In this document: positions 1 to 64,000 of the stretch, one piece after another
Position numbering within the stretch: the stretch's first letter is position 1
How the letters are laid out: each line of letters opens with the position of its first letter
Assembly: GCF_024713945.1 (NCBI RefSeq)
Contig: NC_134684.1
Location: forward strand, 3,727,001 to 3,791,000
Direction: 5' to 3'
DNA: 64,000 nt
Source of the DNA: Dermatophagoides farinae
Taxonomy: Eukaryota; Arthropoda; Arachnida; Sarcoptiformes; Pyroglyphidae
Position numbers and translations under genes: made by a program
Notes under the pieces: generated by a model
The model's input: only the letters and a program-made list of their open reading frames with translations
Database searches by the model: none
What the model was told of the DNA's origin: nothing

Positions 1-3000
1 ACTATTGATCCAGATTTGAAAAAAAACAAAAGAAAAATTTTCATAAAATCAATTAAATATTGATCAAATCGGATTACAAAAAATTTTTTTTCCTGTTTGA
101 TTCAAGGCTAAAATTTCGATCGATAAAAATTGATTTTTTTTTCTTTAAATTCAAAATTCATCGATCATTCCATGATGATGATGATGATACCACTTTTTTT
201 CAAACTTGTTGATTAATTATTGCTGCTGTGCTAATCGATCAATCAATCAGATTTAATCAAATGAATCGGATCATCGAAAAGATTTTTTTTATTATCTTCA
301 TTATTATTATTATACCAGCAGGCAAACAGACAGAAAAACAGACAGAAAAACATTCGTCTTTTTTCTCTTGTTGGGTGCATACAAAAACAAAACACACATG
401 ATCTTTGTCCTTCGATGATGATGAAAATTGAAAATTGAAAAAAACCCAGATTAGCACGAAAAAAAAACAGAAAAGACAGCCATTTCTTCTTCGTGGAATG
501 CAATTTTCTCATGCGAAAAAAATTTTCTCAACACTTTTCTTTTGATATTTGAAAATTATTGAACAAAGATCAACAACGAAAAAAAATAGTAGAAGAAAGA
601 ATTCAGGATTACAGAATTAACCCCACAACAACAACAACAACTAAAAAAATCCTCTGCTCGTGTTTTGATTAGATTCAATTTGGATGAAATAAGAATAAAA
701 AAAAACATTCCCATTGCATACACTGATCAAATTGAATTTTTTTTTCGATAATGACCATTCAAAGATGCATGTATAATGATTAAAAAAAAATGACCATTTA
801 CCATTGGATAGCTGATGTGGCAAGTTGAAAAAAAAACCAGATCAGACTATGTGTAGTAGCGGTATATATTATATATATATTTAAGATCAATTTTTCAATG
901 AGAAGAATGCAAACAAGCTACAAATCATTTGTAATCATTCATCATTCATCATCATCAAATGAATTCATGTATGTTCTCTAATAGTTTATCTTACAAAATC
1001 AAGATTTACCAGTTACCAGTGTATTATTATTATTATCCATTTGATGATTAAAATCATTAATTAGAATATATAAATATTAATCATTCATCAAAGTGACGAA
1101 ATGGCAACATTTTTTTTTTGTTTGTCCACAAAGAAATTCAGATGAAGAATTCAAATCCAAATTCAAACTTTTTTTTTGAAATTTAATCTTTATTTCTTTT
1201 TTTTTCTTTTATTTGATTAAAATAATCAGGTCATACAGGACATTTATACATACATACACAACATACATTGTGGTACAGTTTAATGTGATTCTTGACTCTT
1301 TTTTTTTTTTTGTTATTATTCGCGCTTGAACAATTTATGACACTTTGTATGTTGTGTATGTCTTAAGTATTACCATGACAATAATGAAGAAAAAAAAACA
1401 CAATCAAATTTAAATGACATGACATTGAATTTACAGTTTTGTTATCAAACCGATTAGATCTTTGTTATTATTAAATCCATATATAAATTCAAAAATACAA
1501 CAAGTAGAAATATATCATGCTGTGTGTGTGTGTGTGTTACAATAACAACAAAAAAAATCCACTACACAATAAACCTAAATCGTATTTTTTTTTTTTTTTT
1601 TTTTTTGATCACATCAACATAACAGTAGCGAATCTTTTTTTATCATTTTTTTCAATCAAACTATGGTTAAGTAGTGACCGTAGTAGTTTTATGATATTAA
1701 CACTGGACAACACAATTTTGATCAATTAATCTTTGTCATCGTCGTCGTTTTTTTCGAGAGAGAGAGAGACAAGTTAAGTCAATCAAAAAAGATTCTTTTA
1801 AATACACACACACACGTCACTTTTGTACGTGGATAATGATTATCAATCAAAGAAATAAAAAAAAAAATATCGATATGGTGACAAACGACAACAACGGTGA
1901 AGACGACGATGAAAATGATCATGATGGTAATCACCGTTAAGCCAAAAACGAAACATTTTTGTCCATTGAATTATGGTCATTTTGAAAACTTTGTTTGATT
2001 CAAATTACGAAACAATTTTTTTTTCTATTGATCATGTCATACATGGTTTTTAAATCAAAATCAAATCAAAAAGAAGAGAAAAAACGGACAACAAGTGATG
2101 AATGTATAAAAGTGCTAAATAAACTGAACAACTGAACCTTTGAATAATTTTTTTTTTTCGGTGAACAAAATGATGATTAATTATATTTTAATCGTAATCA
2201 TCATCGTTAAAACCATTTTACATCATCATAATAATCATATTAGTGATTGACGTTGGTAATATTAGTGACCGATAACAAAGTAACAAAAAAAAAAACAACA
2301 ACAACAACAACAAGAAAAGAGATCAATTTTTTTTTCTCCACTAAATCCACCAATTTTAACCCTGGACAGGAATTATTATAAATATATTAATGTGTGTGTG
2401 TGTGTGATTACGCACGTGATGAATTTAAATTTTTTTTTTTTCGATGATGATGATGATGATTACGGTGGCTATTGTTATGTTTCATTTATGATAAAAAAAA
2501 ATTTTTTTATTCAGGGACGTCAGTTTTTTTTTTGTACTTGTGTTGTGTTTTGTTGTTGTTTTTTTTTGTTTTGAATCAATCAATAATCTCGATAAATCGA
2601 TTCGTGGGAAACACACGGTGGTGATGAGAAATCAATCAAAAATATTTATTTGACAAATGAAAACAAAAAATAAACTAGAGCAATCAATGAACAAAAAAAA
2701 ACAGAAAAAAAGTTTAATTGAAAACTGATGCCTTCAATTCGATGATTCGATGATTCGTGATGATTGAATTCCGTTAAAAAATTCTTTAAAATTGTTGACA
2801 TCGATTATAGTCCTATATATCGATCTGTTCAAATTGTCATCATTCACTGTCATATATGTCTATTAATAGATGTGAAAATTTTTTTTATTTTGTTTTGTTT
2901 TGTTTAGGGCTGATTAGTATTTTTCCACGCCTATTCCCATACTGATTGATCACTGTACTATACAAAACCGCCTCTTTTTTTGAAAAAAAAAATCATTCAT

Positions 3001-3799
3001 TGATTTTCATTCCCCCTGTTTGCGCGTGTTATTGATTATTTTTTGATTTTTGTTATCAGAAAACACGCGCTATGCACACATTTTCTTATGAAAAAAAAAA
3101 CAAAACAAAAAACAAAACCTTCATTCCATTCATTTGATTGTTCATTTTTTTCCCCCATTTTGATATATAATTTATAGATTCAAATATATCGATATAGCTG
3201 ATCGATTATTATGATTTTTTTTTGCAGATTAATCGATCATCTATTGATCTTTTTTTTCGTTTGTTACATTACTGCATGGCCACTTTGATTACAATTAATT
3301 GATTGGATCACAAATTGGAAATTTTGGCCAGAAAAAAAAGAAAAAGAAAAAAAATGATGCGAAACGATCCTACTTCAAGTCAAACAAATGATAATAATTA
3401 ATAACTATTGTAAAAGAATCCAATTTTTGCTTCATTTCTAATCTAAAGAAAGTAATTATCATCCAAAAAAAGAAAAAGAAATTTTTGATCATCATCATCA
3501 TCATTAACATTAATGAATTTTGTATATGTAAATGTTATCGATTGATTATGATTTGATTACACACACACACACACACGCACATCAATCACCAAATTTTCTT
3601 TCTCTATTCAAGTTAATAACTAAATTTAGGCAACAAAAATCCGCAATGAATGAATGCTGATCTTTATCAGAAATTGATCAATTTGTTGTTGTTGTTGTTG
3701 TTACAAACAAGAGTATTTCGTGTGATGATCAATTTTTTTTTCTGTTCATCATCAATAAATCAATTCTATTTGAGAATCAAGGTTCTGAAATGTCGACCA

Positions 3800-3800
3800 C

Positions 3801-3834
<34 letters not shown>

Positions 3835-3850
3835 CGACAACGACAACAAG
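3800..3850. repeat. (CAA)n microsatellite
   Basis: A nearly perfect CAA triplet array ends in two CGA-interrupted units. It lies about 170 bp from an oppositely oriented (TTG)n array at 4023-4062, so the two arrays could pair as a long imperfect stem-loop. No coding gene contains it. Confidence 0.85.
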
Positions 3851-4022
3851 AAATGTGCAATGAATGAATTTTTAACGCTACAATTTGTAACAAATTTTTT
3901 TTTGAAATAAAAAAAATTTTGCTTCAGGATGTTGTTGTTGTCGTTGTGTGATAATTTATAACTTATACGGCTCATTTAAGATTCGTTTCGAATAATTTTC
4001 TCCCGATAAATGATATGTTGTC

Positions 4023-4028
4023 GTTGTT

Positions 4029-4061
<33 letters not shown>

Positions 4062-4062
4062 G
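4023..4062. repeat. (TTG)n microsatellite
   Basis: This is a nearly uninterrupted TTG/GTT triplet array in non-coding DNA, the reverse-complement counterpart of the (CAA)n array at 3800-3850. Confidence 0.85.
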
Positions 4063-6763
4063 AACAGATTCATTGATAGTCCATTTGGTGGTTTAAACTC
4101 TATATGGAATTTTTTTTTCAAGTTTTTTTCAACCGAAAACTATATATATCATTTAAATCAATTATATGCGGATGGAAGAAATTTCTTGTTTTTTTTTTAA
4201 AAAAAAGAAAAAAAAATCAAATTAATTTCACCATCAATTGATTGATTGATTGATTGATGTGATGCATCATGATTTCGATGAATGAACATTATAAAATAAC
4301 AGTTGTCATGGTAAACATTTTTAAATTTTCCATTCGTATCATTATCAATCAAATTTGGCGACAACATATTATATGGTGATCATATAATCCATATATATTA
4401 ATCGATTGCATAAATTACAGATTATGATTTATTAATGAGATTTGAAACCATTTTTAATTCATGTTTTTGTATACAGAATATATATATATATGAAAAGCTA
4501 AATCCAGTGATGTGTTTGGCATACGATTGACCATCGTTGGTCATCGATTATATTATGTTTCAGATGTTCAGATAAATTTTTATTGAACATCAATTAATCA
4601 ATACGATTAGACAACCGATTATAAAGTATGAAAATTTTTAAAAAATTTTTTTTTTTTACAAATCATCATTTCTTCAACATGATTGGTGATTTGATTCATT
4701 GATGCAATTAGCAAGTTACTATGATGATGATGATGGTGATGGATTTTAAAAATCAATGAATTTTCTATTCTATCATCATCGATCATCGATCATTGATTAT
4801 CGATCATTCAATCAACAATATATGATAATAAAGATTTTTTTGATTATCGTTTCTTTTCAGCTTTAAATCTTTGGAGCTATCAAATTTTTTTTTTTTTTTT
4901 TTTTTTTTGGTTTAATCTTCAAAAGAAAAAAAAATTTCGTTTTCATTTTGCTTTCATCAATGTCTCAGTGTGTGTGTGCGCACAGTTGTCAAATGAAACC
5001 TACGTCATGTCCATATCCTGTCCAGATGGATGCCAAAATAAATTATGCAGATTCTTGTTTAATTTTTTTTTTCATCTTCTTCTACTTCTTCGATCAAAGC
5101 TAATCATAATTATATTTGAATACAACAAACAATATGAAAAGCCAAAAAAAAATAAAAATAAAAATACATGAAAACAAACAAATACGGAAAAATTTTCCAT
5201 TCATTTTTATTTGTCTGTCTATCTCTCTCTGTGTGAGTGTGTGTGTGTATGATCTCCATTCGAGTTGATATGATTGATGATTGACATCATTGACCTTATT
5301 GGGATTACAATTTGGTTCAAACAACAAAATATTTACTGGGACAAGATTGATCCATTTACAAACATTAACAAGATGATCCAAATTAATTGCCATTGGAATG
5401 TAAATGTTAATTCCTGGTCATCATTTTTTTTTTCGTATTCAATTTGTTGTTGTTTTTTTTTTTTTTTTTTGGAAAATTTTGCGTGTCCGAAAATTCGACA
5501 GCGAAAAAAAAATATGAATATTTCATCAGCAACAGAAAAAAAAATCAATAAAATCAATAATGACTTGATTCAATGATGACATAATAATACAAAAATAATG
5601 ATGATGATGATGATGATGATGATGAAAGAAAAATTTGAATTTATGATTTTTTTCTTCTACTAAATAAAATACCAAAATTTATAATGCTCTCGATAATAAT
5701 AATAATAAAAAATGTGTGTGTAATGTCCACTTACACACTCATTCACATAGTATGTAATGTCATTAATGATATGCAGAAAAAAAGTAAGAAATTCGGGTAT
5801 TTTCCATCCATTTATTCATTCATTCATTCACACAGACATGGTAGACTTTCAAATCCGCCTTTTTTTTACAAGAGGATTATGTTTTTTTTTGTTTGTTTGT
5901 GCGTGTGTGTGTGTGTGTGTATGTATGATAATTATTGTGAAATAAACCAATAAATGTTCCAAAAGTAATGATGTGATTGATGTAGAACATCTATTCGATA
6001 GATAGGATCTTTGTTTTTTTCTTCACAAAAAAAGGTGCTTATTGTTTCAGTTTTTTTTTTTTGATCATTTGAATTCAACTGTCCATCTATCTATATGTGT
6101 GTGTGTGTGTGCGTGCAGATTTACGACAGACAGATGATAATTTGACAAAAAAAAAGGCGTACATGGTCTATTCCATGGAAAATCAACGAAGAATATATGT
6201 TCCAAGTTCAATCAATCGGTATTTCGTTGTGAAAAATTTTCAATTTTTTTTTAATTGATTGATTGATTGATTTTTTAGCATCATTTATGATTATTGTTAT
6301 TATATATTTGATATCAGAAAAAATCGAATCAAAATCATTAAAAAGAGAAACAGAGAAAAAAATTCAATTTTTTTCCAGGTCAAATTCAATGATAATGAAA
6401 AATAATGCAAACAACAACAAAAAAAAGTGTAGGCTTTTGTTGTTGAAATCAATCAATTTTCAATTCGATCATCATTTGTGATTGTAGTATGTGTGTGTGT
6501 TTAATGGGATTTTTTTTCGTTGAAAATTTGCGTTTTTAATGCTTTCAAATAAAAATAGGTTGGTTGCTGTTGTTGGTAGGTTTTCACCATATATATAATA
6601 TATAGTTAGAGGATCATCATCATCATTTAATAATTAATAATGCGAATGATGATGATCATAAAAATTCAGTAGGAGAAAAAAAAATCTTTATGATCATCTT
6701 CAATTGGTCAAAGTTTTTTTTTTGTTGCATTATTCATTATCAATGATAGAATCGGCTACTTAC

Positions 6764-7121
6764 ATCATGATATTCGGCCATTTCCTGTTGCTGTTGCTGC
6801 TGCTGTTGATGATGATGATGATTATGATGATGATGATGGTTATGATGATGATGATGGTGATGATGATGATATCCATTTGTGACAACATTTGGATCTTGAT
6901 GATTATATGCTGCTGTATGATCTAATTGTTTAGTTGGTGTTGATGATTGATAATTAGATGTATTATCATAATTTGAATTTGATGCCGTTGTTGTTGATGA
7001 TGATGATGATGATGATTCATAAATGAATTCATTTTCACATTCAGATATTGATGATTGTGGTGTAGTTTGATGATGGTGGTGGTGCTGGTTGTTGTTGGTG
7101 AGTTGTAGACGGTGGCTGTGG

Positions 7122-7152
<31 letters not shown>

Positions 7153-7679
7153 GGTGGTGGTTGTAAAGTAGTTGTAGCTGCACCTGTTATTGTCGATGTT
7201 GGATGTTGTTGATGATGATGATAATAATAACCATTTACTGTCGTTGGTTGTTGTTGTTGTTGTTGATGATGATGATGATGATGAAGATGATGATAAGTAC
7301 CGTTTAGATGCTGTTGTTGTTGATGATGAGTAGCTGTTGATGATTGTGCTGCTGTAGATGGTGGTAGAATCGTCGAATTACTACCATTGTTTGTAACTAT
7401 AAATGAATGTGGATGTGGTGATGGTTGTTGATGATGATGATGATGATGAAATTGTTGTTGTTGTTGTTGTTGATGATGATATTCCATATCCATTGCTATC
7501 AATAATGGTTGATGATGATTATTATTTGTCGATGATATCGGTTCATTTGATCGACCAACAATAACATTTTCAATCAATGAACATTGATCACTTTCACTTT
7601 GTTGTTGTTGTTGTTGTTGATTACCATGATTGTTTATCATTAAACATTCATTATTAATCATCGTAATTGTATCATTCAT
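6764..7679 (-). CDS. Gln/His-rich protein, 5' coding exon, apparently frameshifted
   Basis: I do not recognise the protein. Reading begins at the ATG at 7679 and gives a low-complexity chain with several Gln runs, His runs, a Pro run and short Ser runs. No folded domain or DNA-binding motif is visible. The first frame stops at 7041-7043. A second frame, offset by one base and open from about 7186, continues in the same style with Gln/His/Ser tracts and ends with residues E-M-A-E-Y-H-D directly before a strong donor, GTAAGT at 6763-6758. The switch falls in CCA/TCA repeats at about 7110-7160, so a one-base indel from sequencing or real variation is the simplest explanation. A small intron there is possible, but it would need a weak GTGCAG donor. 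Long Gln/His tracts are common in arthropod transcription regulators, but that role is only a guess. Downstream exons were not found. Confidence 0.5.
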
Positions 7680-10600
7680 TGTAATTATTCGATAATTAGA
7701 TTCGATATTTCAAACCAAAAAAAAAAAAACTTACAAACACAGACACACTCACACACAAACTGTGTGGAAAATGAGTTGTGTCCAAAATGAATATAAAGAA
7801 TCCAATTTCAAACAACCAAAATCATTGCAGTAATTCTTGAATTATTCCTTAGTTGACAGTTATATTGTTGTTGTTGTTGTTTATGGTCAGTCATTTAGTC
7901 AGTCAGTCAATTAGTTGACAATCATTTTTATTTGTCTTTTTAAAAGTCACATTAACTGGTGAATATTCATGATACACACACAACAAACGGAAATCAGTAA
8001 AATGAAATATATAAAAAAAAATCTTAGTTCGCGTGACCACATCAAACGGTAAAAATATTTCATAGTCACAGTAATCGACAAAAACAAAGAATAAAAACAA
8101 AAAAAAACACGAATTATGCAAAATAGGTTTTCATCATTATTTATAAACATGCAAACAATAATAATTCTGAATAAGCAAAGAATTTTTTCTTGAATACAAA
8201 ATGAAACAACATAATAGTCAATGGAATTTTGAAAATTTTTTCTGTTTTGTTGTCAAATTCAAAACTTTCAATATATAGGTGTTAAATGTAGATGATGATG
8301 ATGATGATATTGGTATTGTGGGATCAAGTGATTATTAACTTTGTGGCCAATACACTAAGATTGACTGATTAGTAATGAATGAATGAATGAATGATAGTGA
8401 TATTTTGAATGAAATGAAAATTATTCATTTTTACAGTGTATGTGTGTGTGTGTGTGTGTGTAGATGATGGAGTCTCTCAGTGTTTCGTTTTTTTTTCTGG
8501 ATCTATCTTTCATGTATTTAATGTCTGTGTGTGTGTGTTTGTCTCTTTATTAGATTCGATGATCATATCGAATCTCTCTCTCTCACTCTCTTTTTTTTCC
8601 ATTTTTACATTTATTTAAGTTCTCTCAATCATTTTTTTCCCCTTATTATGGCCACATCACACACAATAAAGGTAAGCGTTCTCTCTCTCTCTCTCTCTCT
8701 CTCGCTTTCTGGTCATTTTATTTTTTTCCCTTGTTTCAAAAAAAAAATGATTGTGGATTCAGTGTATGTCTGTGTTTAAGTTAGCGGATTTGCTATGTAT
8801 ATGCTGTGTTTATAATGAAAATGAAAAATTTTTTTTTCTGACCATACATTCATAAACACACACACAAACACACACCGTGGATTGCACCAAAAAAAAACAA
8901 CATAATATTGAACGGTCTATCTGGAAATTTACAGTGAAACACATAGAGAGAAAAAGGTTAGAAAGATTGTCATCGATATTCTGTGTTAGTTTGTTCGTTG
9001 GACAAGTTTTGTTTTGTTTCTAATAATAATAAAAATAGCCAATGGTCAGTCGATGTGTTTATAATCATATTGATTGATCTATCGATATGATATTTATTTA
9101 TTTTTTTTTTGGTCCATTTTTTAAAACAAAAGTCAAATTCATTGCATTGAAAATGTGTAATATGAAGATTGTTTTATCGAAACCAGAAGAAAAAAAAAAT
9201 TATTCTACACACGTGTTGAACACATTTGATTGATAAAGTGATAAGAATTGTTTTTGAGTTAGAAACAAAAAAAAACAAACAAACCAAAAAAAAAGAAAAA
9301 TAAAGATCATTCATCAACAAAAGATTTAGATTCATGATTCGAGAATATTCTGGATAAACAGTAAACATAGAATAAGAGAGAGAGAGAATGATCACACATA
9401 AGATTCTTTTTTGGGTTTTCAAAACAAACACACAAACGAACACACACACTTATTAGAACACGCACATGGATTTTTTTTTCTTGCACATTTGAAACGGATA
9501 TATTTACCTTGAAAAAAAAATTAATACTTTTGTCATGCAATAATAAGATTGAGGAAAAAAAAAGAAAGATAACAAACATGAATGTTTATGTGTGTGTGTG
9601 TGTGTGTGTGTACACAAATGAACACTATGATTTCGACTTGTTTACTAGGTCTTTGGTTGACATTTTTTTTCTTCTTCTTCTTCTTCTTCTGTAAACTGAT
9701 GGTGATGATGACAACATTCAACACCGTTAACAACAACATTGTTGTTGTTGTTGTTGTTGCTGATAGTGATGATGATGATGAGGATCAACATGACAGAATC
9801 TTTAAGCAAATCAAATTTTTCTCATTTTTTTCTTCATTTCTCGTTTGTTTGATTTAGAATTTCTTATTATTTAGAATTATTGCGTGCCAGTCATTTATAT
9901 AATAAATGTATCTGCTGATTCTTTCTGCTGTTTTTTTTATTTGGATTCCAATTTCCGAGTTTCAATTATATGTGTCTGTGTGTGTGTTTGTGTACGATTT
10001 TTCTTCAATTCAAAGCTTCAAGTCAATAATTATTAAAGTAAAGAAAGAGAGAGAAAAAAAGTTTTTCCATTTAATCATTTAATGAATAATAAAAAAAAAT
10101 TGTCTTTTTTTCGTCCGTTTAAATCTTCTTGTTGTCAAATCATTTTTTTTCCCCCATTTTCTTCATCGTTGTTGTTGTTGTTGTTGTTGTTAATGTGATT
10201 TATTGAAATTAAAAAGTAACAACAACAACAGAAAAATAGAGCGAAAGATTTGATTCATTTTTTTTCTATTTTCTTATCTATTTGAATTTTTTTTTTTACA
10301 TTATGGGTGGAAAAAAAATTTGTCGAAATCCAAAAAAAAAAACATAAATCCATAAACACAATTGCCATCTTGTGGATTTGGATCAAATTAAATCATCATT
10401 TTTTTTGGTGCAACAACATTTCCATCCAACAGATGGCGCTGGTTAGGATGAATTTAAATTTTTTTTTGGTTGTTGAATTAGCGAATTAAAATAAGAAAAA
10501 ATGGATTTCTGGTTGTTGTTAAAAGAATACTCGGTTGTATTTTGCATTTTTTTTCCCAAATACCAAAAATAACTGATTTATTTTTATTTTTTTTCTGAAA

Positions 10601-11293
10601 TAGAAAATTTCATGCAAAAATATCAACAACAACAAACACATTAAATTCGGCATTGATTGAGTAATAATTTTCATTTCAAAAAAAAAATGAAAATGAAATG
10701 AAATGAAATAAAAACCACGTATTCATATAAATTAATAAAACAGTTGATTTATTCGGTGATCAATAATGAATAATGATAATAATAATAATAAGACAAGAAG
10801 AAAAATGTAAAAAGATAGTGAGAGAGAGAGAGAGTGAGAGAGAAAAAAAAGACAAAAAATAACACGAAATTGATAGTGAGAGAAAAAAAAATATGATAAT
10901 AAATAAAGCAAAGTGTAATGAGAATAATGAATAATAATATTGGGCATTTCATAAGATTGTTGTTGGGTGAAACAAAACAAAACAAAACAAAAATAACAAC
11001 AACAACAACAACAAAAAATTCTGTTTCCGAATCAGAATCTATGAGAAAATGATTTGTACATTTACAAAAAAAAATGAATATATGAAAGTGTGTCGATAAT
11101 TTTTTTGTTGTTTGTTTGTCGTTTGTATATGTAAGATTGATTGAGTATATGTTTTTTTCCTGAATTTTTGTCATAATTTGTGTGTGTGTGTGTGTGTGTG
11201 TGTTGATTAGAAGGTAACGAGACCATTGATTTCAAAAAGGTGTTCTTTGTGTGTGTGTGTGTGGAAACATAAAATGTGCATTAATCCTTTTTT
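7680..11293. other. Intergenic DNA between two minus-strand genes
   Basis: No coding segment is supported. The stretch holds (GT)n blocks, for example at about 8437-8461, 9591-9611 and 11178-11202. It also holds a (CT)n run at about 8681-8704, GA-rich patches and A/T homopolymers. It should contain the 5' flank of the Gln/His-rich gene near 7680 and the 3' untranslated region of the bZIP gene near 11293. Confidence 0.6.
10748..10753 (-). terminator. Possible poly(A) signal of the bZIP gene
   Basis: AATAAA lies on the minus strand about 540 bases after the stop codon of the CHOP-like bZIP gene. Such hexamers occur often by chance in this AT-rich DNA, so this is only a candidate. Confidence 0.2.
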
Positions 11294-12955
11294 TTATGCT
11301 AATCCAATAAAACTTTGCAATTGTTGATGTATTGGCTGCTGCTGTTGTTGCTGTTTCTGTATATATGGTGCAACATTTTCACTTAAATATTTTTTACAAA
11401 AATTTATCTGCTTTTCAAACAATTCAATCTGTCCGGCTAATTGTTTATTTTCACGTTCATATTGTTCAATATATGATTCCATTAGTTTTTGTTTTTCACG
11501 TTTAGACATTCGTTGTTTTTTTGTTCCATTTGTTGATGTTGATGGATGCGATACACCATTGAAATTGGCTGTTCTTTTACGTCCATGATGCTGATGTTGT
11601 TGTTGTTGTTGCATTTGATTACTAGTTGATGGCGCCGTTAAATGATTAGTATGAGAATTAATTGAATTTGTATTGTTTGCTGTCGGTAATGAAACTGGTG
11701 ACATATAATAATAATTGGTTGTCGATGTCGCTGTTGTCGATCCATTATTATTACTAGTTACAGGTGTTAGATTATAAATAATTTGATTCGATTGTAGATC
11801 TGTGGTTGTATTTTGATCAACATGATGTTGATGATGATGATGATGATTATGGCCACTAGGTACAAATGTTTCCGAAACAATTGTTTCATTAACAACTGTT
11901 GGTACAATTGATTGATATTGTTGTTGTTGTTGTTGTCGTTGTTGTGGCTGTTGTATTAATATTGTTGAACTATCGATTGGTTCTTGTTTAATATTCGTAA
12001 CATTATCCAATGTTGCAAATGTTTTTGTCTGTGAATTACATGAATCTAATGAATAATTTGATGAGATCGAACCGGCTGGTGAATTTGGATTTGGATAATA
12101 TGATGTTTGTTGTTGTATTGTTGGATTCATGTTAGTAGTCGCCGTAGTCGCCGTTGTTGTTGCCGATTGTGATTGATCACTTAAATAATCGACCAATGAT
12201 GACATTTCATCAAATTCATCTTTAATAATTGGTTGAGCACTTTCTAGATTCTGATAGGCCATTGATTGAATATTATTATTATTGCTATTATTGCTACTAT
12301 TTGATGAATCTGAATATTGTTGTTGTTGTTGTTGTTGTTGCTGTTGTAGCGGTGGTGGTGGTGGTGGTGGTTGAGGATAATTATAATCCGATTGTGGACA
12401 TACTTTATTCGGTGATACTGGTGCCATTTCTGGTGAACTCATATTTTCTAGATTTATTTCTGAACTTTCTAATAATGGTGAATAGGATTTACGTTCATAA
12501 TAATTTTGTTGTTGTTGTTGTTGTTGTGGTGAATCAACATAGTTATATAATAATGATGATGATGATGATGAGTTGCCATTTGACATTAAAATTGATTGAT
12601 TATTATTAATCAATAATGAAGATGATGATGATGATGATGATGAATTAATAATCATTGGATTTATATTGGTCAACATTGCTGCTGCTGCTGCTGCTGTTGT
12701 TGTTGATGTTGATGATGGTGCTACTGCTACTGTACTACCATCTATTTGTTGAGCATAAACATCGGTAAATATTTGATGATCATTATTATATGTTTTTTCT
12801 GATTGAAATGTTGGATGAAATGAATCCAACATATCAACAATATCCGGTGTATTAAGGGTATTGCCCATAAAATCATTGCCAACAATATTATCATCATACA
12901 TGATCGATGGATTGATTGTTGTTTGTAGATATGGTAAATGTGTATTTGTAGCCAT
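11294..12955 (-). CDS. CHOP-like bZIP transcription factor
   Basis: A single open exon encodes 553 residues. The ATG at 12955 was chosen because the frame upstream of it has no ATG and passes into an A/T homopolymer. Most of the chain is low complexity, with runs of Gln, Ser, Asn, Pro and Ala. Two Psi-K-x-E SUMO-type sites are visible (I-K-D-E and I-K-Q-E). The C-terminal part, about residues 479-525, is a basic stretch followed by a coiled coil with a-positions I, N, I, I, L and d-positions Y, L, F, C. The Asn at an a-position is typical of bZIP dimers. The N-x-x-A-x-x-C/S-R motif of DNA-binding bZIPs is degenerate; instead K-Q-R-M and K residues stand where human CHOP (DDIT3) has the same. 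From the family, such proteins dimerise with C/EBP or ATF4 types in the nucleus and alter their DNA choice. A divergent ATF4 or C/EBP relative is the alternative. The bZIP-like call is fairly secure; orthology to CHOP is inference. Confidence 0.7.
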   Translation of the reverse strand: MATNTHLPYLQTTINPSIMYDDNIVGNDFMGNTLNTPDIVDMLDSFHPTFQSEKTYNNDHQIFTDVYAQQIDGSTVAVAPSSTSTTTAAAAAAMLTNINPMIINSSSSSSSSSLLINNNQSILMSNGNSSSSSSLLYNYVDSPQQQQQQQNYYERKSYSPLLESSEINLENMSSPEMAPVSPNKVCPQSDYNYPQPPPPPPPLQQQQQQQQQQYSDSSNSSNNSNNNNIQSMAYQNLESAQPIIKDEFDEMSSLVDYLSDQSQSATTTATTATTNMNPTIQQQTSYYPNPNSPAGSISSNYSLDSCNSQTKTFATLDNVTNIKQEPIDSSTILIQQPQQRQQQQQQYQSIVPTVVNETIVSETFVPSGHNHHHHHQHHVDQNTTTDLQSNQIIYNLTPVTSNNNGSTTATSTTNYYYMSPVSLPTANNTNSINSHTNHLTAPSTSNQMQQQQQHQHHGRKRTANFNGVSHPSTSTNGTKKQRMSKREKQKLMESYIEQYERENKQLAGQIELFEKQINFCKKYLSENVAPYIQKQQQQQQPIHQQLQSFIGLA

Positions 12956-13303
12956 TATAATCAAAAAAAAAAAAAAAATTCGTTGATGATGAATCAACAA
13001 GTTATTCACTTTTTTTTACAAATTTAATGTCTTCACACGAATACACGTGAAAAAAAATTTTTTTTTTCAATACCAAAAAAAACAACAACAACAACAAAAA
13101 ATGTTAAAAACAATAAATCAAAATCGATTTATTGATTAAAAAAAATTTGTTAACTTTTTTTTCAAAAATCAGAGATAAAAAAATGCAAATACGAATCACT
13201 GATCACTGATCACTGTTGTTGTCGTTTTTTTTCTGGTTGAAATCAAATCAAATTGAATGAATGAATAACTTGAATATGCACGTTTGACAAAAAATGTGTA
13301 GGA

Positions 13304-13314
13304 CTTATATATGC
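13304..13314 (-). promoter_or_regulatory. Possible TATA box of the bZIP gene
   Basis: On the minus strand this reads GCATATATAAG, a good TATA-box match, about 350 bases upstream of the ATG at 12955. A start site some 30 bases downstream would give a leader of about 315 bases, and by inspection that leader contains no ATG. TATA-like strings arise easily in AT-rich DNA, so this remains a candidate. Confidence 0.3.
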
Positions 13315-16189
13315 TCTGTATGTCTGTCTGTGTCTATGTGTTGTGTGTGTGTGTGTATGGCGCCAGGTTTTTTTTTTTTTTTTGAATCAAGGGAAGTTGT
13401 TGTTGTTGTTGTTGGTGTTTGAAGGAGAATAAGAGTGAGAGAGAGAGAAATAAAACAAGTGTGTGTGTGAGATACACAAACATAAGAGTAGAAGGATCAC
13501 ACTACTACTCATCATCATCATCATCATCATCACTATCTTTCTAATAGTATACAATAGTAGCATATATTTTTTTTTTATTAATCGTAAAAAAAAATTGACT
13601 GGTAGTATGTGTGTATAGTGTGTGTACAGTGTGTGTGTTTTTAGCTACAATAACAAAATACAACAATTGAATTACAATGACATCATCAATATCCAATGAA
13701 TGAATTGTAATGATATCATTATATTTTTTTCAGAGAAAAAAAAATGGATCCATGGATAACGCAGTCTCTAAGACAAATTTTATCCAAATTGTACATGTAT
13801 ATATATGTTGTGTGTGTATGTATGTATGTACTTCCCGTTTGTTTATTATCTAAATCTAAATATATTATTTATGTAGTAGAAGCATATAACACCATAAATA
13901 CCATCCCTAATAATTATTGATGTGATCATTATGTTTTTTTTTGTTGTTGTTGTTGTTGTTATGATTCGTTATATGTTGTATATGGATGATGATAATGGTA
14001 ATGATAAAAATCAAACGACGACTACGACAACGACGATGATGATGATTATGATGATGACAACAAATATAATCGCGGACTGTTTTAATAACAATATATAGCC
14101 ATCCAATAATCTTAATCTCAATTGAATTGATGGCGGCGAGATTGTTTTTTTTTTATGTGTGTGTGTATGCGTTTGGCTGCTATGACGACAATTGATGATA
14201 ATTGTCAAAAACAAATACTAATTGTATTGGATCACGTATTTTATTGAATTTTTTTTCTGGTTATTTTGTCATCATCATCATGATCATCATTTTCCAGAGA
14301 AATGCTACGGCAGTGTTCTGTATTGGTTCCAATTGTGTTGTTGGCGGATCCAACAAAAAAAAATGATAAAATAAAAAGAGAAATGAAAAAAAACCCATTG
14401 ATGAAACAATGTAAAAAAAAATTCATTTTACCATATACTACCACTACTACTACTACTGCGATATATCTGCAATGAATTTAATGGGTATTGGAACGGTCTT
14501 TTTTTTCTTGCTGGGAATTCCATTCCAAAGCACACACACACACAGACACATTCGATCAGAATATTCTTTTGTATCGATTCTGTAATAATGACAACAACAA
14601 TCAAAAAAAAATTGATCAATTTCGATTCAATCGATTAATTCATCATCATATAATTATTATTATAAATCCATGATGATATTTAAACATGATGATGATTTAT
14701 TGGAATTTGGAAAGATTGTTGTTGTTGTCGTTGCAGATGCCGTTGTTGTTGTTGTTGTTGATGATGATGATTGAGTTGCTAAAAATAATTATTAAAAAAT
14801 AAAATCTGAAAATGAAAATACATTCATTCTGATGATTGAAAAACAACATCATCATATATATTTTTTACTGGTTGTTTTTGTTTTTGTTGTTTTAAATAGA
14901 TTTTTTTCTTCCAAAATTAGATGTATTTTTTTCTCTCACATTTGCCATTTGATTCTGCATCAAGAATATTCGAGTATGCGAGAAAAAAAAGAATTAGGAC
15001 GACATGTTTGTTTTTGTTGATGATGAAAATCTCTACACACGATTGGCAATGATACAATTATATTCTGATCGTGTTGTTGTATACTGTTTTTTATTCTGTA
15101 CTGAACAACCGATTCTGTATTGCCTATTAATTTCCGATAGAGATCAAGAAAATTGCAAATTCTGGAATTTGCGGTTTTTTGTTTTGTTTTGTTTTGTTTT
15201 GCGTCTGGTGCAAATGTTTGTTTGTTTGTCTGTCATTGTCGCATAAAAAAAATTTCATTATCATGAAAAAAAAATCGGAAATTGTCATAAATGAAATGTA
15301 GGATGATGATGATGATGACAAATACAAGTTAAAGTTGAAAAGCAGCAGCAGCAACAAAAAAAACCGTTTATTAGTCAATTGCAACCACCGGAACAATGAA
15401 TGAATGAATGATAAAATGAGAATTGAGAAATAATCAATCAATATATATGAAAAGTATTTGATGAATACTAACCAGAAAATTTGATGTATTAGTCATCAAA
15501 TCGAATGGATTTCATTGTCAAAAAATTTTTTTTTCTTTTTTTTTAGATCCGTATCATCATGAGAAAAAGAGAGAAACAGAGAGATATTTGGAATGGAGTG
15601 ACAAAATTGCTGTTTTTTTTTTGCATCACAGCAACATTCATCATTGATCAAAATGGACTATGGAATGTTTCTATATATATATATTACATGTTTATCATAG
15701 ATAAGATTAGATTAAAATTAGCACTAAACAAAAAAAAAATCACGAGACTTTAAGTTTCTTCCTTTTCCACTCAATAACATATCCTCTAAATTCCATTCTC
15801 AAAATAAAAAAAACAATTAAGGCAAAAATTTTAAATTTTTCCATCCAAACAACTTGTTGTTGTTGATGTTTAACCGGTCCATTTTAATATCCGGACATTG
15901 AAATATTGAGTTTTTTAAATTTACAAAAAAAAATCACAAGAATATGAAGACAAATCTTTTAATGTAATCATTATTATCATCATCATCATCATAATTATTA
16001 TCGTCATTGAGAAAGAGAAAAATCAGCATAAAAACATGTCATGCAACAGACAATCCAACAGTTGTGTGTGTGTGTGTGTATGTACGATAAAAATTGAATG
16101 ATATCATTACAAAAAGAAAAAATTATCAACAACAACAACAACAACAATGATGATGATGATGATCCATGAATGAAAAAATAAATGTTTTC

Positions 16190-16192
<3 letters not shown>

Positions 16193-16226
<34 letters not shown>
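16193..16226. repeat. (AC)n microsatellite
   Basis: This is a perfect AC dinucleotide run of about 34 bases in non-coding DNA. Confidence 0.9.
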
Positions 16227-16229
<3 letters not shown>

Positions 16230-17570
16230 GTATTTTGATTTTGAAATCATTGAATTATTACGAAACACACGCAATCATAGAATATCATCATCAGTGATGT
16301 TGTTTTTTTTCGTTTTAATTTTGGAATTTTTTTTCCTCTCTCTCCTCTCTCTGGTTAACGATGTTGTTGGGTGTTGTGTTGTGTGTATATGGTGCTGTTT
16401 TTATTATTTTCATCAAAAAAAAAAACATTTGCTTCCTAAAACGACAATTATATAAAATAGAATCCTAAGTTATTTTTTTTTTATAGCGATAACCATCATC
16501 ATCACAATCTAGAAATGGAAAACGACACTGATTTGATATTGTTGTTGTTGTTGTTGTTGTTGTTTGAAAATAAAATTACGTCATTAGATTGAATTTATAT
16601 ATTCTTTTAGTTGTTGTTGTTGTTGTTGTTCATGTTCATAATAATTTTTGTCGTTTTATTTTACATTGTACTAGTCGTTCATTTTTTTTTCTCTCTCTGA
16701 CAATTTCTGTTTGCTCGGTGCTATATATGTGTGTGTGTCGGTGGAAGAATATGGCTATTTTTTTTTTATTAACAATGTTTTTTTCTTTCCTAATCCATTG
16801 ATATCCGTATTGTAAAATATTTTCGTTTTCGTTTGTTGTTGTTGTTGTTGTTTCATGTGTATGAACACGTGATAAATTGTTCTGTTATCGTTGTTGTTGA
16901 ATATTTGATGATCTTGAAATTGAAACTGATTTGATGACTAGACTGTGGTTTTTCATTTGACCAGCAAGTTTAATACGTATATATATGTCTGATGTGATGA
17001 AAATTGATTAATCGTCTGTGGATCAACAATTTGGGCGCCAACAACCCATGTCTATCCATGTCTATGTTGATTGATATATATAAAATATGTCGCCATCGTT
17101 TTTAGTTTGTGGCGACAACAATAACAACAACAACAACGACAACAAGTTGTCAAATATCGTGCACACATCACTGATATGATCAATCAATTTTTGATAATAA
17201 ACAACAACCAAAAGGCGTTAACCTTTTCCTATTTCACCTATCATCAAACACCTATATGATGATTATTTGGCTTTTGGACTACAACTATCAATACTACTAC
17301 TAGTAATAGTAGTAGTTGGTTGAACCTTGGATAATGATGATGATGATGATGATCATCATCATCATAAAATTTGTTTGTAAATGCCGAAAACAAGAGAAAA
17401 AAAATTTAAGTAATGCAAAAAAAAGAAAAAAGAAAAATGTTTTCTGATGTTATCAATCAATGAATTTTTTTTTCATTATATTAGAATCAATGGAATAATA
17501 AAGAATCTTAACATTGAATCTAATCCTCTTTCTTGACATCATTATCGTTGTTGTTGTTGTTGTTGTTGTT

Positions 17571-17629
17571 GATGGTGATGGTGATGGTGATGGTGATGAT
17601 GATGGTGATGGTGATGGTGATGATGATGA
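17571..17629. repeat. (GATGGT)n hexanucleotide-type repeat
   Basis: GATGGT/GATGAT units follow directly on a (GTT)n run. Read on the plus strand they give a spurious Asp-Gly repeat of about 20 residues, which I do not take as a gene. Confidence 0.85.
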
Positions 17630-20600
17630 AGATGTGCGAAAACCACCAATACTTTTAAATTTATTTTTTTTGGATATCCTTTTATGGTTATGGTGAGTTA
17701 TTCACCACCACCACTACCAATCATCTCACAAAAAAAACATACATACACACACACACACGCAAACTCCAACGATGACGACCAGCTTAACCAAACAAAAAAA
17801 AAAAAAAAAAGAATAAAAAAAACCAGATACTACAGCCATCAATGTACATTTTTATAATTGAAAATGAAATTTTTTTTTTTGTTTCTCCTTTGTAGAATCG
17901 CATAGATATGCGGGGGTTAGACGAGTAGGGCGTATGTTTTTTCAAACAAACAAAAAAAATCTTTATTGTTTGTGTGTTGATCTGATGAGAATATCTAAGA
18001 ATTTAGATATCTTTTACTGACAATATTTAAACAGCGATATACACACAACACACACAAACAACTTTTTGTGATCGATAAAAATAACAATAAAAATAAAAAC
18101 AGTAACAAAAACAACAATAAAAATAGTTTCAAGTTACTGATATGATATAATAATCAAACAGAATTGTTGTTGATAACCAAAAAAAAAAAATAAAAAATAA
18201 AAAATAAACAAACAAAAAACAATAACTACGATGATGATTTGATGGTCGTTGATCACAATTTGGATAATAAATCTATATATGTGCGTCGTTTTTTTTTCAT
18301 TCTGGATTCTCTTCTAGAATCATGTCATCAAGAATCAATCATCATGTAATTGTTGCATAAATCAAAAGAATAAAATTGCATCACACGATTTTTTTTTTGT
18401 AATGCGTGCGTATACGTGTATATATACTATATATACAGCAAGTTTGCAGCAGCCACAACACACACACACACAACAACAACAACTTTATTACGCACGTGTA
18501 AAATAAACGCAGACATTCCATGAATATTGGTTGGAATTGAGTAGAAAAACACAACACAACACCCTATTTGAATTCTCATCATGACCAATTTTCTAATATT
18601 CGGTATTGCATCACCATATATTATTATCATTTGGCTTGCAACAAAAAAAATTGTGTGTGTAATTTTAATGAATGAAACAAAAAATTTCCTTTTTTTGCGG
18701 ACGTAATTTCATTCATAAAAATTTCTTTTCTTTCTTTTTTCTTTTCTACTTTTTACTTTATATCCATTTATCCACCAACAACATATAGCAGCAGCAGCAG
18801 TAGTAGGTAGTAGTAGTAGTATGACCTTATTCTGACCTGAATTAATGTGAATTAAATACATTCTTGAACGTTTAGTCATCATCATTAAGATGTTATCATG
18901 GATCAGTAAAGAATTTGAGAAAATATTTTTCCAGTTTTATACAGTTTTTATGGTCATTCATTCATAAATTCTTTTCATTCATTTATTTAGTGTTTTTTTT
19001 TTTTGTTTTTGTTTTGTTTTGAACAAAATTCCAATCATGTATACATACATGACAAATATTTTAACCTGTTGCGCATGTTAATTCTTGTACCTCTCTCTCA
19101 CACACATCATCATCATCAATACATCCGTAAAATCCGTGTTCTGGTTTTGTATACAGCACAAATTGTGTGATGTTATGCATGAATGAGTGCAAAAAGCCTT
19201 TATTTTCATTCTTTATTATTCAAAAAAAATCTATGAATCATCGTGTTTTCCATGGAAAAAAAAATTACTTGGTTCAACAAGTGTATCCGAAAATTTGAAC
19301 TGAAAATAAAGAAGAAGAAGAAAAAGAAAAAACCCGAACTAGCATCAATATAATACAAGTGAGAAAAAAAAACACATCAAATCACCATCACCATCATGAA
19401 CAACTTTTTTTTTCTTGGGTTTTGAGAACGATTTATTTGTGATCAGGCAGCATCATCATCATCATCATCAACTAAACGCGTTTGCGTAGTAGTACAAAAG
19501 TGTGATATTAAACATCCATCATAATATTGGGACGATGCCATGATCATCAATGATGATTCACCATTGCATCAGACAATCCGCATCAATGTTCATGTTATGG
19601 TAGGATGTACCATTGCTCATTGATGATGATGATGATGATAATAATGTACATGGTGTTTGGATGGTTGGTTGGTTTCGTTTCGTTTCATTTTTTTTTTTTT
19701 TTTTTTGTCTGATGCTAAAAATAGCATTGAGTATCAAAAAGAAAAAGAAAATCCGTTCATATAACAGCAACAGAAAGTCAAAATTTCCGCTGATTACAAT
19801 AGAAAAAAAAACCAGAAAACAAAATTTAGATAATCAAATTAGGTAACAACTTAATTAATTAGGATTCAATTTGATTTGGATCATTGTTTGTTCCTTGAGT
19901 TTTGATCTGAAAACGATATCGACAGTTTTGTTCTATGAGACATGTGAATTTTTAAACACGTAAAATCCCAGATCAGATTATTTTTTATGCTGGGCCAAAA
20001 AAAAAAAAAATGTGAGACGAAAAAAAACACGATCGATTGGCAATGGATAAATTTTTGTTTTTCTTCAAATTTTTCCTTGATTCAACAAAATTTGAAAATT
20101 TTGAAACTTTTTACTTGATTGTGTTGAAGTTTTTTATGATGTTTTTTTTTCTCACACGATTCAAAGGATTCTGGTTAATAATTTTTTTTTCCCCAATCAA
20201 TTTTCCATCTCTCTCTCTCTCTCACTTTCACGGTATTTATCGAATACATCTGATCGACAGCGATTATGTAATTAGCTTTGATCATCATCATTAATCAATT
20301 TATTCTCTGGAATGAATTTTTTTTTTCATGTCAACAATTCACAAGAATTTCCACAGAATTTGTATCTTTATCAGGTTAATTTTTTTTTTAAATTGAAGAT
20401 GAAAAAGAATTTTTTTTTCATTTCAACTTGTTTTCATCATCAAATGATCATTATTCTCGTCAAAAACAACAACAACAAAACCAATTATGAATGAATGAAT
20501 GAATAAAAGTTGTTTGGACATGACAATCACGTGAATCTTTAAATGGCTATGATGATGATGATGATGATGATAATTTTTTTTTTTTTTGCTTCACTGTTAT

Positions 20601-21137
20601 CTATTATAAGAATGAATTTTGGTTGAAAAAAAAGACCTTGAATTAGCTATCAAATAAAAAAAAAAAAATAATATCTGACTCTATCTATCAATTCAAGGTT
20701 TTAGGCTGTTCAACAATTTTTTTTGCTGTTGTTGTTGTCGTCGTCGTTGTCGTCGTCGTCGTCGTTGTTGTTGTTGTTGTTGTCGTTGTCATTCATTGAC
20801 GCCAAATTATATTTAATGTTTGGCGCCATTATTATATATTGTTACAAATTTGACTTGTTTTTTTTCATTTTATTTCTTTCTTTCCTCAGTAAAAAAAAAA
20901 TGATCTTCATTATGGTTATTTTTTTTTGAGCCAAACCTTAGTTTGTATATGTGTGCATTGTATATGTGTATGTGTATAATCAATCAATCAAGTGACGACC
21001 ACACATATATATATAAAAAAAAATTATTGAACGATTCCTGGAAAAAGTAAAATTTATTTGATCACATCAAAACGTAAACCAAACAATCATGATGATAATA
21101 AAAAAATAAACTAATACCATTTGGATCCATAATAATA

Positions 21138-21169
<32 letters not shown>

Positions 21170-23458
21170 ATTGCCATTATCAAATGTCGTTGTCATGTAT
21201 TTGTAAATGACGACAAAATCAAATGATAATAATGTATATTGTCGTTTTTCTTATTTGCTGGTTATGGTTGTTTTTTTTCCATATTCTGAATTTGTCATTT
21301 GTAAATTCTTGTTTTTTTTTCTCTAGTAATAATTATTCTTGAGTCTGTATTCATCATAAATTGATCATAAGTTTATCGATTTTTACTTTTATTTGTATTG
21401 TGAATCCCCACGTTGATTGACATCATGGATTTTTTTTTGCAATTTGGCGTGATAGATGTGTGTGTGTGTAGCTGTAGTTTTTTTTTTGTTTCTGATCATC
21501 ATTATCATCATCGTGATGGTAATTAAATGGGGGGGAATAAATAGGAAACCAACGACAGAACTCTTTTTTTTTTGTTTGTTTGTTTGTTTTGATAAGTGAA
21601 TGACAATGATGATGATTGGTTGCCATTATCACCACTTGTTCAAGTGTGGATTTTTTTTTTTTTTTTTTTTTTTTGGTATTTCGAACAATATCCACATCTA
21701 TCTACCTGTTTCATATCAATGTAAAACAAAAACAGAGTGGTATATTCAAACACAAACACACAAAAAAAAATTATTCCTAGAAATCGAATGACTCATCCAA
21801 CAATCCAATATGACTGGTTTTCTAACCATCATTGTTGATAAATGCTACAAGTAAAACCAGTCAGTATGAGTGAATAGATAGGGAGAGTGAATAATGATGT
21901 TGTGCCAATCCTTTTCTTTTATATATAAAAACAAAAAGAAATTCAACCTGGCTGCTGGTTATATCATTGGTTTGTATATCATCTGTTGCATAATTTGAAT
22001 GTATTCCAGTTCTTTTTTTTATTTAACAAAAAAAAAAAGAAAAAGAAAAGAACCTGTAAACCTGTCATGTTTGAACCTCTCCACTGGATTCCTATGGTTA
22101 TGATTGGTTGATGATTGGTTGACTAGCTGATGTACGTATTATCTCAATAACAACAATTTTACACAATCACATGACTTACATTTTCTTTTCTTCTTTTTTT
22201 TTGTTTTTTGTTCTATCCACGATGACAAAACAAACACAAGTGGTGAATGGTGAACAAAAAAAAATGATCATAAACAACGAATGGGAATCTGAGATCCATG
22301 TTTTTTGTTTTGTTTTGTCAATCAATTCTTTAATCAATTTTTTTTTGTCATTTCATTGTCCAAAAGCCAGTCATTAGAAAATTTTCCCGAAAGTTTTTTT
22401 TCTGGTTTTGCAAACAAATTAAAATCAAAGACAATTAAAGTGCCTTAATGATGGTATCACCATCATCATCATCATCATTGTGTGTAATGGTAGGAAAAAA
22501 AATTATCATCAAAACAAATTATTCATGTACACGCCACGTAAATTACGTTTGAATTTGTATTATGTCATTGAATTTTATTGACAAATGAACAGAATGTAGT
22601 TGATTAGAAATGATGTTTGATCGTGTTGTGTACGTGTTATTTTTTTGCCAGCCACCATTGATAATCATTACTTTTGGCACACAAGAATCGAATTAAATTA
22701 TTTAGAATCAAGATAAAAAAACATCCATGACAACCAGAATTCTAATTCATTTATACAATTTAGTTTGTAGTTAAAAAGAATTTTTTTTTTCATCAAGGAA
22801 TTTAGCGGGAAATTTAATTTGATTCCTGGAAATCATTACCCATTGATTCAAATATTTTTGTTCTTCCACGATTCTTGATTTTGAATTCACAAATTCTATT
22901 TATAGCTGATAATAAAAAAAAAATTCTTCATCCATCGATTTAAAAGAAAGAATTCTCAATGTATCTGTAAGACATACACACACACACACAGACAATGTTT
23001 ATAGCTTAATCTTAAATGATTCTTGAAAGAATTTTTCTTTTTTTTTTTGGTGAATTCCTTTAATGGTTTTTTTTCTCACAATGTTTGAATCATGAAAATT
23101 CTTGAAATTTAATATCAATGAAAAAAAAAACAAATGCCCATTTTGGGTAATTAATTTGACAAACAAACAAACAAAATCATCAAACGAATGACTTTGTGTG
23201 TTTTGGGTAAAAAACCATGGCCATGTGATAATGTTTTTCTATCTGTGTGTGTGTGTGTGTGTGCGTGTTTTTTAGGTCGTTACCATGAAATCTTTTTTTG
23301 TATACAAAAATGCAAAGATTTTTTTTTTATTGATCCAGGTTTCCATGCATGTAAACATAATAATCCGTTCTTAATATTTTTGTTTGATTAATAATTTTGT
23401 TTTTTTTCCAATCTCGCCTACATTCATCATTGAAAAGTCATCACTTTAAATAGTGGAT

Positions 23459-23460
<2 letters not shown>

Positions 23461-23489
<29 letters not shown>
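23461..23489. repeat. Poly-T run of 29 bases
   Basis: This is an uninterrupted T homopolymer, one of the longest in the window. A 23-base T run at 23638-23660 and a 25-base run at about 24084-24108 lie nearby. Confidence 0.9.
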
Positions 23490-24000
23490 GGTGCACAGTG
23501 CTAAGAATAGATAGATTAATGATTATTGTTTTCTTGTCTTGTCTCCGTTCAGAATTGAGAATCATATATTGGAAGCGAAAACGAAAAATTTTCACTTTTC
23601 CCTGGTTGTCATGTCATCATCACATCACATCACATCATTTTTTTTTTTTTTTTTTTTTTTGCTGTAGTAATGATCCCGGTGATGATGATGATGATGATGA
23701 TGGTTATAAATCCTTCATAAACAAATAAACAAGTGAGAGAAAAAAAAGCCGACTAAATGAGTTGATTTTTTGTTTTTTTTTTGTTTGTTTTGTTTTTTTC
23801 AACGAAAAGAATTCACTCAAATCTTTTTTGAATGAAGATCATATTTTCTTTTTAATTCTGTTTTGTCAAAATGTAGTCGAAACGAAACGAAACGAAAAAA
23901 AAAAATTCCAGTCGATTCCATTCGAATGAATGACCTATAAAAAGTTGATATATACGATGGATGGAAAACGACCAAAATATTTTGTCAAAGAATTATTATT

Positions 24001-31033
<7,033 letters not shown>

Positions 31034-33153
31034 CTCGCCCAATCTTGATATATATTTGATGATAGAAGAAATGTTGAATGGGGCAACTTAAAATGAACAG
31101 CGATGAGCTAGTTAATCATCTGAAAGAAAGTAAAAAAAAAAAATAGAAAGTTTATCTTGTCAACAGAATCGGCCAGATATTTTCAGAACACACACACACA
31201 CACACACATGCACACACACATCGACGACGCGACGACCTAAATCACGGATTATCATCCGATATGTTGATTTTTTTTTCACTCCTAACATCCTAGCTTGAAA
31301 AAATAATGTCTAAAAATTTTTCCATACGCACACACACATATTTATAGTCAAGTCTTAATTGATAAGGGAAAATTTATCCAGTTAATTATAATTTTGGGAA
31401 GAAAGAGAGAGAGAGAGAAAGAGAAAATTGACTTTTTATTTTGATTTCTGGCCAAATGGTTTTTTCCTTTGGTTTTTTTTCAAAATTCTTTCGAATGAGA
31501 TGAAGAATTTTTTCAAATACCAAAAAAAAAATTGACACATTTTTTTCCCCCCACTCATTCAATTCGACTCGAACAAGATATCGATTACTTATGAGAGAAA
31601 GAGAAAAAAAAATTACATGTGTCATGGACACATAATTATCGTCATCGATTTAGTTTTCACGATTTTCGGTTTGTCGTATAGAAGCCATCGTTGTTGTTTT
31701 GGCTAAATATCAAGAGAAATGAATAAAAAAAAATATACTCGTTTTATCAGACATTGATCAAATGTATCGCACACACACACACACACACAAAGATGTTTGG
31801 CATCGAATCGACTTTGAATTCGTCGTAGTTTTTTTTCTTTTTCTTTTTCTTTTTCTTCAGTGAATTATATTCATCCGAAAGAAAATCCGTTTACGTCGAC
31901 ATACAATATCATCATCATCATCATCATTCATCAATTTAGGTTGATGATGGTGATTATGTTGATGATATTGTGTAAATGGTACGATTTTTTAAGCAAAAAA
32001 AAAAGAAGAAGAAAACTCACTGACAACATTGTCCCCTTTTTATTATTAAAAAATTTCGATTTGAACATCATGAAAATAGCATAGAATCAATGGCATAAAA
32101 TCAATTTTTACTGTCTACGAAATGTCTAATTAAAAAGTGGTAAAAAAAATGATTCCAATGATCAAATCAGATGAACGAACGAATGAATCTCGAATCTCGT
32201 GATGAATCTGTATAAAAATGTACTATTTTTTTTTGCACAATGATTGATGACAAAATCCAATCAAATCAAATAAAAAAAAAGATGTTAATGAATGTAAATA
32301 TATTTTTGTGGCGGAAAAAAAAATCTCCTGATCATCATATTGATTATTTATCGGCTATAGGCACAAAACATCATATTATTATTATCGATCTTTGAGCCCA
32401 AACATTTTTTTTTGTTTTTATTTTGTTTTTTTTTTATTTTTTTTCCAATGAATGATAGTGGATAATAAAGTACAACAACAACAACAACAACAACAAACGT
32501 CATGGGTGAGCTAGTCCTGGATGAGCAATTCATTTGTTTTTTTTCTACATTGAGAATACCACAAAATTGATATGATGATATCCAATGGAAATAAAAATTG
32601 ATGATGATGATAAAATAAAATAGAAAAAAAACGAACGATGAACGTATGATCGGACATGAAAAATCATCCACGAATGTTGAATGTATTTTTTTTTGTCGCC
32701 ACATTTTGAAAGCTCAAAGATCCTTTCGTTTTTTTTTTTTTTTTTTGATCATTTCATACCTAATTTGTACTTTTACAGTGAATTATCAACAAATGATTTG
32801 ATTTACCAGCATTTTGTTTTTGATTCAATTTTTTTTTTTTTTTTGAAATTCAATTGTCGTCGTCGTCGTTGTTGTTGTTGTTGTTCCAAGGCGAAGGTGA
32901 AGGCAATTTGTGTGTTTGGATTTTTTTTTTCCTTCGCAAAAATTGCCTCATTGTTGTGTCTTTTTTTTTGTTGTTTCCAATATCGTTTGTTGTTGTTGTT
33001 GTTATTTACAACGGAACGTCTATTGGAACTCTTTATATTTTTTTTTCTTCATTCATAATAAAGAGAAAAATATACTAACCACACACACACACACAAAGAG
33101 TTATTGTATTTGTCATTTTGTTGTTGTTGTTGTTTTTGCATCCTTCCACACAA

Positions 33154-33157
<4 letters not shown>

Positions 33158-33184
<27 letters not shown>
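33158..33184. repeat. (CA)n microsatellite
   Basis: This is a perfect CA run of about 27 bases in non-coding DNA. Confidence 0.85.
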
Positions 33185-33191
<7 letters not shown>

Positions 33192-33757
33192 GATTGGCGT
33201 CGGTTGATGATTATTGTTATGTTGATAATGATAATAATAATAATGATGGTGGTGGTGGTGGTGGTGGCTGAAGGCCAACAGCTTAATTTAGTCATTCATC
33301 GAGAAAAAATTTAAATTTTACATTTATTGAATTGATATTGAACCTTAACATACACACACACACACAGATGGAATGAATAAATAAAAAAACAGGAAAAAAA
33401 AATTCAGCCAACCATTGGATGAATGAATGAATAAATGAATGATTTGAAAAAAAAGTAATATCAATACATTACTTTTAATAATCATAAATAAATAATTTCA
33501 AAGTCAAGTTCATTGCAATGGTGGCAAATGTGTTTGTGTTAGTAGTGATGTGTTTTGTAAAAACAATTTCTTCCTTGATCAAATCCCCTTGGATCGTTTG
33601 TACATTTATTTCTGTTCAGTTGTCATATGAGATCGATATCATTGTGGATCATTATTATTATTGATGATCAATCCATATTTGTTGAACAAAAAAAAAAAAA
33701 ATTATTCCAGCTATTGTTGTCCACATATTTAATCAATCAATATGACGTTTCCATATG

Positions 33758-33808
33758 AAAATGAAAACATTTGATCGATCAATTCGATCAATCAAATGTT
33801 TTCATTTT
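33758..33808. repeat. Inverted repeat with 18-bp perfect arms
   Basis: Positions 33758-33775 pair perfectly with 33791-33808 around a 15-base loop. The loop itself contains further GATC/CGATC complementarity. The arms are ordinary AT-rich sequence, not simple repeats. It could be a small foldback element or a transcribed hairpin; nothing further can be said from the sequence. Confidence 0.75.
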
Positions 33809-35599
33809 TAACGTTTTTTTTTTTAATTAACCTGAAAATAAAGGAAAACCCATATATAATTTTGATCCTTGAAGCGTTCATTTTACGTTCATATAGTCCA
33901 GAAAAAAAAGAAATTAATTTGTTTACAACGAACAAATGATTTAATTCGATTTATAATCAAAAAAAAAGGTAACAGCGAAAAAAAACTGTTATATATTGAA
34001 CAAACAAACAAAACATGTGATGATGAAACGCTCGTTGTGAGTGTGAATAATGATGATGATGATGATTTTGGATGATGACAATGGTAGAACAACAGCAAAC
34101 GAAAAAAAATCACCATTGTCACCTTGATTCGATTCAAGGTAATCTTTTCCGTTTTTTTTATTCACATCATCATCATCATCAATAATCAATCAACAAGTTG
34201 TATTTAAAATATGAATATTTACTATTTGTATTTCAATATTTTTTTTTCTCTCTCTCTCTATTGTATTATTATTAAGAAATGATTAATCAAAATAAAATTG
34301 AATGGATAAGATATGACCTTAAATTGAAATGAAAAAATTTTCGTTCCAACAACAACAACATTTACCATTTGGTTGTTGTTGTTTTTTGTGTGTGTGTGTG
34401 TGTGTACTTGTTTTTTTTTTTTTTTTGATCCATTTGCAATAATTATTATTCAAATATTGCAATCATTCTTGGATATTCTATTTTCTTTCTATAGAATTCT
34501 GAATGTGAATCAAGTGCAGAATATAATAATATAATCATCATCATCATTAATATTCGATTCGATGCAATTTATGTTTATCTGATAATTTGAATATATAAAT
34601 TTGATGGCCACATAGTAATATAATAAATTTCAAGTTCAATATCAAAACATTCAAAATGATTTGTTTAAAATGAACAACAAAAAAAAACAAAAAACAAAAA
34701 AATTCAATGTCACCACAAGTGTGTGTTTGTGTGTGTGTGTGTGTGTATCCATTCAAAAACACATTATCGACACATTCTTGGAAACAAAACAAAACAAAAC
34801 AAAAAAAAAATAATGGCAGGAAATTTATTTTGGCAGATTTAGTATTTGTCATTGGCCAGAAAAAAAATATTGATAAAAAAAAAGAAACAAAATGAAAATG
34901 AAAATCCACAAATGTGTTTGATGGTAGAAAGAAATATATAATCCAAAAAATACAAAACAAAACAGGACATCCAAATCAATAGATATGTATATCTTGTTTA
35001 TTATGAATCCCTAGAAACGTTGTTGTTTATATATCAAAGAAAAACAACAACAACAACAACAAAAAATTGTTGAATTTTTTTTTTTTGAATCTCGTATATT
35101 CCAATATTATCATTGGCGATTAATCCATCTTGGTTTGGTTTGGTTTGGTTTTTTGGTTTTGATTTATATGATCATGATGGATACATTTGGTTACTATGGA
35201 TGAAAAATTGCCACAACAACCATATATGGATATTCGACAAAATGATAATGAATAAATATGCAGTATATATAAAAATATTTTACAGGTCAAAAAATGTTTT
35301 GATTTTCTGATTCTTCAAAAGAATTTATTTTTATTTAAAAAAAATACGATATTTATGAATAAACTCATTTCAATGTTGTTTTGAATATAAATGAAAATTT
35401 TTTTTTCTTTTTTTTTTTTGGTACATGTGACTTGGATTCTCATGATCATCAGGTTTTATTTTTTTTTTTTTGAAGTTATGGCATTATATTGTAAGTATTA
35501 GTAATCTTTATTATACCTGATGATAATTAGATTGGTTATCTTTATATTTTTTTTTTTTTTGTATTAGAATGAACAACAACTGATTTCAAATGATGAAGC

Positions 35600-37041
35600 A
35601 TGAGATCAACATTGTTATTATCATTGATGAATCGAATGAAATGGCTTTCAGCAGCTAACATTTTGGTCGTTTCGAAAACATTTTTATCATCATCATATGA
35701 AAAACAAAAATCACTGTCCATATTATTCTATGGTTCTGATGATTTTAGTATAGCTAGTCTTAAATTATTACATAAAAAACTATTAAATCCTGAATTGGAT
35801 TCAATGGTTATTGTAAAAAATATTCAAGTAGTCACCACTAAATGTAATAATCCTGTTAGTTTATATTGTAAAAAAGTTGATCTACCAATCATCCTGTTTG
35901 ATGGATATACGGTACCAAATGATCAATTTGATCTTGGTGTTGTTTCTTCATTCGGTCGCCTTATACCTTCACAGGCTATCAATGCTTGTCATTATGGTAT
36001 TTATTTTATTGTTGTAGTTCTGACATTCTATATTTATTTTGAATTACATTAATTTATACAGGTATGTTCAATATTCATGGTTCATTATTGCCACGATGGC
36101 GTGGAGCATCTCCAATTCAACATGCCATATTGAATGGTGATACAATCACCGGTGTAACCATAATGAAAATTCATCCAAATAGGTATTGTTTACATGCGAT
36201 TAATGATTATTATTTTTCTGACCAGAAAACATTTTTGTTTCTGACAGATTTGATGTTGGTGAGATTTTGGCACAAAAACCAATCGAAATTGTACATCGTA
36301 TTTCGGCCGTACAATTGAAACAATTAATGGCACCAATAGGAGCTCAACTGGTGAGTTCAATTTTCGATAATTTTTATTTGATTTATCTCGTTGATTTTTT
36401 TTCCGTTAGCTTTGGGATTGCATTGAAGATTTAGACAATTGTCTAGCCAACGTTCGAAAACAATCCAAAGAAGAAGTTACACATGGTAAGTTTTTTTCTT
36501 AATTTCATTCACAAATCATTTCATCTCATTTGACAAACAAACTTGTGTGTATTAGCTCGAAAAATAAAAATTACGGATGGTGAAATCGATTGGACACGTA
36601 TGAATGCATATGAAATTGATCGACGTTTTCGTGCATTCAATGGTACTATTGATGTTTTTACCTATTGGATTGATGGTACACCATTACGATTGGGTGATAT
36701 ACTTGATCCAGATCTTGTGAATCGTTTGAATATATCCATTTTGGCTGGACATGGACACTATGAACATATACCAGGCCTTATTTATTATCATAAAAAACGA
36801 CATATTTTATGTATTGCATCGGCAAATCAAACATGGTCAGCATTTCGTAGTCTAACACTTGAAAGGACGTAGAAAAATGTCTGCATTAGGATTTTCCAAT
36901 ACATTTATTCGTCCAATTGTTAAAGAATTTAAAGCTAATAATCAAGGACAGCGGCCATTTTTATTATTAGGACAAACGGAAAAACATCGTGGTATGTTTA
37001 ATCTGAATGAAATCGAACAGATTAAACAACAATATTTATGA
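35600..37041 (+). CDS. MTFMT: Mitochondrial methionyl-tRNA formyltransferase, with a frame break
   Basis: Formylates Met-tRNA with 10-formyl-tetrahydrofolate for translation initiation in mitochondria. Exons are 35600-35996, 36062-36182, 36248-36350, 36410-36485 and 36556-37041; all introns are GT-AG, 59-70 bp, with matching phases. The product is about 393 residues, close to the human length of 389. A basic, Ser-rich N-terminus suggests a mitochondrial targeting peptide, followed by the Rossmann start (I-L-F-Y-G-S-D-D). The catalytic N-x-H-G-S-L-L-P-R motif has Asn136 and His138, and F-D-V-G-E-I-L carries the catalytic Asp175. The C-terminal tRNA-binding part follows. In the last exon the frame hits TAG at 36870, while the continuation (G-R-R-K-M-S-A onward) lies one base ahead. 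One extra base within CTTGAAAGG at 36858-36866 explains this. It may be an assembly error, a polymorphism or a real lesion. Both sides of the break are well conserved, so the identification is secure. Confidence 0.93.
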
Positions 37042-38482
37042 AAGAAGAAGAAAAAAATACAAAAATTCATCCAATCAATATTATCTGTGTTCTAATTTAG
37101 TTGGTTAAATTGATATATTTAGTTATTTTTGTTTGTTTGTTTATTTTTCTGTAAATATACAATGATTAAAAATAAAAATAAAAAAAAATGAAAAATTTTC
37201 CATTCGATTCGATTGTTGGTAGCGTTGTTATAATTTTACAATCACGTAAAACATTGATTATCATCATATCGATATACAATAATCAATCAATCATCTCTAA
37301 AATATCGAATAACATTAATCAATCTAAAATAAATATTTTGAAAATTCCAATCATCATTCGATTTGATTTTGATCACTTTCCATCTAAAAAAAAAAAAATT
37401 GATGATTAACGATGTTGATGATACATGTATTTTATTCATGGCTACATCATGCCTCCATACATCCATGATAATCATTCACATCCAGACAACATCATCATCA
37501 TTATCATGAGTACATTTTGGCAATGGTTATACATATTTGTTTGTTTCAATCATTCTACATATCCAAGAAGAATTTTGTTTTTTTGTTTTTTTTTTGAATA
37601 AAATTTTTCACAATCTGCATTTGATATCGGAGTATGCGCTGAATTTGTAACGCAAAAAAAAAAAAAAAAATAAATGTGGCATGATGATATACACATTGCC
37701 ACTGCCTCAGTGATTTTTATTTCCCAAAAAAAAACAACCAACACAATCACAACTATATGCTGAATACAATCATTCATTCATTCATTCATTCATCAATATA
37801 TAATATACCAAATAGCAATATAACCAATCTGTATATATTATATGTATGAACCAAAGTATAACGAGAGAGAGAGAAAAAAAAATTCATAACATCGAACAAA
37901 GTGTAAATTTGTTTTTGTTTTTTCATCATCATCATTTCAATGTTTAAGTTTACCACACATTGACAAGTTTTGAGTGATGAATTTTAAGTGATTCTACAAT
38001 ATATACCATCATTCTGGACTGATTGATTGAGCCCGATTTTGATTTCAATTGATTTTCGGGCTGTTTTAAATTTTTTCATTCGATTGTATTATCAACATTT
38101 TATTTCCGCAATTGTTGAGAGCTTGTCCAGTGCACCATAATCATCGTCAATTATCCTGGTAAACCGAATCTAGATCATCATTATTTAAATCGTTTTTTTT
38201 TTGTTATTCACATTTGGCGGTCATTGGTAAGTCATCATTGTTTTTCGACATGTCGCTTTCGAGTATCTTGAATAGTTTTTTCCACTGTTTATTTTGGATA
38301 AAAATAACGTTTTTTTTTTGCTTAAAAAAATGATTGAACGTAATACGGTGGTGAAATATGATAGGAGAATGTCTATGGCTAGATATTGTCAATATCAATC
38401 AGTTTTGAAATAATCAATGGATTTTTATTAATAGATAAAGCAATTTTTTTTTATATTTTGATTTCCATTTGATTTACAAGAT
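37042..38482. other. Intergenic DNA between MTFMT and AMP deaminase
   Basis: This stretch holds the MTFMT 3' untranslated region and then about 1.3 kb without coding signal. The AMP deaminase promoter and leader should lie here. The sequence just before 38483 ends in a pyrimidine-rich tract and CAAG, so a non-coding 5' exon spliced near 38480 is possible. A 7-bp GC-rich stem (AGCCCGA at 38030-38036 with TCGGGCT at 38056-38062) is the only notable structure. Confidence 0.55.
37171..37176 (+). terminator. Poly(A) signal of MTFMT
   Basis: AATAAA lies 130 bases past the MTFMT stop codon and is followed by an A-rich stretch, a fitting position for the 3' end of this transcript. A second overlapping copy follows directly. 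Confidence 0.5.
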
Positions 38483-41323
38483 ATGGAACGATTAGTAAGA
38501 GGTTCTGATTTGAAAAAAGAAAATGAAATCCTCATGAAAGCATCGGTTTTAGATGACGATGAAATTGAAGAAGATGATGAAGTGGCCGCTGCAACTGCAT
38601 CAAAAATACCAAGAGATATATCTAATCATAGTGAATTAAGTGTTAAAGAAATTTCGGCACCATACACTGTACCACATTATCCAATCGAATTGGAAGAACA
38701 GAAAAAAATTGCCGCCCAACAATTGGCACAACAAATTGCATTGAAAGAATTGGAAGAACGTGCAATACATGATGAAGAAAGTGAGTTATTAATCATAATT
38801 TTGAAATAATAATAATAAAAAATTTTCCCGCCACTCAAATGATTTTCCCTTTCCATATTCTATATTCATTCAGGTATATCGAATGCTGGTATACAACGTA
38901 TTCAACATGCAGAATCAATTGATCCAACTGCTTGTTTAGCTGGTCAAACGACATCGTCTATTCTAAATCAATTGGATTTTCAACGTGTTTATATTTCTGG
39001 TGAATATTCATTCGGTGTAAGTCTATAAATCATAATCATTTGAATTATTAGTCATGATGATAATGATAAAAAATCGAATCATAGGCTGAAGATCCAAAAA
39101 TATATCAATCATTACGAAGAGCAATGCGTTTAAGAGAAATCTACATGCAAGAGGCATTTCAAACATTTCCAGAGATGGCTAAACGTATTTTACATCGAAC
39201 ACATAAATCAAGTTATCAACCGGAAACCGGTATGAATTGTTTTTTGATATTTTGGATCGTCATTGTTTTTATCGTCATTATTATTTGTATTCATTCAATT
39301 AAGTTAATTATGATGAGCCGCCAGTCATTGCCGATCCTTGGAACATTAAGATTCCCGAAGATTTAAATTGTATACTAAAAATAGAAGATGGTGTCATTCA
39401 TGTCTATAAGACTAAAGAAGATTTTGAAGGAAAAAAGCGTAAGAATTTTTATTTTTTTTCGTTATTCAATTTCATAATGTTTTAACTTTGAAATTTTCGG
39501 TTTCAGGAGCTTATAATTTACGGCCATTCAATAATTTTATTGAAGATATGAAATTCATGTGCAATATTATTACCGATGGCCCATTGAAATCACATTGTTA
39601 CAAACGATTAGCCTATCTTACATATAAATATCAGCTACATGTTCTTCTTAATGAAATGAATGAATTACGATCACAGAAAGCCGTACCGCATAGAGATTTT
39701 TATAATACACGTAAAGTTGATACGCACATTCATGCCGCTTCTTGTATGAATCAAAAACATTTGTTACGTTTCATTAAAAAAACGATCAAAACACGACGAA
39801 ATGATTATGTTTGCCTTGAGAATGGTAAACCATTAACATTGGAACAAGTGTTTGATTCATTGAATTTAACAAGCTATGATCTAAGTGTCGATATGTTGGA
39901 TGTACACGCCGATCGTAATACATTTCATCGTTTCGATAAATTCAATGCCAAATATAATCCTATTGGTGAATCAAGATTAAGAGAAATTTTTCTTAAAACC
40001 GACAATTATATCAAAGGTGTTTATTTTGCCGAAATTCTTAAAGAAGTAATGAATGATCTAGAAGAATCCAAATATCAACAGGCTGAATTACGTTTGTCAA
40101 TTTATGGTCGAAAACCAAGCGAATGGGATGATTTAGCCAAATGGGCACTCACAAACAATGTTTATTCCGACACTGTTCGATGGATAATTCAAATTCCTCG
40201 TTTATAGTAAGTTGTGATATAATTTCGATAAATCTCACTTTTCATTATAAATATAAATAATTCATATATTCATATATTAGTGATGTATATCGAGCAAACA
40301 AGATTCTTGAAAATTTCGAACAAATGTTGGAGAATATATTCATGCCGCTGTTTGAAGTGACGAACAATCCAAATTCACATCCAGAATTGCATGTCTTTTT
40401 ACATTATGTAACTGGATTCGATTCGGTCGATGATGAATCAAAACACGAGAATCCAATGTTTGATAAAGAAATTACGTTACCAAACAAATGGTCCGATGAA
40501 GAGAATCCACCATAGTATGATTTTGATAATTTTTTTTCAAAATTGAATTTCAATCTAATGATTGATTTTAATATCCATAGCAATTACTATCTATATTACA
40601 TGTATGCCAATATGGTCATTTTGAATCATTTCCGCAAAGAACGTGGATTCAATACATTAGTTTTGCGGCCACATTGTGGCGAAGCTGGCAATATTCAACA
40701 TTTGATCGGTGGATTTTTGTTGGCCGAAAATATTAGCCATGGTCTTTTGCTTCGAAAAGTACCCGTTTTACAATACCTGTACTATTTGACTCAGATTGGA
40801 ATCGCCATGTCGCCATTGTCTAACAATTCATTGTTTTTGAATTATCATCGAAATCCATTGCCGGAATTCGCTTCTCGTGGCCTTTGTGTATCGCTTTCGA
40901 CTGATGATCCGTTGCAATTTCATTTTACAAAGGTATATTGATTTATATTTCAAATGGAACTAGATTCTAATAAAACGATTATAGGAACCTTTAATGGAAG
41001 AATATTCGATTGCCACACAAGTGTGGAAATTAAGTAGCTGTGATATGAGCGAATTGGCACGTAATTCGGTATTAATGTCTGGTTTTCCTGCTGAGTTCAA
41101 ACAACATTGGATCGGAGCTAATTATCATCGTGAAGGTGTGGAAGGAAACGATATACAACGGACCAATTTGCCTGGAATTCGTGTTTCATATCGATATGAA
41201 ACTTTATTGGACGAATTGGATCATTTACGATCGGATGATAAAAATTGGGAACGACAAAAAAGAACATCGGTTACTGACAAAACGCACTCGAAATCATCGT
41301 TGCCGCACAAACGATTAATTTGA
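38483..41323 (+). CDS. AMP deaminase
   Basis: Converts AMP to IMP and ammonia in the purine nucleotide cycle in the cytosol. Eight exons are 38483-38780, 38874-39016, 39085-39229, 39304-39438, 39507-40206, 40281-40514, 40581-40932 and 40985-41323. All introns are GT-AG, 52-93 bp, in compatible phases, giving 781 residues, typical for the family. An acidic, helical N-terminal region is followed by the family signature around [10 protein letters not shown] and then the metal-dependent deaminase barrel. The first zinc ligands are in D-T-H-I-H (His314, His316). The R-P-H-C-G-E-A-G motif has His583 and Glu586, and S-T-D-D-P-L-Q-F has Asp660 and Asp661. The block after it matches AMP deaminases almost word for word. 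The start ATG is the first in frame, and I see no lesion. Vertebrates have three paralogues (AMPD1-3), and this copy cannot be assigned to one. The gene converges on the kinase gene that ends at 41940. Confidence 0.97.
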
Positions 41324-41364
41324 ATAATAAGGACGAAAATATTTTATTTTTTAGTTTTCAAAAT

Positions 41365-41370
41365 ATTAAA
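41365..41370 (+). terminator. Possible proximal poly(A) signal of AMP deaminase
   Basis: ATTAAA, the commonest variant hexamer, lies 42 bases after the stop codon. The canonical AATAAA at 41761-41766 is the distal alternative, and the choice cannot be made from sequence alone. Confidence 0.35.
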
Positions 41371-41699
41371 TTACCACAAATCATAGTTGATAGTTTTGAT
41401 TTTTTACCTTTAATATTCCCAGAACTACCAAGTTTTTTTCTCTCATTTTAGTTTTTATGCCACTAGATGGGAGCACATAACCTCGAATAATGTTAAAATT
41501 CATGTAGAAAAGTTGAAAATTTTTTGCGAAATTCAATTCAAATTTTCATTGTTCATTCCTCATCGTTCATCATTGGCAATGAATAGCAACATGAAATGTA
41601 AAATTTTCGTTTGAAATTCACAATAATAATAATGAAGCGCTTTCTCAGTTTGTCTTTTTGAAAATCATCATTTAGAACAAGTCATAAAAGATGCTAGGT

Positions 41700-41705
41700 T
41701 TTATT
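41700..41705 (-). terminator. Possible poly(A) signal of the SYK-like gene
   Basis: AATAAA on the minus strand, 235 bases after the kinase stop codon at 41940, is the first canonical hexamer I find downstream of it. Confidence 0.35.
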
Positions 41706-41760
41706 TTTGTTATCAATAGATGGCAGCATGTTTATCAATCAGATGGTTGAAAATAGACGA

Positions 41761-41766
41761 AATAAA
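41761..41766 (+). terminator. Possible distal poly(A) signal of AMP deaminase
   Basis: AATAAA lies 438 bases after the AMP deaminase stop. If used, this transcript would overlap the 3' end of the minus-strand kinase transcript. Confidence 0.3.
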
Positions 41767-41836
41767 AGTTTTTGATGATTGAATTTGAATTGAGAATTTT
41801 TTTTTTGTCAAAAATTACAAGAACAGTGATTATTAC

Positions 41837-41840
41837 AATA

Positions 41841-41882
<42 letters not shown>
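41837..41882. repeat. (AAT)n microsatellite
   Basis: A run of about fifteen AAT units lies in the 3' untranslated region of the kinase gene, between its stop codon and the candidate poly(A) signal. Confidence 0.9.
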
Positions 41883-41884
<2 letters not shown>

Positions 41885-41939
41885 ATAATAAATGAGTTAA
41901 CAAAAAAAACGAAACGAAACGAAAGGCAATCTCGGATTT

Positions 41940-44900
41940 TCATTTTCCATCCAGATAATGCATCAATTGATCGACAATATTGGCAAAGTTTAACCGATCT
42001 TCTGGCCTAAAATATGTGTGATGAGAAAAAAACAAAAATTAGAATCCAATCAACAAGTTATGATATTTAATGAACGAAATTAAATGAGAAAAGTTTAAAA
42101 AAAAATCTCCAAAGAAATCAGAGCAATCAGGGTTGCAAAAAGTTTGGCTGATGATGACGTCGAGAACGTTTTCTCGTGTTTGGGGACTTGAAATCATTTT
42201 TTTTTATTTTTATTTTTGGTCCAAATTTGCAAACAAACACACAGAAGCCACAAATTGGATTGGAAAATATTGCTATAAATAAATAAATGAAAATTTGATT
42301 CACGAAAAAAGCAGCAAAATACAGCTGTACTTGCTTGACCCATTGGAATATTTTTGTTTTTTTTGTTTTTATGTTTTTATTGCTGAGAATCGAGAAAAAA
42401 AAATTAAAATTCAGTATTTTTTTGTTGTTGCTATCGAAGAATTCATGCTTGAAATTATTGGCGAATCGTGCCTATTAGATTTATATATATATATGCAATC
42501 GATTATGGATTTCAAAAGTAAATTTATTCCATGCTATTTGTCTGCGTCTATATGGAAAGAATATGGAATGGAAATGGATTTTAATTCAGCAAATAATACA
42601 GAAGAACAAGAGGGAAAAAAATGTCAAAATTTTCTGCAATGAATTCTTTTTTTTTGTAGTTCAAAATTAGAAAACGGACAAACTCTATACCATCGTATTG
42701 AATATATATTGCCCATATAATATGGTGAAAAGAATTGATTCAAGATCCCCATCTCTTTTTCTCTTTACATTTTGCTTTCCTACCACACCCATTAATGGTA
42801 TACAACTGTTGTCATTGATAAATTCTAGATATTCATTCAATGATGATGATGGTGGTGGTGGTGGTGATGGGATTGCTAAACATATGAACCATTTATAACA
42901 ACAACAGGCCGACCAAAAAGGAGAAAAAAAAACATTCTGTATGGAATATTTCGACAGCAAAATCATTTTGAATTTTGATTATATGTTGCTGCAAGTATTC
43001 ATCATCATCATCATCGTCATCATATACATTTTGATAATTTCATTACGCAAGACTTGTGTAAAGTTTTTTTTTCATTTTTTTCTCTAGTTCTACAGATATG
43101 ATTCTTCAGCGGAAAAAGATGTGTAGACATACAAGAGTTCAAGAAAGAAATAAAAAAAAATGAAGGAAAAAAAATCAAATTTAAAATTTAAATTTTTTTT
43201 CCTTATTTTCTTTTCTTTTCTTTTTTTTATATATTTCTCTTCTGGTTTTTTTTTATTGTTCAGAGAAAAGAAAAACTTACTTAAATTGCCAACAACTCCA
43301 CATTATTTGATAGATGATGACAGAACAATTCTCTGGTTTAGGCAGTCGTCGATTTTCATTGAACATTCGTAGTATGTCCTGGCCGTCCATGCCCTAAGAG
43401 GATAAATATTCGAAAAAAAAAATAAAAATGAAATAAAAAAAAAGAATGAATGAACATAATGAAAATTGTATTTTTTTCCGGTAGAATTGGCAAAATAACA
43501 AGCACAAGTATATTCTTCATGTATGTAAGACAATCAATGGAATAATAATAAAAAAAAAGTCAAATACATACCTGATAAGGCATTTCACCTCGAGACATTG
43601 CTTCCCATAATGCTACTCCAAAACTCCATACATCCGATTTTGAACTGAATTTATAATAATAGATGCATTCAGGTGCATACCATTTGAGTGGCCATTTCGA
43701 TGCCGAACGAGCTTTATAATAATCTTTACCTTGGCCAAGGGCACGTGACATACCAAAATCGCTTACTTTGGCAAATTTTTCATTAACCAATAGAATATTA
43801 CGAGCGGCCAAATCTCTATGTACATAATTCACATCTTCAAGATATTGCATTGCTTTTGCAACCTGAAGCATTAAACGTAAAATGTCCATATCGGTCAAAT
43901 TTTGGCCATGATTTTGTAGATATTTATTCAATGGTCCTAATGGCGCTAATTCCATGACCAACATGAATGGATCATTTTCACATACACCAATTAACCGAAC
44001 AATATGTCTATGATCAAGTTTAGCCATTGTTTGTGCTTCACGAAGTATTTCGGCCTTTATAAAAACCAGAAAAAAATACAATTAGCTACAATTACAAAAA
44101 AATTACAAATTATCAATCTACTTTTTACCTTTTGCTGCGGTACAGCATGACTTTTAAGCATTTTAACAGCTAAATTTATATTCGATGAACCATGTAATGA
44201 AGGAATGGTGGCCAGAAAAACATCACCAAAATATCCATTTCCAATTCTTCGTTTTAATGTTATACATCGTGGATCAAAACAAATTGGACCACGTTTACAT
44301 TTTTGTATCGTTTCTTGAACCTCTTCAATCACTTCATTCAAGCATACTAGATTGAATAGAGAATAAGAATTAAGATTTTCTATTAAAAGTATATACATAC
44401 TTAATTCAATGTCTTTAAGGCATTGTTGATTAGTGGCAGTTTCATTAGTGGTTTCTTGCTTATTATTATTATTATCACCCAAGGGCACTTGTTGGCTGCT
44501 ACATGACAAATGAATATTGGAAGGATTCATTGATGATGATGATGATAATGATAATGATTCACCAATAATGATATTATTAGGCCATACTGGTGTTTCAATA
44601 CAACAAGATAAAGGCGGCTGCGGTGGTGGTGGTGGCGAAATAGTTGGTGGAGGTAATGATGATGATGATATATGATGATATGATTTATGTTTTTGTTGTT
44701 GTTGTTGTTGTTGAAAAGAATTTGAATCATTTGTATGTAAGATTGATGATGATGATGTTGATGTTGTTGTTGCTGAAATATTCTTACTACAATTTGCCAT
44801 CATTATCATTGTTTCGTTATGGACATTTTGTTTTGGTGGAGAATTTGATGAATGCTATTTGAGAGAGAAAAAAAACACCAGAATATAAATGAATGAATGA

Positions 44901-47900
44901 ATTAATGGTAAGAATTATTTCAAAACTTATTTAGAATTAAAAGTTTCAAAATGGCAAAAAAAAAGAAAACAAAAACACATGACAAATGTTCACAAATATG
45001 TACAAGCAAATAATGCATTTCATTTGCCATTTTTTGTTTGTTTGATAACTTTTTTCCATACACACACACACACACACACACTAACACAATAGTTTTTTTT
45101 TTTTTTTTTGGTCGTAAAATGATAAATTCAAAGTTGAAAATTTCCGAATACCGATAATAATTTTTCAAACGAAAAAAAAACCAGCGATTCTGTTAATGAT
45201 GATGTATGTATGTCCGGAAATTCAAAAACTCAGTGAACAATCAAGCAACAACAACGAACAAAAAAAAACGAATACCTTAGTAGTGGCCAGAATGTTTCCT
45301 TTATGAAGAAAAAACTGATGTATTTCTTATCTGTGGAACAAAAATAAATGGCAATGGTAAAGCAATTTGGAACAGAAAAAGAAAAAGAAAAATCCAGAGA
45401 CAATGAGAAATGAAAATTAAACAGTAGCGACATTTTGCACAAATTGCACAGAAAATGAATCAGAATTCCAAATCAAGAATGAGTGGCAGGCAGAAAAAAA
45501 ATCAGGAATTCCAAAAAAAAAGACACGTCACCACAGTTGACATTTTTTTTCTCTTTTTTCTGGTATTGAAATTCCTGCCAGCAAACAAAAACAAAATTGA
45601 AAATAGAAATGAAAAAAAAACTTCAATTTTGATTTGAACAACAAGGGACCAAACCCGGACTAAATGTTGACATTGTTCCAACCAACCAACAAGATTTAAG
45701 ACAAGAAAAAAAATTGTTCTTCTGGCCACAAACGATAACTGAAACATAGATCGATCGGTACCGGTTTAATGATTATAATAATAATCAAACGTCAAGAAAT
45801 GACAATCTGAAATCTTGAAAAGAAAGAAAATCCTCTTGACATGTCTACTGTGTGTGTGTGTGTGTGACACTTGAGATTATCACCAAGAAGAAGAAGAAGA
45901 AGAAACAGAAAACCAGAAATTCGGTGTATATAACTGCAAAAAAATGGCAATAAAAATGACCACTAATGAATCTTGAAGAGATGTTTGTCTTCCGTCAGAA
46001 GATGTGACTAATGATGGGACATTTTTTTTTTATTTCCATTGAATAACCCGAATTGTCCGAAAGTTTTTTTTCGTTGATCAAGGCTATAATTTAAAAATTT
46101 TTTTTCTCGTTCCATTGCCATGATGGATATTCTTTGAACAACAACAAAAAAGTTTTAATATTTTTCTGGTGAATTTTTTTTTTTTTTGTTGATCGATTTG
46201 GTCAAGTTTTTTTTTCCTGTTTCAAGTTTGAACTTAGAATTTCTTCGTGAAAAAAAAAACACTTTGGGATTATGTGGATGGCAACAAAAAAAAATGTAAC
46301 CAAAAAAACTGACCAGAAGGGTAGTTTTGTTGAATGAATACAAGGGGAAAAAAATAATCAAAACTTCAATTGCATTAGCATAAAAATTCTATCAATAATT
46401 GGTGGACATCATAGGCTGTATCTCCAAACAAACAAACAAACCAATGTCAACCAATGTGTTCATTCGACTATGTTATTTTTCTGAAATATTTCAAATTCCG
46501 CTTTTCTTTCTTGGAGAAATGGACAGAAAAAAAATCAATAAAAAAAAGAAAAAAAGAAAATAATCGGGACCAACCAATATCATTGACCAGTGTTCGGTTC
46601 CGGGTTTGAATTTGAATTCAATATCAATGTGTCTATGGCTATGGCTATGTTGTATACCAAACAGAAGTCTGCAATTATTTATCCAAAAAAAAAATGTTTA
46701 TATACTGTACATGATGGACATTCGAAATGAAATGTTTCAAGATACATAAAAAAACGAAAAAAAAAAAAAACACTGGATATGTGAATTTATTATTATGCAC
46801 ACAATCTGTGCTGTTGTTGTTGTTGTTGTTGTTGTCTATTTTGAAAAATTCATGACAAGATTAAAACGATAACGATCGGCAAAAAAACAAAAAGCAAAAA
46901 AAAAAAAAATATTATGACTGCCAATTCAATTGTGAAAACAATAATAATAACGAATATGAATATAAATTGAATTGAATTGAATTGAATTCATACAGTACAG
47001 TACAGTACAGTTGCCGATGTGTTTTCAACAGTGAAAGAAAAATCTATATATAGTAAATAATTGAAGTATGAAAAAAAATCCGGCATCAATATCATCGACA
47101 TCGTTGTGCAAAAAAAAAAAAAAAAAGTTCAGATCCGATCATCATCATCATCATATGGGTATCATGTCAATTTATTAGTTTCACATATCTCACAAACACA
47201 CACACACACACACACGCACGAAAAAGTCCAGATCTCTCTCTTTCTCTATCTCACTCGGTCTTCATTTATTTCGGTAAGAATAATGATGAAAAAAAGAAAC
47301 ATCAACAATAAATAGAAAAGAATGTGTGTGTGTGTGGATGGAAAAAAGAATCCGAAATTCTTCAGCCATCATCATCATCATCCATACATGAAATGAATGA
47401 AAACAGACTTTTTTCAAAAAAAAAAAAAAACAGAAATAGATATCTGGCAAGAAGAAGAAGAAGAAAAAGAAGAAAAAAAAATCTGGAACAAACATGCATT
47501 TGATGATTGATAATAATCATTCTGTATACTGATACTGGTAAACTTTGAAATGGCCAAATCAGAATGAGAGAGAGAGAATAAAAAGTTTCAGGATTCTTAA
47601 ATACATCTATATTCAAGTTGACTCATAATGATGATGTTGATGATGAAGATGATGAAAAGATTAAGATTATTATTTATATTTATTTATATTCGATAAACTG
47701 AAACTTTTTTTCCAAACAAAAAAAAAGAAAAAACTCTATTTATGCAAATCAATAGAATGATGATGATGACATTTTTTTTCATATATGAATTGAAAATGAA
47801 AATAATTGAAAATGCCATCAAATCCAATCAAAAAAAGGAGGAATATGAAAATCCAGTTATAAGTTGATAAAATTGAAAATTTCTGCAAAAAAAAAAATTA

Positions 47901-50900
47901 AAATAAATCGATTGAAGAAAAGAAATTCCTATTTTCCTATATATATAATATATCTGGATACAGGACGTATGTGAAATGAAAAATTAAATATATGATGATG
48001 ATGACAACATTTTTGCAATTTGGCCATGGCCATTAATTTTCATTTCGTGCCAATGTTTACGAACAAAAAAAAATTAATGTGAAATAAAATCCAATGAAAG
48101 TAGAAATGGTTGAAATTTTAGAAACATTACATTAAAATCATTGGATTGGATTTTTTTTTTTTATTGCCCATTAATGAAAATGGTTCTTACCGTTGAAGAA
48201 TTGTCAGTCAATGTTGAACTATCATCATCCAATTGATCATGATTATCAAAACAAACATCAAATTCTTTAAGTAGATCAATTATAGGTGGACAATTTTGAT
48301 GATGATTCAAAATTGTTGACATTATCGTTGTAGCCATTGATGATGATGTCGTTGTTGTTGACAATGGAGTTGATTGCATTGAATTGTTCTTAATATTAGT
48401 GGATAATGCTGTTGTTGTTGTTGTTGCTGCTGCTGCTATTCCTGTAGAAACATTACATTGAGACGCCGATAATGATGATAATGGCGGATGAGTGGTGGAT
48501 GATGTTAATACATTTGCCGCCATATCTGTAGTCATTGTTGCTGTTGTTGCTGCTGTTGAAGACGATGATGAAGATGATGATGATGTTGATGATGAACAAC
48601 TTGAATGATGATTAATCTCATCAATTTTATTTTTATTTTCTTCATCATTCTTCAGAATGAAAAAGTTCGAATCCATTAAATCATTATTATTATTATTATT
48701 ATTATTAAGATTCAGTGAAGTAGAATGAAATGATAAGTGACCATTGCTGTTATCATGTTGCTGAACAGCATTAGCAGCAGTATTTTGAAGTGATTTTGTC
48801 ATCATCATCATTGATGTTGTTGTTGACAATGATGGTACCGTTGTTGGACCAAAAGATCGATTACAAAAACGGCCATTGCTACCGCTACCGCTACTATTAC
48901 TATTTGTACTCATACTGCTGCTACTACTTCCGCTACTTGTCGTCCCGCTTAATGATGAACAATTTTTACCGTTATTATTATTTTTATTATTATCTTGTTT
49001 CGTTGTTAATTCACGATGATTATGATTATGATGATGATGATGATTCGATGAATCGCCTGAAACAAGTGGACCGTTAAGATTATTAAATTGTAGTTGTTTT
49101 GATTGTTGTTGTTGTGTTAAATTTGTTGCTGTATGGCCAATAATATTGTTATTTAAAGATTGAAATCCATTCATGCTCGAATTTTGAATGAAATTCATTC
49201 CACCATTCATAATTGAATGATTATTATTATTATTATTTGATGATGAAGATAATGTAAAATCGTTTGTCAACGACGATTGTTGCTGATGATGATGATCATG
49301 ATTGAATACTGTTCGTAATTCATTCATTGCTGTATCATTGCCATTTGATAGATTGATAATACAATCATTTTTAGCCATAATAGTTTCTGGTAAACTTTGA
49401 AATGGATCATTTAAATCATCATCAATATCCAGTAGCCAATCTGAACAATTACATTGACATTGATGATGATCATTATCAAATGAATTGGCACGATGTAATA
49501 ATGGTTTAGTTGATTGATTATTATTATTATTATTATTAAAATGAGAAATATTCATCGAATCAGAATCAAATTGATTATTATTGCCATTGAATCCATTCAT
49601 CATTTTGACCATCGTTGATGTGGTTGTTACATCATTCGTTTGATGATCCAATGATGGTCGAAAATGTAGACGACGAATCTCTTCGATTGGATCATTAAAA
49701 AAGGCCTAAAATAAAAAAAAGCGACAAGTTATTAAGCATCGTAGTAACATGAATGAATAAAGGAAAAAAATACGGAAAAAAGATACCTAAACAAATGGTT
49801 TGGCAAGAGTGAACAAAAAAAAAAAGAAACAAGAAAAAGTATTCTGTATAGCCAATTTTTTTTCTTTGGCGGTTGAATTTAGCTTTGATTGGATTGATGT
49901 CGTTGGAGAAAAAAAAAGCCGACGGAAACGAAAGAAAACAAAAAAAAAAACAAAAAAAATTCCAATCAGGCTGTCAGCCTTTCATTCATTCTTTCACTAT
50001 GTGTGTGTATGTGTACATTCATTTTCATTTGATAATGTTTGATATGTTCGTTTGAGCGTGATTGAACAAATAATGTTTCCAATATACAAAGCTTCAATTC
50101 ATGACATGATGATGATGATGTTGTTGTAGCAGAAAACAAGAGAAACAAAAACGAAACAAAACATCTCAATTCATTGGAAAAAAGCATAGGCATCATCATC
50201 ATCATCATGATCCATTGGTAACAATTAGAAAAATCAAATTGAAACAAACGAACAAATGGGTGAAACAAAACAAAACAAAGCAAAAAAATTAAGGTTCACA
50301 ATCAATAATAACAAAGTCAAATTTTTATTCCAGAATATCAATATGCCAAATCAAAGATTGTTGGCCGTCAATCAAATGGGATTATTTTTGCCATTATATA
50401 TAAAGGAAAAAAATCGTATTCTAACTTTAAAAAATTGTCAAAATTTTGACAATTTTTTTTTTAGTTGTTGCTCTTTTCACTTTTCAATTTTAATTCAACA
50501 AACAAAAAAAAATCATTCAAAAATGACAACTAAAAAAAATTGAAAAATTCAAGTTCAACTTTTTTTTTTGTTTTTTTGTTTTGTTTTGCACACACATAGA
50601 TAACAACAATTTAAATCTGAATATGATGATAATGATGATAAGAAACAGAATTTTTGAACAGAATTCTACTATTGAAACATGAAGATTCATTTTGATTTTT
50701 ACATCATATACATCATATCATCATAATGTTGATGATGTGCACGAATTTCATTGCAATTCATATATATATAGACTGAAAGAGAGAGAGAGAGAGAGAAACA
50801 GGACAGGAAAGAAAAAAACATAGTGTATGCTCTCATTCTAGATTTCTTGAACTTTTTTTTTCGACGATGATGATGATGATGATGATGATGATGGAACGTG

Positions 50901-52622
50901 ATTCGAATCAAATATGTATGTTATGTATGTATGAATAGCATTCCGTTTGGAAGCTTGGAGGACAAAACAAAAAAAAATGTGAAATGTGAATTTATTTTTT
51001 GGACAAATTGCCGAAAGGAAATACTACTCTATTGATTCTTATCGATATCCATAACACAGGAACCAAAACACACACACAAACAAAAAAAAAACAGTGAGTG
51101 AACAAGAGATTCGTGCAAATATTTTGTCGTTCAAGTTGAAACTGAAACTAAAACGAAAAATTCTTGCTGCTTTGTAAAAGAATCTTCTTTTTTTTTCTTT
51201 GGACAATAAATCAGCAATCAGTCTTTGTGTGTGTGTGTGTGTGTGTATTTGTGAAAGAGAAAAAAAACAAACATTCAAACGAATCATTCATGTTCTTTTT
51301 CTCGACATTTATGCTATACACATAATTGATTGATTGGTAAAAACCATCAAAGTTAATGCCACGTGTATATAAATGTGTTTGTGTTCAAATGTGATTCTTT
51401 TTTTTTCTATGATTTCGATTGTCAGTGAAAACAAATGAATCGATATGTAACATGGAAAATGGAAAAAATGAAGAAAATTTCGGGGAAAAAAATAGCAAAA
51501 AACTTACCGCTATGGTATCGATTGAAGATGATTTTATAAGGGCTGTATGATGACGATGATTCTGATCATTATTATTATTATTATTATTGGTCATGGTTAT
51601 TCGATTATTGCTATTATCATCATCATCATCAACATCGTCATTGACGCCATCACCATTATCATCAATATCATTTGGTTGTGTTAATTTTGAATTTGAATTC
51701 ATATCATTTTGCATCGTAGTAGTGGTTAATTTTGTTTTTGCACTTGGTGTATTTGTTACAGAATTTGTTTGCCTATTCATATTGAATGTTATTTCATTAT
51801 CAAATGCATAACGGCTACCAAATGCCGGTTCTTCATGCCAACGGCCAAATTGTTGTTTACGATGTTGATAACGTGTTGTCGTTGTACCATAACCATTGAT
51901 TAGACAATAACGTTGACTAGGAAGACATTTACATTGTATATGTAGATTTGTTGCTGGAAATCGATATGGTTCATTATGGCCATTTAATAATTCTTTCAGA
52001 TTTCGTGTTTTAACATTTTTTGGTACTTTGCTTACATGACAACAGGTCATTTCTAAATGAAATAGAAAAAAAAACAGAAAAAAATGAATCATTTTGAAAT
52101 GAAAAATTTTAGAAACAAAAATCACTAACCATTAGTGCCATAATTGTCTTCATTAATCAATGGCTGTTGTCTTTGATGATGTAGTATGACTTGTCGTTTA
52201 ATACGTGCCCATTTATGATTAATGGTGGTAAACCATTCTTTTAATTTAAGATTCGTTGGCGTCGAAACACGACGTTGTCTATGATATCTATGATTATGAT
52301 GATGATGTGTTGGAAATTGTAATTTCAAACATGTTTTACATTTATTATTAAAATCATCAAATGATGATGTAATATTATCATCATTTCCATGACGATGAAT
52401 AGTCAATACAAGATGATTTGGATGATTCGATACCTGATAAGGTATTGATGATGTACTATGATGATGATGATGATGGTTATGATTATTATTCTGTTGTTGT
52501 ATCAATGATATCTGTGCATTACTTTGTTCAGCATATTGTCGTATAATTTCTTGTGGCCGTGGACAACCATCGCCAAGCATACACCAAAGACCACCGGAAA
52601 ATATTGTATAATGTGATATGAG
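41940..52622 (-). CDS. SYK/ZAP-70-family tyrosine kinase with giant linker, 5' end missing
   Basis: Exons in transcript order are 52622-52130, 52052-51508, 49705-48191, 44854-44401, 44346-44129, 44054-43572, 43393-43281 and 42006-41940. All junctions are GT-AG and phase-compatible, giving 1,295 residues from the first exon seen. Residues 1-23 (L-I-S-H-Y to C-P-R-P) are the end of an SH2 domain. About residues 24-1030 form a linker rich in Asn, Ser, His, Gln and Asp. Then a complete kinase domain shows [11 protein letters not shown], the helix-C Glu, [11 protein letters not shown], the activation-loop tyrosine pair (K-D-Y-Y-K) and W-Y-A-P-E-C-I. The [13 protein letters not shown] stretch and the paired tyrosines match SYK and ZAP-70 better than Shark. 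Such kinases bind doubly phosphorylated ITAMs through tandem SH2 domains at receptors. The N-terminal SH2 and most of the C-terminal SH2 must lie upstream, but no exon for them was found between 52623 and the window end. Vertebrate linkers are only about 100 residues. Confidence 0.88.
42007..43280 (-). other. Last intron of the SYK-like gene
   Basis: This 1,274-base intron has a GTAAGT donor at 43280 and a TTTTAG acceptor ending at 42007. It contains a 115-codon plus-strand open frame at 42295-42642 with no recognisable similarity, which I regard as chance. Otherwise it is A/T-rich filler with a short (GGT)n patch near 42850. Confidence 0.7.
44855..48190 (-). other. Large intron of the SYK-like gene
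   Basis: This intron of 3,336 bases has donor GTAAGA at 48190 and an acceptor after a pyrimidine-rich tract ending at 44855. It lies between the largest linker exon and the exon that begins with residues H-S-S-N-S-P-P-K. No further exon or nested gene is evident; it holds poly-T, (CA)n and (GTT)n blocks. Confidence 0.7.
49706..51507 (-). other. Intron of the SYK-like gene
   Basis: This 1,802-base intron has donor GTAAGT at 51507 and acceptor TTTTAG ending at 49706. It contains a perfect 30-base palindrome at 50429-50458 and an (ATG)n run at about 50866-50892. No coding segment is apparent. Confidence 0.7.
50429..50458. repeat. Perfect 30-base palindrome
   Basis: Two 15-base arms meet without a spacer at 50443/50444, with TTGTCAAAA facing TTTTGACAA at the core and A/T ends. 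It lies inside a kinase intron. It could form a cruciform or be a binding site for a symmetric dimer, but no function is evident. Confidence 0.85.
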
Positions 52623-55600
52623 CTATACAATCAATCAATCAATCAATCAATTTTTTTTGGGAGAGAGGGACAAAAAGAAAAAAATAAATTAGTTTCAAAA
52701 GCAAAAAAAAAATGAAATGAAAAACTCTGTTCTGTGTATGTGTATCGCATTTTTTTCATCACGCTATTTTTTTTTTTTTTTTTTTTTGAACGATGTGTCA
52801 AATTTTGATACTACTGAAAAATAATAATAATTTGAATTGCAAACAAGAAAAAATCAATAATTTTTGTTTCTCAACCAGCAATGATTTGACAAACAAAATA
52901 AAAAAAAAATAAAAAAGTTTTCACCCCATACACATGTTTTTCACCATTGTTTTTTTTGGGGGTGTAAACACTGAAAAAAAATCGAATGAATGATTTTGAA
53001 TTCTCAAATGGCCGCATTCAATCGGATGATGATGATGATGATGGAGATGCTAATATTACGTATTTTTTTTTTTTGGTTGCAATTGCGAATGATTCAAACG
53101 ATCGTTATGGAGATGGATAATAGTTGAATATAACACACACACATAATGTGCATAAGTGAATGGAATCGAAAATTTTCGATTCGTTTGATTTGTCAGTGTG
53201 TTTGTGATTCAAAAAGATCAATACTCGTTTTTTTTATTCCATTGCAATTCAAAATCATTTTCTTCAATTGTAAACAATTTTATAGATAAAACGAATTTTG
53301 ATGGATATAATAAATTAATTATTTGAACCAAAATGATATATTCATAACTATCGTTACATTATCATTCCAAAAAAAAAAAAACAACAACAACAACACTGAA
53401 TTAATCACAATCGAACAAAAAAGAGGGTGTTTGTCAATGTTTATAATGTAAATAATAAAAAAATGTTAACAATTTTTTTCCCCGGGTGTGCATCAAACCG
53501 GAATCAAGAAGAAGAAGAAGAATGAAAAAAAACGCAGCACAGAATAACTGATTTGAAGAGATGGAATAAAAATGGTAAAATTGTGAAATGATTTAAAAAA
53601 AAGAAAAAAAATAGTCACATTATGTGCTCCAGGATTTCATCCATTCATTCAACAACAAGAATGACAAAAAAAAACGTTTAATTGATTTCGGAACAATGAT
53701 TTCGGTTCACTTGGTGGTATGGGTGTAGCCAAAATAGAGAGAAAAAATGGAACGAAGAAAAAGTAGAATTTTGCATTCAAGATTAAATTACATTCATTTT
53801 CGTCGTCATTGTCGTTATTACCATACACACACGAACACACACAGTAAAAGCTTATTGGATTGTTACGAATGAATGCCGATGAATGCTGTTGTTGTTGTTG
53901 TTGTTATAAAACACAGAGAATATATATTTGCAATCCATCCATTCCATTTATTTTTTTTGTTGAATCGAATGGATTACATTTATAGTGAATCAAAGTCAAT
54001 TTAAATTTAATCTGAAATGTTACAACTAACCATTTCAAATGACACTCAATCAAAATGATGCATTTAAATGAATTGTTCTACATATATGATCATATACAAT
54101 TAACTAAATGTAATGGATCGATCGATCGTTGTTGTCCATCGATGAAATGAACAAAACACCATAGACAGATTAAATTAAAAAAAAATGTTTGATGATGAAC
54201 AAGCCAAAATGAAAATGAAAATCGAATTGAAATGATGAACGAATAATAAAAAAATGTACATTATCTGTATACGGAACCGAAATTGTTTCCAATTTTCATT
54301 GATGATAATGATGATGATGATTGTAATTTTTCTAAATTGTTCCAGAAACTCGAAAAAAATATGATATAATAAAGAATAAGAATAAGATTTACCATTGGGA
54401 AACATGGGATTAACTCTTTTTTCTTCTCTTCACTCATTTCATTCGGCATTACGATTTACTTTTATTTTTCATTGTTTCACATTTTAAAACAAATGATGAT
54501 TCTTCATTATATAATTTATGTAATTGCATTGTTTTAATGGCAAACTTTGGGCGATGATTATGATGATGATGATGATTGGTGTGAATGGTGGAAGACGGTA
54601 TTTCAATTCACTTTCATGATTTTATGATTCAAAAAAAAAAAAACATTTGAACATCACATTATATTTAAATTGTTATTGCAACAATTTTCATTATATATAA
54701 ATTCTACGCTATATTATTATTATCATCATCAATTTTACCATGGTAAATGTTAGATAGCTGGATTGTTGTTTCATCATCATCATCATCATCATCATTAGAA
54801 TTTTTTGTTGTTGTTATTATTATTATTGGTTCCACACTATATTCGAAAAATGTTCGATTTATCATTGCTCATTCATATATGATGTGTCTCTTTGTGTATT
54901 ATTATTATTACATTCAAACAAATCAAATCATCTCATCATCATTGATCATTAGGGAAAAAGGACGGAAGGTTTTCGTTTTACTCTATTTTTTTCTTTCTTT
55001 CTTTTCAGAAAAATCTCATCCAACAAAAAAAAAACAAATTCAGCTTTATCATCATGTTGTTTAACAAAACGGAAACTTTGTCTAAAGAAACACAAACACA
55101 CACACACAGTTTCCCGGTTTTGGGTGTCTATTCAAAGTTTTTTTATTTTTTTTTTGATAATAATAATATGAATATATATGAAAAAAAAACCATTGGAACC
55201 AAAATCTCATTTTTTTTTGTCGGCAAAATATATTCTTCACTAACTATGATAACTAAAAAAAAAATCGATTTCCATTGACATGATACACACACACAGGATG
55301 AAACAAAAGAAGAAGTAGAAAAAATTCATCATCATTTTTTTTTGTCATCCATCGAATTATTCAAAGTTTCCAACAAAAAAAAAAAACGTTCAGCTTTGCA
55401 TTTAAAGAATTTGATTATGATGACCTAATTTTTTTTTCTGGCTAGCTGGCTAATTCTTTTCCAATCAATGTTTATAGATTCTTTTTTTTTTTGCTTCGTT
55501 TCATTATAATATAATCGTGTGTAGTGAATTCAGAGATTCAATATAACCTAATCACACACATACGATTAATTGTGTAATATCAGTACATTGTGTCTTTGTG

Positions 55601-56926
55601 GAACTTTTGAAACACCAAGAGAGAAAGAACGAGAGAGAGAGATCGAAACGGAAAATCACCAATTGATTGGTCCATTTGATTCGATTTTATGGCCATGTGT
55701 GTGTGTGTGTGTGTGACTCAAATCACTGGTATTCATTTTTGTTTATTTTGTCATGGTGTGTGTGTAATAGCAAATTGTTTTCGACGATACATCGAGAGAG
55801 AGAGAGAGAGATAAATTTAATTTAATTAACTTAATTATATATACGACGATCATGATGACAAACAAACAACAACAACAACGAAAAAAGTAGTATACTACTA
55901 CGGACTACAATAAATATATAAAAAGGAATGTTTGGCCGAATCCAATAATGATCATCAAATAATAAAACCAAAAAAAAAAATTCAATTTCAAAGGCAACAA
56001 CAATAACAAGAAAATCCCGAAGAAAATAACGAAATCGTGTATATATATATAGAACATACAGTATTGATGATAGAATGATGATTCGATTTAATATTGGATC
56101 GATCGATCGATCGATATTTATATTGGAAAATTTACTAAATTATCAGCATTTGAATTTGGATCAATAATTCTCTATATATATCTACATTCATCTTTATCAT
56201 CTGGATCAAAATCGTGATCATTCATTCACAGATTAAACACAGAATTTGGCTAATCCAAAAAAAAAAACAAAAACAAAAAGTAAAGAAAAATCAAAACAAA
56301 CAAACAAAAAAAATCACTATACATTCATTCATGTTTTATTATTGAATTCAATGGAGAATGAAAAAAAAAACAAAAAAATACTATGATCCGTTATATATGA
56401 ATGGCAGTGGTAAATCAAAATGTTTCTCACACACACAAACAAACAAAAAAAAAAAAAAAAACGAAAAAAAAAACAGGCCAGCTGTTTATTTTTGCAACCA
56501 TGCATGCATGCATGTGTATTGCATTCATTCATTCAGCCATGTCAATGTTTTTCAACTTTTTTTTCATTCGTTATTGCTGATGTGTTTGATCAGTGTTTCT
56601 CATCATCATCATCATCCACCAACGTCATCACATTGTCGAGAAACTGTCTTCAAGTTTTTTTTTGTTTCTTATAATATTCGATTTTAGTTAGGTCCAAGAT
56701 TTTCAATCAATTTGTACCACACAGAACCAACTAACACACACGACTATAATCATCATCATTTGGTTATATTTGATGATCTTATTTTTTATTCATTGAAAAA
56801 AAAAACTTTTTTTGTCGTCGTCGTCTTCTTTGTATTCATCATCATTATTCATTATTGTTTTCACAGTTTTTTTTTTGGTCACATCTCAAATATCATCAAG
56901 AAAAGAAAGAAAAAAAAAACAAAATC
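52623..56926. other. DNA between the SYK-like exons and the TraB gene
   Basis: Upstream exons of the SYK-like gene are expected on the minus strand, but no segment here resembles an SH2 domain. A 19-codon minus-strand frame at 54393-54449 starts with ATG and ends at a GTAAAT donor in the right phase; it is too short to support. The rest holds (ATC)n, (GT)n, (CAA)n and homopolymer tracts, and a GATC-GATC repeat near 56098-56114. The TraB gene promoter should lie close to 56900. Confidence 0.5.
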
Positions 56927-58931
56927 ATGAATCAAGATTCAAATTCATTCAACAATGAATGGCCAAGTTTGTCACAAAATAGTGATGGTGGTGATCAAAT
57001 GAAAATGAAAAATAACTTGACCACCAATATAATCACCAGTACTACTAATAATAAAGATTTTCATATGCTCATTAAACCGAATAATACATTCACGCCTATA
57101 AAAAATGACGATGAATATGATGATCATGATGTTGGTACAACATTGGAACAAAATGATTTTTCTCAAATGTCATTCTCATCATCATCATATCAACCGAATG
57201 ATTTGCCAGTTGAACAATCATCAACAACATTAGTGAAAGATGGCAACAAACAAAAAAATGATCATGATGATGATGATGATGCTGGTGATGATGATGATCT
57301 AGATCCAAATAACTTACCAGAAACAGTATCAATATTAAAAGCGGATGATAGAAGAATCGTTTATTTAGTTGGTACAAGCCATTTTAGTAAGCCAAGTCAT
57401 CGAGATGTCAGAAGGGTAATTTTTCATTTCTCATTCAAACAAAACACAATATATTTATATAGTGCAATGTATGTTTGTGTGTGTGTGTGTTTGTGAGCCA
57501 AAATGAAACCCAGATAATGTGTGAAGAAAAAAAAATAATAGGAAAGAAAAGTTAGAACAAAAACAACAACAACAACGAAAAACAAACGTGACTTTATACG
57601 ATATCATCATTTTCACACCCAAATGAATCACTAGGCATTTTTTTTTGTTTCCTATTCATTTTTCATATTTGATATATACAATTATAGATGTATGATGATC
57701 ATCGATGATCCATAATTTATCATGTACAAATTTTATTATTTGGAAATGTTTTTCTTTCTTCTCTTTTTTTTTCTTTTCTTTTTCACACACGGTTTTAGGT
57801 AATCCGAAAATTTAGGCCTCAAGTAGTTGTATTGGAACTATGCCGTAGCCGTATGTGTTTTCTATCGATGAGCGAAATGGAAATAATGAAAGAGGCAAAA
57901 TCATTGAATTTTCGTAAGATTCGTGATTATATGAAAAAGGTAAAATATATAAATCCATCTTTACCAAGATAAAATTCATGTGTTAAATTTTAATTTAAAT
58001 TGAATGGAATAGCATGGATTACTTCAAACATTCATATATACATTATTGCTGAGTGCATCAGCTCGTGTGACCAATGATCTAGATATTGCACCCGGTGGTG
58101 AATTTCGTAATGCATTCAATGAAGTATGTATTAACAATTCTAATTTGAAATTTGACCCAATTTAATCATCAATTCATTCGAATTTTTATCATTGTTTACA
58201 TGAAGGCATTAAAAATACCCGGATGTGTTGTCATGTTGGGCGATCGTCCAATCGATATTACATTAAGACGTGCCATTGCAACATTATCTGCATGGCAAAA
58301 GATTAAGATTACATTTCATTGTTTATTTAATTATGAAAAATTGAAAGCCGAAGAATTGGAACGATATAAACAGAAAGATGTTCTTGAGGTATGACTTTTT
58401 AGTGTAGAATTAAAGGAAAAGAAAAAAGAATTGAATTTTAATTTTAGCAATTAGTGGATGAATTTTCTGCCGAATTCCCTGGCCTATCACGAGTAATGGT
58501 CGATGAACGTGATATGTTCCTAGTGGATTCATTACGAAATGCAGCCAAAACAACACCACCGAATAGTACAATTGTTGGCGTTGTCGGCATTGGTCATGTG
58601 GCCGGTATCCGAGATAAATGGCAAAAAGAAGATATTAATGTTGAAGAACTTATCAAGTATGCTTAGTAGTTGATTTTTTTTATGATTAATATGTTTAGAA
58701 GAATATATCTTATCAAATTACTGATTGATTGATTTTTTTTTTGCTTTTGCTTTTTCTATATATTTTCATTCGTCGTGATCATAAAGGATTCCCGTAAAAA
58801 AACCATCGAAAACTTTTTTGGTTATCAAATATACATTCTATGGTGCCATAGCATATAGTCTATATCGTTATGTCATTCCAAATACGGTAAAAAATTGGAC
58901 ACATAATTTTGTTCATCAATTATCCAATTAA
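56927..58931 (+). CDS. TraB-domain-containing protein
   Basis: Six exons are 56927-57415, 57799-57939, 58013-58123, 58206-58388, 58448-58656 and 58787-58931. Introns are GT-AG, 59-383 bp, and the first four are phase 0; the product is 425 residues. The first 140 residues are a polar, acidic, probably disordered extension ending in an Asp tract. The TraB/PrgY-like domain follows, with the first G-x-x-H motif at Gly149-His152 (G-T-S-H-F-S), a conserved Glu176 in V-V-V-L-E-L-C, and the second G-x-x-H at 355-358 (G-I-G-H). A hydrophobic, tyrosine-rich segment near the C-terminus (about 388-408) may be a membrane anchor. From the family, animal TRABD proteins are linked to the mitochondrial outer membrane and the fold to a Tiki-like metalloprotease architecture; activity for TRABD itself is unsettled. 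The first ATG in frame after an A-rich leader was taken as the start. The extension is longer than in human TRABD (376 residues). Confidence 0.93.
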
Positions 58932-61900
58932 ATTTCAATGAAACGATAAACAAAGACAAACATATCAACTTTATTTTTTTTCTGTCCAATCAAAAAAAAT
59001 TTTCCAGCCTTTATCGGTTTCAATTTGAACAATCTAACAAATTATTCCAATATATCTGATAATTAATTTTTTTTAACAATTTATTCTTGAATTAAAAATA
59101 AATTCTTTCTAAACAAAACAAAACAAAACAAAAAAGGCTTGGCCAGAATCCGATTTGGAATTTTTTTTCGAACGTTCACCATTATTCATTTTATTTCAAA
59201 TGAATAAAAATTTGGTTTTTTTCTTTATTTCGATGATGGTTATCCAGAATTCGAATATATTAACAGTTTTCTGGCTGATAACTTTCTGGTAGTTATCGTA
59301 TTATTGAATGTTTATCCCCGATTAACTTTTTTTTTGTAGTTTTCTCGCCTGATTATGATAATGCCCATTTGCTACATAGCATACTTATTCTGGAATAAAT
59401 CAGAATAAAACAATATGGATATCAGGAACTATTCAGGCATCATCATCATCATCATCATAAATATTCTCAATTCAAGCAGCTTAACCACTTATATATAACT
59501 AACACACATGCACTGCTATAATAATGTAGAAAATCGGTTCAAAATGAAAAAAAAAACAACAACAACAACCATATCATCAACCAAACAGTTTCTGGTGAAA
59601 AAAAATAACATGACCAGAAGTTTCAAAGAAAAAAAAATAACCAAATACAAGACGAGAGAAAAAAAAACGATATCATTATCATCCATTATGGAGAATGAGA
59701 AAATAAGACAAGTACTTCAAGTCGTCGTTGTTGTTGTTGTTGTTGTTATTGTTATTATCATCATCATCATTATTGTTTGGATCCAATTGTCCATTGACTA
59801 AACCGAAGACAACAACAACAACAACAGAATATAAAATAAAATAAAACGATGACAATGATGATATTGCCAATGATTAAAAATTTGGGAAGGTCGTCATGAT
59901 CATTCTGGGTGAACAACAAAGATGATGATATAATTCTGAAACATTTGAACACAATGGATATATCAATGAATGTAACAACAACAACAACAAAAAAAAAACA
60001 TTTGATGGTGTCTGTATTTAGAAACACAAAGAAATTCACCATCATTCCCCATTGTCTTCATCATCATTGTATTAATAGCTAGATTCTGGGACGGGTTCAA
60101 CATACACACACACACACAAGAAAAATACCAAAGACCCAGGATCAGACAGTATGAGTTTTTTTCTTTACTTTTTTTTCATTCATTACACACTATTTACAAA
60201 GTTACTACTTTTGTTTGTTTGTTAAAAAAGAATCCTATTCATTGCAGGTTTTATGATGGTTAATTAATACAAATTAAAACATCCAACAACAGAATTTTTG
60301 TACAAGCAAAATTCTCTGTGTATAATAGTATTCGACAATGATGATGATGATGATCATGTTTTTGTAATTCTTTGATGTGACAACTTTCTGTTTTGTTTAT
60401 CATTATTCTTTTTCATATTTTTTTTTTTGCTTTTGATTCTTTGTTTTGTCTTTTTACACTGTTTACTATTCAGAATTTTTTTTCTTCTGTATACGATCGT
60501 AATGATCTTTAATGATCTTCAACCATCATGGGTGTGCGGTTCATACCTACAATGTATGCACATGATGATGATGGTCATTGGGTTTGTGTGTTTTGGCAAA
60601 AGTTTTGAGTATGATGATCAGGATGACGATGTAACCTGATTTGTAAATGTTTAAACATCTTATTGTGTGGTCATGTAATATTTGGTTGTTTTTTTTCTGA
60701 GCGAGAATTTCAAGAAATTCACTTCTGGTGTGTGTGTGTGTGTGTTGGTGTGTGTTTACATACATACATTTGAATCTCTCGAGACAAATCTCATCTTTTT
60801 TTGGATGATGATGTCTATGTGAATGATTCACATTTGGTCATTTTAGATTTACTAGAAAATAAAACATTATTCAGAATGACCAACGATAACAACAACAACG
60901 AGAAAAAAATCTTTGGCTTTATTTTTTCGATTTTCAGTATTTTTTTTTTATTTTGTTTTCGGTAGCCATTTTGATTAGATCTAATCTATTTAGATTGAGT
61001 TTTCTTTTTTCTCTACATAATAATGTTTTCACAATGGTAGCAGCAGCAGATCGATCAATAAAAAATCTATAAAAATTGATTTTCAAGATCCACCAAATGA
61101 TCCACCAATCCAAATTGATGTTTTGTTTGTTTGTTTGTTCATTTTTACGTTTTTTCTTCAATGAATTGATTTGATCATGATTCAATGATTAATGGTAACT
61201 GAATGTTTTTGTTGGAAGAATAAAAAAGAAAATTTGAAAATTCAATGAAAAAAAAAGAAACTACAACTGTCCATCCATCCGCCCATTGTTATCTGGACAA
61301 AAATAAAAACAAATGGTCAATAATGAAAACGATACACATGGACACTTTGATTGTGGATTCATTTCACACAAAGGTAGAATATTCTTACATCAAGAAAGAA
61401 TGAAACAAACAAACAAACAAAAAACGATTAATGTGACCAGAGAATACAATCAAAAGAGCAAAATGCACATTCAAACACACACGTAGTGCTCCAGAGATCA
61501 TTCGAAAAGAAAGTCAATAACTTATTTTGCACAACAATAGACACATTGTCACAGCGAAAAACGCGAAAACGAAAAAATAAATGACAGTTTTGTTTTCTCA
61601 ACATTAAACGATTAATGTTTTTTTTTTGGCCAATATATATCTATTTTTCACCAAAAAACAAAAAACAAAACAAAAAATAAAAGACACCAAAAACCATAAA
61701 AACAATCAGGCCATCGAATACAAATAACAACAACAACAACAACAAAACCAATTGGAATCATCATCACTGATGATATCACTTGAAAACGAAAAAAAAAGGC
61801 AAGTATCGACAAAAGTCAAACTATATTATATTATACTATACTATACCGCGCTAAAAACATTGATGCTAATAATACAATACTGACATACAATTTATTGAGT

Positions 61901-64000
61901 CATTTGTCTTTCTTCATTCTCATCGAACTCGAACTCGAACTCGAAACAAACAAATAAACAAATAAACAATGGATGAAGAAACAGAAACAAAACAAAACAA
62001 AAAAAAACAGTGAGCTAAAATCATCAAATGAAAGAATATTCTTTTTCTTTTATTTTTTTCCTACGAAAATTTTTACTGTTTTGGCGGCAGAAAAAGAAAT
62101 TTCTTTGCAAAGAAATCATCATCATCATCATCATCATCAATATCATATCAGAGGTTTGAATTTAAATTTAAATTAGCTTATTATTTGTTTTGTTTTGTTT
62201 GCTGCTGCTGTTGTGTAGATAAAATAAGTTTTCTACCCAGTTGTTTATCATCATCATCATCATATATATCATGATGATGCGTGTTGTGAATGTTTGACAC
62301 AAGGCCATAATAATATCAATGCAATGTATACCATAACCAGAAATAACCAGAGAGAAAAAATCATTGTCATTCTAGTAAAAAAAAAAATTCAGTTTCGGTT
62401 TTAGCAATCATTATTATTATTATATAACGACAATCTCTGTTTCTTTTTTCTCTTTCTCTCTGGATCATTCCATATTATTTGTTTGTTTCTTATGTGTGTG
62501 TGTGTGTATTCATTTTATATACTGTCGAATACAATACCGATGACAATCAATCTTTGGATTTAAAACTAACAGTAACAAACAACAACAACGACAACGACAA
62601 TAGTGAGAAACCTAAAGAAAAAGGGGATTTTTGTATTCCTGTAGTAACGAAATGAAGAAATAAAATTGGAAAAAAACAAACAGAAAAAAAAACAATAATA
62701 AATGAAAATTATTTGCATTTTGGATTTTGTTCGTTTTGGCAAATTGCAATAATAATAATGATGATGATGGTAATGGATGGTGTGGATCAGCAAGCAACAT
62801 GACAATTTTTTTTTTATTCTGGTTGTTTGCAACCATATTACATGTCATTGTTATTTGGTTGTAAGTAACCACTAAAAACCATCAAGAATTGTATGTATAA
62901 AAGAAATGACGAAAATCATCTGTATTCAATTTTCGGTGACACATATATAGTCAAATTTTTTATCATTCAAATCAGAATTAGTGTGTTTAAGCTAGGATCT
63001 AAACAATGTGTGTAGTGATAGTCTAGACACATAAGGAATTATTGGAGAGAAAAATAAAAATTTCATTCCACTGTGATGTGATGATCGCGCACATACAAGA
63101 GAGAGAGAGAACAATTTCCAATTGACCGGAAAAAACAGAACCAGAATAAAAAAAAATCAAATTGTTCATCTATAGATTTTTTTAGAACAAATGAACACAT
63201 TTATCATCATGATTACATCAGATCCAGAGAAAATGAAAATCAAAAAAAAAAATGAAATAAAATGAAATAAAATGGAATTACCGACCAAATTTTCTTGCAA
63301 TCAAGTTGATAACCATCATCATCATCACCACTGTCTATTAAGATCACTATATAATCTTGGTAATTGGCAATCAAAATTCTTCATGATGATCAAGTTAATC
63401 GTAAATTTATAAAAAAAAAAATCTTATTACTGCAATACGGATTTTCAGTTATTTTCTATGGTCAAAAATCCGACAACAATTCGATCGAATTTGTTTTTTG
63501 TTTTGTTTTTTACCATTTTCATTTCATGATAATGATAATGGGATGGAATTATCTTCTTTTTTTTAAAAAAAAAACTTGAAATTGTAAAATTATAATAGCA
63601 GAGACAGAGAGATAATTCAAGTCATCATTTTCTTGATACTTCATAACACTCAGACGCCAGATATTTTTGATAACATCGGCCAGTATTTATAATGTAAAAA
63701 CTTTAAATGTTTTTGTTTCAGCAACAATAATGGACAATATCATCATCATCATCTTGTTTTGATTTTGTTTGGATTGATGGAAAAATTTGTAGAAAAAAAA
63801 TAATCATCATTCTCAATGTTGCTGCCATTGAAACAAAAAATGTAGCTCTGTCTGTCTCAAATTCCATGTGTGTCTGTTCTGGAAAGATCACAAATCAATA
63901 GACAATTATCATCACCACTGCCCCATCAACGATAAACAAACAAACATTAAATTGATTGCAATAATGTGAAAAGAAATTCGAGAAAAACAATCAAACAACA
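58932..64000. other. Gene-free DNA at the right end
   Basis: After the TraB 3' untranslated region I find no supportable exon. Contents are (CAA)n, (ATC)n and (GT)n blocks, a (CTCGAA)n run near 61925-61945 and GA-rich patches. If the SYK-like gene extends further right, this could be part of one of its introns on the minus strand. A possible 54-base mini-exon at 63290-63343 is too weak to call. Confidence 0.5.
59097..59102 (+). terminator. Poly(A) signal of the TraB gene
   Basis: AATAAA lies 166 bases after the stop codon, a suitable position for the 3' end of this transcript. Confidence 0.45.

Follow-up and report, generated by a model that had tools for sequence, protein, structure and literature searches.

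Vertebrate SYK and ZAP-70 consist of tandem SH2 domains joined by interdomain A, a linker (interdomain B) and a tyrosine kinase domain. Human interdomain B has 110 residues (PMC9486129), and in vertebrates this linker helps to keep SYK inactive and docks adaptors, as stated in an excerpt of PMC6135887. Much longer linkers are found in flatworms, and that of Platyhelminth TK4 comprises 594 residues (PMC9486129). In Schistosoma mansoni SmTK4, according to an excerpt of PMC2820527, the SH2 region extends to residue 292 and the kinase starts at residue 881, and the isolated linker bound strongly to a MAPK-activating protein in a yeast assay without added phosphorylation. It has also been reported that a key linker tyrosine site is not conserved in invertebrate SYK (PMC10253181). 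SHARK/HTK16 likewise combines SH2 domains with a SYK-like kinase in invertebrates, and carries ankyrin repeats between the SH2 domains (PMC9486129, PMC10253181).

Here we analysed a window of 64,000 nucleotides from the mite Dermatophagoides farinae and followed one gene beyond its end. The analysis confirmed that SYK-type tandem SH2 domains, a linker of about 1,000 residues and a complete kinase domain are predicted in one gene. The linker comprises 1,007 residues (300-1306), whereas it has about 100-110 residues in vertebrate SYK and ZAP-70 and 594 in flatworm TK4, with which the mite protein shares the SYK layout and the great enlargement of the linker. The mite protein retains the SH2 arginines, whereas SmTK4 is said, in the excerpt of PMC2820527, to lack the conserved ITAM-binding SH2 sequence. 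Since long SYK linkers and the loss of a key linker tyrosine have already been published, and low-complexity tracts are common at other kinase or SH2 loci of this genome, we judge the giant-linker mite SYK to be an extreme form of a known kind. Among the matches listed in the open-licence literature on mite and arthropod SYK, titles and the starts of abstracts did not describe the gene, and 'SYK' was absent from the main text of a D. pteronyssinus transcriptome paper (PMC12105342). For D. farinae itself, 41,602 transcripts from PacBio Iso-Seq have been published (PMC8487952). A predicted protein-database entry for the gene may exist.

Gene model and domain assignment

The full gene model occupies C8:3768940-3808476 on the minus strand and comprises 11 coding exons (all features below lie on this strand, and positions without the prefix C8 are window coordinates). 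All ten introns have GT-AG borders and matching phases, the exon borders having been chosen to satisfy both, and the spliced model gives a single frame of 1,572 residues without internal stops, corresponding to a predicted protein of about 170 kDa. The eight exons reported in the first-pass annotation were all recovered with such borders and phases and correspond to exons 4-11, and the gene continues past the window with three more exons, up to 17.5 kb beyond its end. Exon 1 (C8:3808202-3808476), exon 2 (C8:3806995-3807414) and exon 3 (C8:3798914-3799049) encode the N-SH2 domain, interdomain A and most of the C-SH2 domain, with the end of N-SH2, interdomain A and part of C-SH2 together on the 420-nt exon 2. 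After intron 3 (19.3 kb, the part in the window being 52623..64000), exon 4 (52130..52622, GT-AG, phase 0 in) completes the C-SH2 domain, split between KFESLIA and LISHY, with its end ([16 protein letters not shown]), and encodes the first 142 linker residues. The SH2 end noticed earlier is real: together with the three exons outside the window it gives a tandem SH2 region whose alignment to human SYK is unbroken. This continuous match covers residues 47-297 (best chain, E 1.4e-36), no solved structure matches the tandem SH2 better than SYK, and a short interdomain A joins the two SH2 domains.

The kinase is encoded by exon 8 (44129..44346; linker end and start of the N-lobe with the glycine loop and Lys1341), exon 9 (43572..44054; kinase core, [11 protein letters not shown], with the activation-loop residues Tyr1464-Tyr1465), exon 10 (43281..43393; C-lobe) and exon 11 (41940..42006; kinase end, MHYLDGK and the stop codon). 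Exons 10 and 11 are too short for the codon score used below, the spliced frame giving +0.04 against +0.15 in another frame for exon 10, and +0.14 against up to +0.40 in other frames for exon 11. The predicted protein stops 7 residues beyond the Pfam kinase match, which spans residues 1308-1565. This match covers positions 1-258 of 258, in agreement with the claim of a full SYK/ZAP-70-type kinase. Among the best 60 of 805 matches of the kinase to solved structures, SYK scored up to 278 bits, followed by ZAP-70 with up to 261 bits, and one tandem-EGFR construct ranked above SYK only because its two domains, at 189 bits each, were added together. Both the tandem SH2 and the kinase thus match solved SYK, bearing out the assignment to the SYK family. 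The Pfam scan of the whole protein gave SH2 in two stretches and one kinase, and the scan and the exon structure indicate the order SH2-SH2-linker-kinase without the ankyrin repeats of SHARK/HTK16. On this predicted layout the D. farinae gene is a SYK-type kinase, SYK rather than SHARK, a call made on layout with no SHARK chain among the best 60 of 805 solved kinase matches.

Arginines R77 and R234, and likewise R57 and R214, align with those of SYK, and we take them to be phosphotyrosine-binding residues. In addition, W168 of interdomain A is conserved relative to SYK, K1341, HRD and DFG of the kinase are all retained, and DYYKA at 1463-1467 aligns with NYYKA of SYK, retaining the activation-loop pair Y1464-Y1465. 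Vertebrate SYK and ZAP-70 share these SH2 arginines, this tryptophan and the activation-loop Tyr-Tyr with the mite protein, and we propose from the sequence that the tandem SH2 binds doubly phosphorylated ITAMs. A search for EMI domains, aimed at a Draper-like ITAM receptor, gave no match, and its controls likewise matched nothing.

Length, coding signal and composition of the linker

When the stretch separating the SH2 match from the kinase match to 4fl2, a solved SYK, was compared like for like, it measured 996 residues in the mite (297 to 1294) and 96 in 4fl2 (260 to 357), which upholds the earlier estimate of about ten times the human length. Exon 5 (51508..52052, GT-AG, phase 1 in and 0 out) encodes linker residues about 442-623 and contains five tyrosines, one of them within a YxxP motif (YRFP). 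Exon 6 (48191..49705, phase 0-0) encodes 505 linker residues that are of low complexity and tyrosine-free, and exon 7 (44401..44854) encodes residues 1129-1279 with poly-Gln, poly-Ser and a proline-rich stretch near 1197-1210. The 54-nt GT-AG intron between exons 7 and 8 (44347..44400) is open in frame too; its retention would add 18 residues, and the open frame 44057-44854 spans it.

The open frame of the linker exceeds chance, on account of its length and of a frame-specific coding score. First, the open frame of exon 6 has 514 residues, while the longest in 30 simulated 64-kb noncoding sequences, in which microsatellites were not modelled, had 215. Second, each of exons 4-7 scored highest in codon log-odds, and was free of stops, solely in the spliced frame, with values from +0.18 to +0.41 bits per codon (exon 4, +0.18; exon 5, +0.41; exon 6, +0.27; exon 7, +0.20). 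Training of the score used a small set with a few recurring frames, and runs of identical codons were dropped before scoring. None of 500 noncoding stretches, taken from the very DNA that defined the background, rose above about 0 in its best forward frame. The weak points of the model are joins 4-5, 5-6 and 6-7, which are placed by splice signals and phase, with no domain continuity across them. A folded domain was sought in exons 4-7 and no Pfam match over the cut-off was found, nor did exon 5 have a PDB match up to E 1. FoldIndex was negative for the four main linker parts, weakly so for exon 6 (-0.057) and exon 7 (-0.029), and positive for the tandem SH2 and the kinase as well as for the 27 residues preceding the kinase and the repeat-bearing N-terminal tail.

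The linker had been described as filled with Asn, Ser, His and Gln, which holds, these residues together with Thr and Asp making up 56% of it. Trinucleotide repeats are abundant: triplet repeats of at least 4 perfect copies occupy 10.2% of the linker exons, 4.4% of the introns and 0.7% of the domain exons, and 10 of the 13 amino-acid runs of five or more are single-codon. The longest low-complexity stretch runs to 611 residues and crosses several spliced exons. In 19 other open frames from kinase or SH2 loci of this genome such stretches did not exceed 233 residues, a lower bound because these frames are unspliced. Low-complexity stretches are present in 13 of these 19 frames. Poly-Asn, poly-Gln, poly-His and poly-Ser tracts also occur at other kinase loci in this genome, an Abl-like and an ACK-like kinase as judged from their sequence, but the low-complexity stretches there are shorter (in unspliced frames). 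The tracts resemble the outcome of trinucleotide-repeat growth in a region that tolerates it, and are not clearly a new regulatory device.

Linker tyrosines and regulation

Nine of the ten linker tyrosines lie within the first 224 linker residues (300-523); there is one between 524 and 1317, Y1187, and none between 1188 and 1317. In vertebrate SYK the activating tyrosine pair sits just before the kinase, whereas the mite protein has no tyrosine in the stretch preceding it. Regulatory tyrosines of interdomain B close to the kinase are a trait of vertebrates that invertebrate SYKs need not have, and they are absent here. As the predicted protein has no equivalent of the tyrosines that immediately precede the kinase in the SYK linker, a vertebrate-type linker-tyrosine switch next to the kinase cannot be expected to work in the same way here, and the stretched linker suggests that activation differs from that of human SYK. 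The first-pass annotation held that regulation may differ fundamentally. This is borne out in part: it fits the missing linker tyrosines before the kinase, but the SH2 arginines, W168 and the activation-loop Tyr-Tyr are retained, and linker-tyrosine loss (PMC10253181) and the 594-residue flatworm TK4 linker (PMC9486129) were already known. If such a SYK works with its linker stretched tenfold and without tyrosines in the usual place, it would be a natural test of which control parts are essential.

Tyrosine makes up 0 of 663 residues in the stretch, which was picked after being seen, compared with 84 of 3,261 in the low-complexity parts of the 19 other frames, and the tyrosine-free gap, likewise picked post hoc, was found in 28 of 100,000 shuffles. 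The gap in arginine is still less random (391 residues, 0 of 20,000 shuffles), and isoleucine is uneven too (73 of 20,000). We do not claim selection against tyrosine in the linker, as the stretch was chosen post hoc and arginine behaves alike; since arginine and isoleucine are uneven as well, the lack of tyrosine may merely reflect composition.

Proposed mechanism and alternative readings

Taken as a whole, the protein is probably, in our moderately confident view, a SYK in which the tandem SH2 serves recruitment and the linker is a disordered tether with a docking part and a repeat-grown spacer. Binding of the tandem SH2 to doubly phosphorylated ITAM-like tails would recruit the kinase to the membrane, and its activation at Tyr1464/Tyr1465 would then follow through Src-type kinases or trans-phosphorylation, the tyrosine switch adjoining the kinase in vertebrate linkers having presumably been lost. 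The long linker would act mainly as a flexible disordered tether, in which docking would probably fall to residues 300-523, holding nine of the ten linker tyrosines, while the remainder would be a spacer that may have grown via in-frame trinucleotide-repeat expansion.

It is conceivable, though doubtful, that the giant linker is one isoform among several and that the usual protein is shorter, with a linker down to about 170 residues. Skipping exon 6 (1,515 nt), or exons 5-7 together (2,514 nt), would preserve the frame, and human SYK is spliced within interdomain B, with SYKB lacking 23 residues (excerpt of PMC6135887); however, about one join in three would allow in-frame skipping by chance, so that preservation of the frame is no sign of actual use. 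We regard it as unlikely that the long linker is a selected device, such as a scaffold or a condensate-forming segment clustering SYK, instead of a passive spacer. The poly-Asn, poly-Gln and poly-Ser tracts, the 611-residue low-complexity stretch against at most 233 in the 19 unspliced frames, the proline-rich stretch near 1197-1210 and the binding of partners by the SmTK4 linker (excerpt of PMC2820527) would fit such a device, but the tracts are mostly single-codon repeats of the same kinds as fill introns, 13 of the 19 other frames have low complexity too, and 233 is a lower bound from unspliced frames while 611 spans spliced exons. About equally improbable is a replacement of the linker-tyrosine switch, in which a linker of about 1,000 residues, built of repeats and poor in tyrosine, would set substrate reach or clustering, its length being adjustable through in-frame exon skipping and repeat slippage; if true, this would uncouple ITAM recruitment from linker phosphorylation.

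Two transcripts, one for a tandem-SH2 protein ending in or after exon 6 and one for an SH2-less kinase starting near exon 7, are very unlikely. The 3.3-kb intron 6-7 lacks domain continuity across it, and exon 6 read beyond its donor meets a stop after 9 codons with an AATAAA overlapping that stop, but AATAAA is frequent by chance in AT-rich DNA, the donor of the intron is consensus-like (ACG followed by GTAAGA), its acceptor is AG and the phase is 0 at both ends, and the two halves combined give the standard SYK layout. Even less credible is an assembly or gene-model artefact in which the linker exons are noncoding repeats open by chance: the locus is very repeat-rich, the simulated control lacked microsatellites and the training set of the codon score was small, but the coding signal was frame-specific after identical-codon runs had been dropped, none of the four linker exons contains a stop, and the 514-residue frame compares with a simulated maximum of 215. 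That the gene is SHARK (SH2-ankyrin-SH2-kinase), the Drosophila relative, is almost certainly wrong, as the arthropod context and the fact that Drosophila has only SHARK (excerpt of PMC2820527) are outweighed by the exon structure, which refutes it, exon 2 leaving no space for ankyrin repeats, and by the six Pfam families that the scan listed, none of which is an ankyrin family.

Elsewhere in the genome we saw no SHARK-like cluster when all 39 SH2 matches were compared by eye with the ankyrin matches listed, a comparison that split exons can escape, this gene's own two listed SH2 pieces having scored just 27.7 and 28.5 bits. Among the matches listed, the nearest SH2/ankyrin pairs are separated by about 26 kb (C6, opposite strands) and about 29 kb (C7, one strand). 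The genome may hold SYK without SHARK, the opposite of Drosophila, with the proviso that split exons can hide from the SHARK search used. In the search for a second SYK or SHARK, the top kinase match besides the gene's own exons had 194 bits and 40% identity over query positions 5-257; it adjoins an SH2 match, and we take it to be an Abl-like kinase. Identity was higher in some shorter pieces of other kinases in the genome, such as 45% across 182 residues and 51% across 49.

Gene model and SYK identity

In the AT-rich window at C8:3727001-3791000 (GC 0.26-0.32 per 2 kb), the first-pass annotation had proposed eight exons joining the end of an SH2 domain to a SYK/ZAP-70-type kinase, and all eight were found in the window DNA. 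When we searched the genome (62,435,336 bases in 22 contigs) for SH2 domains, two further SH2 pieces were located past the window end on the same strand, and the gene was rebuilt with DNA from outside the window, the numbering being continued beyond its end. The resulting minus-strand model consists of exons 1 (81476-81202), 2 (80414-79995) and 3 (72049-71914), all past the window end, followed by exons 4 (52622-52130), 5 (52052-51508), 6 (49705-48191), 7 (44854-44401), 8 (44346-44129), 9 (44054-43572), 10 (43393-43281) and 11 (42006-41940). With borders set by eye to suit splice signals and frame, all ten introns, from 54 nt up to 19.3 kb long, are GT-AG with agreeing phases, and the frame runs for 1,572 codons to a single stop.

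In Pfam, the protein matched SH2 at two places and the tyrosine kinase family once. When the first 311 residues were used as query, residues 47-297 aligned to human SYK as a single piece (best chain E 1.4e-36), with ZAP-70 as the next match. Among the matches listed, the kinase domain scored up to 278 bits against SYK and up to 261 bits against ZAP-70, and the sole chain above SYK was a tandem EGFR construct, for which two domains of 189 bits each are added together. Exon 2 by itself extends from within N-SH2 across interdomain A (the piece between the SH2 domains) and into C-SH2, so that no ankyrin repeats lie between the SH2 domains. SHARK, the SH2-ankyrin-SH2-kinase relative known from Drosophila, was rejected on this ground and, judged by layout, the mite gene is SYK.

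After this gene, the next kinase match of the genome by score reached 194 bits at 40% identity. Comparison by eye of the 39 SH2 matches with the ankyrin matches listed revealed no SH2-ankyrin cluster and no ankyrin match within about 25 kb of any SH2 match, although split exons can hide from such a search. The gene may thus be the only SYK/SHARK-type kinase of the genome and, if so, the mite would possess SYK and lack SHARK, the reverse of Drosophila.

In alignments to solved relatives, the SH2 arginines R77 and R234 are kept; alignment likewise showed W168 of interdomain A, the kinase glycine loop, K1341 and the activation-loop Y1464-Y1465 to be kept, all of which we take to be residues expected for function, together with a further 11-residue kinase stretch. 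The protein is intact at both its recruitment and catalytic ends.

Length, coding status and origin of the linker

The linker (interdomain B) comprises residues 300 to 1306, or 1,007 residues, and human SYK is reported to have 110 (PMC9486129). In the solved SYK structure 4fl2, 96 residues separate the end of the tandem SH2 match (chain position 260) from the start of the kinase match (357); in the mite protein the corresponding interval is 996 residues, from 297 to 1294. The earlier estimate of a linker about ten times longer than in vertebrate SYK therefore holds, the ratio being about nine to ten. The linker is composed of N (14.6%), S (13.2%), T (9.8%), Q (6.4%), L (6.4%), H (6.3%) and D (5.7%). 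FoldIndex rates the tandem SH2 (+0.135) and the kinase (+0.136) as folded and the four main parts of the linker (-0.203, -0.130, -0.057 and -0.029) as unfolded, the last two weakly; the 27 residues ahead of the kinase gave +0.106 and the N-terminal tail +0.112.

The codon score, from which runs of identical codons were left out, was trained on 31 frames of at least 280 residues from other loci, against the introns of the SYK gene; some of these loci overlap, several frames are counted repeatedly, and the frames may include some that are not genes. In the spliced frame, exons 4, 5, 6 and 7 contain no stops and scored +0.18, +0.41, +0.27 and +0.20 bits per codon, respectively, while the other five frames of each scored lower and contain stops. 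The best of three forward frames in 500 noncoding stretches never rose above about 0, a control that is not independent, since the background had been set with the very introns that supplied the stretches. The open frame of exon 6 spans 514 residues, against a longest of 215 in 30 simulated 64-kb sequences generated without microsatellites. Exons 10 and 11, both within the kinase domain, lack the length needed for the score, and their highest values came from other frames.

Perfect trinucleotide repeats of at least four copies make up 10.2% of linker-exon sequence, compared with 4.4% in introns and 0.7% in the exons that encode the domains, and ATC, AAT and AAC are the top families in both linker exons and introns. 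Amino-acid runs of at least five use a single codon in 10 of 13 cases and mixed codons in three. The linker repeats and single-codon runs fit in-frame repeat growth within a tolerant region. Low complexity is a common habit of the other loci, as 13 of 19 distinct open frames (at least 280 residues) from loci located through kinase and SH2 searches have a low-complexity run of 91 residues or more, the other six having none. The longest stretch was 611 residues in mite SYK and 233 in these frames, a comparison tilted toward SYK because the 611 residues cross spliced exons and the other frames are unspliced.

The presence of SYK in invertebrates and the long linker of flatworm SYK have been described (PMC2820527, PMC9486129, PMC10253181), and the key tyrosine site of the linker is reported to have been lost in invertebrate SYK (PMC10253181). 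Since these features are in print and no mite SYK paper was found among the matches listed from the open-licence literature, the mite linker is a new, extreme version of known features.

Linker tyrosines and proposed working

The linker contains ten tyrosines, nine at 307-523 and the tenth at Y1187, after which the next is Y1318 inside the kinase. SYK carries a tyrosine pair just ahead of the kinase, and this pair is without a mite counterpart because no tyrosine lies between Y1187 and Y1318. The gap was equalled in 28 of 100,000 shuffles, but an arginine gap is even less random (0 of 20,000), and the tyrosine gap should therefore not be over-read.

At rest, vertebrate SYK is believed to adopt a linker-kinase sandwich, from which it is freed when it binds ITAMs and is phosphorylated, in part within the tyrosine-rich interdomain B (PMC6135887, PMC8965820). 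We suggest that mite SYK would be recruited through phospho-ITAMs and activated through Y1464/Y1465; docking, if any, would occur via the first 224 linker residues or a proline-rich stretch near 1197-1210, and the remaining linker would serve as a tether. A precedent for such a long linker is the flatworm SYK SmTK4, whose linker is reported to bind a partner strongly without added phosphorylation in a yeast assay (PMC2820527).

Possible isoforms and neighboring genes

Exon 6 is phase 0-0, so a transcript that skips it would lose 505 residues without a frameshift; the frame would likewise be kept if exon 4 were joined to exon 8, which would leave a linker of about 170 residues. Shorter-linker isoforms are thus possibilities. 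If the exon 6 donor goes unused, a tandem-SH2 protein without the kinase could arise, as the frame stops nine codons on (48161-48190, minus strand). This stop is overlapped by AATAAA, a motif that often occurs by chance in AT-rich DNA.

The longest open frame of the window (11297-13015, minus strand, 573 residues) had only Pfam matches far under the cut-off and is at most a putative gene. Within the 19.3-kb intron 3 of SYK, on the opposite (plus) strand, lies a TraB/PrgY/gumN-family gene (about 56918-58665), whose translation, with exons joined by eye, matched PF01963 at E 1.7e-22, the first exon alone being under the cut-off. An open frame at 39443-40204 (plus strand) strongly matched AMP deaminase (PF19326, E 3.5e-118).
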